Shown one piece after another: positions 1 to 37,189 of a stretch of DNA of 37,189 nucleotides (within the stretch, counting starts at the first letter, position 1; each line of letters starts with the position of its first letter). The position numbers and the translations under genes were made by a program. The notes under the pieces are model-generated. The model was not told the DNA's origin, searched no databases, and was given only the letters and a program-made list of their open reading frames with translations. The stretch is from a virus. The stretch spans positions 1 to 37,189 of IMG/VR virus record IMGVR_UViG_3300020205_004135; one strand, 5' to 3'.

Positions 1-2
1 CA

Positions 3-1943
3 TTTTTAAATGAGGCTGATTATAATGATGCTGGGGAATCTATTGCTGGTGTTAATCCTAAAACTGATCAAAAGAAACAAGTATCTGAAATTGAAAAAGC
101 TTTGAGTGTTTTATATACAACTATTAAGTCAAATCCTGATTCTTTTGAAGACATGAAGAAAATTATAGCTTTGAATGCTGCTGGTAGTTCAACTTATTCT
201 GCTGTTGGTCAAATATATAAACTAATTAGAAATAAACTTGGACTTAAAAGTATGCCAGAGATGGCTAATGAGAATGTTGATGATTTCTTATCAAGACAGA
301 ATAAAAGTCTAGCTGATCAGATATCGGCTTTTTATACTGTTTCTAAAAACAAAGTAGATGGTTCTTTCCCGGAGATTAAAAGTCCTGAAATTAAAAAAGA
401 AATTGCTACTTTTAATACAACAATGAAAGCTTGTCTATCTCCTGATTTATATAAAGTAGAAAAGGTGGAAAATAGAGTGCAAAAGGAATCAGAAAAAGAA
501 TCACAGGGATCACAAACTGAAAAAGAATCACAGATAGAGCCTAAATCTGAATCTCTATTGAAGAGATATTCGGATTTTATGACAATTTTAGAAGCTGATA
601 AAATATTCGGTGGTGGATCTGGGTCTGCTGATACTAAAATTTTCGGTTCAAATGATGATAGTTTACCTGATGTTGAACATGACTTAGCATCTAAAATAAA
701 GTCTTGGTGGGATAAAAATATTAATTTTGATAAGTGGGTATTGGATAAAACAGCTATTGACCTTGTGATAAAGAACTTGGATAAAAAAATAGCAGAGAAG
801 AAAGACTCTGTGGTTATTCAAGGAATGGATCCTATATTAGAGATAGTTAAATGTTTCAATAGAGCTTATAAAATACACACAACTCAGGTTATACCTTCTG
901 GTAGAGGTGGTGGTAAGGTAACAAATAGTATATTTATGGAATATACATCTTTTGGTAGTGGTACTCCTGATAATGCTGGTATGAGCGGTGGTCCTTATCG
1001 AAATAATAAAACATTTGATAAATGGGAAAGTGCTGTTCAGGATGTTTTGGCTGATAGAGAGTATCAAAAAATATTTAATGTTGGTACATCATTAAAGGTT
1101 GGTGCTGAGATTATTGATAAAGCAGGTATGAACTTGAGAAAATTTATGAATGAGCTTTTGGATGGTAGTGAACTATACAAAACTGGTGATAGTAAAGAAG
1201 GTGGGGCTCAGTCTAGATTTTTAGACAAATATTTTGGGTATAAAGATGGTACTGATCCTAAAAATACAAACTTTGATGGTGAAACTGAAAGAGAAGCTAT
1301 CACTGAAAATGCAGATGGTGTTAAAAATATAGATTTAAAATTGGTTGATAGTAACACACCTATAGTTTATAATAAACCTAGTGATTTAAAGAACACATTT
1401 TTTATAATAAAGTATAAAAAGGATGAAGAAGTTAGATATATGTATTCTTATATACAAGATGTAATAGGTGGAAGGGCTTACATTTCTTTTTGTAATTCGG
1501 CTTTTCATATCTTAGAGTATATGAAAAAATCAACTGGTAGAGGTATTACAATACCAGTTGAGATTAAATCAACTCAAGAAGGAAAGGATGGTAAATTTTA
1601 CAAAGTTTGTGCAACAACTGTTGATGTAAATAAACTTTATAATAGTAAAGGTGGTTTTGGTTTAACTAGACAGTTTAAAATGAGTCATATAGAAAAGGCT
1701 TTGGATGAAGGTAAAGTTGATAATAAGAACACAGTAGTTGAGACTAAAGAGTCTACATTGTATTCGAATTTGGGATGTTTTCATGTTGTTGATAAAACAC
1801 AGGGTGCTATTCCTGCTGAGTATAAAAGATTAAAATTGGATAAAGGTGTTGATAAGGTTGAAAAGTTTATAAATGCTGAAGGTGGGTATCCTAAAATAAC
1901 TACAGTTAGTGGTATAAATGGTGTTAAAATAGAAAATTACTAA
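3..1943 (+). CDS. Unidentified large phage protein, 5' end outside window
   Basis: The frame is open from the left edge without a stop, so the gene starts upstream; the TTG at 102 is not a convincing start. About 646 residues are visible. They include a low-complexity Lys/Glu/Ser/Gln stretch (around nt 470-555), then a mixed alpha/beta region with many Gly and Asp residues and no catalytic motif I recognise. The stop overlaps the next start by one base (TAATG), so the two are probably translationally coupled. Its place just before the tail sheath gene suggests a late or structural product. I see no signal peptide or membrane segment. Function unknown. Confidence 0.85.
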   Translation, partial: FLNEADYNDAGESIAGVNPKTDQKKQVSEIEKALSVLYTTIKSNPDSFEDMKKIIALNAAGSSTYSAVGQIYKLIRNKLGLKSMPEMANENVDDFLSRQNKSLADQISAFYTVSKNKVDGSFPEIKSPEIKKEIATFNTTMKACLSPDLYKVEKVENRVQKESEKESQGSQTEKESQIEPKSESLLKRYSDFMTILEADKIFGGGSGSADTKIFGSNDDSLPDVEHDLASKIKSWWDKNINFDKWVLDKTAIDLVIKNLDKKIAEKKDSVVIQGMDPILEIVKCFNRAYKIHTTQVIPSGRGGGKVTNSIFMEYTSFGSGTPDNAGMSGGPYRNNKTFDKWESAVQDVLADREYQKIFNVGTSLKVGAEIIDKAGMNLRKFMNELLDGSELYKTGDSKEGGAQSRFLDKYFGYKDGTDPKNTNFDGETEREAITENADGVKNIDLKLVDSNTPIVYNKPSDLKNTFFIIKYKKDEEVRYMYSYIQDVIGGRAYISFCNSAFHILEYMKKSTGRGITIPVEIKSTQEGKDGKFYKVCATTVDVNKLYNSKGGFGLTRQFKMSHIEKALDEGKVDNKNTVVETKESTLYSNLGCFHVVDKTQGAIPAEYKRLKLDKGVDKVEKFINAEGGYPKITTVSGINGVKIENY

Positions 1944-2479
1944 TGAAGTATCTTAAACAATATAATATTTTCAAAGAAGATCTTGAAGTAGAACTCACAG
2001 ATAAGCCTGATGAAAAATACGCAAAAGAAGAGATTAATGATACGATTGATCATATAGCTGAATTTAAACAAAAAAAACCAATTGTAGACCAACTATATGG
2101 ATCTACTAGTAATTCTATAGAGATAGAAAGTTCTTTAAAAAATTCAATTCCGAATCTTGCTGATAATCCTTTTTTAGTTGATTATCTTAAAATATGTAGA
2201 TTGACTAAAGAAATAGATGATGGTAGAAAAAGTGATCTTGAAAATAAATTAAAATTGGATGAATTTGGTGAACAAGAAAAGTTATCAACTAATCCTGGTG
2301 AAAAAAAGACTATAACTGATAAAATTTCAGAAATAAAAGATAGAATGTCTATATTTTCAAAAGAAATTCCAAAAAAAGTAACGGAACTTCAAAAATTAAA
2401 TACTGAGCATAAAGATAAAATGTCTGAAATTGAGAAGAATATTAAAGAAGATACACAAGAAATCGAATCTAAAGTATAA
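1943..2479 (+). CDS. Small helical charged protein with phage leader motif
   Basis: 178 residues, almost entirely charged and predicted helical, with heptad-like Leu/Ile spacing in the C-terminal half (about residues 90-175), so a coiled coil is likely. The start MKYLKQYNIFKED closely resembles MKYLKKYQIFES of the gene at 12050-12442. It belongs to a family of short N-terminal leaders in this window that look like T4 capsid-targeting sequences. It overlaps the previous gene by one base and is followed by a hairpin, so it is the last gene of its operon. No enzymatic motif is visible. A virion-internal protein is an inference from the leader only. Confidence 0.85.
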   Translation: MKYLKQYNIFKEDLEVELTDKPDEKYAKEEINDTIDHIAEFKQKKPIVDQLYGSTSNSIEIESSLKNSIPNLADNPFLVDYLKICRLTKEIDDGRKSDLENKLKLDEFGEQEKLSTNPGEKKTITDKISEIKDRMSIFSKEIPKKVTELQKLNTEHKDKMSEIEKNIKEDTQEIESKV

Positions 2480-2509
2480 AAATAGAAAAAATAACGTTTT
2501 TTCTATTTT
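2479..2509 (+). terminator. A/T-rich hairpin terminator before the sheath gene
   Basis: Two perfectly complementary 13-base arms (2479-2491 and 2497-2509) flank the 5-base loop TAACG. The right arm is T-rich and runs straight into the promoter-like motif of the sheath gene. The hairpin overlaps the stop codon of the previous gene. Confidence 0.6.
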
Positions 2510-2525
2510 ATATATACATTAAAAT
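2506..2525 (+). promoter_or_regulatory. Putative phage promoter for the sheath gene
   Basis: TTTTATATATACATTAAAAT lies about 20 bases before the sheath ATG. Nearly the same element precedes the tape-measure-like gene on the minus strand (26385-26410), and variants precede genes at 14206, 27282, 33785 and 35593. It is reminiscent of the T4 late promoter TATAAATA, but the equivalence is inferred. Confidence 0.45.
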
Positions 2526-2544
2526 AAAAAATTATTATAATAAT

Positions 2545-5500
2545 ATGGCAATTCAAATTGGAAAATACAAGAGACCAGGAATCTTCCTAGAAGAATATGA
2601 TAAGTCTGTAATTAGTAGTCCTGTAGTTGAGGGTATAACAAACCTTGTTATAGGAGTTTCTAAAAAAGGACCAGTTAATACACCAATTAGAGTTACGACT
2701 ACTGGTGAATTAGAATCTATATTTGGTCAGTTAGATAGATCACTTGAGAGAAAAGGATCATTCTATCATAGAACTATATCTAAAATGTTAGAGACATCAC
2801 CTATTTACGCGATGAATCTACTATATACAGACGATACTTTAGATGTTATTGAATATCAATCTCTATCTTCAGCTGCTGCTGCTTCTAATGATATAGAAAG
2901 AGAGGGTCCTTATAGAAGATTCTTTGATACTACAGGTTTCTGGAAAAGAGACACTGAGTCTTTTATTAATCTTACTAAAAGTGATATAGGATATTCAGAA
3001 AGAGCTTTAGCTATCACAAACTTATCAGATAAATATGTTTCTGTATTTATCTTTAAAACATCGGTTACTGGATTTGACAGAACTCTCCTTGAATGGTATG
3101 GTTCTATTGAAAAAATGCCACCTTATGTTAATTCACAAGATTATGCATCTGACTATATGGTTGATGTTGTTATAGTCGCTGGTGATTGGTCAAATTATCA
3201 AGAACTTGCTGTAGATGGTAGATGGAGTGCTTACTTCAATGCTTCGGGTCTAAGAAAAGATCAAGTTAGAAACTTTGCAGATGATAGAAATGTTACTGCT
3301 TTGGCTTACTACGAAGGACTTTCTTTAATTCCTTATTTTAGAGATTTAAATGGTAAAAATGTATTTATTGAAACTACGATAAATAGAGATACTGATAAAA
3401 CAGGTGTATTCTGTACATTTAATACTGATTTAGTTGAAAAAGATTATTACAATGGTTTATTAGACCTTATTGGTAATACATTAGTAGATGCTGATGAAAC
3501 GGCTATTAATTTCCTTTCTTATAAAGAAACAATAACTGAGGCTGTTAGTGTTACTAACACACCTCTTGATTTACCGGGTAACGTAACTGCTATGTTAGGT
3601 GATTATTTAAATTCAGGTACTTATTCTTATATTTCACAAGCTGAACATGCTTTTGGTGATTCATCTATTTCAATCGGACCTAATATTGGTCATGATCCAG
3701 CTGTAACTAGTGGGATATTGAATAATGGCGATAATAGAACAGCTTGGTTTGCTGAGGGTTCTGTTTATAATGTTGGATTATCTTCATCAACACCAACTGG
3801 TGTTAGTGCTAGTACTTCTTTAAATGTTTCTTATAATGTTGCTGATGGTGCTTTTGTTATAATCGGTGATAAATATGTTACAATTTCAGCTACTGCTACA
3901 TTGAAAATGACTTCTACTGATTATCCAATTAGTTTAAGTGTTGCTACTTACTCTTCAGCTTTTGTTGTTGATAATACGGGTGAGATTCAATTAGTTAATA
4001 GTTTAACAGAAGGTGTTCGACCAGCTGTTGGTAGTGGTGATGTTGTATTGGGTTATTTAGACTTTTCTATTGCTAATGGTACTTTTTCTAATAGTGGATC
4101 TGTTACTGATGTAATCGTTGGTACTTCTGGATTTATTGATCATGGTTATGGTACACAATCTGGTGATAGTTATTATATAACATTGGAGGATTCAGCTACT
4201 GGTACTATTAAAGTAGAATTCACTGGGACAAATACTCAACAATCTTTATCAAATTATTCTCAATATAGAGGGATTAAAATGTTTAATAGATTAGTTAATT
4301 TAATTGATAGTCCAAATAAAGATAAAATGTCTTTATTATTGAATCCAACTTCTCTTGAAAAATATAGTTTTTCTAATATAGAAATTTCTGATATAGTAAC
4401 AAGTAATACTCAGAATAAATCTTTTAAACTAAAAACTGGTTTAACTTCAACACAATTGGCTACAATTTTAGATGGTTATTTTGTAATTTATACTTCTGAT
4501 AATGAATTCTTATTGGGTACTGATGGTGTTGTTAGTAAAAATGGAGTTGCTACAACTACTGAAGGTGTTGTTGGTAAAGAGTCAATATTTTATAAAAGAT
4601 ATTATGATGGTCTTATCAATACTAAAGATTTCTTCTATAGTAATAGACTTTATTTAGATTCTTCAGGTGGTACTGTTAATCCATTAATTGGTGAAATGGT
4701 TGATGTTATATTCATTGATGGTGAGTCAGCTCCAGGTCAATCAGCTACTTCATCACGTGCTGGATACGACTATGTAGTATTTTATTCTAATAGTACTTCA
4801 TTCGATACTGACATAAATTTAATGGCATATGAGCAAATTCAGTTTCCTACTTCATCTTTGAATAAGGGATCATTTACAATTGTTAATGATGTTATATCAG
4901 CTGCTGCTCCTAACGCATTAGCGATTTTATTGGGATATACTGGGTCTAATTACTTCGCGTATCAAGTTAATGAAGAAACAAATTATGAACAACTATTTGA
5001 CGTTGTGCAAGTGAATGATTATTTAGTTAGACATTATTTAAAAATGTACTTAGATAATAATAATAATTTAAGTGTTAAATTTTTAGATGTCTTATTAGAG
5101 TCTACAGTTTCTGCTGATATTGAAGCTAATAACACAATTTATATTCAATCAGAGAAAAGTAACTTTAAACAATCTTTAGAATTGGAACTCCCAACTGGAT
5201 ATGTTCAAGTTCCTAATAAAGTTTTAATAAATGGATCAAGATATACTGAGGTTAAAGTTGGTGATTTCTTAGAAGCTTATTATGATGCTACTACTCTTCA
5301 AGTTGGCCAGTTTCCAAGAAAACTTACTAGAGTATTATCTAAAAGACAATATTCTGGAGATACTTCATTATCAGAGATTACTTGTGATTCTAGAATCGCT
5401 ACTGTGTTCTCTGGGGGAGCTCTTCAAACAACAAGATATAGTACAATTGATCAATATGCTACTACTTATAAAGCACTTTCATTGAAAGGATTTAGAATAA

Positions 5501-6513
5501 GATCAGCTTCTTTACCTGATGGTACAGAATCTAGACAAAATTCAATATTGAATTTAGTAGCTAAAGGAACTCCTTTGTTTAAAGCTTTAACTAATAAAGA
5601 ATCGATCGATTTTAGATATTTAATTGATTCATTTGGTTTGGGATTAATGGAAAGAAGTAAACAACAATTGGTTGATATCTGTGGTGATAGATTGGATGCT
5701 TTTGGATTCATTAACATGCCATCTGCTAGATCTTATAAGAACTCATCTTCTCCTAGTTTTAATAATGCTGAAGGCGTACTTCAAATGGAGTTTGTTGCTA
5801 AGGGTGGTGATCCTGAAAGTAACCCAGCATTCCTTTACTCATTCGGTGATGGATCAGGGGCTTCTACTGTAGGATATTTCTTCCCTTATGTTAATGTTAA
5901 TGATAATGGTAGACCAATGGATATTCCACCTTCATCATATGTAGCAACTACATATATGAGAAAACATATTAACAACGCTGGGAACGTTACTCCGTGGACT
6001 ATTGCTGCTGGTGTTACTAATGGTAGAATTATTGGAATTAATTCATTAGAACAAGACTTTACTAATAGTGATATCGAATTCTTAAATATGGCACAAATTA
6101 ATCCATTAGTTTTCAAGAGAAATAGAGGATATGTAATTGAAACTGAAAATACAGCTCAAACACTTTACAAATCAGCTCTTTCTTACATACATGTTAGAGA
6201 GGTTTTGATCGAGTTAGAGAGAGAATTATCAAGAATGTTGTTAGACTTCCAATGGAAATTTAATACTCCTGATATCAGAGCTGAAATTAAATTAAGAGCT
6301 GATGTTATCTGTGCTACTTATGTATCTAAAAATGGATTGTATAATTACTTCAATAAAATGGATGATGAAAACAATACCGCTGAGATAATTGATAATCAAA
6401 TCGGTGTATTAGACACTTATGTTGAACCAATTAAGGGTATGGGTATAATCGTTAATAATATTACGATACTTAGAACAGGAGCAATTGATGCTGGTGGTTT
6501 CATTAACTCATAA
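2545..6513 (+). CDS. gp18: Contractile tail sheath protein (T4 gp18-like)
   Basis: 1322 residues. The N-terminus (YKRPGIFLEEYDKS, then GVSKKGPVNTPIRV and FG) is the usual start of T4-type sheath proteins. The last roughly 320 residues carry the conserved C-terminal domain: NPLVFKRNRGYVIETENTA, then REVLIELERELSRML, and an ending with a beta strand around NNITILRTGAI. T4 gp18 is about 660 residues, so this one is roughly twice as long. The extra length is a Ser/Thr/Gly/Val-rich central region (about residues 330-900) likely to form surface beta domains. It polymerises around the tail tube and contracts at infection. It has its own promoter motif and a strong terminator, as expected for a highly expressed gene. 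No Shine-Dalgarno sequence is evident. Confidence 0.95.
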   Translation: MAIQIGKYKRPGIFLEEYDKSVISSPVVEGITNLVIGVSKKGPVNTPIRVTTTGELESIFGQLDRSLERKGSFYHRTISKMLETSPIYAMNLLYTDDTLDVIEYQSLSSAAAASNDIEREGPYRRFFDTTGFWKRDTESFINLTKSDIGYSERALAITNLSDKYVSVFIFKTSVTGFDRTLLEWYGSIEKMPPYVNSQDYASDYMVDVVIVAGDWSNYQELAVDGRWSAYFNASGLRKDQVRNFADDRNVTALAYYEGLSLIPYFRDLNGKNVFIETTINRDTDKTGVFCTFNTDLVEKDYYNGLLDLIGNTLVDADETAINFLSYKETITEAVSVTNTPLDLPGNVTAMLGDYLNSGTYSYISQAEHAFGDSSISIGPNIGHDPAVTSGILNNGDNRTAWFAEGSVYNVGLSSSTPTGVSASTSLNVSYNVADGAFVIIGDKYVTISATATLKMTSTDYPISLSVATYSSAFVVDNTGEIQLVNSLTEGVRPAVGSGDVVLGYLDFSIANGTFSNSGSVTDVIVGTSGFIDHGYGTQSGDSYYITLEDSATGTIKVEFTGTNTQQSLSNYSQYRGIKMFNRLVNLIDSPNKDKMSLLLNPTSLEKYSFSNIEISDIVTSNTQNKSFKLKTGLTSTQLATILDGYFVIYTSDNEFLLGTDGVVSKNGVATTTEGVVGKESIFYKRYYDGLINTKDFFYSNRLYLDSSGGTVNPLIGEMVDVIFIDGESAPGQSATSSRAGYDYVVFYSNSTSFDTDINLMAYEQIQFPTSSLNKGSFTIVNDVISAAAPNALAILLGYTGSNYFAYQVNEETNYEQLFDVVQVNDYLVRHYLKMYLDNNNNLSVKFLDVLLESTVSADIEANNTIYIQSEKSNFKQSLELELPTGYVQVPNKVLINGSRYTEVKVGDFLEAYYDATTLQVGQFPRKLTRVLSKRQYSGDTSLSEITCDSRIATVFSGGALQTTRYSTIDQYATTYKALSLKGFRIRSASLPDGTESRQNSILNLVAKGTPLFKALTNKESIDFRYLIDSFGLGLMERSKQQLVDICGDRLDAFGFINMPSARSYKNSSSPSFNNAEGVLQMEFVAKGGDPESNPAFLYSFGDGSGASTVGYFFPYVNVNDNGRPMDIPPSSYVATTYMRKHINNAGNVTPWTIAAGVTNGRIIGINSLEQDFTNSDIEFLNMAQINPLVFKRNRGYVIETENTAQTLYKSALSYIHVREVLIELERELSRMLLDFQWKFNTPDIRAEIKLRADVICATYVSKNGLYNYFNKMDDENNTAEIIDNQIGVLDTYVEPIKGMGIIVNNITILRTGAIDAGGFINS

Positions 6514-6531
6514 GATTATAAAAAATAATAA

Positions 6532-6562
6532 AAAGTCTCAAAGAAATTTGAGACTTTTTTTT
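6532..6562 (+). terminator. Strong intrinsic terminator after the sheath gene
   Basis: Eleven-base perfect stem AAAGTCTCAAA (6532-6542) with TTTGAGACTTT (6547-6557), a GAAA tetraloop, and a continuing T run to 6561. Confidence 0.9.
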
Positions 6563-6611
6563 GTTAAACAAATTAGGAGTATTTAATATATATGTTAAAC
6601 AATATGTTATT

Positions 6612-8300
6612 ATGAATTTGAATATATTTAAGGAATATGATCCATCCGGTAAAATGACCAAAGAGTCGTATATTATTAAAAATCACCCAGATGAATATGA
6701 TTTTATAATAAAATATTGTGAATCTGTTAATATAACATCAACATTTAAAGAAAAGGTTTACCTAGTTATAAACGAATATAAAGAATTGCCAATATGTAGA
6801 AATATAAATTGTAATAATCTTGTAAAATTTAAAAACTCATCAATCGGATATCTAACCTATTGTTCTAATAAGTGTATATCAAGTGATCCGGATATAAAAA
6901 AACAAAAAGAGAATAAATCCTTAGAGAGATATGGTACTAAATCACCAGCACAGTCTAAAGAGGTTAAAGATAAGATAATTAAAACAAACATAGAAAGATG
7001 GGGTGGTAACTCACCAATGTCATCTGATATAATAAAAAGTAAATCAAAGAAGACATTATTGAATAATTGGGGAGTTACTAACCCATCAAAATCTGGTGAT
7101 ATTTTGAAAAAAAGAGTAGAATCATTTAAAAAGAGTAATTATAAAGAAAATTATAAAAATAAATCTTTGGAAAAATATGGAGTTGATCATCCCTGGATGA
7201 ATAAAGAAATACATAAAAAAACAATAGAAGTATTTTATAAAAATCACAAAGATAGAATTATTGAAAAAATATCGGATTCTGATTTGAAATTTATAAGATT
7301 TGAAAAGGATGGTGTTAATAATAATTTAATTCTTAATTGTGGTGTTTGTAGTGAAGACTTTTCTATTCTAACTTATCAATTTTATTACAGGTTAAATGGT
7401 AAAAACTCTATATGTACCAAGTGTTTTCCTATATCTGAAACATCATCAATTGACCAGATAGAACTTTATAATCTTATAAGAGAAAATTATAATGGTGTGA
7501 TAGTACAGAATACTAAAGATGTCATTAAACCCTATGAAATTGACATATATCTACCTGAATTAAAATTAGGATTTGAATTCAATGGTGTTTTTTGGCATTC
7601 TGATAAATTTAAAGATAATAATTATCATTTAAAAAAATATAATAAGGGGGTTGAAAATGATATTAAAATAATTACTATATGGGAGGATGATTGGACTCTA
7701 AAAAGAGAAATATGTGTTTCATTTGTTTTGAATAAAATAACATCAAAGTTAAATAAAATAATGGCTAGAAAGACTCTTATAAAGAGTGTTGATTATTTAA
7801 CATCTAAATCTTTTTTAGATAGTAATCACTTACAAGGAGATTGTAAATCATCAATAAGATTGGGTTTATATAATAGTGATGAATTGGTGAGTATAATGAC
7901 ATTCTCAAGACTTAGAATGCCGTTGGGTGGTAAAAACTTAGAGGGTTTTTATGAGTTGACTAGGTTTTGTAATAAATTAAATACAACTGTTACCGGTGGG
8001 GCTTCAAAGCTACTTAAAAAATTTATACAAGATATAAATCCTATAGAAATACAAACATATTCTGATAACTTAATATCTAATGGTGATTTATACAATGACC
8101 TTGGGTTTAAATTTAGTGGTGTTTCAAATCCAGGATATTGGTATGTTATAAATGGTGTTAGAAATCATAGGTTTAATTGGAGAAAATCAAAATTAGTAAA
8201 AATGGGATATGATAAAAATAAAACCGAAGAAGAGATAATGTTAGAGATGGGTTATTTTAAAATATTTAACGCTGGTAATAAAAAATGGATATATAATTAA
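6612..8300 (+). CDS. Vsr-like (PD-(D/E)xK) homing endonuclease
   Basis: 562 residues from the ATG at 6612; the frame is open further upstream but runs into the sheath terminator. Order of parts: a Cys pair region (C62, C67, C84, C88); four repeats of the form SLEKYGV-x-P-x-x-x-K-E-I at about 103-201, a DNA-binding repeat common in phage homing nucleases; a zinc-ribbon-like CGVC...CTKC (243-271); a nuclease core with E309-I-D311, FEFNG (E322), WH (328-329) and IWEDDW (357-361), as in Vsr/EDxHD-type homing endonucleases; and a C-terminal GNAT-like domain around RFCNKLNTTVTGG. It is a free-standing mobile gene between the sheath and hub genes and probably has no structural role. Its first residues, MNLNIFKEYD, resemble the phage leader family. 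Confidence 0.85.
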   Translation: MNLNIFKEYDPSGKMTKESYIIKNHPDEYDFIIKYCESVNITSTFKEKVYLVINEYKELPICRNINCNNLVKFKNSSIGYLTYCSNKCISSDPDIKKQKENKSLERYGTKSPAQSKEVKDKIIKTNIERWGGNSPMSSDIIKSKSKKTLLNNWGVTNPSKSGDILKKRVESFKKSNYKENYKNKSLEKYGVDHPWMNKEIHKKTIEVFYKNHKDRIIEKISDSDLKFIRFEKDGVNNNLILNCGVCSEDFSILTYQFYYRLNGKNSICTKCFPISETSSIDQIELYNLIRENYNGVIVQNTKDVIKPYEIDIYLPELKLGFEFNGVFWHSDKFKDNNYHLKKYNKGVENDIKIITIWEDDWTLKREICVSFVLNKITSKLNKIMARKTLIKSVDYLTSKSFLDSNHLQGDCKSSIRLGLYNSDELVSIMTFSRLRMPLGGKNLEGFYELTRFCNKLNTTVTGGASKLLKKFIQDINPIEIQTYSDNLISNGDLYNDLGFKFSGVSNPGYWYVINGVRNHRFNWRKSKLVKMGYDKNKTEEEIMLEMGYFKIFNAGNKKWIYN

Positions 8301-8380
8301 ATTAAACTTATTTTATTATTCATCCTATAATAGAGGAGTAAATATATGTAATATATATAAAAAAAAATCAAATTGAACTT

Positions 8381-9322
8381 ATGTCAGATAATAATGATAA
8401 AAAACCAATGTCGGAGGAGGATTACCTAAAAAGACATCTAAATGACCTAGAGACAGGTAAAAAAATAGCAGATGGGGATATTCCCTTTGTTGAGCAATCT
8501 GAATCAGCTAGAACTGGTGATTTGCAATTTTTTAATATGGATATCAGAGAATTACCTTGTGGTCAATTCTATCCAACTGGTACTCTATTTATGGTTAGAC
8601 CAGCTCAAGTAAAAGAAATTCAAGCTTATTCAATGGTTGATGATAATAACTTTTATGACATCGTTGAGAAGATGAATGATATGATGCAAGCATGTGTTCG
8701 TATTAAATATCCTGATGGTAAAGTTGCATCTTATTTGGAAATTAAAGACCAGGATAGATTATTTTTAGTTTTCTTAATTAGAGAGTTGACATTTCAACAA
8801 GGTAACTCATTAGCAGTTACTGCTAAGTGTGGATGTGGTGAGGATGTTAAGATTGAGTTAAATAGAAAATCATTTGTTTTTCATGAAATTGATGAAAAAT
8901 TAGAAAAGTTTTTCTCACAGAGTTCTAAAACTTATAATTTTAAAACAGTGAATGGTAAGAGTTTCGAACTTACCCCTCCAAATATTGGATTACAAAAAGC
9001 TTTCACTGACTATATTGTTAAAGAAAATAATGAAAAAAGAACGCCGAATTTATCATTTTTGAAAATTATTCCATTTATTATGTCTGGTAGAGTTACTATC
9101 ACTTATGATGGTATTAAAGCTAAGGTTAAAGAGTTTGAGGAAATTGATGATATTTCTTTTCAGTTTTTAAATGCTGCTGTTAATAAAATGACTTTTGGTC
9201 TGAAGGAATTAAAAGGTATTTGTGAGTGTGGTGAGGAGGTCCACACCGATATGCAGTTTCCCAACGGTGCCTCAGGTATTTTCGTTATTTCAGATGCCTT
9301 TGACGCATATATTAAAGAATAA
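8381..9322 (+). CDS. Baseplate hub protein, T4 gp26-like
   Basis: 313 residues. After a charged 45-residue N-terminus comes IRELPCGQFYPTG, then a helical region, and an F-L-x-x-L-R-E-L-T segment, a layout typical of the T4 gp26 baseplate-hub family of T4-like phages. Two separate C-x-C pairs (KCGCGE near 149-151 and ICECGE near 287-289) look like the halves of one zinc ribbon. The last 29 coding bases overlap the next gene in the +1 frame. Its position between the sheath and tube genes supports a tail-assembly role. The family call is from pattern memory, so moderate. A spliced tail assembly chaperone is the main alternative. Confidence 0.65.
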   Translation: MSDNNDKKPMSEEDYLKRHLNDLETGKKIADGDIPFVEQSESARTGDLQFFNMDIRELPCGQFYPTGTLFMVRPAQVKEIQAYSMVDDNNFYDIVEKMNDMMQACVRIKYPDGKVASYLEIKDQDRLFLVFLIRELTFQQGNSLAVTAKCGCGEDVKIELNRKSFVFHEIDEKLEKFFSQSSKTYNFKTVNGKSFELTPPNIGLQKAFTDYIVKENNEKRTPNLSFLKIIPFIMSGRVTITYDGIKAKVKEFEEIDDISFQFLNAAVNKMTFGLKELKGICECGEEVHTDMQFPNGASGIFVISDAFDAYIKE

Positions 9323-9545
9323 GCTTCAACTTCAAAAACACTTTCATCTACAAGAATGGGCAATTGATAATTGGCCATTCTGGATGTTGGAAGAGAATGT
9401 TAAACTTGTTAATGAGATTATTGAAGATGAGGAATCAAATCGTAAAAAGGGTGAGGAAGATCAATCCAAAGGAATGCCTGATTATGGTGGGATGATGAAA
9501 AATGCTTCGAGTATGGGAAATAATTTCAGTATGCCGAAATTCTAA
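9294..9545 (+). CDS. Small tail-assembly protein overlapping the hub gene
   Basis: 83 residues if started at the ATG at 9294, which lies 29 bases inside the previous gene; the frame is open upstream to about 9222. The core, QLQKHFHLQEWAIDNWPFWM, then LEENVKLVNEIIEDEE, is a Trp-rich helical segment followed by an acidic tail and a Gly/Met-rich end. Position and overlap fit either the gp51-like partner of a gp26-like hub protein or the frameshifted second part of a tail assembly chaperone. No Shine-Dalgarno sequence marks 9294, so reinitiation or +1 frameshifting is possible. It ends just before a terminator pair. Confidence 0.7.
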   Translation: MPLTHILKNKLQLQKHFHLQEWAIDNWPFWMLEENVKLVNEIIEDEESNRKKGEEDQSKGMPDYGGMMKNASSMGNNFSMPKF

Positions 9546-9549
9546 TTAT

Positions 9550-9575
9550 AAACCCACTTTTAAAGTGGGTTTTTT
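9550..9575 (+). terminator. Intrinsic terminator of the hub operon
   Basis: Arms AAACCCACTTT (9550-9560) and AAAGTGGGTTT (9562-9572) followed by a T run to 9575. It starts four bases after the stop codon of the previous gene. Confidence 0.85.
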
Positions 9576-9583
9576 AGTGCATA

Positions 9584-9616
9584 AAAAAACCACCAAATTA
9601 AATTTGGTGGTTTTTT
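9584..9616. terminator. Bidirectional terminator between convergent genes
   Basis: Perfect 16-base arms (9584-9599 and 9601-9616) around a single central base, with an A run on the left and a T run on the right. It would stop both the plus-strand hub genes and the minus-strand tube gene. Confidence 0.85.
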
Positions 9617-9633
9617 GTTTAATAAACTTTTTA

Positions 9634-10254
9634 TTAATATCCAGAAACAAGTGGGGGATTGATACCAAAATTTTGGTCAATGTATTCGTCAATGAAGTAA
9701 TCATAAACGAAATCTGCAACAGTGCTCTCAATGATATTACTAGAAGACCAGTCAAGTGAATAACCATTTAATTTAGTAATTTGTACGTTTTGGAATGTTA
9801 CTCTTCTTAAAACAACACCTTTTTTATCATGTTGATTTACAATAATAGTCCCGATGATATCAGATTTGTAGTGAAGTGATCCATTTTGAGAGTTAAATAC
9901 TAAATCAAACCAAGCTTTCAGACTTGCCCATGTTTGCATTGAGCCTCCATTACTAACATTTACTTGAAAAGGAATGGATAGAGTTCCGTCTGTTTTAGTC
10001 GGAGGAGCCATAAACATTCTAGTTGAGTATTTGAATCTTTGTGATTTTGCTGAAACATCTTGTTCAGTTAAATTAAGGTCAATTTTAGTTGCGTTTTGTA
10101 GCAATAAGATAGGATCTCTACCTTGCGCTTGTAAAATTACTGGTAAGATAAAAGTAATCTCAAAAAGATTTAAGTAAACTACTTCGTGTGGTTGTGTTCC
10201 TGGTCCACCTGGTGCTCCAGAGTTTGTAACCTGTGTAAAATGTGGTAAAGCCAT
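9634..10254 (-). CDS. gp19: Tail tube protein (T4 gp19-like)
   Basis: 206 residues. The pattern is that of the T4-like tail tube family: NLFEITFILP near the N-terminus, the assembly-loop region, KGVVLRRVTFQNVQI, then LDWSSSNIIESTVADFVYD near the C-terminus. T4 gp19 is 163 residues, so this is modestly longer. Hexamers would stack inside the sheath to form the conduit for DNA. The gene is alone on the minus strand between a bidirectional terminator and a 173-base divergent promoter region shared with the gp47 gene. A tube-initiator paralogue (gp48/gp54-like) is possible but less likely given the short, compact form. Confidence 0.85.
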   Translation of the reverse strand: MALPHFTQVTNSGAPGGPGTQPHEVVYLNLFEITFILPVILQAQGRDPILLLQNATKIDLNLTEQDVSAKSQRFKYSTRMFMAPPTKTDGTLSIPFQVNVSNGGSMQTWASLKAWFDLVFNSQNGSLHYKSDIIGTIIVNQHDKKGVVLRRVTFQNVQITKLNGYSLDWSSSNIIESTVADFVYDYFIDEYIDQNFGINPPLVSGY

Positions 10255-10427
10255 TTATATTTTATTATTTTTTATTTAATTTGCAAACAAATTATGTATT
10301 ATATATTATAATCCTTTTTGTCTCTATCTTTTTAAGGATATTGATATAATGTATATATTACTAATTAAAAGCGTTTTTTTTCTAAACTATGAAAAATTAT
10401 AAAACTATAATAAATAAAGTATTTTAA
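10255..10427. promoter_or_regulatory. Divergent promoter region between tube and gp47 genes
   Basis: This 173-base, very A/T-rich gap has no open frame of note. It holds ATATATTATAAT-like tracts near 10295-10312 and GTATATATTACTAATTAAAA near 10341-10360, similar to the TTTTATATATA motif seen before other phage genes. Exact start sites cannot be fixed by eye. Confidence 0.4.
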
Positions 10428-11552
10428 ATGAGTAAAATTTACCTGGTTGGCGATACTCACATAGGATTGGGTTATCCAAACTCTGTTGATAAGTGGTCAA
10501 AAGTTCATAGACAGTATTTTGAAGATTTCCTATTACCTTTACTTCGTTCAAATGTAAAAGAAGGTGATATTATTGTCCATATGGGTGATTTATTTGATAA
10601 TAGAAATATTATTCCAATTAATCTACTTAATTATGGGATGGATATTGTTGAGGAAATGGCCAAAATAGCACCATTGCATATAATTATTGGAAATCACGAC
10701 CTTTGGTCTAAAAGTGCTAGTGAGATAAATAGTATAAGACCTTTTAGATATATCCCTAATGTTTCCGTTTATGATAAAACAACTAAGATTGAACATGATG
10801 GTGTTAAACTATTAATGATGCCTTATATTGATAATAGATTGGATCAGATCAATCATATAAACAGTAATAAAGATTGTGATTATTTATTTTGTCATTCTGA
10901 TTTAAATGGGTGTAAGATGCACTTAACATCAGTAGCTCATAAAAATTCAGATAAGATAGATATTGAAAACTTCTCTACCTTCAATAAGGTATACTCTGGT
11001 CATATTCACTTAGTTCAGAGAAATAAAAATTTCACATTTGTTGGGTCAATTTTTCAGATGGATAGAAATGATTTTGGTGACCAAAAAGGTATATTTGTAA
11101 TAGATACTGAGGATGGTAGTGAAGAGTTCATTAAAAATGATGTATCACCTGTTTTTAGGAAAATTAGAGTGACTAATGATGAGGAAATTGAAGAGTTAGA
11201 AAGTCTTAGAGGGTCAAAAGATTATATTGATATTGCTATTTCTAATAATCTATTAGTTTCTAATAGAAAATTAAGAAGAAAGTTGGAAGTAATACTAGAA
11301 AATAGTAACTTTGCTTCTGTTGAGTATATTGATGATATTACGAAAGAATTGGTTGATAGTGAATTAAACGAAGAGGTTGATATTGATGAAGAATTAATTG
11401 ATATCTCAATTAATTTAGACTATGAAGACTATGTGAAAGAGTATATCTTAAAACAAAAATATGATAGTGATAAATTCAAATCTGGTATTACTGCTGAATT
11501 TGATGAAGTTATCAAGATTTACAAAGAAAATTATAGTTCAAAAACTGATTAA
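10428..11552 (+). CDS. gp47: Recombination nuclease subunit, T4 gp47 / Mre11 / SbcD
   Basis: 374 residues with the full set of metallophosphoesterase motifs in order: GDTHIG (8-13), HMGDLFDNR (51-59), GNHD (88-91), the CHSDL histidine (156) and GHIH (191-194). This is the Mn-dependent nuclease half of the gp46/gp47 (Rad50/Mre11) complex, which processes DNA ends for recombination-dependent replication. T4 gp47 is 339 residues. The acidic C-terminal region (about 270-374) probably caps or binds the gp46 coiled coil. The gp46 partner is not in this window. A small acidic gene follows after 11 bases. A replication or recombination gene among tail genes is unusual for T4 itself but common in rearranged large phages. 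Confidence 0.95.
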   Translation: MSKIYLVGDTHIGLGYPNSVDKWSKVHRQYFEDFLLPLLRSNVKEGDIIVHMGDLFDNRNIIPINLLNYGMDIVEEMAKIAPLHIIIGNHDLWSKSASEINSIRPFRYIPNVSVYDKTTKIEHDGVKLLMMPYIDNRLDQINHINSNKDCDYLFCHSDLNGCKMHLTSVAHKNSDKIDIENFSTFNKVYSGHIHLVQRNKNFTFVGSIFQMDRNDFGDQKGIFVIDTEDGSEEFIKNDVSPVFRKIRVTNDEEIEELESLRGSKDYIDIAISNNLLVSNRKLRRKLEVILENSNFASVEYIDDITKELVDSELNEEVDIDEELIDISINLDYEDYVKEYILKQKYDSDKFKSGITAEFDEVIKIYKENYSSKTD

Positions 11553-11563
11553 AATTTATTAAA

Positions 11564-11755
11564 ATGGACCCTATTGAAATTTACGACAGATGTTTATCTG
11601 GAAAGCCTTATAGTTTAGAGTTAAAAATATATTCTGAAAACTATTTAAAAAAAGTTATTAAGGAATTGGAAGAAATTGAAGAGTATGAAAAGTGTAGAAA
11701 TTTGTTAAATTTTATTAATTTGAGATTTGACCACAAATACAATTATACTTTATGA
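11564..11755 (+). CDS. Small acidic protein with UVR-like helix
   Basis: 63 residues, not recognised. The central KELEEIEEYEKCRNLLNFI resembles the UVR/McsA-type helical hairpin pattern (L-x-x-x-E-x-E-x-Y-E-x-C-x-x-L). The end of the protein at 13766-14137 has a similar ELESEEEYEKCSQIAKKLG. It lies 11 bases after the gp47 gene, so it is probably cotranscribed, and ends with TGA shortly before a bidirectional terminator. Whether it helps the nuclease is unknown. Confidence 0.75.
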   Translation: MDPIEIYDRCLSGKPYSLELKIYSENYLKKVIKELEEIEEYEKCRNLLNFINLRFDHKYNYTL

Positions 11756-11768
11756 TTATTGAATAAAT

Positions 11769-11799
11769 AAAAAACCCACTCAATTAGAGTGGGTTTTTT
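11769..11799. terminator. Bidirectional terminator, overlaps cupin gene 3' end
   Basis: Perfect 13-base arms (11769-11781 and 11787-11799) with loop AATTA. It serves the plus-strand gp47 operon and the minus-strand operon. The minus gene's stop codon (11784-11786) lies in the loop, so its last codons form one arm of the stem. Confidence 0.85.
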
Positions 11800-12050
11800 A
11801 TTAGTTTTATTTTTAAATCTCCTGTGCCTTTTATAACTCTGTGATAAACACCCATTGGTATAAATACTTCTCCCCTTATTTGTTTAGGTAGTTCATTATC
11901 TATTTGAACCATCCAATCAGTTTCTCCAATAGATTCAATTATTCTATTTTCTCTGTCTCGATGCCAAGAATATTCACCAGAATCTGTATCTTGTTTGAAT
12001 ACTCTGATAAATTCATTATCACTTAATTTAGTTTCTTGAAATGGTAACAT
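11784..12050 (-). CDS. Small cupin-fold protein
   Basis: 88 residues. SWHRDRENR (29-36) looks like cupin motif 1 with H30, D32 and E34, and the G-x5-P-M-G-x-x-H segment ending at residue 70 matches cupin motif 2. A single-domain cupin that could bind a metal is therefore likely; the substrate is unknown. It is the last gene of the minus-strand operon, sharing one base (TAATG) with the gene before it. Unlike the four genes ahead of it in the operon it lacks the leader motif. The terminator hairpin is built into its final codons. Confidence 0.7.
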   Translation of the reverse strand: MLPFQETKLSDNEFIRVFKQDTDSGEYSWHRDRENRIIESIGETDWMVQIDNELPKQIRGEVFIPMGVYHRVIKGTGDLKIKLIKNPL

Positions 12051-12442
12051 TAGCTTATTATTTGTTTATATCGTTCTTTGAATTTTTCAATTTTACCCAA
12101 CCAATTGTCTTTTGTTTCACAATCATTTACATAATTTTCAACTCTTGGTTCAATGTATAATAGTAGTTCTCTTATCTGACCTATAAAAGCAGATAACATC
12201 TTAGGATTTTTGTATAAAAAGTTAATATCATCTAAAATTTCAGAATACTTTTTACCATTTATAAGTGGTTCTCTGAGTCTCTTCATCATAGATGATAATT
12301 CATCAGTTGCTTTTTGATCAATGCCCATCTTAGTTATCTGTGAAAATCCCATTGTGATTAACATGCCGAAATCAAACATAAAATCGTTGATAAATTTTCT
12401 GTTAGCAGATTCAAATATTTGATATTTTTTTAAATATTTCAT
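12050..12442 (-). CDS. Helical protein with capsid-targeting-like leader
   Basis: 130 residues. The start MKYLKKYQIFES is a basic/aromatic leader ending in I-F-E, which fits the (L/I)-x-E cleavage rule of the T4 prohead protease. The rest is helical and Met-rich (MLITMGFSQITKMGI, LSSMMKRL) with no enzyme motif. It is fourth in an operon of leader-bearing genes (13766, 13038, 12445, 12050), separated from its upstream neighbour by two bases. A role as an internal capsid protein is inferred from the leader and operon. Confidence 0.85.
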   Translation of the reverse strand: MKYLKKYQIFESANRKFINDFMFDFGMLITMGFSQITKMGIDQKATDELSSMMKRLREPLINGKKYSEILDDINFLYKNPKMLSAFIGQIRELLLYIEPRVENYVNDCETKDNWLGKIEKFKERYKQIIS

Positions 12443-12444
12443 AA

Positions 12445-13020
12445 TTACCAGAATCCAGGATAGGTTTTACCACCAAATAAGTGACCATATTTTGTTAGAC
12501 GACATGCGAAATACCCAGCAGTAGTTTTATCTTTTTTCATATCACAATTATGTCTAGCAGCAAATGCTTTTCTAGCCTTAGGATCACTAACCTTAGCTGT
12601 TAATCCGCCTTTAATATCACCAAAAGATATTTTTTTCACTTTACCAGTTTTAGGATTTTTAACATACACATAGTATTTTTTACCAGGTCCATTATTTCTC
12701 ATCGGGTGATTTAATTTAACTTCTTTGCCTTTATATTCAGCTTCATTTAATTCCTCAATGTATTCCATAGGTAAATCTAAAGGAACTAGTTCACCATTGA
12801 ATATTCCAAACTTACCAATATCAGTTGATTCATATAATTCTTTATCAACATCACATAGATTAACTTTACCTAAGTCAAATAGTTCTCTAGCTTCTTTGAT
12901 TACTTCATAGAAAGCCTCCGAACCTGGTCTGAATATATTTTCAGTAATAGGTTTATTATTCTCTAAATGATATTTAAGAGATTCTGATATATTATTATCT
13001 GTGAATTTTCTAATTTTCAT
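12445..13020 (-). CDS. Leader-bearing virion protein with conserved C-terminal domain
   Basis: 191 residues. The N-terminus MKIRKFTDNNISES ends in I-S-E, fitting the leader family. Residues 30-100 are a helical linker. Residues 113-191 form a compact basic domain: KKYYVYVKNPKTGKVKKISF, then SDPKARKAFAARHNCD, then TTAGYFACRLTKYG and a terminal aromatic PGFW, with C159 and C173. A domain with this K-A-F-x-A-R-H-x-C-D ... A-G-Y-x-A-C-R-L pattern recurs in predicted structural proteins of large phages. I recall it as a virion protein of unknown function and cannot confirm the family. Operon neighbours support packaging in the head. Confidence 0.85.
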   Translation of the reverse strand: MKIRKFTDNNISESLKYHLENNKPITENIFRPGSEAFYEVIKEARELFDLGKVNLCDVDKELYESTDIGKFGIFNGELVPLDLPMEYIEELNEAEYKGKEVKLNHPMRNNGPGKKYYVYVKNPKTGKVKKISFGDIKGGLTAKVSDPKARKAFAARHNCDMKKDKTTAGYFACRLTKYGHLFGGKTYPGFW

Positions 13021-13037
13021 TATTTAATTTTTCATTT

Positions 13038-13763
13038 TTATCTTTGACCTATAATTGAGCTTATAAAATCAGTTATATTCATAACTTTAGGTTGATCCAT
13101 AGGTTGCTCACCCATTTGTACACAAGAGCATTGTTCACAACATTCACATCCTAATTGACCAGTACACTCATCACAACACCCACATCCTTCCTTAGACTCT
13201 GTATTATCTACTTCACATTCACAAGGGTTAAATTCACAATCTGTACAATTTTCACAATCTTCAACATCTATATTAGACATTTCTTCTTCAGGTTCTACTT
13301 TATCAATAGAAATGGAAATTTTAAAATCCTCGAATTTTTTAATAGATTTATTTAATCCTGGTGTTGTAATCTGTATTTCCTTTTTAAGTTTCTTTTCTTC
13401 ACCTTTAGCAATCGGTTCAAATTCTGATCTGAATCCTGTTGTATCTGTATCTTCTCCCTTTTCAAAGGAATTTATATCGAATCCCAATTCAAGGTCTTTT
13501 TCTTTTTTAATTTTCTCTGCTTTAAGTGGTTTTTCCATTTTTTCCACTTTAGACTCTTTCTTTTGGAACATTCCATCCATTACTTGATACATAGCATCAA
13601 CAACTCCATAAGAATCATTTCCAAATTCACCAGAATGTTTATCAACTACTTCCATTAAATCTTTTTCAAGTAATGACCATTTGTCCTCATCACCCTCTTT
13701 TCTGTTTTGTTTTAGGACTTCATCCCATTCAAATTCTTCACTGAATCTTTTTAAACTTTTCAT
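13038..13763 (-). CDS. Leader-bearing protein with cysteine-rich metal-binding-like tail
   Basis: 241 residues in three parts. The leader MKSLKRFSEEFEWDE is followed by a charged helical region to about residue 165. Residues 170-214 form a cluster of 14 cysteines, mostly C-x-x-C, C-x-C and CC (C170, C173, C176, C181, C183, C194, C196, C197, C200, C206, C208, C209, C212, C214), set in acidic residues. The cluster is metallothionein-like in density and probably binds Zn, Fe or another metal; it does not match a ferredoxin spacing I know. The last 20 residues form a hydrophobic helix (ITDFISSIIGQR). Second gene of the leader operon, two bases after the first. Confidence 0.85.
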   Translation of the reverse strand: MKSLKRFSEEFEWDEVLKQNRKEGDEDKWSLLEKDLMEVVDKHSGEFGNDSYGVVDAMYQVMDGMFQKKESKVEKMEKPLKAEKIKKEKDLELGFDINSFEKGEDTDTTGFRSEFEPIAKGEEKKLKKEIQITTPGLNKSIKKFEDFKISISIDKVEPEEEMSNIDVEDCENCTDCEFNPCECEVDNTESKEGCGCCDECTGQLGCECCEQCSCVQMGEQPMDQPKVMNITDFISSIIGQR

Positions 13764-13765
13764 AA

Positions 13766-14137
13766 TTATCTACCTAATTTTTTTGCAATTTGTGAACACT
13801 TTTCATACTCTTCTTCTGATTCTAACTCTATCAAGTATTCTTGAAGTTGTTTTCTATTAGAGAGTTCTATTTTTAGTTTGAATCTAATCTCTTTTAACTC
13901 ATTCATATTTTTTGATTGATGGTCAATCATTTTATTTATAACATCTTTATCAAATTTTCTTGATGATATAAACTCATCCCAGGTATTTACTCCGTTTTCT
14001 TCTAAGAACTTTAATATATCATCTACACAAGAATCTATATTAGATTTTTTTACAGATTCTGCTTTCTTTTTTCTACCAAATATTCTATTAAAGAACTCTT
14101 CATTTAAGAAATTCTCATAATTATGTATTTTGCCCAT
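13766..14137 (-). CDS. First gene of leader operon; small helical protein
   Basis: 123 residues. The start MGKIHNYENFLNEEF belongs to the leader family (FLNE) and is followed by a basic patch GRKKKAESVKK that could contact DNA. The remainder is helical and ends in a UVR-like ELESEEEYEKCSQIAKKLG, similar to the gene at 11564. It is the promoter-proximal gene of the minus operon that runs down to 11784. No catalytic motif is visible. Confidence 0.85.
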   Translation of the reverse strand: MGKIHNYENFLNEEFFNRIFGRKKKAESVKKSNIDSCVDDILKFLEENGVNTWDEFISSRKFDKDVINKMIDHQSKNMNELKEIRFKLKIELSNRKQLQEYLIELESEEEYEKCSQIAKKLGR

Positions 14138-14205
14138 AGTCTATATATTATTTTCTCCTATTGAGAAAAGTAATTTTAATATATAATCAAAACCAATAAT
14201 TATAA
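14138..14205. promoter_or_regulatory. Divergent promoter region with hairpin
   Basis: The 68-base gap between divergent genes holds an imperfect palindrome TTTTCTC/GAGAAAA (14151-14157 and 14163-14169). TTTTAATATATAATCAAAA (14174-14192), a variant of the recurring phage promoter motif, lies 14 bases before the ATG of the giant tail gene. Confidence 0.4.
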
Positions 14206-17200
14206 ATGTCTAATCATAAAAACTTAAAATTCTTCAATAAAGAAGGAGACTATTTGAACTTCAACTATAATGAAGGATATGAAAGGTTTGAGGGTGATAT
14301 ATTGTTTCATGAAAATTCAACCGATACATTTAAAACCTATGCTATTTACACACTTGAAAATATACCATCATTTGATTTTGAATCAATTGGTGAATTAACA
14401 ACAAAAAAGTTTCAATTATTTAATGAATTTGGACTTCATTTCTATGGTGGTAAATATTATGAACAAAAAATAGATAGAATTGAGCCGGTTAATAATGACC
14501 CTGAGTTTTATACTAAGTGGATATATGGTGGTGGATTTGAGACTAAGTTCCCTATTGGTACTTTAGTTAAATTTGATAGTATTGCATTTGAGTTTACAAA
14601 TCTTGATGAATCATATGTTGTTGTTGGGTCAAAAGTTGGAGCAATAATGATATTAAGTAAAATGGATAATGATACATTTGAATCATCATTTTTCTATCAA
14701 TATATTGAACCTGAATCCTATGTTGGTCTTAATATTAGTGGTGTTAATGCTTTTGGTGTTTATGATTATATTGATTCTCAGTATAGTGAGAGATTATCTA
14801 ATTGGAATGAACCAGACTTTTATGATAAATATTACCCGGGTAAAAAACTAAATGTTGTTGGTAGTAAGAAAAATGATGGTATATTAACTGTTAAGGACTT
14901 AGCTATAAATGACGCGACTCATTGGGAATATTTTGTGGATAAAGCTAATTTACCCGATAATTCGGATTTAATAGTGGAGGTTATAACAAGAACAGATGTG
15001 CCTTTGGTTTATAGTGGTGGTATTGATATAACTAGTCCGTTTAAATTAAATATTGATTTAAGTTACCCTCAAATTTTAAAACCAAATGTTGAATTTAAAA
15101 TTGTTGGATCTGTTAATAATACTATTTTCTATACAGTTTCTGATATGCCTGTTTTCAATACATTAAACAGTGTTACTTATTTTGAATTGGGGTCTCAAGT
15201 TTTATATAATAATAGAGTATATGAAAATTTACAATCATATACATATAGCTTTCAATCATCAACCGCTTATATAACTCCAGAAAATACATCTTATTGGACT
15301 AGTGAGCCAACTTACATAAAAGTAAATGAACAAACTTCTATAGAGAATGTTCTAAATGGTAAGATTTATTTAACAACGGATAGATATTATTATAGTTTTG
15401 GTTGGACATCATCTTCAGAAGCTTGTCTAGCAGCCACTGCTGAGAAGTATAATGCTGATTTAAATATATTTAATGTAGATTTATATTATCTAAATGGTAG
15501 TTTAAGAGCAGATCTTAAATATCCTTCTAATTATGCTAAAGTTAACTTTTATCACACACAAGTTGGTGCTACTTATTCAATTGGTGGGTTAAAACAAACT
15601 TATGAAAGACTTGTAGAGATTGAGGAACAATTAGACTATGAGTTGAATTATAACTACTCTCAAAATAAAAAAGTAAATGTAGTTTTTACAGATATTGATG
15701 AATTCGGAATCAAAATTACTATAAATAAAATGGTGTATGATGAGGAAGTTGCTTTATTGTATAGTGGATTAAATATAGATATGGAGAGAACCATTGATAG
15801 AACTTTAAGAAATTGGCTTTCTAGATGGCATCTTAAATTACACACATTGGGTATAGTTGTTGATTTGAAATATAGTGGTAATTTTACTTCTTTATTTTAT
15901 AATACTATTGTTTTAAAAACTACCTATCCTAATGTACCGATGGAGGTTAATAGAATTGAAGTTGGTACAACTGCTGATTTTTATGTTGAACATTCTAAGA
16001 TATTATTCACATCGATGGGTCCATATTTGAATATTAAGATAAATGATAAAAACTTTGATCAACAATCTATTTTTGATATAAATTCAAATGTTGATATACC
16101 CGCGACACTAATAGCTTGGTATGATACTAATTCTGAGTTACTTTTAACATATGGTATAACATCTTCTGTTGCGAATAACCTATTGAAATTAAATTTAACG
16201 TCTTTAGAATATAGATTGGATTATACAATTAATACTGGTAAATTAAATTATCCAGGTGTTAATGATTATAAATCAACCAAGTATCTTTTGGGTAACATCG
16301 GAACATTGGTTGCTTCAAATGAAATAGTCTTACCATCAACATCAGATTTTAGTTTTGAAGATGTTGGATTTTCAACTGGTATGGCTTTTACAGTTAATAA
16401 TACCGTTTATCCATATGTTAATCAAGACTATACAATACAATTTTTAGATCCACATGTATTAAATATAAGTTATCAAGGCCCTTTTTGGGGATTGAGTCAA
16501 AGTCCTTGTGATTCCTCTGGTTTCATTACTTTAGCTTTTGATATGGGTTTTGGTCAAACAGCTTGTAATGGCCCGATTAGTCCAACTGGATCTGGTGGTC
16601 CATTTAATATGAGTATGTTTAATAGTAATCAATTTGCTATTACTTTTAATTCCAATAACTATAATTTGAATACTTATCAGAGTTCAGATAATTTAATTGA
16701 TATAGAATATGTTCAACTTACAAATTGTGTTTATGGTTTTGGTGATGATGTTGTTGTTTTAGATGCTTTACATGGATATATTATATCAAATATTACACTT
16801 CTTGGTAACACTCAGAGTATTGAAATGGAATTCAACACTTTTAATAATTATATTTATTGCCTATCTGAAAAATATATGTGGGTAATTGACCCAACAAGTA
16901 ATACTCTTATTTCCAAGATTTTATTTAACCCATCTGCTATAGCTTATGATATGGAAGTTAACCCTAATAATGGTGATGTCTATGTTAGTTATCAAAACTT
17001 GACACATGTTGATATTTGGGCTTATAATAATATGAGTAGTGTTAGTACTGATTCTATTTCAACATCTGGATATGGATATCCAGGGGCTATGGTTTTTAAT
17101 GACTTTGAAGGTGATATGTATATAACTTGTACTAACAATGCTGTTATTAGAGTTAATGGTGGTCCAAATATTAACTTTGTTAGTAATCCAAATAGGACAA

Positions 17201-19983
17201 TATCTACTATTTATGGAATTCCTGGATCGACACACTCTATTTTTTATGAGCCGGTTTATGAGGCTATTTACGTTTATGGATCTTCAACTCTTTGGAAAAT
17301 AGATAATGGTATAACACAGTCTGTTTCGATTTCAACATCTGGATTTAATGATATTATATTCAATAACCTTACTGGTGAGATGAATATATCTGACAGTTCT
17401 TTAGACTTTTCAAGATTGAGTTTGTCTACTAATGCTGTTTCTCAATCTAATATTGCTAATTATGGATTTTTAGGTATTAATCAATACGATGGTGATATTT
17501 ACTTATCATCTCAGAATTTTAATAATATAATTGTTATTAAAGGTGTTAATGGTCAAGTTGTTCATACCGAGCCAATGGTTGCTCCTACTGGTAGAATGGT
17601 TTATAATCCTGAGAGAAAATCTATGTGGGTTATACAACCATCAACAAATTCTATTATAGAAATAGCTTCTGAGTTGAATTTATCTATAACTGAAACATCT
17701 ACATCAGGTTTAAGTGTGGGTGAAGGGTTATATGGTACATTGGATTCAAATTACATACCACATGAAAGTATTTGGATAAAAACTAGAGAATACTTTAGAA
17801 GACCGAGGGAAAATTTTGAAGGTGATATTCCTATTAATTTATATTGGAGATGGATGACGGATGAAGTCCCTGATTTCTTTTTATATGACTTCACTGGAGA
17901 GCAATTAACAAGTACTGGATCTTATGCTTATACTGGTGATAAACCTTTAGAGAATGTTGTGTTAAATACTTCACCTAATAAAGATTTAAATAAAGTTAGT
18001 TATCCTGAATATCAACAAACCGTATTTGATAAAATTAACTATGAGTTAAGTTATATAGATGATGTTAATGATATTAGCGTTGAGGCTAAATCATTAGAGT
18101 TGTTTATTGGATATAGATCTACTGTAGAAGGTTCTGTTAGAAACGTTTTACAGTTATATAAAAGGGAAGATATAGAATTTGAAATAGTTTCTGATAATTC
18201 GACATACTTGAAGTTTGAGACACTTACTAACAATTCTGATAAAAGGGGTCAGATTTCAATAAATGCTGATTCTGTTGAGAATTTTACTGGTAGAGGGTTA
18301 AAAGAAGGTCAGCATATCACGGTATATTTAACAGATGATAGTAATATTAAAAACCAGTACGTTTCATCAAATAATGCAATTATATTAAAAATAAGAAGTG
18401 TGTTTACTAAAATATTAATTGTCGATTTCTTTAATATTGATTTTGACTTTATAGAAACTGAATATACATCAATATCTGATTATCCATCTTATAGTAAAAA
18501 TACATATTTAAAGACTAGATTTAAGGTAAGAGATAGAGAAATAGGGAGATTTATAACATATGGTCAATCTGAAGAAGAAGATATTAGGTTTAAATATGAA
18601 TTAGGTAATATAGGTAAATTAATAAAACCGGATGAGGTATTCATATTCAGTGAATATGATGTTAATGAAGGTGGTATTGATTGGATGATTCTAAATAGAA
18701 AGAGAAAAGAGATGTTGATGAATCGAAATTTGATTTATCCTTATGTTGGGTCTTATTTATCTATAATAAATGCTATAAATTACTTTGGTTATAATGATTT
18801 ACAATTGAATGAGTATTATAGAAATAAGGAAATAACCAATGGTGTAAAAGGTAGTAATTTTGGTAAATTATTCAAAGTTGAAATACCTGATATATTTGAT
18901 AATACAGTTAAAGGTTGGAATGATAAAGACTTTTTGAAGAACTATTTACCTAATGATAATTTTGAAGAAACAAATATGTTTAATCTTACATATTTCATTA
19001 CTGATAAAGAAGGTAATTATATTTTAAATTACAGCATTGATGAGATTATTATTAAGTTACAAGGTCTTAAATATTGGTTAAAAAGAAATATAATTCCGTT
19101 GACTCATAAAATAATGGATATCTCTGGAAAAGCTTATTTTAATGGTGGTACATCTATACAACATAATGTTTATGATACTAGAATTATTAATATTAGAGAA
19201 GATATGACTCCTGTTACTTTTAAATTAAATGAGTCTTATTTATACCCTGTTAATAGCGGATCAACTGTTTATAACTGTGTTTTAGATTTTTATAGTATTA
19301 TCGAGAATATAGGGGCTGATAAAGAGGATAGAATGGTTAATACAAGTTTTGGATTTAAATTAGTTTCTCCTCCAAAGCCTTATAATGATTTAAAAGCTAA
19401 TATGAAGATGCCTGACATTTATGATGTTAAAATAAGAACATATAAAGTGTATAAAGAGTGGGCACCATTTGTAACTTATTCTAAAGGTGATAAAATTTAT
19501 TATTATGATAAGTTATATGAATCAACTAAAGATGGTAATAAAATTAATAATCCTAAAAAATATGAAAATATTGAAAGTTGGAATGTTGGTTCTGTGTATT
19601 CTATCGCTACTGTTGTTCAATATGAAAGAGAATATTATACATATAGTGGACTGGGTGATCCTTATTCAACTTTGAGTCCAAATTTTGATCCTAATAATTG
19701 GTTGAATATAACAGATTGGAGATTTATTGATTTTGAACCTGTTCAGTATATTACAGAGTTTAGAACTGGGGATGATTTGAGACCTTTTAACTTTACAATT
19801 GATTCTAATATAGACCCATTCCTTGTTATTGAGATAACTTCTCATAGTGGATATGGTCAAGTATACATGGATAAAAAGAACTATCAGATAAAGGGTCTTA
19901 AAGACTTAACAGAACCATATACATATATTGATACGATTGGTCCTTTTCAACCAATAATTCCTATTGAATTACAGACAAATTAA
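14206..19983 (+). CDS. Giant tail/baseplate protein with beta-propeller-like region
   Basis: 1925 residues. The N-terminus (FFNKEGDYLNFNYNEGYERF, then GDILFHENSTDTFKTYAIYT) resembles, from memory, large baseplate proteins of T4-like phages. Residues about 120-830 are beta-rich. Residues about 840-1150 hold repeated NHL/YVTN-like blades (YCLSEKYMWVIDPTSNTLI, MEVNPNNGDVYVSYQNLTHV, INQYDGDIYLSSQNFNNII, YNPERKSMWVIQPSTNSII), suggesting an inserted beta-propeller that may bind a surface glycan. The C-terminal third (about 1150-1925) returns to a mixed structural region (GSYLSIINAINYFGY, LKYWLKRNIIPLTHKIMDIS). It has its own promoter motif and a bidirectional terminator. A gp7- or gp10-type wedge role is plausible, not shown. 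Confidence 0.8.
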   Translation: MSNHKNLKFFNKEGDYLNFNYNEGYERFEGDILFHENSTDTFKTYAIYTLENIPSFDFESIGELTTKKFQLFNEFGLHFYGGKYYEQKIDRIEPVNNDPEFYTKWIYGGGFETKFPIGTLVKFDSIAFEFTNLDESYVVVGSKVGAIMILSKMDNDTFESSFFYQYIEPESYVGLNISGVNAFGVYDYIDSQYSERLSNWNEPDFYDKYYPGKKLNVVGSKKNDGILTVKDLAINDATHWEYFVDKANLPDNSDLIVEVITRTDVPLVYSGGIDITSPFKLNIDLSYPQILKPNVEFKIVGSVNNTIFYTVSDMPVFNTLNSVTYFELGSQVLYNNRVYENLQSYTYSFQSSTAYITPENTSYWTSEPTYIKVNEQTSIENVLNGKIYLTTDRYYYSFGWTSSSEACLAATAEKYNADLNIFNVDLYYLNGSLRADLKYPSNYAKVNFYHTQVGATYSIGGLKQTYERLVEIEEQLDYELNYNYSQNKKVNVVFTDIDEFGIKITINKMVYDEEVALLYSGLNIDMERTIDRTLRNWLSRWHLKLHTLGIVVDLKYSGNFTSLFYNTIVLKTTYPNVPMEVNRIEVGTTADFYVEHSKILFTSMGPYLNIKINDKNFDQQSIFDINSNVDIPATLIAWYDTNSELLLTYGITSSVANNLLKLNLTSLEYRLDYTINTGKLNYPGVNDYKSTKYLLGNIGTLVASNEIVLPSTSDFSFEDVGFSTGMAFTVNNTVYPYVNQDYTIQFLDPHVLNISYQGPFWGLSQSPCDSSGFITLAFDMGFGQTACNGPISPTGSGGPFNMSMFNSNQFAITFNSNNYNLNTYQSSDNLIDIEYVQLTNCVYGFGDDVVVLDALHGYIISNITLLGNTQSIEMEFNTFNNYIYCLSEKYMWVIDPTSNTLISKILFNPSAIAYDMEVNPNNGDVYVSYQNLTHVDIWAYNNMSSVSTDSISTSGYGYPGAMVFNDFEGDMYITCTNNAVIRVNGGPNINFVSNPNRTISTIYGIPGSTHSIFYEPVYEAIYVYGSSTLWKIDNGITQSVSISTSGFNDIIFNNLTGEMNISDSSLDFSRLSLSTNAVSQSNIANYGFLGINQYDGDIYLSSQNFNNIIVIKGVNGQVVHTEPMVAPTGRMVYNPERKSMWVIQPSTNSIIEIASELNLSITETSTSGLSVGEGLYGTLDSNYIPHESIWIKTREYFRRPRENFEGDIPINLYWRWMTDEVPDFFLYDFTGEQLTSTGSYAYTGDKPLENVVLNTSPNKDLNKVSYPEYQQTVFDKINYELSYIDDVNDISVEAKSLELFIGYRSTVEGSVRNVLQLYKREDIEFEIVSDNSTYLKFETLTNNSDKRGQISINADSVENFTGRGLKEGQHITVYLTDDSNIKNQYVSSNNAIILKIRSVFTKILIVDFFNIDFDFIETEYTSISDYPSYSKNTYLKTRFKVRDREIGRFITYGQSEEEDIRFKYELGNIGKLIKPDEVFIFSEYDVNEGGIDWMILNRKRKEMLMNRNLIYPYVGSYLSIINAINYFGYNDLQLNEYYRNKEITNGVKGSNFGKLFKVEIPDIFDNTVKGWNDKDFLKNYLPNDNFEETNMFNLTYFITDKEGNYILNYSIDEIIIKLQGLKYWLKRNIIPLTHKIMDISGKAYFNGGTSIQHNVYDTRIINIREDMTPVTFKLNESYLYPVNSGSTVYNCVLDFYSIIENIGADKEDRMVNTSFGFKLVSPPKPYNDLKANMKMPDIYDVKIRTYKVYKEWAPFVTYSKGDKIYYYDKLYESTKDGNKINNPKKYENIESWNVGSVYSIATVVQYEREYYTYSGLGDPYSTLSPNFDPNNWLNITDWRFIDFEPVQYITEFRTGDDLRPFNFTIDSNIDPFLVIEITSHSGYGQVYMDKKNYQIKGLKDLTEPYTYIDTIGPFQPIIPIELQTN

Positions 19984-19990
19984 ATGAAAT

Positions 19991-20022
19991 AAAAAAACCT
20001 CTAATTTCTTAGAGGTTTTTTT
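19991..20022. terminator. Bidirectional terminator after giant tail gene
   Basis: Perfect 14-base arms (19991-20004 and 20009-20022) around loop TTTC, with A and T runs on the two sides, between the convergent genes ending at 19983 and 20038. Confidence 0.9.
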
Positions 20023-20037
20023 ATTAATTAATTTTTA

Positions 20038-20679
20038 TTATTTGTTTTCAACTAATTCTTGTTTAGAAGAGAAATTCACACCATCTTCAAAAGTAAGAAC
20101 CCAGTCTTGTATATCAGTTGATAAGTTTTTACCAGTTGTGTCATAGTAATTAAATATTTTACTGATGTTGCCAATTAGTAAAAGAACTTCTGAGAAAAGA
20201 TAAGAATCTTTTGTTAGACCCTTAACTGTGTGTTTTGAGATTAAGTGATAAATATAAGTAACTTCAGTTGCGTTAACCGGGTACGAAATCATTTCATCTC
20301 CTTTATATTTCATCTCCTTTAAAGCTTCGAAAAGTTCTTTAAGTTCAATAGCGAAAAATACTGAATTTATATCATATTCTAATTTTTCCAAAACCAATTC
20401 TGTTAAAAATGTCCATTGGTCTTTGTTAAGATAGAAATTATATTTAACTTCATTTAATTCATTGATGAAATTTTTCCATAATTTGTGAGATTCTAAATAA
20501 AGATTATCTTTTTCTTGAGAAGATTTTCCTTCTCCATGATTATTTATTGTGAAGTCTCTAACTTCTCTAATTTTTGAATCAAGATTAGATTCTGAATCAG
20601 TGTCGATATATTTATATTCAACACCTAAATTTGTAAAATTAACTTGTGGTTTCAACACATTTGTAACTATTTGTTCCAT
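20038..20679 (-). CDS. Unknown phage protein, last of tape-measure operon
   Basis: 213 residues, not recognised. The first 65 residues are polar and likely flexible; the rest (about 65-200) looks all-helical with conserved-looking aromatic positions (LWKNFINEL, DQWTFLTELVLEKL, TYIYHLISKHTVKG). No signal peptide or membrane segment. It is fifth in the minus-strand operon that begins with the tape-measure-like gene and precedes a bidirectional terminator, so a tail-assembly or late function is likely by context only. Confidence 0.8.
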   Translation of the reverse strand: MEQIVTNVLKPQVNFTNLGVEYKYIDTDSESNLDSKIREVRDFTINNHGEGKSSQEKDNLYLESHKLWKNFINELNEVKYNFYLNKDQWTFLTELVLEKLEYDINSVFFAIELKELFEALKEMKYKGDEMISYPVNATEVTYIYHLISKHTVKGLTKDSYLFSEVLLLIGNISKIFNYYDTTGKNLSTDIQDWVLTFEDGVNFSSKQELVENK

Positions 20680-20704
20680 TTTTTTATTTTTATTTTTATA
20701 CAGC

Positions 20705-20944
20705 TTAGCTGTTTATTCTTTCAATAGTATCTTTGAAATTTAGTGATTTCAAAGTTTCTAATTTATCTTTAGCATTTGTGTATTTTTCAATCCACTTATC
20801 TTGCTCTTCCATTAAATCAGAATGTTCTCCGATTGCTGCTAAATTATTACTAGATAAATATAATCCTAAATTAGCTTCTGCTTCTGCCATTTCTGCTTCA
20901 TATCTCTTCTCTAAAGCATTTATGTATCTATTTGATATGCTCAT
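20705..20944 (-). CDS. Small coiled-coil protein
   Basis: 79 residues, Glu/Ala-rich and fully helical (YEAEMAEAEANLGLYL, MEEQDKWIEKYTNAKDKLET), probably a short coiled coil. It starts two bases after the stop of the upstream gene and ends 25 bases before the next start, so it is cotranscribed in the tape-measure operon. Function unknown; an assembly chaperone or tail adaptor would fit the setting. Confidence 0.75.
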   Translation of the reverse strand: MSISNRYINALEKRYEAEMAEAEANLGLYLSSNNLAAIGEHSDLMEEQDKWIEKYTNAKDKLETLKSLNFKDTIERINS

Positions 20945-20946
20945 AA

Positions 20947-21393
20947 TTAAATAATAAATTCTTCGTCTTTTTTAGAGTCTTTTTGTTGTTCTGTATAAAG
21001 CTCTTCTACTTTGTTAGCTCTTGCTACTTTTTCAACACCATATTTATTGACCAATGATGAGAATGTGTTTAAATCAGTACTTACTAATTTTATTTTACCA
21101 CTTTCTAAATTTATATTGATTTTATCAATTTCTTGTTCAACAAGAATAGTAATTGACTCATCGTCAAAAACATCTAAAAGGTCTTCATTTATAGAAACCT
21201 TTAACTCTCTACCTAAAAGGAATGAAATATCATCCGCTAATTTTGATACTTTTATTAATTGTTTTTGTTTTGAATTTCCTACAAACTGAATCTTAATATT
21301 TACAGGGAATGATTTTTTATTAAAAACATCCATGAATATTTCCTCAGTTGAAGAATCTACATTGTAATACGCTTCTGAACTTTCTTTTGACAT
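20947..21393 (-). CDS. Conserved T4-like phage protein of unknown function
   Basis: 148 residues, mixed alpha/beta, acidic, with a polar C-terminal tail (QQKDSKKDEEFII). The stretch VEQEIDKININLESGKIKLV, then STDLNTFSSLVNKYGVEKV followed by RANKVEELY, recalls a protein conserved across T4-like marine phages (pattern D-x-x-T-F-S-x-x-x-x-K-Y-G). That family is sometimes labelled a putative metallopeptidase, but no HExxH or similar motif is present here, so I do not assign activity. It is the third gene of the tape-measure operon. Confidence 0.8.
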   Translation of the reverse strand: MSKESSEAYYNVDSSTEEIFMDVFNKKSFPVNIKIQFVGNSKQKQLIKVSKLADDISFLLGRELKVSINEDLLDVFDDESITILVEQEIDKININLESGKIKLVSTDLNTFSSLVNKYGVEKVARANKVEELYTEQQKDSKKDEEFII

Positions 21394-21445
21394 AATTATT
21401 ATTTATTTATTTATAATTATAATTAAAAATGTTTCAAAAGTTTTG

Positions 21446-21862
21446 TTAAAATAGTAAAATAGTTGAAATTATTATAGATGTTAATAATATTATAGGAGTT
21501 ACTATATAATAGATTGTGTTATAATATCTCTGACTTTTAAACAAAGAAAATCCAGAAATTAATAAGTATGAGTACTTGTCTACTTTTTTAATTTCATATA
21601 CTTCAAACATCTCTTGTAAATTACTTTTATTTAAAAAGTTACCTAATTCAACATAGAATTGTCTTACATAATTTTCAGAGATTCTGTCAATATCCGATTT
21701 TTTTAAACTATATGCCTCACCTACTATATCTTCTGGTATATTAACAACAGTGTAAAGTCTAGAAGCTTTATCTATCCTAACATTGAACTTTTGTTCAAGT
21801 TCGAATTTCAAAGACTTGATGGTTTTTCTATAAAACCAAAAAAATTTAATATTTTTCCACAT
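21446..21862 (-). CDS. Conserved phage membrane-anchored protein
   Basis: 138 residues from the ATG at 21862; the frame extends to 21907 but the extra residues overlap the upstream gene and look non-coding. The N-terminus MWKNIKFFWFYRKTIKSLK, the core FNVRIDKASRLYTVVNIPED, then KKSDIDRISENYVRQF resemble a small protein I recall from several T4-like phages. The C-terminus ends in one hydrophobic segment (about 114-138, YYIVTPIILLTSIIISTILL), a tail anchor or single membrane helix. It follows the tape-measure-like gene by 34 bases. Function unknown. Confidence 0.75.
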   Translation of the reverse strand: MWKNIKFFWFYRKTIKSLKFELEQKFNVRIDKASRLYTVVNIPEDIVGEAYSLKKSDIDRISENYVRQFYVELGNFLNKSNLQEMFEVYEIKKVDKYSYLLISGFSLFKSQRYYNTIYYIVTPIILLTSIIISTILLF

Positions 21863-21896
21863 ATGTATTATATATAATAAATTAAAAATGTTTAGT

Positions 21897-24800
21897 TTAA
21901 GATCCAATAGGCTTTGGTGTTGTAATTTGATTCTTTGTCATTAGTGATATATATTCATCAATCGTAGAAGTTGATCTGTTTATATTTTCTAATAAAAAAA
22001 CAGCTCTTTCCAATTGTTGTGAAACATAGTATAAATGATTTTTTCTTTTCAAATCAGATGGTACTTCTTTATCTTTTTTCTTTATTGGTTCGCCATCATC
22101 AGTTTGTCCAAATTTTCTTCTAGTACTTGGTCTTTCTGTTGATACTGTTGGCATAGGAGCAGCTCCTGTTAATCCTTTTGTTAATCCACCTAATTGATTT
22201 AAACTTTTCAAGTTTAATAGTCTCATTGCTTTTCCTAACTTCATCAGAGATGTCGCCATTGCATCATATCCTTTAGCAAGTGTTATCATTCTCCTAGCTA
22301 TTTTTGAAATAGGGTCTGTTCCAAGAAGATCGTCAGCAAATGATGATAATTTATTGAGAAATCCTCCTTTTTCCGATTCAGCTAACTTATTAACAATGTA
22401 ATTAAAATCTAAAATATTTTGACCAACTTTTCTCATATAGAATGGGTCTATCTTTACTGCAAAAAAGTTTTTACCGTCTGATAGTATTCTAGCGACTCTC
22501 ACCATCCTTTCAGCCACATTGGATATAGGGTCATATTTATAATATGTATAAATTCCTGGTGTGGTATCCAACCATTTTGTAAGTAATGCGAATTTCCCAA
22601 TCAATCCAGAATTAGCACTTGTGTTTGATTTACCTATTATAGCATCTGACCATTTTTGTAAATTTGATGAAATTTCAAAGAACCTTTTACTAGAAAATAA
22701 AATCCAAGCTACTTGTGTAATCTGACTTGCTACATCTTTAATTAAACTCAAATCTCTTCTAGTTTTTACAGTTTTTGAAGTACTTGATGCACCAAATCCC
22801 AAAAATCCAGAATCTTTAGTTGTTACTGTTTTCTCACTTGTTAGCATTTTATCTAATTGTAAACCCAATTTAGCAAATCCTAAAATATTTGGTGATAGAT
22901 TTTTAATAAAATTTGTTGGAATAGATGCTGTAAAGTATTTTTTACTCACCCATATTGTTTTGGCTACACCACTCATTAATTTTATTGTCGCGTTTAATAT
23001 AGACGCAGATGCATTAAGTGAATATATTGTATAGCCTCTTGATTCTATGTTGTCAAATATATCCATAAATCCACTAACTGCTTTTGAAACTCCCTTAGCC
23101 CAATCTGATGTTGGGTAAGCACCCCATGCATCAGGTCCTATTCCAGAAAATGATGTAGCTGCTGAAACTAACGCCCTTGAAATAACGACAATTGCATTTG
23201 ACATGTCTTTTATTACCGTGTCTCCACTTGTAAACCAACCAGTGTCTTCATGTAATGCTTGAAATACGGGAGTAAAAGCACCTAAAGCTGCCCCTACACC
23301 TCTACCCCATTGTTTTGATGGGTATTTTCCTTCTTCAAATGGTGCGGTATTTTCAGCAAATATTTTAGCTGATTCTATTATACCTCTAGAAACAACATTT
23401 ATTGCTTTTGCAAAATCCTCCGGTCCTACACCTCCACCACTACTAAGAAACCCGGGAGCATTATCAATCAACATTTGGTAAACTGGTGCAAATGCCCCAA
23501 TTGCTAGACCAACTCCTTTAGCCCATTTAACGGGAGGTCCGTTTACGAATGCTGCTTTGTTAATTGCGAAGTACCAAGCTGCTTCTATTATACCTCCAGA
23601 AACAATTTTTATTGCTTCTGCAAACTCCTTGGGTCCTACACCACCTCCGGTACTGAAAAGTCCGGGAGCATTATTAACCAACATTTGATAAACTGGTGCA
23701 AATGCCCCTAGTGCGATTCCTATACCTTTTGCCCACTCCTCTGTTGGTCCTTGTTTGTAAATTCCTTTTTGTAAAATATACGAAACATCCACTATTGTCC
23801 ATGCTATCTGTTTCAACATTTTACGACCAGCGTCAAATGGATTTGTACCCCCGAAAAATTCAACGACCGCTCCAACAGCACCCACTGCTCCTAGTAAAAT
23901 GATTAATGGGGTGAATACGCTGAATAGTAACGCGACTGATGCTGACCATCCTGTTAAACCTGGTAGATCATACTTTCCTTTTTGTAAAATATCAGAAACC
24001 TCTACAATTGTTTTAGCTAATATTAATACTATACCTAAACCAGCATAGAAGAACGGATTAAGTGCGTTAAATCCTAATAGAATAGCCGCTGTTCCAAAAG
24101 TTGCAAAAGCGGCAGAAACTCCTAGATTCCATTCGAGAGTTGGATACTTTTTATAATTACCAGCTCCTAATATATATGATGTTGCTAATATGGTACCGGA
24201 AAGTAATAATATTAAACCTAATCCAGCATAGAAGAATGGATTAAGTGCTTGTGTTCCTAAAAGTAAAGCAGCTATTCCAAATACTCCTAAAGCAGCAGCG
24301 ACTCCTAGAGCCCATGAGACAGTTGGATACTTTTTATAACTACCAGCTGCTAATATATGTGATGTTGCCATTATTACAACAGCCACTATTAAAATAACCA
24401 CACCTCCTTTTATCGCATCTGTGACTCCAAGTCCTATAATCTTAAATATCTTCATTATTATACCAAAAACAACTAAAGTAAGAGCGACGTATAATAACCA
24501 TCTCCAATCTGGATACTTTTTATAATTACCCTTATTTAATATATTAGATGATTGCGCTAAAGTCGCGGCTATTATTAAAATTACCAAACCTCCTTTTATC
24601 GCATCTGTTACACCAATTCCTATAATCTTAAATATCTTCATTACTATGACGAAAACAAGTGCTACTACCGCTATTGCGATTCCAAGTACCAATATTTTAA
24701 GTATCGTCATGAATCCTAACCCATCTATACTTTTTTGGAATTTAGAGAATATCAAAGCCGCTCCTGTTATAGCAGCTGCTATTAATACGAAAAATACTGG

Positions 24801-26378
24801 GAGCATAATAACTGTCTTCCAATCAATACCTTTCATTATTCTAACAGCAACTGCTGCTATTATAGCTATAACTCCGAGTGCTGCTCCTATGACTAAAACT
24901 TTCAATATTGTCATAAATCCCAGTGCGTCAATATCTTTTTTAAACTTATTAAGTATAAGTGCGGATGCACCTATTGATAGGGACATTAAAGCAAAGAATA
25001 CTGGAATTTTAGGGATATCAGCCCATTTCATTTCCCCGACCGCTTTAACAATTTGTTTCATACCGAATGATAATATAACAAATACGACAGCAATTGCGAT
25101 AGCTGTTAGTAGTTGCATAAATCCAACTGGTTGTATTTTAGCAAATATAAATGATGATAATGTTATTGATAGAGCCATTGCTGGTAGTATCAAGGGAAGA
25201 ACTATTGCTGCTAATATTGCTTTTTGTGGTGGTATCTCACCTAAAACTTTTATTAATGAGCTAATACCAAAAGCAGCCACTGTGAATATTGCAGCAATTG
25301 CGATTGCTGAAAGTGCTTGCATAAATCCAATCGGTTGAACTCTACTTAATATCATAGATGATAGCCAAATACCAACTGATATAGCTAACATTATAATCGG
25401 TAACATAACAGCAACTCCTACAAGTTTACCTATACTCATTCCTTTTTGTTTTCCCCCAAATCCTTTAGCTTTTACTTCGGTTTCTTCGGTTAATGCATGT
25501 ATCAAACCTTTAATTCCACTAGCGACCATCATAAACATACCGGATATTAATATAGATGTTATAATCTGTCCTATTGATAATGGTCTAACACCTGATAATA
25601 TTTTTGATGATACTAGTATACCTAAGGACATACCTGCCATTAATAGTGGTAGGAATACGGCAGTTGCTATTAATTTACCAATACTTAACTTTTTAGTTTT
25701 TACTTTACCCATTCCTTCTGCCTCAATCGTTGTCTCACTTTCGAGAGCACTAATCATACTTGCTATTGTTGGTCCAACAAAGTAGAATAATAAAGCTATT
25801 GCAGCAGACGTTAAAACTTGTCCAATTGATATAGGTGATACTTTTGATAAAAAGAACGATGATATCATCACACCAGCTGACATTATAACCATTGCTAATG
25901 CAGCAAATGCTGCCTTTTTAGGGCTTAAATCTAATTTAGCAACCCTCTCAAATGCTATTGCTACTAAAACTATAGCAATTGAAAGACCAACAACTGAAAG
26001 AAAGTCTATTTTTCCTACTAATTTAAATGCTAGACCAATCGCTAATACAGCCACTGCTATTAATAGAATTGTTGTTAGACCCTTTTTAATACTACTTTGT
26101 TTTTTAGGATCATCTCCCTCTATAGCTTCGGTTTTTTTATCACTTGATTTTTGTTTTTGTAATTCAATAATTGTTTGTTGATTTTTCAAAATCTCTTGTG
26201 TATCAACTTTTATAGATTTTATATCAGTACTAATCTGCTCTAAAGAACCCCCGAAATCACCACTGGTTAAAGCTTTGGTTGTATCACTACCACCCTCTTT
26301 TTTATTATTCAGAGCGTCTACTAGAGCTTCTAAACCATCTCCGATATTACCTAATGCTTTTAATAATTGCTTATCCAT
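21897..26378 (-). CDS. Tape-measure-like giant hydrophobic repeat protein
   Basis: 1493 residues. Residues 1-95 are soluble with a short coiled-coil-like stretch (ISTDIKSIKVDTQEILKNQQ). From about 103 to 850 there are well over a dozen hydrophobic helices in a repeated pattern, punctuated by G-x-Y-K-K-Y-P-x-x-x-W elements. Around 880-1100 come 70-residue repeats (VGPKEFAEAI ... GAFAPVYQML). The C-terminus ends in a helix (ERAVFLLENINRSTSTIDEY). Length, hydrophobic repeats and position as first gene of a tail operon fit a tail tape measure that sets tail length and may enter the host membrane. T4 gp29 is only about 590 residues. A non-tape-measure membrane protein cannot be ruled out. Confidence 0.7.
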   Translation of the reverse strand: MDKQLLKALGNIGDGLEALVDALNNKKEGGSDTTKALTSGDFGGSLEQISTDIKSIKVDTQEILKNQQTIIELQKQKSSDKKTEAIEGDDPKKQSSIKKGLTTILLIAVAVLAIGLAFKLVGKIDFLSVVGLSIAIVLVAIAFERVAKLDLSPKKAAFAALAMVIMSAGVMISSFFLSKVSPISIGQVLTSAAIALLFYFVGPTIASMISALESETTIEAEGMGKVKTKKLSIGKLIATAVFLPLLMAGMSLGILVSSKILSGVRPLSIGQIITSILISGMFMMVASGIKGLIHALTEETEVKAKGFGGKQKGMSIGKLVGVAVMLPIIMLAISVGIWLSSMILSRVQPIGFMQALSAIAIAAIFTVAAFGISSLIKVLGEIPPQKAILAAIVLPLILPAMALSITLSSFIFAKIQPVGFMQLLTAIAIAVVFVILSFGMKQIVKAVGEMKWADIPKIPVFFALMSLSIGASALILNKFKKDIDALGFMTILKVLVIGAALGVIAIIAAVAVRIMKGIDWKTVIMLPVFFVLIAAAITGAALIFSKFQKSIDGLGFMTILKILVLGIAIAVVALVFVIVMKIFKIIGIGVTDAIKGGLVILIIAATLAQSSNILNKGNYKKYPDWRWLLYVALTLVVFGIIMKIFKIIGLGVTDAIKGGVVILIVAVVIMATSHILAAGSYKKYPTVSWALGVAAALGVFGIAALLLGTQALNPFFYAGLGLILLLSGTILATSYILGAGNYKKYPTLEWNLGVSAAFATFGTAAILLGFNALNPFFYAGLGIVLILAKTIVEVSDILQKGKYDLPGLTGWSASVALLFSVFTPLIILLGAVGAVGAVVEFFGGTNPFDAGRKMLKQIAWTIVDVSYILQKGIYKQGPTEEWAKGIGIALGAFAPVYQMLVNNAPGLFSTGGGVGPKEFAEAIKIVSGGIIEAAWYFAINKAAFVNGPPVKWAKGVGLAIGAFAPVYQMLIDNAPGFLSSGGGVGPEDFAKAINVVSRGIIESAKIFAENTAPFEEGKYPSKQWGRGVGAALGAFTPVFQALHEDTGWFTSGDTVIKDMSNAIVVISRALVSAATSFSGIGPDAWGAYPTSDWAKGVSKAVSGFMDIFDNIESRGYTIYSLNASASILNATIKLMSGVAKTIWVSKKYFTASIPTNFIKNLSPNILGFAKLGLQLDKMLTSEKTVTTKDSGFLGFGASSTSKTVKTRRDLSLIKDVASQITQVAWILFSSKRFFEISSNLQKWSDAIIGKSNTSANSGLIGKFALLTKWLDTTPGIYTYYKYDPISNVAERMVRVARILSDGKNFFAVKIDPFYMRKVGQNILDFNYIVNKLAESEKGGFLNKLSSFADDLLGTDPISKIARRMITLAKGYDAMATSLMKLGKAMRLLNLKSLNQLGGLTKGLTGAAPMPTVSTERPSTRRKFGQTDDGEPIKKKDKEVPSDLKRKNHLYYVSQQLERAVFLLENINRSTSTIDEYISLMTKNQITTPKPIGS

Positions 26379-26384
26379 AAAAAA

Positions 26385-26410
26385 CTTTTAATTTCAATGT
26401 ATATATAAAA
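26385..26410 (-). promoter_or_regulatory. Putative promoter of the tape-measure operon
   Basis: Read on the minus strand the site is TTTTATATATACATTGAAAT followed by a short A/T tract. It matches the element before the sheath gene (2506-2525) at 19 of 20 positions and lies 7 to 32 bases before the ATG at 26378. The divergent plus-strand gene has its own TATATACTATATG stretch at 26431-26443. Confidence 0.5.
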
Positions 26411-26440
26411 AACTAAAATACTTCTTAGAATATATACTAT

Positions 26441-26938
26441 ATGATAAAAAGAATATTTAAGTATTTTGTTTTGGGTGAATCACTAAAAGAAATAGAAATG
26501 AATAGAATATTAGATAAAATGTCTAAAAAAAACAAGCTTTCTCAAAGAGAGAGTAGTTTTTTTAATTTATATAATGAAACTCAGAAAAAATCTTCTCATA
26601 TTACTGATAAAAAGATTTTTGTTGTTGATACTGATAAAGACTATATGTATTTGTCAAAAAACGTTGTTGTTGTCAAAATAAAAGAATTAATTTCTCTTAA
26701 AAAGAAAGTTATTTGTGATTTACATGATAGAGATGGTAGAATTGGTCTTTATATTTTGGAAGTTTTAGATGACCATCAAGAAGAAACCTCAACTATATTA
26801 ATGAGAGGTGATGAAAAACATGAATTGCATGATAAGTTCCTTTATAATTTAATATATAACATTAGCAAAGATGAATACTCGCTTCAAGAACAAGATGAGT
26901 ATTTTGAAAAAATAGAAGCAAAAAATGGGGAAAATTAA
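26441..26938 (+). CDS. Unknown phage protein
   Basis: 165 residues, not recognised. The N-terminal third is basic and helical (MIKRIFKYFVLGES, LDKMSKKNKLSQRESSFFN); the middle (about 60-125) looks like a small beta barrel or RNA-binding-like sheet (KIFVVDTDKDYMYLSKNVVV, then ICDLHDRDGRIGLYILEVL); the end is acidic. It overlaps the following leader-bearing gene by 14 bases, so the two are coupled. It is the first gene of the 26441-28610 plus-strand unit and diverges from the tape-measure gene. Confidence 0.8.
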   Translation: MIKRIFKYFVLGESLKEIEMNRILDKMSKKNKLSQRESSFFNLYNETQKKSSHITDKKIFVVDTDKDYMYLSKNVVVVKIKELISLKKKVICDLHDRDGRIGLYILEVLDDHQEETSTILMRGDEKHELHDKFLYNLIYNISKDEYSLQEQDEYFEKIEAKNGEN

Positions 26939-27239
26939 ATCTTTTGTTCAATTTAATGAAGAAATATCGGGAACTGAGTTAGTTGGACCAGTTGGTCCTG
27001 CTTATGGTGAGACTGGTTTGCAAAATAAAACTTTAAATAAATCACATACATCTCTTTTAGGGGTATTGGATAGAACTAATCCAGAATCAAAAAACAGTCT
27101 TACAAGTGATTTGTTTTTTCAGGATGATTATAATGAAATCTTCAACAATTTTTTAAAATCAGGGGGTGATCAATCTCAACTTTTGGGCAATAGAGAAGAT
27201 GATATAGCTATTATGTTAGATTTTTTACAAGAAAAGTAG
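26925..27239 (+). CDS. Small leader-bearing protein
   Basis: 104 residues. MGKIKSFVQFNEEIS matches the leader family (QFNE) and is closest in form to MGKIHNYENFLNEE of the gene at 13766. The remainder is polar with a Gly/Pro segment (GTELVGPVGPAYGETG) and looks partly disordered, ending in a helix (EDDIAIMLDFLQEK). It starts inside the previous gene and ends in TAG, one of the genes here showing that TAG is a true stop. Packaging into the capsid is an inference. Confidence 0.8.
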   Translation: MGKIKSFVQFNEEISGTELVGPVGPAYGETGLQNKTLNKSHTSLLGVLDRTNPESKNSLTSDLFFQDDYNEIFNNFLKSGGDQSQLLGNREDDIAIMLDFLQEK

Positions 27240-27243
27240 ATAT

Positions 27244-27267
27244 TTTTATATATAATTTGATAAAAAA
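27244..27267 (+). promoter_or_regulatory. Putative phage promoter motif
   Basis: TTTTATATATAATTTGATAA begins 38 bases before the ATG at 27282, sharing the TTTTATATATA core of the elements before the sheath and tape-measure genes. Confidence 0.4.
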
Positions 27268-27281
27268 CGTAAATCAAAATT

Positions 27282-28610
27282 ATGAGTAAGTTAATAACTT
27301 TAAATGGTCTAAATGATGACCAGATATTAAATGACCTTTTCGATGACGAATTGGTTGTACTTGAGGATATTCAAGGTAGTAAAATTTGGGTTCAATGGAA
27401 TGGTAGAGAATTTGAAATTAGACCTAAATCTATTTCAAGTGAGCCTATTAATTTGATTGACTTGGCAATGCAGAACTATTATAATCCAGTTATTGGATTT
27501 TTTAATAGTTTGGATGAAAGAGTAAAGGGTCTTCTTAATAAAAAATGGTGGTATGGATTTGAGTTCTTTCCGGATGAACAACCAGCAAATATAGAATACA
27601 ATAGAGTCCCTAAAAATCAGTTAGTTTTATCTTCTATAAATAAATCTGGTAAATATGAATTTTCAATTGATGAGTTGGGTGAGTATTCTAGACTTTTTGA
27701 TGTTGATTTGATTCCTGTTATTTATCAAGGTAAATTAACAGAGCCTATGAAAGAGGCTATTAAATACTTTATTAATACATCAGTAGGTGATCTGGACTAT
27801 ATTTTTGGTGATAAGTCATTTTCTTTCTTTTTCTATAAAGTTTTAAATCCAAAAGTTGAAAATTCTTTTTTAATGGATGATGATTTTCAAAAAAATATGG
27901 AAAAATTAATTATTAAAAGTAAAAACAGAGATATATCATTTGAGTTATTAAACCCTTTATATAATAGGTTAAGTGAGTCTAATAGTACAGAATTTGTAGA
28001 GATATATACACTAATTTTAGTTAATTTCTTAAATTTCTGCCAATCGGTTAATTTGACAGATATTAAATTAAAAGGTGATAAAAAAGACGAAATTTATATT
28101 TATCTAATTTCTAAATTATTTAATATCTATGTTAATGAAGTTAAACAAGACCTTTTAAATTTTGATTTTGTTGTACCTGAGTTTTTTGATAAGGATAAAT
28201 TTAAAATTAATACTGAGTTAATTAAAAATAAATTAACTAAAGAGTATATTGAAGAAGACGAGAAGTTGGAATATATTTTCAAAGTTGTATTGGGGTCTTT
28301 CAACCGGAGAAGAAAAAAACCTATTGGTATATTTACTGAAAATACAGTAAAGTTATTTAATATTTTTGTTGACAGTGTTGATGGTTATATAAGTAAGTAT
28401 TTAAATAAAATGCATGAGATTGAATTAGGGAGAGCTGGTCTTTTAGACTTTGGAGATTTCTTTGAGATTCAATATGATACTGATGCTGAGGGTCAAGTTT
28501 ATCCGGATGTTTATGATGAATTTGAAAAAGGTGTTGATAATGATAAAAAGAAAAAGGGTAAAGGTGGTAAAATGATATTACCAACAGGTGATGAAAAAGA
28601 GATTAAATAA
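27282..28610 (+). CDS. Possible degenerate RNA/DNA ligase-fold protein
   Basis: 442 residues. IWVQWNGREFEIRPKSI (about 35-51), WWYGFEFFPDE (about 88-98), IEYNRVPKNQLVLSSI and a later VDLIPVIYQGKL resemble the order of nucleotidyltransferase motifs in T4-type RNA ligases (K-x-D/N-G, a Y/F-G-E-F element, the P-x-x-x-x-G segment). However, the catalytic lysine position appears to be Gln (QWNG), and no clear motif V (K-x-K) follows. Residues 190-400 are helical and unrecognised; the tail is Lys/Gly-rich. It has a promoter motif upstream and a terminator overlapping its stop. Similar proteins occur, by memory, in other T4-like phages. The ligase relation is tentative. Confidence 0.8.
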   Translation: MSKLITLNGLNDDQILNDLFDDELVVLEDIQGSKIWVQWNGREFEIRPKSISSEPINLIDLAMQNYYNPVIGFFNSLDERVKGLLNKKWWYGFEFFPDEQPANIEYNRVPKNQLVLSSINKSGKYEFSIDELGEYSRLFDVDLIPVIYQGKLTEPMKEAIKYFINTSVGDLDYIFGDKSFSFFFYKVLNPKVENSFLMDDDFQKNMEKLIIKSKNRDISFELLNPLYNRLSESNSTEFVEIYTLILVNFLNFCQSVNLTDIKLKGDKKDEIYIYLISKLFNIYVNEVKQDLLNFDFVVPEFFDKDKFKINTELIKNKLTKEYIEEDEKLEYIFKVVLGSFNRRRKKPIGIFTENTVKLFNIFVDSVDGYISKYLNKMHEIELGRAGLLDFGDFFEIQYDTDAEGQVYPDVYDEFEKGVDNDKKKKGKGGKMILPTGDEKEIK

Positions 28611-28622
28611 TCTCTTTTTTAT
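28594..28622 (+). terminator. Terminator overlapping the stop codon
   Basis: Arms AAAAAGAGATT (28594-28604) and AATCTCTTTTT (28609-28619) with loop AAAT; the stop codon TAA (28608-28610) lies in the loop and right arm. A T run continues the right arm. Confidence 0.75.
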
Positions 28623-28666
28623 TTTCAATAAATAGAAACCATGACTCGATTTTTGACTATAAAAGT

Positions 28667-29899
28667 ATGGATATTACAAATCAAAGTCAAATAACTTCTT
28701 ACAGGAAAAACATACAAAAAAGGCTAGATAAGAAAACAAAGTCTCTTCAGTTTTTACCTAAGTGTTTTGATGAATTTCAAAATATTAAAACAATAATCTA
28801 TAAGGACCAGAAATTAAAGACTTCATATCTAATCGATATAATTCACAATTTAATATTAAAGTATTATTTTAAAAAAGATAATAAATATACAATAAACGCA
28901 ACTGTATTAAAAGAAAGATATGGTTATCTTTATAATTATTATATAAAGTATTTAATTGAGAAAAAAATACTTTATATGGTTTGTAATTATAAAAAAGGTG
29001 TTACTTCAAGAATTTACTCATTAGATATATCAATATTTAAACAAAGAATAAAAAGAGTACATAACGAGGATAAAGTATTAATAAAAAAATACAAAAAGAA
29101 GGTTTTTAATAGTATAGATTTTATTGATGAGAATGTCTCTCTTATTAAACCCGATATCCGTGAAAAATTAATATCTGATTTATTTTCTATTGATGTTGAA
29201 TATGAAAGAAGTATCTTCTTTTTAGATTGTCTTAAAAAAGAAGATGTTGATATTTATAATCGAAATGTTTATTCAGTTGAAAGTATAAATGACAAACACA
29301 TATTCTATCACTTTGATAATTATGGTAGACTACATACAAATTTTACAATTCTTAAATCTTTTATTAGAAAAAATTGTCTATTAATTGATGGTGAAGAAAC
29401 CTGTGAACTTGATATAAAAAATAGCCAACCACTTTTTTTATGTAAGTTAATAAATGATACACAAACCGTTTGGGTCGATAAAAAAGAATATGAATTTTTT
29501 AGGGATTTGACAATTAATGGTAATTTTTATCAATATCTTATGCAAGTTACTGGTCAGAAAGATAGAAAGTTAGTTAAAGAGTTTACTTATAAAGTTCTTT
29601 TTGGTAGAAATGCTTCAAATAGTAAAGCGGATAAGGCTTTCAGTAACATATTCCCAACTATACATCATTTTATAAAATTATATAAAAGAGAATATGGTAA
29701 TTATAAGGTTTTGGCACATGACTTACAGAGAGCTGAATCTAATCTCATTTATAATAAAATTATTAATAAAATTATGATTTTACACCCTGAGATTAAAATA
29801 GTTACTGTACATGATAGTATAATATTTGCAAAAAAATACAGAGATGTTGTTACTGCTATTTTTGATTATGAGATATCACAAGAATTTTCATTAAAGTGA
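28667..29899 (+). CDS. Protein with family-A polymerase-like palm
   Basis: 410 residues. Residues about 50-130 look like a winged-helix unit (TINATVLKERYGYLYNYYIK, YKKGVTSRIYSL). The C-terminal half carries, in order, YGRLHTNFT (219-227), CELDIKNSQP with D249 and Q254, R300-x3-K304-x8-FG313 (DRKLVKEFTYKVLFG), HDLQRAESNLIYNKI (351-365), and VTVHDSII with H382-D383-S384. These match the GRL element, motif A, the O-helix (motif B) and motif C of the Pol I / T7 RNA polymerase fold. There is no exonuclease domain and it is much shorter than Pol I (about 900). Activity as a polymerase, and DNA or RNA preference, are inferred. A replication initiator or primase role is possible. Confidence 0.75.
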   Translation: MDITNQSQITSYRKNIQKRLDKKTKSLQFLPKCFDEFQNIKTIIYKDQKLKTSYLIDIIHNLILKYYFKKDNKYTINATVLKERYGYLYNYYIKYLIEKKILYMVCNYKKGVTSRIYSLDISIFKQRIKRVHNEDKVLIKKYKKKVFNSIDFIDENVSLIKPDIREKLISDLFSIDVEYERSIFFLDCLKKEDVDIYNRNVYSVESINDKHIFYHFDNYGRLHTNFTILKSFIRKNCLLIDGEETCELDIKNSQPLFLCKLINDTQTVWVDKKEYEFFRDLTINGNFYQYLMQVTGQKDRKLVKEFTYKVLFGRNASNSKADKAFSNIFPTIHHFIKLYKREYGNYKVLAHDLQRAESNLIYNKIINKIMILHPEIKIVTVHDSIIFAKKYRDVVTAIFDYEISQEFSLK

Positions 29900-29947
29900 T
29901 AGATTTAATTTAATATATAATGAGTGATAGATTTAAATAACCCAAAA

Positions 29948-30466
29948 ATGTCTTTTATACTATTATCATCTGATAAATTGGATGATATGGTTTCTGTTTT
30001 ATATGCTAAAAATTATCAAATAATTCCAATACAGGGATATTATCAAGGTCAATATGAGGATTGTGTTATAGCTTTTTCAAATATTGATAATGATGAATTG
30101 AGAAAAGATTTGGTCTTTTTACTAAATCATTTTCATCAAGATAGTTGTGTTATAAAATATTTGGGAGAGACTGGTGTTAAGAAACTATTTAGAGATGGTT
30201 CTGAGAAAATAATGGATATTTCACTTTATAATACAGATTCTGATAATGTATCATATTTATATAATGGATTAAGCTTTTCTTTTATCGAGCAACAAAGATA
30301 TTGGAGACCGACTAAAAAAGAAGATTTTAGAGTCGGTATGTTAGTTGAATATTTAAATAATAATAAGTGGTATCAGAAAACAGTAGAAGATCCTAATTCT
30401 GAGTGGGATGATATTTGGAAGCTTTTAATTAAATATGATAAAGTTAGAGTAGCTTCTTTTAATTAA
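29948..30466 (+). CDS. Conserved phage protein of unknown function
   Basis: 172 residues from the ATG at 29948; a GTG at 29924 in the same frame would add eight residues. The layout is alpha/beta: MSFILLSSDKLDDMVSVLY, then IPIQGYYQGQYEDCVIAFSN, an acidic middle, then YLYNGLSFSFIEQQRYWRPT and VGMLVEYLNNNKWYQKTV. The pattern resembles a hypothetical protein found in several T4-like phages; I know no function for it. It follows the polymerase-like gene by about 50 bases and meets the minus-strand methyltransferase gene tail to tail with a 4-base overlap at shared stop codons. Confidence 0.75.
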   Translation: MSFILLSSDKLDDMVSVLYAKNYQIIPIQGYYQGQYEDCVIAFSNIDNDELRKDLVFLLNHFHQDSCVIKYLGETGVKKLFRDGSEKIMDISLYNTDSDNVSYLYNGLSFSFIEQQRYWRPTKKEDFRVGMLVEYLNNNKWYQKTVEDPNSEWDDIWKLLIKYDKVRVASFN

Positions 30467-31086
30467 ATTTTTCTAAAAACAATTATATCATCAATTTCTT
30501 CAGGTTTTATACCTTTTATTCCATTAAGTATATTATTATAACCAAGACCTTGATTTCTAGACTCAACTAGAATAGAACCAGAAGATATCTCATTTATTAT
30601 CTTTTCATAATAGGGTATAAGTTTCTCTTCTGTTTTAAATGGTGAATATGAATAAATTAGATTATATTTTGAATAATCTTGATCCATTATTTCACCCTCT
30701 ATTATATTTAGATTATTATCCCAATAGTGAATTAGTTTACCTTTAAGGTGGTTTATATATGGTTGGTTTTTCTCAACACCGGTAAATGTAAATGATTTGT
30801 TAGTAAACTCTTTGGATTGTAGATATAGATCGAACATAGTCGATCCTAATCCTATTCCACAATCACAGATATTTACATTTTCATTTAATAATGACTTTTC
30901 ATCCATTCTTTTTAGTATAAAAATATTCTGTTCTAAATTTGATGGTACATAATGCCACTCGTCAAAATCTAAAAACTCTTTTTTACCCCCGTCAAAATCA
31001 CAAAATAAAGAACTTGCTTCTTTTATATAATCTAGTAAAATCGGATTTGGTTCTATTATTTCTATCATATTCTCAGAAGTTATCAT
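30463..31086 (-). CDS. SAM-dependent methyltransferase-like protein
   Basis: 207 residues. NICDCGIGLGSTMFDLYL (72-89) is a Rossmann motif I (D-x-G-x-G-x-G), and FTFTGVEKNQ (99-108) supplies the acidic residue (E105) that usually contacts the SAM ribose. Later strands NLIYSYSPF and GSILVESRNQ fit motifs IV and V. The substrate cannot be read: there is no NPPY or DPPY motif of amino-methyltransferases of DNA, so a small-molecule, glycan or protein target is likely. It overlaps the upstream glycosyltransferase by 14 bases; a second ATG at 31068 is an alternative start. The pairing suggests surface-sugar or nucleoside modification. Confidence 0.8.
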   Translation of the reverse strand: MITSENMIEIIEPNPILLDYIKEASSLFCDFDGGKKEFLDFDEWHYVPSNLEQNIFILKRMDEKSLLNENVNICDCGIGLGSTMFDLYLQSKEFTNKSFTFTGVEKNQPYINHLKGKLIHYWDNNLNIIEGEIMDQDYSKYNLIYSYSPFKTEEKLIPYYEKIINEISSGSILVESRNQGLGYNNILNGIKGIKPEEIDDIIVFRKI

Positions 31087-31834
31087 ATTTATTTAACATT
31101 CCCATTTTTGGATTTCCGCTATTTATAAATTTTATAACTTCCTCATTGGACATTGCTTTTAATTTCTCTAATAGGTGAAGAGTTTTTTGATATAAAACAT
31201 TATCTGGATTTTCTCTTGAGTGATATAAATGGTAGCATTTTGCTTTGTTTTCTATGGATGTTAAAAACTTTTGAACCTTAATAGTTTGAAAATCATCTTC
31301 TCCTCCCCATCCTATAAATTCTTCTGACCAACCCCCTATTTTTTGAATTGCTTGCTTTCTGAACATTGATATACCACCACATATGTTTATCTTTTGGTGG
31401 TCTTCTTCTCCCCTTCCTGCTCTATCTATTTTAACAATTTCTTCTAATTGTAATCCAGACTCTTGTGGGGTTAGATCTAGAACAGAATGATATGGGCTGA
31501 CCATATCATATTGGTCTAATAATTTAAGCCCATTAATAAAATCATCTGGTCTCATAATTAAATCAGAATCACCAAAGACAACTATATTAGACTTTGAATA
31601 TTTTAATCCAATGTTAAATGCCCATGATCTATTATAAGGCATATCGGATTTAATGAAAATGTGCTCACATCGTAAACCTAAGTGAGATATTTTTGAATGT
31701 TTATCTTGTTCTACTACTATAACCTGAGCCCCTTTGAATCCATTAATCCAATCTAATGTTCTTTTTAGATTATTTAATCTATCGGCTTTGTGTCTGTATC
31801 CTATTATATAAGTTAGTGTATTTATTGGAATCAT
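31073..31834 (-). CDS. GT-A glycosyltransferase with galactosyltransferase-type C-motif
   Basis: 253 residues. TLTYIIGYRHKADRLNNLKR begins a GT-A fold; the metal-binding D-x-D is in FGDSDLIM (D89-S-D91); IGGWSEEFIGWGGEDDF (about 166-182) is the acceptor-site motif of the glycosyltransferase 7C / galactosyltransferase type. It would move a sugar from a nucleotide sugar to an acceptor in the host cytoplasm. Possible targets are phage DNA bases, virion proteins or host surface glycan. It is the first gene of a two-gene minus unit, overlapping the methyltransferase. No membrane segment is visible. Confidence 0.85.
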   Translation of the reverse strand: MIPINTLTYIIGYRHKADRLNNLKRTLDWINGFKGAQVIVVEQDKHSKISHLGLRCEHIFIKSDMPYNRSWAFNIGLKYSKSNIVVFGDSDLIMRPDDFINGLKLLDQYDMVSPYHSVLDLTPQESGLQLEEIVKIDRAGRGEEDHQKINICGGISMFRKQAIQKIGGWSEEFIGWGGEDDFQTIKVQKFLTSIENKAKCYHLYHSRENPDNVLYQKTLHLLEKLKAMSNEEVIKFINSGNPKMGMLNKYDNF

Positions 31835-31953
31835 TAAAATTATTATTTTTTATTTATAGTTAGTAAATTTAGTTTTGTTTATAAACAATTTATAATTGAT
31901 TTGTATAATTATAATTAAACTTATAATAGTTTGTGTTAAATTAAAAAATATAA
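31835..31953. promoter_or_regulatory. Divergent intergenic region
   Basis: A 119-base A/T-rich gap between the glycosyltransferase gene and the gene at 31954. It contains TTTGTTTATAAAC near 31877-31889 and TAATAGTTTG near 31924-31933, which loosely resemble Bacteroidota promoter boxes, but no element is convincing. Confidence 0.3.
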
Positions 31954-32490
31954 ATGGTTCCCCTAAAAAGATATAATTATTTTACCGGTGATATTAGCGC
32001 TGTTGCATATGGTGTTAGTGATATTGTTAAGTTCTTTGAACTAGCAGGTGATAATTATATTCTTGTAACCCCTGAGAAACCAAAAGAATCATCTGGTTCA
32101 CTTTGTTTATATCATCACTTAGATAATAAACTAATATTCAGTGATTTTAATAACTTTAGTGAGTTAATTATGAATAAGTCTAATCTTTTCAGAGTTGATT
32201 TATTAGTATTCGACTTTTGGAACTTATGTAAAGAAGACCTTTTTAAATATAAAAATATAATAGACTGTTTAGAATTAAAAAGCATCATAGTTGCTAAAGA
32301 GTATAATTATAAAACAACTGATGATGTTACTGACTATCATCTAAGACGTGAGTATAAAGGTGGTTATAAAAGTGAGACTTGGATAACAGATAATATAAAC
32401 AATACATCATATACAATTGATTCGTTAAAGAAATCTTATATAAGAGATAAGAAAATTGACCATTTATTTGGCGATGAGAATAATTCTTAG
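31954..32490 (+). CDS. Unknown phage protein
   Basis: 178 residues, not recognised. The N-terminus MVPLKRYNYFTGDIS is weakly like the leader family. The body is alpha/beta (DNYILVTPEKPKES, FRVDLLVFDFWNLC, LKSIIVAKEYNY), which could be a Rossmann-like sheet but lacks a glycine loop. The end is basic and polar. It stops with TAG and is followed after 29 bases by the peptidase gene, likely in the same unit. Confidence 0.75.
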   Translation: MVPLKRYNYFTGDISAVAYGVSDIVKFFELAGDNYILVTPEKPKESSGSLCLYHHLDNKLIFSDFNNFSELIMNKSNLFRVDLLVFDFWNLCKEDLFKYKNIIDCLELKSIIVAKEYNYKTTDDVTDYHLRREYKGGYKSETWITDNINNTSYTIDSLKKSYIRDKKIDHLFGDENNS

Positions 32491-32519
32491 TAATTTTGTA
32501 TTAAACTATAATAATATTT

Positions 32520-33599
32520 ATGAAAATAAAACAAAAGTTCTTAGAACTTACTAAAAAAACGTACCCACACGGTACCGAAGATCAATTATTATCATTATTA
32601 CCAAGTGGATATAAAGAGGATGGATTTGGTAATTATTTTATTCAAATAGGGAACAGTCCTTCTACTATGTTTACCTGTCATCTTGATACCGCTTCTCAAA
32701 GAGAAGAGGGTGTTAATCATGTTTTTGATGGTAAGTTTATTAAAACTGACGGTAAGACTATTTTAGGGGCCGATGATAAAGCTGGTATGACTATCTTGCT
32801 CTATATGATAGAGAAAAATGTTGAAGGTTTATACTATTTCTTTATAGGAGAAGAAAGAGGTTGTGTTGGTTCAAGACTCGCTTCTAGTAATTGGTCAAGT
32901 TTCGACTTCTCTAGTTATATCACTAAGTGTATATCATTTGATAGAAGAGGTACTAGTTCGGTTATCACAGAACAACTTTATGGAGTTTGTTGTTCTTTAG
33001 AATTTGCAAAAGAATTATCAAAAAGATTAAATGAGAAAAACTCTGAATTTAATTTTAGTCCAGACCCAACCGGTATTTATACCGACTCTGCTCAGTTTAC
33101 ATCTTTAATTCCAGAGTGTACTAATATCTCTGTTGGTTATTATAATGAACACAGTGGTAGTGAATCACAAGATATCGAATTTTTAGAAAAATTATGTAAA
33201 GTTTGTATTGAAGTTGATTGGGAAACATTACCTATCGTTAAAAATCCGGGAGAATATATTGTTGGATATGATGATGAAGATGATGAAGATTTTGGTCTAT
33301 TTGGATCTGATTATTCTGGATTCTCTCCTGATAATTTTGTCTATGTTAATCATGATGGTGAAACTAAAAAGATGATGATATCCGATGAGTATATTGAATC
33401 AGAAAAAGAAATTATAAGTAATTGGATGAAATCATCCGGAATTGACCAGGATGTATTTGATATTACTTGGGATGGGCAAATGTTATATGGTGCGTCTTTC
33501 TCAGGATCATACGATTTTATAGCCAATAGAGAAGATATAATGGGTCATGTTGAGGAATTAAGGTCTATTCCATCAGAACATCTTAAACTAATTAGTTAA
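32520..33599 (+). CDS. M28/M20-type zinc aminopeptidase-like protein
   Basis: 359 residues. The metal-site motifs of co-catalytic zinc peptidases appear in order: CHLDTA (H54, D56), GADDKAGM (D85/D86), IGEERGCVGS (E111, E112), SFDRRG (D141) and a histidine in YYNEHSG (about 211). This predicts an aminopeptidase or carboxypeptidase-type hydrolase, probably cytoplasmic as no signal peptide is seen. After about residue 240 there is an acidic linker (YDDEDDEDFGLFG) and an extra domain of roughly 100 residues that the family normally lacks. Substrate unknown; it could trim peptides or hydrolyse an amide on a small molecule. The end overlaps a small minus-strand gene by eight bases. Confidence 0.85.
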   Translation: MKIKQKFLELTKKTYPHGTEDQLLSLLPSGYKEDGFGNYFIQIGNSPSTMFTCHLDTASQREEGVNHVFDGKFIKTDGKTILGADDKAGMTILLYMIEKNVEGLYYFFIGEERGCVGSRLASSNWSSFDFSSYITKCISFDRRGTSSVITEQLYGVCCSLEFAKELSKRLNEKNSEFNFSPDPTGIYTDSAQFTSLIPECTNISVGYYNEHSGSESQDIEFLEKLCKVCIEVDWETLPIVKNPGEYIVGYDDEDDEDFGLFGSDYSGFSPDNFVYVNHDGETKKMMISDEYIESEKEIISNWMKSSGIDQDVFDITWDGQMLYGASFSGSYDFIANREDIMGHVEELRSIPSEHLKLIS

Positions 33600-33738
33600 T
33601 AGATTTTATACTAGGGTGGTTTATAACAAATAACATCTGACCAGTTGTTAATTGATTTATATCCCATCCTCTTTCTTTACAAAGCTCAGTCATGGCTTTT
33701 TCTTTAAGAAGTACTTTATATTTTTTATTCACTTTCAT
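33592..33738 (-). CDS. Small basic protein on the minus strand
   Basis: 48 residues, starting MKVNKKYKVLLKEKAM and ending in INHPSIKSIN. The composition (Lys-rich helix, then GWDINQLTTGQMLFV) looks like a real small protein rather than chance. It fills an otherwise empty gap, and its stop region TTAGTTAA overlaps the stop of the convergent peptidase gene. Function unknown. Confidence 0.55.
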   Translation of the reverse strand: MKVNKKYKVLLKEKAMTELCKERGWDINQLTTGQMLFVINHPSIKSIN

Positions 33739-33753
33739 TGTAAAAATGTTTTC

Positions 33754-33770
33754 TTTTATATATTAAAATG
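33754..33770 (+). promoter_or_regulatory. Putative phage promoter motif
   Basis: TTTTATATATTAAAATG ends 14 bases before the ATG at 33785 and shares the TTTTATATAT core of the phage motif. A host-like TATCTTTG (33773-33780) overlaps the same short region. Confidence 0.35.
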
Positions 33771-33784
33771 CTTATCTTTGCAAT

Positions 33785-34255
33785 ATGTTTGAATTGAAAG
33801 GAAAAATAGAATTTGATCCAGTTAATGTAACTAAGAAGCACAATGACCAGTCTTCTTGGAAGAAAACCGCTATGGTTAAATTTGATGATGATACCTTTGC
33901 TTACTATTCTTGGTTCTTGAAAAAAAGATTCAACTTGTTCTTAAACAAACCTTTGAGAGGGACTCACATTACTATTATCAATGATAAATGTGATGATGAA
34001 ATTTATGCAAAGGCTAGAGAAATTTTTCACGGAAAAGAAATAACTTTTAGATACGATCCAACCTTTATAAGAGCTAATGGTAAAGGTCACTGGTGGTTAA
34101 AGGTAGATTCTGAAGATTCTAAAAACATCAGAACCGCTATGGGTTTAACACCAGATCCTTACTTTGGTTTACACTTAACTATTGGATTGGCTACTCACTT
34201 ACAATTAGAACACTCTAAATATATATTGGAAGAATGTATAAGATTAAACTTATAA
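33785..34255 (+). CDS. 2H phosphoesterase-like protein
   Basis: 156 residues with two H-x-T motifs, THITII (H61, T63) and LHLTIG (H130, T132), about 70 residues apart and each in a hydrophobic strand, the signature of the 2H phosphoesterase fold. Such enzymes open 2',3'-cyclic phosphates or cleave 2'-5' or 3'-5' linkages in oligonucleotides. Phage members include the anti-CBASS protein Acb1, which degrades cyclic nucleotide signals. SWKKTAMVKF and WFLKKRFNLFL precede the first motif. The substrate here cannot be read from sequence. It precedes a small membrane protein gene by ten bases. Confidence 0.75.
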   Translation: MFELKGKIEFDPVNVTKKHNDQSSWKKTAMVKFDDDTFAYYSWFLKKRFNLFLNKPLRGTHITIINDKCDDEIYAKAREIFHGKEITFRYDPTFIRANGKGHWWLKVDSEDSKNIRTAMGLTPDPYFGLHLTIGLATHLQLEHSKYILEECIRLNL

Positions 34256-34265
34256 TAAATTAAAA

Positions 34266-34595
34266 ATGAAGAACTATAACGATATAAAAGAAGAAGAATT
34301 AGAAAAAACTAAAAAGTATTCTGATAAAATTTTAAATAGATATATTAAATATCATAAATTTTTAAGAGGTCTTTATTCTGAGTTATTCTTTTGGATAATT
34401 TCTTTAATTCCTTTTGCTATTTTTCCTTTACTTATTGGGCCAACTCTTACTATCTATACAATATATCTTGTTGTTCATTTCTTTTTTTGGTCATTATGGG
34501 GTAAAAAGAAATACCATGAAATGTGTGATGAGGATATTGAAGAAATTAATTTAGTTATTCAAGTGTTAGAAGTTATACAAAAAGAAAGAAAATGA
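34266..34595 (+). CDS. Small two-helix membrane protein
   Basis: 109 residues. A charged N-terminus is followed by two adjacent hydrophobic segments (about 38-56, LYSELFFWIISLIPFAIFPL region, and 58-78, TLTIYTIYLVVHFFFWSLW), then a charged helical C-terminus rich in Glu. Both ends are probably cytoplasmic. The stop overlaps the start of the truncated HAD gene as ATGA, showing the two were translationally coupled. Function unknown; near the 2H phosphoesterase, a role in host takeover or defence evasion is possible. Confidence 0.75.
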   Translation: MKNYNDIKEEELEKTKKYSDKILNRYIKYHKFLRGLYSELFFWIISLIPFAIFPLLIGPTLTIYTIYLVVHFFFWSLWGKKKYHEMCDEDIEEINLVIQVLEVIQKERK

Positions 34596-34663
34596 ATGTG
34601 ATTTTTACAGATATTGACGGAGACATAACGGTTGTAAATATGAGAAGTAAATCTTTTCATTAA
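34592..34663 (+). pseudogene. Truncated N-terminus of a HAD-family phosphatase
   Basis: 23 codons from an ATG overlapping the previous stop (ATGA): MNVIFTDIDGDITV, then unrelated residues to a TAA. VIFTDIDG is HAD motif I, with nucleophile and acid Asp (D7, D9) as in nucleotidases of the HAD superfamily, where a G-T/V-L normally follows. The homology ends where the first array repeat begins (34624, CATAACGG), so the repeat appears to have interrupted the gene. Too short to be active. Confidence 0.6.
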
Positions 34664-34706
34664 AAAATAGAAAAAGTAAGATTTATTTCTTATATTTGTT
34701 GTTATA
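34624..34706 (+). repeat. Array repeat R1, copy 1 (attC-like hairpin)
   Basis: 83 bases that recur at 36619-36702 with one insertion and two substitutions. The ends ATAAC/GTTAT pair, then GGTTG opposes TT as an asymmetric bulge, then about 21 pairs (including G-T wobbles) form a long inner stem closing a roughly 20-base loop. The right arm contains TATATTTG (34691-34698), a match to the Bacteroidota -7 box TAnnTTTG, so it may also act as a promoter for the following gene; a -33 TTTG is not evident. Confidence 0.7.
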
Positions 34707-34748
34707 TTTAGTAAATTTTTAAAACACAAAGGAAACATAAATTTGAAT

Positions 34749-35165
34749 ATGGAAAATTACATAAAGATTAAAGAAGGAGTTGATGATTTTTATTATGAAG
34801 AATTTAATATTTTAAAATCAGAAATTCAAAAAGATATAAAAGTTGAGATTATAAATAACTCTGAATTTGGAGACATTGGAGGTAGATTTAATTTTTTAAA
34901 ACAGATAATATATGTTAATTCGGAACAATCTAACGAAAATATGTTTTTAACACTTTTACATGAATACGGACATTTTCTAACATTCAGAGATTATATCTAT
35001 AAACATAATATATGTCCTTATGAGTATGGTAAAAATATATTAAAAAGAGAATTGGCTGCATATTATCACGGATGGAAATACATAAAATCTAATTCAATAA
35101 AAGTTTCAAAAAAAATATGGAAGGAACATCATATTAAAATATTAAAGGACTATGGTGTTTTATAA
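34749..35165 (+). CDS. Small zinc metallopeptidase-like protein (HEYGH)
   Basis: 138 residues from the ATG at 34749; an in-frame TTG at 34743 is an unlikely start. FLTLLHEYGHFLTF places a gluzincin H-E-x-x-H motif at 71-75, and RELAAYYHGWKYI (E101) about 26 residues later supplies a likely third zinc ligand, as in ImmA/IrrE-type peptidases. The N-terminal part contains a beta pair (KVEIINNSEFGDIGG, FLKQIIYVNSE). Without a DNA-binding domain it might cleave a repressor or toxin partner, but no partner is encoded beside it. It is the first cassette gene between repeats R1 and B. Confidence 0.75.
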   Translation: MENYIKIKEGVDDFYYEEFNILKSEIQKDIKVEIINNSEFGDIGGRFNFLKQIIYVNSEQSNENMFLTLLHEYGHFLTFRDYIYKHNICPYEYGKNILKRELAAYYHGWKYIKSNSIKVSKKIWKEHHIKILKDYGVL

Positions 35166-35171
35166 AATAAC

Positions 35172-35225
35172 TTATAACGTCTGATGATAAACAATCGTTT
35201 TAATGTTGTTTATCATTTGTTATAA
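35172..35225 (+). repeat. Array repeat B, attC-like hairpin
   Basis: 54 bases forming TTATAAC/GTTATAA (7 perfect pairs), a GTCTG versus TT asymmetric internal loop, then ATGATAAACAA/TTGTTTATCAT (11 perfect pairs) and an 11-base apical loop. The last 39 bases (35188-35226) are identical to 35992-36030 of repeat D. Confidence 0.75.
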
Positions 35226-35281
35226 ACTAGTACGGAAAAATAGAATAAACTTAAATTAAAAAACAAATAAAAACTTTTAAT

Positions 35282-35521
35282 ATGGATAGAATAGAAATTG
35301 CAAATAATAGTATCGAAAATTTGATTAATATTATTCAAGAACAAGAAAATGAAATTGGATAGTATAAAATTCAATTATCTAAATTGACAAAGGTTTTTAA
35401 ATTAATGTCGAGTGGTAATTTTGATGTTATTAAGTTGTCAAAAGATTTCGATTCTTGTGAAACCGAAAATGATATTGAAAGTTTATACCAACAATATATT
35501 ACAAGCGAAGAACAAAAGTAG
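35282..35521 (+). pseudogene. Small cassette gene split by an in-frame TAG
   Basis: A 79-codon frame starts with MDRIEIANNSIENLINIIQ; codon 27 is TAG (35360-35362), and the frame then continues open to a second TAG at 35519-35521 with similar helical composition (LSKLTKVFKLMSSGNFDVIK). A single nonsense change in a once intact gene explains this best, since TAG ends other genes here (27239, 32490). The downstream half could restart at the ATG at 35404 (39 residues). Function unknown. Confidence 0.55.
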
Positions 35522-35538
35522 TATTGGTTATAACGTTT

Positions 35539-35592
35539 CTCAGATATATTTAGGTTTTCTTTTTAATATATACACTAAAATAATAAACGAAG
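35539..35592 (+). repeat. Promoter/leader module, direct copy
   Basis: 54 bases beginning CTCAGATATATTTAGG and containing the phage promoter motif TTTTAATATATACACTAAAA (35561-35580) just before the ATG at 35593. The same 54-base element, inverted and slightly diverged, lies at 36530-36583, also directly upstream of a leader-coding ATG. Its left part read backwards encodes E-N-L-N-I-S-E, a piece of the leader peptide. Confidence 0.65.
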
Positions 35593-35967
35593 ATGAAAGA
35601 TAATAAACACATACAAAGTTTCAACGAACATGGAGAAAACTTGAATATATCTGATGTTAGTGATAGTTACGATTTTGAAAATTTTCTTAATAAATTCGCT
35701 GAGAATAATTTTGGATTCGACCCAGATGGAAATCCTGCATATTATGTGGATTATCATCGTGGTGTTATAGGTATGGGAACAATGGTTAATCCAAAGTTTC
35801 AACCATTTGTGGCTATGAATCTTGATAAAGACGAAGTGAAAAATTCCATGATAGAATTAGCACACGAATTGATAAATGATATAAAGGAAAATTTTAATAA
35901 AGATTATTATATAGAATTTACAATTGTAAATGATAAGAAACATGGGTTTATATTAAGAAGTCGTTAA
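35593..35967 (+). CDS. Leader-bearing cassette protein
   Basis: 124 residues. The start MKDNKHIQSFNEHGENLNIS contains the leader pattern (SFNE) and a trailing ENLNISDV segment. The mature part is a small alpha/beta domain: YDFENFLNKFAENNFGFD, GNPAYYVDYHRGVIGMGTMV, then a helix and a last sheet (YYIEFTIVNDKKHGFI). No catalytic motif. It has the promoter motif immediately upstream and sits between array repeats, so it links the leader system with the cassette region. Product fate in the virion is inferred. Confidence 0.75.
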   Translation: MKDNKHIQSFNEHGENLNISDVSDSYDFENFLNKFAENNFGFDPDGNPAYYVDYHRGVIGMGTMVNPKFQPFVAMNLDKDEVKNSMIELAHELINDIKENFNKDYYIEFTIVNDKKHGFILRSR

Positions 35968-35975
35968 GTAATTAT

Positions 35976-36029
35976 CACTAACGGATGAGTGTAAACAATC
36001 GTTTTAATGTTGTTTATCATTTGTTATAA
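35976..36029 (+). repeat. Array repeat D, attC-like hairpin
   Basis: 54 bases sharing its last 38 bases with repeat B and ending in GTTATAA. The left arm CACTAACGGATG is diverged, so the outer stem is TAAC/GTTA only, with a GGATG spacer in the same place as GTCTG of B and GGTTG of R1. The sequence after it (TATGTAAAAATAAAATTATA) is also found after R1 copy 2. Confidence 0.7.
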
Positions 36030-36054
36030 ATATGTAAAAATAAAATTATACAAT

Positions 36055-36240
36055 ATGAAAAAATACTTTATTAAACAAGAAATGATGTGTGGTAAAATAT
36101 ATCACATGATTTATGTAAGATGGTTTGGAATGTTTGAATCATTTTATGAAAGGTGGAATACTTATGAAACGGCTACATTAAGACTGAATGAATTAAATTT
36201 ATACAAATTAAAAAATATTAAATTATGGAAAATAATATGA
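36055..36240 (+). CDS. Small cassette protein, unknown
   Basis: 61 residues from the ATG at 36055 (MKKYFIKQEMMCGKIYHMIY). Basic and aromatic-rich, with a likely beta-hairpin then helix (FESFYERWNTYETATLRLNE). It is preceded by an A/T lead that is nearly the same as that before the gene at 36731, and overlaps the next gene by 16 bases, so the two share one cassette. Function unknown. Confidence 0.65.
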   Translation: MKKYFIKQEMMCGKIYHMIYVRWFGMFESFYERWNTYETATLRLNELNLYKLKNIKLWKII

Positions 36241-36440
36241 TGAAGATTGCTGAAAGAGTATATAAACTTGTAAAGCAACAAGAACTGATAACTGAGGATA
36301 CAGAATTTAATATTTTGTATCAAATAGCGGATGAATTATTGTCAGAAATGGGTGAAATAGAACAATATGAAAATGTGAAAAAAGCATTGGTAAATATGTT
36401 TATTGTAGGTAGAATGTTTCCAGACAATAAGACATCATAA
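36225..36440 (+). CDS. Small acidic helical cassette protein
   Basis: 71 residues (MENNMMKIAERVYKLVKQQE), helical and acidic, no known motif. It starts inside the previous gene; the second ATG pair (36237, 36240) offers alternative starts with no overlap. The acidic helical character next to a basic partner could mean a two-protein unit such as a toxin-antitoxin pair, but no toxin motif supports it. Confidence 0.65.
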   Translation: MENNMMKIAERVYKLVKQQELITEDTEFNILYQIADELLSEMGEIEQYENVKKALVNMFIVGRMFPDNKTS

Positions 36441-36451
36441 ATTTAATTTTA

Positions 36452-36529
36452 TTACACATAACGATACTCAGATATATTTAGGTTTTCATTGAATTGTCCG
36501 AAACTTTCTACATGTTTATTATTTTTCAT
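36452..36529 (-). pseudogene. Inverted leader-only gene fragment
   Basis: 25 codons on the minus strand: MKNNKHVESFGQFNENLNIS, then five residues and TAA. It repeats the N-terminus of the gene at 35593 (MKDNKHIQSFNEH, ENLNIS) and has the same promoter module upstream (36530-36583), but the body of the gene is absent; the frame ends in sequence belonging to the previous cassette end (CATAACG). Either a broken gene or a stand-alone leader peptide. Confidence 0.6.
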
Positions 36530-36583
36530 ATTGTTAAATTATTTTTTAGTATATATTAAAAAGAAAACCTAAATATATCTTAG
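36530..36583 (-). repeat. Promoter/leader module, inverted copy
   Basis: Minus-strand copy of the 54-base module at 35539-35592, starting CTAAGATATATTTAGG and containing TTTTTAATATATACTAAA directly before the leader fragment ATG. About 20 bases of it (36563-36583) are also the inverted partner of 36468-36488, so the leader fragment is bracketed by inverted repeats. Confidence 0.65.
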
Positions 36584-36618
36584 ACCAATGTATAAGATTC
36601 AACCTGTAATAAATTGAA

Positions 36619-36702
36619 CATAACGGTTGCAAATATGAGAAGTAAATCTTTTCATTAAAAAATTAGACAAAGTAAGATTTATTTCTTATATTTGTTGTTA
36701 TA
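36619..36702 (+). repeat. Array repeat R1, copy 2 (attC-like hairpin)
   Basis: 84 bases, about 97 percent identical to 34624-34706, with the same outer ATAAC/GTTAT stem, GGTTG/TT bulge and long inner stem, and TATATTTG in the right arm. Followed by an A/T lead and the ATG at 36731. Confidence 0.7.
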
Positions 36703-36730
36703 AGTATGTAAAATAAAAAATTATACAAAT

Positions 36731-36898
36731 ATGAAAACAATAGAAGAAAAAAGAGAAAATGAGTTCTTTAATAAATTGAAAGAGTTATCAGATAACAAAG
36801 ACCATGGAGGAATGAAATCAAGATTTAGTGTCATTTTCTCTTATGATGACATATATAAACTATATTATGAGGTAGAACGAAAATTAAAAAATCAATAA
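36731..36898 (+). CDS. Small cassette protein, unknown
   Basis: 55 residues (MKTIEEKRENEFFNKLKELS, then DNKDHGGMKSRFSVIFSYDD and a basic helix). Charged with a helix, strand, helix layout. No known motif. It lies between R1 copy 2 and the 36916 inverted repeat and has an upstream lead like that of the gene at 36055. Confidence 0.65.
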   Translation: MKTIEEKRENEFFNKLKELSDNKDHGGMKSRFSVIFSYDDIYKLYYEVERKLKNQ

Positions 36899-36915
36899 TT
36901 TTTTGTTTTATTACT

Positions 36916-37033
36916 TATAACATCGTGTATGACACGTTGCTAATACAAAACTTAAATAGAATTACAAAACTTTAAAGATATGGGAAAAGATAATTTGAAA
37001 CACGAAAAGCAATGTGTTATACACGATGTTATA
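36916..37033. repeat. 15-base perfect inverted repeat with TATAAC/GTTATA ends
   Basis: TATAACATCGTGTAT (36916-36930) is perfectly complementary to ATACACGATGTTATA (37019-37033), 88 bases apart. The outer six bases equal the ends of the other array repeats. A smaller hairpin CGTGT/ACACG lies in the left arm. The right arm falls within the coding frame that starts at 36980. Confidence 0.6.
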
Positions 37034-37189
37034 GCGAGTTTTTTGTGTGGGGTTGGGATAGAAAATGTTGATGTTGTTGATTTAGAAACAGCAAAGTATA
37101 TAAAGGAACTTGGATTTGATAAACCAACACACTGGTATTGGCAAGATAAAACATTAACATTTGTTGAAAAAGGATTGAAGCGAGTGAAA
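36980..37189 (+). CDS. Cassette protein, 3' end outside window
   Basis: 70 residues visible (MGKDNLKHEKQCVIHDVIAS, later LETAKYIKELGFDKPTHWYW), then running off the right edge. The E-L-G-F-D-x-P segment followed by aromatic residues resembles small proteins I recall from variable regions of Bacteroidota genomes; no function is known to me. The array inverted repeat falls on codons 14-18. Start chosen as the first in-frame ATG after the A/T lead. Confidence 0.6.
   Translation, partial: MGKDNLKHEKQCVIHDVIASFLCGVGIENVDVVDLETAKYIKELGFDKPTHWYWQDKTLTFVEKGLKRVK

What the first reader, a model, noticed from the sequence alone, without database searches (positions are those of the whole stretch)
28667..29899. 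Stand-alone minimal family-A polymerase-like protein
The order GRLHT, D249-x4-Q-P, R300-x3-K304-x8-F-G313 and H382-D383-S384 reproduces the GRL element and motifs A, B and C of Pol I and T7 RNA polymerase in 410 residues, behind a winged-helix-like domain. T4-like phages replicate with a family-B enzyme and transcribe with host RNA polymerase, so an extra tiny polymerase (primase, repair enzyme, replication initiator or RNA polymerase) would be new. HDS in motif C is the T7 RNAP form.
Basis: partly seen in the sequence, partly recalled or inferred. Interest (0 to 1): 0.75.

Follow-up and report, generated by a model that had tools for sequence, protein, structure and literature searches.

The report
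Extra mini DNA-polymerase of giant phages
The gene encodes a real, very small cousin of DNA polymerase I with an added DNA-binding domain, carried by the largest known phages alongside their main polymerase; small second polymerases of this general kind were already described in 2024, but this branch, which is also scattered through Bacteroidota mobile elements, is unannotated and untested.

Summary
The 410-aa product of window 28667-29899 folds with high confidence (pLDDT 89) into an A-family polymerase palm and fingers (T7 DNA polymerase Z 13.0; Pol I and Pol theta similar). Its catalytic residues are invariant: D249, K304 and D383 in 43 of 43 homologues down to ~20% identity; H382 in 40 of 43. 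The N-terminus is a winged helix whose nearest solved folds are replication initiators (plasmid RepA, ORC1), at borderline Z 7-8. The window is from a huge contractile phage; full-length relatives are the 634-735 kb 'Mahaphages', which also encode a split family-B polymerase and DnaB, so this enzyme is an extra. Bacterial homologues occur sporadically in Bacteroidota (14 of 395 genomes), often beside tyrosine integrases. Prior art weakens the claim that it 'would be new': TV-Pol (2008), CcPol-MP primases (2020) and especially divPolA2 (2024), a second exonuclease-less PolA in other phages, homologous here by profile comparison (E 3e-15). HDS in motif C does not point to an RNA polymerase, as relatives share it; an invariant Gln at the sugar-gate position favours dNTPs. 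Best guess: an auxiliary, initiator-like primase-polymerase or DNA polymerase. New variant of a known kind, interest 0.45.

The parts
28667..29899 (+). minimal A-family polymerase gene, 410 aa
28736..29065 (+). N-terminal winged-helix domain (residues ~24-133)
   Evidence: separate fold pLDDT 86.7; best VIA rows 4pql, 4pt7 (initiator), ORC1 winged helix and 5kbj (Rep-DNA), Z 7-8
29306..29338 (+). hairpin with invariant R221 (GRLHT; residues 214-224), template-strand Arg by analogy with TV-Pol/Pol I
   Evidence: R221 43/43
29393..29431 (+). motif A (residues 243-255, D249 with Q254-P255)
   Evidence: D249, S253, Q254, P255 43/43
29564..29605 (+). motif B / fingers O-like helix (residues 300-313: R300, K304, Y308, F312, G313)
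   Evidence: K304 43/43, F312 F or Y 43/43; helix 300-312 in the model
29723..29740 (+). LQ..ES element (residues 353-358)
   Evidence: Q354 and E357 43/43; cf. LQ..DS in divPolA2
29801..29830 (+). motif C (residues 379-388: H382, D383, S384)
   Evidence: D383 43/43, H382 40/43
28590..28623 (+). 15-bp A/U-rich hairpin with T-rich 3' side, terminator-like, at the end of the upstream gene and before the polymerase gene
   Evidence: fold z -5.4; the consensus terminator scan, which asks for 3 G-C pairs, did not list it
27282..28610 (+). conserved upstream neighbour, 442 aa, unknown
   Evidence: 63-84% identical and upstream in 45 viral contigs and 2 huge phages; no family, no PDB match
29924..30466 (+). 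conserved downstream neighbour, 180 aa, unknown
   Evidence: 38-76% identical in the same loci; no family

Best explanation
The gene encodes an auxiliary, minimal A-family nucleic-acid polymerase without exonuclease domains. SHOWN by computation: an A-family palm and fingers with an intact two-Asp metal site (D249, D383), the RxxxK fingers lysine (K304) and the template-strand Arg (R221), preceded by a winged-helix domain; it is an extra enzyme, because full-length relatives also carry a family-B polymerase. INFERRED: the winged helix binds a double-stranded DNA site or a partner and delivers the polymerase core there. The core then makes DNA from dNTPs on a template. It most likely starts or restarts strands at particular sites (primase-polymerase or replication-initiator role, like CcPol-MP of SCC elements) in phages and Bacteroidota elements whose bulk synthesis is done by another polymerase. 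Confidence by step: A-family fold and intact active site 0.95; makes nucleic acid 0.9; DNA rather than RNA 0.7; initiator-type priming role rather than repair 0.45.
For: Fold: pLDDT 89.4, pTM 0.85; all 50 VIA rows shown are A-family DNA polymerases, best T7 DNA polymerase Z 13.0 over 248 residues at 3.7 A. Active-site invariance over 43 divergent sequences. Winged helix: the top VIA rows are plasmid initiators and ORC1 (Z 7-8). Extra enzyme: PolB matches in W01-W04 and six viral contigs, DnaB in all 10 records tested, one copy of this gene per genome. Context: in LR745206, LR756502 and G003 the order is this gene, then the PolB N-half 11-15 kb on, then DnaB 5 kb on, all on one strand, with thyA between in LR745206 and LR756502. 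In LR756511 the homologue overlaps by 4 nt a second A-family polymerase gene. Bacterial homologues sit by tyrosine integrases and excisionase-like genes. A characterised enzyme of similar design, CcPol-MP, primes DNA (PMC7581432). Q254 at motif-A Asp+5, where Pol I has its sugar-gate Glu and T7 RNAP a Gly (own knowledge), favours dNTPs.
Against: No biochemistry. Some of these phages already encode a Toprim primase-like protein, so a priming role may be redundant. No D5-type helicase or OB-fold partner was identified next to the phage gene; the partner search was by family models only. The Hymenobacter plasmid has a separate annotated replication initiation protein. In LR756501, G001 and G002 the gene lies more than 60 kb from PolB-N and DnaB. 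Winged-helix Z of 7-8 is within the range given for common arrangements.
Confidence: 0.5

Rival explanations
1. Auxiliary repair or gap-filling/translesion DNA polymerase. It extends primers at damaged or recombining DNA; the winged helix gives general DNA binding.
For: Extra to PolB; no proofreading domain; minimal A-family enzymes without exonuclease (nu, theta) do this in eukaryotes and Pol theta is a top fold match; Yutin et al. propose repair for divPolA2 (PMC11348598).
Against: No nuclease, ligase or recombination gene is consistently adjacent; an initiator-like winged helix is unusual for repair polymerases; homologues in small integrative elements.
Confidence: 0.28
2. A single-subunit RNA polymerase that transcribes a set of phage genes; the winged helix reads the promoter.
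For: H382-D383-S384 as in T7 RNAP; mitochondrial RNA polymerases appear among Foldseek hits; no RNAP beta subunit found in 10 phage records; the divPolA2 authors leave RNAP open (PMC11348598).
Against: DNA polymerases rank above RNA polymerases; invariant Gln (43/43) instead of a small residue at motif-A Asp+5, and F312 at the position that is Tyr in T7 RNAP (positions by motif spacing); scattered bacterial mobile elements have no obvious need for one; no PF00940 match.
Confidence: 0.14
3. The polymerase core has become a regulatory or structural DNA-binding protein without catalysis.
For: Very small core; winged helix; tail sheath and tail tube genes lie elsewhere in the same window.
Against: Both catalytic Asp, the fingers Lys and the template Arg are 43/43 invariant down to about 20% identity, which is not expected of a dead enzyme.
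Confidence: 0.05

Closest known systems
divPolA2 of barbaviruses and other phages (Yutin et al. 2024, PMC11348598); PHROG 4756; includes ICP1 GP100
   Same: About 420 aa, palm and fingers with A, B, C motifs ending HDS, no exonuclease, N-terminal globular domain, second to a regular polymerase; profile-profile match prob 98.5%, E 3.2e-15 over 209 columns.
   Different: Separate clade; motif A is D-x4-H-P rather than D-I-x-N-S-Q-P; the match does not extend over the N-terminal domain; P0001 does not match PHROG 4756. Its authors report no similarity for the N-terminal domain, here a winged helix.
TV-Pol family (Iyer et al. 2008, PMC2579912)
   Same: Minimal A-family core with invariant hairpin Arg, two Asp and RxxxK; extra N-terminal domain; mobile elements including Bacteroidetes and a cyanophage.
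   Different: No D5 helicase link seen in the phages; no significant match to the Ma-LMM01 protein that I take to be its TV-Pol; TV-Pol N-domain described as all-helical.
CcPol-MP / PolA-SSB primases of SCC elements (PMC7581432, PMC10061031)
   Same: Exonuclease-less A-family polymerase of mobile elements, proposed model for priming.
   Different: CcPol is close enough to Pol I to be annotated PolA; needs an OB-fold partner and has a helicase in the operon; neither seen here.
DNA polymerase I / T7 DNA polymerase (PF00476)
   Same: Fold of residues ~150-409 (Z 12-13), motif spacing.
   Different: No PF00476 match in the query, in the listed matches of its 43-member family or in most of these phages; no exonuclease domains; short thumb; added winged helix.
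UniProt A0A8D9FR19 'Putative DNA polymerase I [uncultured marine phage]'
   Same: Same family: 44% identity, TM 0.94.
   Different: A single database annotation; no family model was matched.

Membership tests
A-family polymerase superfamily (fold level) | palm plus fingers fold with motifs A, B, C | tested here: met
   Z 13.0 to T7 DNAP, 248 aligned; motifs invariant
DNA polymerase I family PF00476 | match to the Pfam model | tested here: not met
   no match at E<=10 for the query; not among the listed matches of 43 members
T7-like RNA polymerase PF00940 | match to the Pfam model | tested here: not met
T7-like RNA polymerase PF00940 | small residue at the sugar-selecting position (motif-A Asp+5) and Tyr in the fingers helix | tested here: inconclusive
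   Q254 43/43, F312 38/43 with Tyr 5/43; residue mapping is by motif spacing, not a residue-level superposition
divPolA2 (PHROG 4756) | sequence homology of the catalytic core | tested here: met
   hhalign prob 98.5%, E 3.2e-15
divPolA2 (PHROG 4756) | falls inside the divPolA2 clade | tested here: inconclusive
   the 9 divPolA2 rows and the 41 family rows are separated by one 100% branch in a quick tree rooted there by choice: sister group or separate lineage
divPolA2 (PHROG 4756) | second polymerase beside a regular one, no 3' exonuclease | tested here: met
   PolB in W01-W04, G001-G006; model has no exonuclease domain
TV-Pol | hairpin Arg, two catalytic Asp, fingers RxxxK | tested here: met
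   R221, D249, D383, K304 43/43; R300 is R 29, K 13, Y 1
TV-Pol | conserved Asp in the fingers | tested here: inconclusive
   the region has G-x-x-Y288 and no invariant Asp, but the equivalent position could not be fixed
TV-Pol | sequence relation to a TV-Pol member | tested here: inconclusive
   no significant match to Ma-LMM01 MAP_030, whose identity as TV-Pol is my reading; CcPol and Sputnik V13 not compared
PolA-SSB primase (CcPol-MP) | OB-fold partner encoded next to the polymerase | not tested
   neighbours 27282-28610 and 29924-30466 match no family; not folded
Replication-initiator winged helix (RepA_N, ORC1) | winged-helix fold | tested here: met
Replication-initiator winged helix (RepA_N, ORC1) | homology to initiators / origin binding | tested here: inconclusive
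   top rows are initiators but Z 7-8 and Foldseek E>=0.05; no iteron-like array found by the polymerase gene

The most novel reading that the evidence does not exclude
A new class of initiator-polymerase: one 400-aa protein that recognises an origin through a RepA/ORC-like winged helix and itself starts DNA synthesis there with an A-family core, needing neither a DnaG nor an AEP primase, used by the largest known phages and by a scattered family of Bacteroidota mobile elements.
Probability: 0.22. Interest if true: 0.8.

Novelty: new variant of a known kind. Interest (0 to 1): 0.45.

Why it matters
It shows that the largest known phages (634-735 kb) carry, besides PolB, a second minimal A-family polymerase shared with Bacteroidota mobile elements and related to one in ICP1- and barbavirus-type phages. 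The query matches none of the Pfam, NCBIfam or PHROG models searched, and its relatives in annotated records are labelled 'hypothetical protein'. A 410-aa protein with a high-confidence model and invariant active site is easy to test, so the open question about TV-Pol and divPolA2 enzymes (primase, repair polymerase or RNA polymerase?) becomes directly testable, and the winged helix gives a concrete handle on where it acts.

Tried and rejected
Sequence-only routes to known families: Pfam, PHROG, NCBIfam and PDB gave nothing useful for the query, and profiles A1 and A2 against the PDB gave only chance hits. hhalign of A2 against two single PolA proteins gave no match; the link to Pol I rests on structure and motifs. 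Idea that the protein is the sole Rep of the Hymenobacter plasmid: rejected, the plasmid has its own annotated replication initiation protein. Idea that it is the phage's only DNA polymerase: rejected. Idea that the phage lacks a primase and so needs this as one: weakened by Toprim primase-like proteins; PF01807 gave no hit over its cut-off. Multi-subunit RNAP in these phages: PF00562 found in none of 10 records, which does not show absence in fragments. Iterons around the gene: only isolated short repeats.

Full report
OBSERVATION. The ORF at 28667-29899 on the + strand is 410 aa with an ATG start. The listed motifs are present at the stated residues; only the spacing K304-x8-F-G is off by one (K304-x7-F312-G313). 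No Pfam, NCBIfam or meaningful PHROG family matches.

RELATIVES. A scan of viral contigs returned 45 loci at 53-71% identity, most over the full length, on contigs up to 476 kb. In the phage collection the only strong matches are uncultured huge phages: LR745206 (634,780 bp), LR756502 (642,428), LR756501/503 (735,411), LR756504 (636,363) and LR756511 (595,163), at 32-66% identity. Al-Shayeb et al. report 634, 636, 642 and 735 kb as their largest complete genomes, placed in the Mahaphage clade and predicted to infect Bacteroidetes (PMC7162821); I match the records to that paper by length. One genome-contig scan returned 23 loci, mostly Bacteroidota, with Ignavibacteriota, Verrucomicrobiota and Planctomycetota. 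A sample of 395 genomes of the phylum of Pedobacter locus L061 had the family in 14, of which two were already known members: a sporadic distribution. The gene is single-copy in 10 of 10 phage records tested.

CONSERVATION. Among 28 phage sequences D249, K304, H382 and D383 are invariant. Among 43, including bacterial homologues at ~17-27% identity, ten residues are invariant: R221, D249, S253, Q254, P255, Y288, K304, Q354, E357, D383. H382 is 40/43 (Phe otherwise), S384 37/43 (Ala or Cys otherwise).

STRUCTURE. AlphaFold2 on the 43-row alignment gave mean pLDDT 89.4, pTM 0.85. Foldseek's significant PDB hits are Plasmodium apicoplast DNA polymerase (E 4.6e-5), followed at weaker E-values by mitochondrial RNA polymerase, Taq, Pol theta and Bst. 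VIA-align 2 gives T7 DNA polymerase Z 13.0 (3.7 A, 248 residues), then Pol theta, apicoplast polymerase, Bst and Klenow at Z 12-13; 181 chains have Z>=8. About 245 residues align, roughly the stretch 150-409. Residues 1-158 folded alone (pLDDT 86.7) give a winged helix. Its best VIA rows are 4pql (Z 8.0), 4pt7 'Structure of initiator' (7.9), yeast ORC1 in several complexes (7.1-7.6), 5kbj 'Rep-DNA complex' (7.2) and archaeal Orc2 (6.9). The Z values are borderline and Foldseek alone finds nothing significant, so I claim the winged-helix fold and treat the initiator resemblance as a lead.

WHICH POLYMERASE. By motif spacing Q254 is motif-A Asp+5, the position of Pol I Glu710 (sugar gate) and T7 RNAP Gly542, and F312 is the position of Pol I Tyr766 / T7 RNAP Tyr639 (numbers from my own knowledge; not superposed residue by residue). 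A bulky invariant residue at the gate favours dNTPs. HDS in motif C is shared by all divPolA2 rows but one (HDA), so it is a trait of this wider group and not a sign of RNA polymerase.

THE PHAGE ALREADY HAS A REPLICASE. Family-B polymerase matches occur in LR745206, LR756502, LR756501, LR756504 and in six viral contigs that carry the gene, in two separate genes where both halves were read (see Noticed in passing). The window itself is a 37-kb fragment and does not contain them. DnaB helicase is in all 10 records tested; Toprim primase-like proteins are found in several; a thymidylate synthase is seen. PF00476 occurs only in LR756511, which lacks a PF00136 match, and in the Vibrio phage. In LR756511 the homologue (L053 7599-8762) overlaps by 4 nt a 428-aa PF00476 polymerase (8759-10045), an arrangement typical of co-translated partners.

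NEIGHBOURHOOD. The 442-aa gene upstream and the 180-aa gene downstream are retained in the 45 viral contigs and two huge phages but not next to the more distant homologues L051-L053. A strong A/U-rich hairpin with a T-rich 3' side lies between the upstream gene and this one, so the gene probably starts its own transcription unit. In LR745206, LR756502 and G003 the order is polymerase gene, then 11-15 kb on the PolB N-half, then 5 kb on DnaB, all on one strand; in G004 and G005 PolB-N is also 16-17 kb away on the same strand, but in G001, G002 and LR756501 both PolB-N and DnaB are over 60 kb away. Ten of 23 bacterial loci carry a homologous ~400-aa protein with tyrosine-recombinase signature residues and seven a small excisionase-like helix-turn-helix protein (identified by eye). 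On a 35-kb Hymenobacter plasmid the gene coexists with a separate replication initiation protein.

KNOWN KINDS. TV-Pol was defined in 2008 as a minimal superfamily-A core in transposons and viruses, predicted to prime and polymerise (PMC2579912). CcPol, a member from SCC elements, is a DNA polymerase that primes de novo with its partner MP (PMC7581432), and related PolA-SSB pairs are widespread in Bacillota (PMC10061031). divPolA2, described in 2024, is a second PolA in barbaviruses and other phages, lacking exonuclease and with an unrelated N-terminal domain; the authors suggest repair or RNA polymerase (PMC11348598). I recovered that group starting from a Vibrio phage homologue (PHROG 4756; 239 records including ICP1 and 114 Rheinheimera phages). 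Profile comparison with the present family gives prob 98.5%, E 3.2e-15 over the catalytic core. A quick tree of the core separates the two groups by one fully supported branch; within the present family the phage sequences other than LR756511 group together, with 'bacterium UBA1459' L054 (a 7.6 kb contig that also has the window's M28-like neighbour gene, so perhaps phage). So this is a sister lineage of divPolA2 or close to it, not a lone novelty.

VERDICT. Observation confirmed; polymerase interpretation supported at the level of fold and active site; the claim of unprecedented novelty not supported; function inferred. I rate it a new variant of a known kind: distinct motif A (D-I-x-N-S-Q-P), an initiator-like winged helix, and distribution in the largest phages and Bacteroidota elements.

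Noticed in passing
L088 10804-12345 vs L089 2572-3999 (LR745206); L090/L091 (LR756502); L096/L097 (G001); also L092/L093, L094/L095: The family-B DNA polymerase of these huge phages is encoded as two separate genes: one with motif A (DFASLYP), one with motifs B and C (KLVLNGSYG, Y[GA]DTDS), over 100 kb apart, in several genomes, with the break in the fingers and no intein seen by eye.
   Followed up: partly
L053 7599-8762 and 8759-10045 (LR756511): Two different minimal A-family polymerase genes overlap by 4 nt in a 595-kb phage that has no PF00136 match: a possible heterodimer.
   Followed up: partly
L119 4356-6023 (Vibrio phage ICP1 GP100): A hypothetical protein of the well-studied phage ICP1 belongs to the same wider group of minimal A-family polymerases.
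   Followed up: partly
window 27282-28610: The upstream neighbour (442 aa) is better conserved than the polymerase (63-84%) and matches no family or PDB sequence; by eye it has EDIQGSKIW and FEFFP stretches that recall nucleotidyltransferase/ligase motifs.
   Followed up: partly
window 28590-28623: A/U-rich 15-bp hairpin with T-rich 3' side, z -5.4, terminator-like for an AT-rich genome.
   Followed up: partly
window 29895-29936: Exact 14-nt direct repeat AGTGATAGATTTAA, 28 nt apart, across the stop codon of the polymerase and the start of the next gene.
   Followed up: no
window 14206-19983 and 21897-26378: Two very large genes (1925 and 1493 aa) on opposite strands with no PHROG or Pfam match.
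   Followed up: no
window 2545-8300: A very long tail sheath protein (1322 aa) followed by an HNH/homing endonuclease gene.
   Followed up: no

Follow-up and report, generated by a model that had tools for sequence, protein, structure and literature searches.

The window analysed here, a stretch of viral DNA of 37,189 nucleotides, ends within an array of small genes that are read in the same direction at 34.6–37.2 kb and are set apart by hairpins, of which four are well-formed attC-like sites, one is imperfect, one is decayed and one is atypical (Table 1). Integrons are a bacterial device for gathering genes. It is likely that the present array is part of an integron-like cassette system owned by the phages themselves, namely large T4-like phages, probably of Bacteroidota: in relatives, a like string of genes ends in a dedicated recombinase, and phages thus appear to own a gene-swapping system. 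As read, the window contains at least two attC-like sites and no Phage_integrase match, and the contig ends inside the array; it holds the array only, and any recombinase would lie past the contig end, where this array presumably once had, or still has, one of the Xer type.

Table 1. Genes and hairpin sites at the right end of the window
Feature	Position	Strand	Basis or remark
Gene A, 2H-phosphoesterase-like	33785..34255	+	PF22547, E=0.0016, under its cut-off
Gene B, conserved flank gene, 109 aa	34266..34595	+	86% identical in L113 (contig of L001)
Gene C, truncated 5′ end (MNVIFTDIDG...), broken by the array	34592..34621	+	Judged by eye against L001, where gene C is intact, MKNNYIFTDIDGVLNPHW
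attC-like site 1	34624..34706	+	Scanner score 21; 20-nt arm with 18 Watson-Crick and 2 G.T pairs
Cassette gene 1, zinc-peptidase-like (M78/SprT-like, weak)	34750..35165	+	Best Pfam match E=0.0015, under cut-off
attC-like site 2, recurrent hairpin family	35173..35224	+	Core in 31 stretches of 30 viral contigs
Cassette gene 2, small ORF	35283..35522	+	In-frame TAG at 35361 (sequence)
attC-like site 3	35529..35661	+	Score 21; start codon of next gene within loop
Cassette gene 3 (MKDNKHIQSFNEHGENLNISDV...)	35593..35967	+	Start inside site 3
attC-like site 4, site 2 family, imperfect stem	35977..36028	+	90% identical to site 2
Cassette gene 4a	36055..36240	+	Relative in L003 at 11332-11532
Cassette gene 4b	36225..36440	+	No relative among viral contigs
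Decayed site 5	36457..36583	+	Left arm, then inverted copy of site 3 arm; inverted repeats I1, I5
Copy of gene A 3′ end	36569..36618	+	Repeat D3, 83% identity
attC-like site 6	36619..36702	+	96-98% copy of site 1 (repeats D4, D5); score 22
Cassette gene 6	36731..36898	+	Between sites 6 and 7
Atypical site 7	36916..37033	+	Long continuous stem without unpaired spacer; score 19 with spacer (4,4); fold
Cassette gene 7, cut by contig end	36980..37189	+	Start inside site 7

Hairpin sites and genes of the window

The window was scanned for AAC, 4–7 unpaired nt, a stem, 1–5 unpaired nt and GTT, with a score of at least 13 as the threshold. At 34501–37189 this scanner found five sites on the plus strand and one on the minus strand, against a mean of 0.065 and a maximum of 1 in 200 dinucleotide shuffles, and in the first 33 kb one site on the plus strand and none on the minus strand; the hairpin repeats between small same-direction genes, which the first-pass annotation had pointed out, are therefore real. 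The plus-strand matches are sites 1, 2, 3 and 6 and the atypical site 7, and the sole minus-strand match is site 7 from the opposite side. Site 4, whose 11-nt arm has eight Watson-Crick pairs, one G.T pair and two others, scores under the threshold, and site 5 lacks the right GTT end. The same annotation had each gene starting 28–57 bases past a repeat, a rule that is not general because the genes after sites 3 and 7 have their start codons in the loops of these sites (ORFs 35593–35967 and from 36980 onward). An Rfam search of 33500–37189 gave three matches, none of which reached the gathering score.

Gene A, with relatives 86–87% identical in four viral contigs, borders the array locus of related phages on the left, and in L002–L004 the array follows it directly. 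Site 4 together with gene 4a shows 92% DNA identity over 219 nt to the arrays of these three loci; for gene 4b, a search of viral contigs gave no relative. The locus exists in empty and occupied states: gene A adjoins gene D in L111, L112 and L119, an array and an intact recombinase precede gene D in L118 and L121, and an array with a recombinase remnant is found in L106, L107 and L127.

Array architecture and folding polarity in relatives

In the relatives, such hairpins likewise form unidirectional arrays, one of them with 17 sites in 8 kb. The loci hold 196 unique sites of 52–146 nt, as delimited by the scanner, which requires AAC and GTT by construction. These sites show the attC-type architecture of inverted R and L arms, AAC and GTT ends and an unpaired spacer between them, the spacer being (5,2) or (5,1) in 100 of 159 sites. 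As to extrahelical bases, ungapped stems are enough for detection, and bulged sites would escape the scanner. The longest ORF lies on the sense strand in 172 of 180 cassettes and on the antisense strand in three, with none in five, a count slightly biased to sense as sense frames were allowed to start inside the site. The cassette genes, which across arrays include some DNA methyltransferases and acetyltransferases, are read toward the recombinase, the opposite of integrons, in which they point away from it.

Mismatches in the stems indicate which strand folds better. On the sense strand, G.T (217) outnumbers A.C (65), and of 159 sites 110 have more G.T, 12 have more A.C and 37 have equal numbers. 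The sense strand is the favoured folded strand, and not the bottom (antisense) strand as in attC sites, the classical control for polarity being one array of six uncurated sites detected at a lower threshold. An earlier comparison of strand stability (sense in 228 and antisense in 19 of 249) was set aside because the scanner rewarded G.T, and the unbiased count of G.T and A.C is relied on instead.

A role of the hairpins as RNA would equally predict folding of the sense strand, a point against our explanation. The hairpins would then be terminators or stabilisers between small genes, with the modules shuffled by homologous recombination of the phages at repeats; the copies of site 2 are nearly identical in 31 stretches, so that homologous exchange is possible. 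We nevertheless consider this account improbable, as breaks occur between hairpins of unrelated sequence, a conserved site that is not a hairpin has the same junction at the recombinase, and the linkage to the recombinase is one-sided (see below).

An ATG within the loop, with a frame running through the right end, is present in 60 of 196 sites. TAnnTTTG, the Bacteroidota promoter motif, occurs near the site in 44 of 180 cassettes, compared with 10 on the antisense strand and with base shuffles that average 18 and reach 25 at most; supply of a promoter by the hairpin is a suggestion, given that the motif is found in only part of the cassettes. That leader peptides encoded by the hairpins would be swapped between genes, or would be capsid-targeting signals of the T4 type, was considered and dropped, since neither idea is required if a hairpin moves together with its downstream gene.

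A linked Xer-type recombinase

At the 3′ end of the arrays, on the same strand, lies one family of Xer-type tyrosine recombinases. Across 38 recombinase loci, one of which (L094) encodes a true IntI, 126 attC-like sites are located upstream on the recombinase strand versus 5 on the opposite strand, and 11 versus 1 downstream, with near-duplicate contigs included in all of these counts. At least one upstream same-strand site is present in 30 of the 37 loci of the family, and six of the seven loci without one have less than 1 kb of upstream sequence. The IntI of L094, an outlier of the recombinase search that scores 295 bits, has no sites nearby. Same-strand sites are absent from other recombinase loci (Persicobacter, C. 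oryzae, Parabacteroides, Freya_1, Ingeline_1). At the Chryseobacterium sp. locus L096, one such site lies at 1547–1694 and four opposite-strand hairpins are found downstream of the recombinase, and opposite-strand sites are also seen at L095 (two) and L099 (one).

The family differs from IntI in several respects. Four members score 102–159 bits to TIGR02249 (IntI), below its cut-off of 265, and none of 34 records exceeds that cut-off; partial matches are found in 10 of the 34 and likewise in all 14 control genomes. The model matches the family in two stretches, one ending near 205 and the other beginning near 254 of 315, and the IntI-specific insert (I2 domain) is absent: residues 177–209 of the query face 180–260 of IntI4, with about 48 residues missing. 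The best NCBIfam model is NF040815 for archaeal XerA, a chromosome-dimer recombinase (139–194 bits in four members; cut-off 220), and chains of archaeal Xer and XerA rank first in both sequence and fold comparisons. The Z scores are 23.5 for XerA, 20.4 for archaeal Xer, 19.9 for XerH, 19.2 for IntI4 and 18.6 for Cre; the query is a predicted structure (mean pLDDT 84.9, pTM 0.61) and fold alone is not decisive for membership. In a tree of 31 proteins, in which long branches are flagged, 22 phage recombinases and three IntI fall on separate branches (100/99). The putative catalytic residues R, K, H, R, H and Y are invariant in all 14 aligned recombinases.

These data bear on the inference of the first-pass annotation that the phage carries, or has captured, a cassette array that could exchange genes with a host integron. 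The array is indeed phage-borne and cassette-like, with breaks at hairpin ends and cassettes present or absent among relatives, but the idea of an ordinary integron fragment in common with host integrons is not supported. The corresponding scenario is an ordinary CALIN, in which attC cassettes were captured from an integron of the host and are moved by a host or co-infecting IntI. CALINs have been published in other phages (Qi et al., 2023; PMC9892861), and the attC-like R and L arms, the lengths of 52–146 nt and the precise G|TT breaks in some pairs would all fit. Nevertheless, this scenario is unlikely, given that the linked recombinases fall under the IntI cut-off and lack the insert, that the array is on the other side of the recombinase and its genes point at the recombinase, that the folding polarity is reversed, and that site 2 is found in 31 stretches of viral contigs versus a single contig among 84,980 species genomes.

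Around the 31 copies of site 2, there are 84 further same-strand sites versus one on the opposite strand. The occurrence of one hairpin family in many different contexts would also be in line with palindromic mobile elements of the REP or MITE-like kind, dispersed by a transposase that is not linked to them, which we deem very improbable because of this strand asymmetry and because hairpins of unrelated sequence have the same junctions.

Virus hallmark genes are present in part of the records. Of 50 records, 14 have a Gp23 capsid match, which exceeds the cut-off in 12, and these include records of 362–464 kb; the match is missing from 36, many of which are fragments. A sheath match is present in seven of the 50, two over the cut-off. 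Only two of 22 records of related or huge phages have the recombinase at E≤1e-20, and the 462-kb phage LR756500 has an array and no recombinase, both of which weigh against the phage-owned system.

Junctions of the modules

Between array and recombinase lies a conserved attI-like site, TAA|CTATTATATAT, the pattern of which is found in 35 of 37 loci. It is not a hairpin and has the same junction as the hairpins; in three pairs its right side is more than 95% identical and its left side unrelated. When relatives are compared, as the first-pass annotation had proposed, modules change exactly at hairpin ends. At the TAA|C junction, one gene end (similarity scores 0.92–1.00) is followed by three unrelated hairpins (L007/L051/L071), and further such junctions are seen in L064 with itself, L033/L076, L090/L092 and L019/window. 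In L002–L004, cassettes lie within the recombinase gene, with junctions AA|C and TAA|C (identified by eye).

The other hairpin end, G|TT, is also a break point. Of 345 pairs that share a body, nine start within 12 nt of G|TT, the remainder being little informative as the shared stretch extends into the hairpin before it or begins within the body. Breaks at G|TT with high similarity and unrelated hairpins are found in three pairs (L005/L026, L021/L055, L030/L055), and 8 of 13 pairs that share a gene end and hairpin stop 4–6 nt past G|TT. Both gene end and hairpin are kept in six high-similarity pairs, in five of which the hairpin is the recurrent site 2. TAA|C thus appears not to be the sole crossover point, since there are G|TT breaks and pairs that keep gene end and hairpin. 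A test of crossover at G|TT of R′, with the hairpin assigned to the upstream gene, showed that both hairpin ends break and that the recombinase-side junction is TAA|C.

Proposed mechanism

Under the phage-owned cassette system, the sense strand of a site would fold and the recombinase would cut the 5′ R-arm at TAA|C, which would be the main point of recombination. The cassette would consist of a hairpin and its downstream gene and would be joined to the attI-like site beside the recombinase, so that the gene would be backwards compared with a classical integron. The hairpin may give its own downstream gene upstream sequence and, in some cassettes, a start codon, and recombination of hairpin with hairpin, via either end, may shuffle the modules further. 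The Xer-type recombinase is the putative enzyme of these exchanges, and single strands are its putative substrate.

A broader proposition appears to us evenly balanced, namely that large phages carry their own complete cassette-capturing system, consisting of sense-strand hairpins and an Xer-type recombinase that lacks the I2 domain. Such a system would represent the integron principle in a second version, a mirror image of the first, and might be a living intermediate between Xer recombination and integrons. Phage ownership would explain the continual swapping of small accessory genes by large phages, and the origin of hairpin recombination from Xer enzymes would become testable, because the I2 domain appears to be dispensable in the phage system.

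Comparison with known systems

The phage cases found in print are integrons or integron pieces (PMC9892861); the literature surveyed, which included few subscription papers and no bioRxiv, describes phage CALINs, and no recognisable phage array of the present build was found in it. The arrays resemble integrons and CALINs in the hairpins with AAC...GTT arms, the unidirectional series of small genes, most of them unknown and some for methyltransferases, the precise exchange of modules and the attI-like site beside a tyrosine recombinase. Unlike in integrons, the recombinase scores under the IntI cut-off and lacks the IntI-specific insert, the array is upstream of the recombinase with its genes pointing at it, the sense strand folds, the recombinase-side junction is TAA|C and, in the proposed unit, the hairpin is upstream of its own gene. 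The resemblance to archaeal XerA extends from the best-matching model, NF040815, to the fold comparison, which XerA leads.

As in the reverse integrons of Treponema, recombinase and cassette genes are on one strand; however, in Treponema intI is transcribed toward attI with the array after it, whereas in the phages the array comes before the recombinase (PMC3607928, PMC4909258). Another parallel is the Xer recombination of CTX-phi hairpin DNA, which employs an Xer-type enzyme without an I2 domain and a stem that needs no extrahelical bases, the I2 domain being counted there as an adaptation to single-stranded sites; CTX-phi uses the XerCD of its host, whereas in the present loci the recombinase is encoded by the phage itself, next to the cassette array (PMC4792948).

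The array and its hairpins

As the first-pass annotation had recognized from the sequence, the right end of the 37,189-base window carries small unidirectional genes separated by hairpins with AAC at the left end and GTT at the right. The scanner recovers five of these attC-like sites on the + strand (four well formed and the atypical site 7) compared with a mean of 0.065 and a maximum of 1 in 200 shuffles. The contig stops within the array, and the window carries no recombinase. In gene 3 the start ATG lies within the hairpin loop and the frame crosses the right end, an arrangement seen at 60 of 196 sites. The second cassette gene is divided by an in-frame TAG. Site 5 is chimeric: its left arm runs into an 85-nt inverted copy of the arm and loop of site 3, and next comes a duplicate of the gene A 3′ end, which would fit an inversion meeting a second insertion.

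Coordinates of features in the window and in related loci
Feature	Location	Positions	Remarks
HNH/homing endonuclease gene, immediately 3′ of the tail sheath gene	window	6561-8300	
Gene A	window	33785..34255 (+)	2H-phosphoesterase-like
Gene B	window	34266..34595 (+)	
Array	window	34.6-37.2 kb	
Site 2	window	35173-35224	recurrent hairpin family
In-frame TAG	window	35361-35363	frame open until 35522
Site 5	window	36457-36618	chimeric
Inverted copy of the site 3 arm and loop	window	36500-36584	within site 5
Site 7	window	36916-37033	atypical
Recombinase block	L121	5740-8040	within gene D (by eye)
Genuine IntI	L094, IMG/VR contig	10001-10720	TIGR02249, 295 bits
Four AAC/GTT-ended hairpins	L096, Chryseobacterium plasmid	8923-13544	strand opposite to recombinase

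The core of site 2 is present in 31 stretches from 30 viral contigs, with many different flanks; a few stretches represent one and the same cassette in separate contigs. A further same-strand site lies within 3 kb in 21 of the 31 stretches; summed over all copies, 84 neighboring sites are on the same strand and 1 on the opposite strand, and one locus has 17 sites within 8 kb (shuffle mean, 0.34). When a slightly longer pattern, fitted by the 31 viral sequences, was run against 84,980 species genomes, a single contig matched, and no recombinase was found in the 4.5 kb examined of that contig. Because 31 viral stretches stand against this single contig, the hairpin is essentially viral within the viral contigs and species genomes searched.

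The associated recombinase

The first sign of a linked tyrosine recombinase, roughly 265 aa long, was a partial match to the integron integrase (IntI) in 10 of 34 contigs; since 14 of 14 control genomes show the same match, any tyrosine recombinase gives one. Among 38 recombinase loci collected without regard to arrays and including near-duplicate contigs, one (L094) encodes a true IntI, and the scanner found no attC-like sites in its contig. Of the other 37, 30 possess an upstream site on the recombinase strand, and six of the remaining seven have less than 1 kb of upstream sequence. Near-duplicates included, upstream sites number 126 on the same strand vs 5 on the other, and downstream sites 11 vs 1.

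All 14 aligned recombinases have identical putative catalytic residues. Four family members score under the cut-offs of the IntI, XerC, XerD and XerA models, with XerA the best; the predicted fold is that of a tyrosine recombinase, nearest to XerA. The recombinase of L057 lacks about 48 residues at the position of the IntI4 insert, and the family is separate from IntI in the tree. The recombinases of L076 and L079 have N-terminal domains far from that of L057 and similar catalytic domains, a pattern that suggests domain exchange. The near-identical Polaribacter phages Freya_10, Freya_1 and Freya_5 vary, by as much as 4.9 kb, in the small genes immediately 5′ of an integrase that shares 37% identity with the phage recombinase, and their deletion junctions share a short sequence.

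Between the final cassette and the recombinase lies an attI-like site, TAA/CTATTATATAT or a near variant (slashes mark breaks), with a pattern match in 35 of 37 loci; in L071 and L091 the pattern picked an adjacent AAC; a variant was seen by eye in L070 and none in L093. Mean identity over 557 pairs is 0.355 to the left of TAA vs 0.551 to the right, and three locus pairs are over 95% identical to the right and unrelated to the left. On the complementary strand the site reads ...ATATATAATAG/TTA, which we take to resemble the attI1 core.

Module breakpoints and strand polarity

In a pairwise comparison of 249 sites, the right gene alone is common to 24 pairs, the left gene alone to 18, site and right gene to 16, left gene and site to 8, and all three to 3. 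At high similarity, seven pairs have one gene end followed by unrelated hairpins, breaking at TAA/C, the left end of the hairpin (L007/L051, L007/L071, L051/L071, L064 with itself, L033/L076, L090/L092 and L019/window). In four pairs unrelated hairpins precede one common downstream gene; three break at G/TT, the right end (L005/L026, L021/L055 and L030/L055), and in L052/L055 the common part starts later. Six high-similarity pairs, five of them with site 2, retain gene end and hairpin and differ in the next gene, and three retain site and next gene. In a separate comparison, 9 of 345 body-sharing pairs start within 12 nt of G/TT; where gene end and hairpin are common, similarity stops 4–6 nt past G/TT in 8 of 13 pairs. 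The first-pass annotation proposed looking for breaks at G/TTATA; among the high-similarity pairs, three break at G/TT and seven at TAA/C. Because modules break at both positions, crossovers appear to use either hairpin end.

With orientation set by the recombinase and Watson-Crick pairs alone rewarded in the scan, the sense strands of 159 sites contain 217 G.T vs 65 A.C mismatches; G.T prevails in 110 sites, A.C in 12, and 37 are balanced. The unpaired spacer is 3 or 4 nt longer on the 5′ side in 125 of the 159. In the classical array of Shewanella phage M16-3, the gene strand shows the opposite bias (A.C 10 vs G.T 3), this control being one array of six uncurated sites at a lower threshold. 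According to PMC4792948, integrons use the bottom strand, and cassettes inserted by recombination of the top strand lie in the orientation opposite to the promoter; the phage arrays match this top-strand case. Folding of the sense strand could reflect an RNA function, but as the whole explanation this is countered by the junctions and the attI-like site. We infer the model of strand and crossover for the phage arrays.

Empty and occupied loci

The proposed comparison of relatives for presence or absence of cassettes was borne out at one locus: gene A abuts gene D, the right flank in relatives, in L111, L112 and L119, and an array with an intact recombinase terminates at gene D in L118 and L121. 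In L121 the recombinase block lies, by eye, inside gene D, the first part of which is duplicated, giving an intact gene D start after the recombinase. Genes including B and C lie between A and D in L113 (contig of L001). In L106, L107 and L127 (contigs of L003, L004 and L002), the final 19 recombinase codons come after the array, and the junctions within the recombinase gene are, by eye, at AA/C and TAA/C. In the window, gene C is broken after about 30 bases, where the array starts (...CATAA/CGG); the simplest prediction is that a recombinase, whole or as a remnant, follows to the right and that gene D comes after it. The recombinase is patchy: of 22 records from relatives or huge phages, 2 contain it at E<=1e-20. 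The 462 kb phage LR756500.1 lacks the recombinase and has an array of roughly eight sites that terminates at an attI-like TAACATAAATATATA, degenerate by eye.

Cargo and viral context

The longest cassette ORF is sense in 172 of 180 cases, antisense in 3 and lacking in 5, with a slight bias toward sense, as sense ORFs were permitted to begin inside the site. The scans covered 120 of the 171 distinct cassette ORFs. Matches were to 15 Pfam families, with clear cases in three DNA methyltransferase families, each represented by a single member, and in acetyltransferases, represented by two; PHROGs yielded 49 families, of which the 25 listed are methyltransferases, acetyltransferases or unknown, and the PADLOC matches listed are methyltransferases.

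Among 50 records that carry arrays or recombinases or are related to the window, many of the non-matching ones being short fragments, 14 match the T4 Gp23 capsid (12 over the cut-off) and seven the sheath (two over the cut-off); records as long as 362, 462 and 464 kb are among the Gp23 matches. The contractile-tail sheath gene of the window is nearest to those of 462–735 kb metagenomic phages, with more distant similarity to sheath genes from phages of Prevotella, Tenacibaculum and Flavobacterium; hosts are inferred from related phages only.

Relation to known systems

Our literature search found no description of a phage array running into a Xer-type recombinase. By the features tested, the phage system is best described as probably integron-like in its working yet outside the IntI family. 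The initially perceived resemblance to an integron thus extends to the attC-like sites, module exchange and attI-like site, but not to the recombinase, which is below the IntI cut-off and without the insert. Phage CALINs (attC arrays without a nearby integrase) whose attC sites are recombined by IntI1 have been published (PMC9892861). In CTX-phi, the host XerCD acts on a hairpin (PMC4792948). In the reverse integrons of Treponema the array follows attI (PMC3607928, PMC4909258), whereas the phage array runs into the recombinase.
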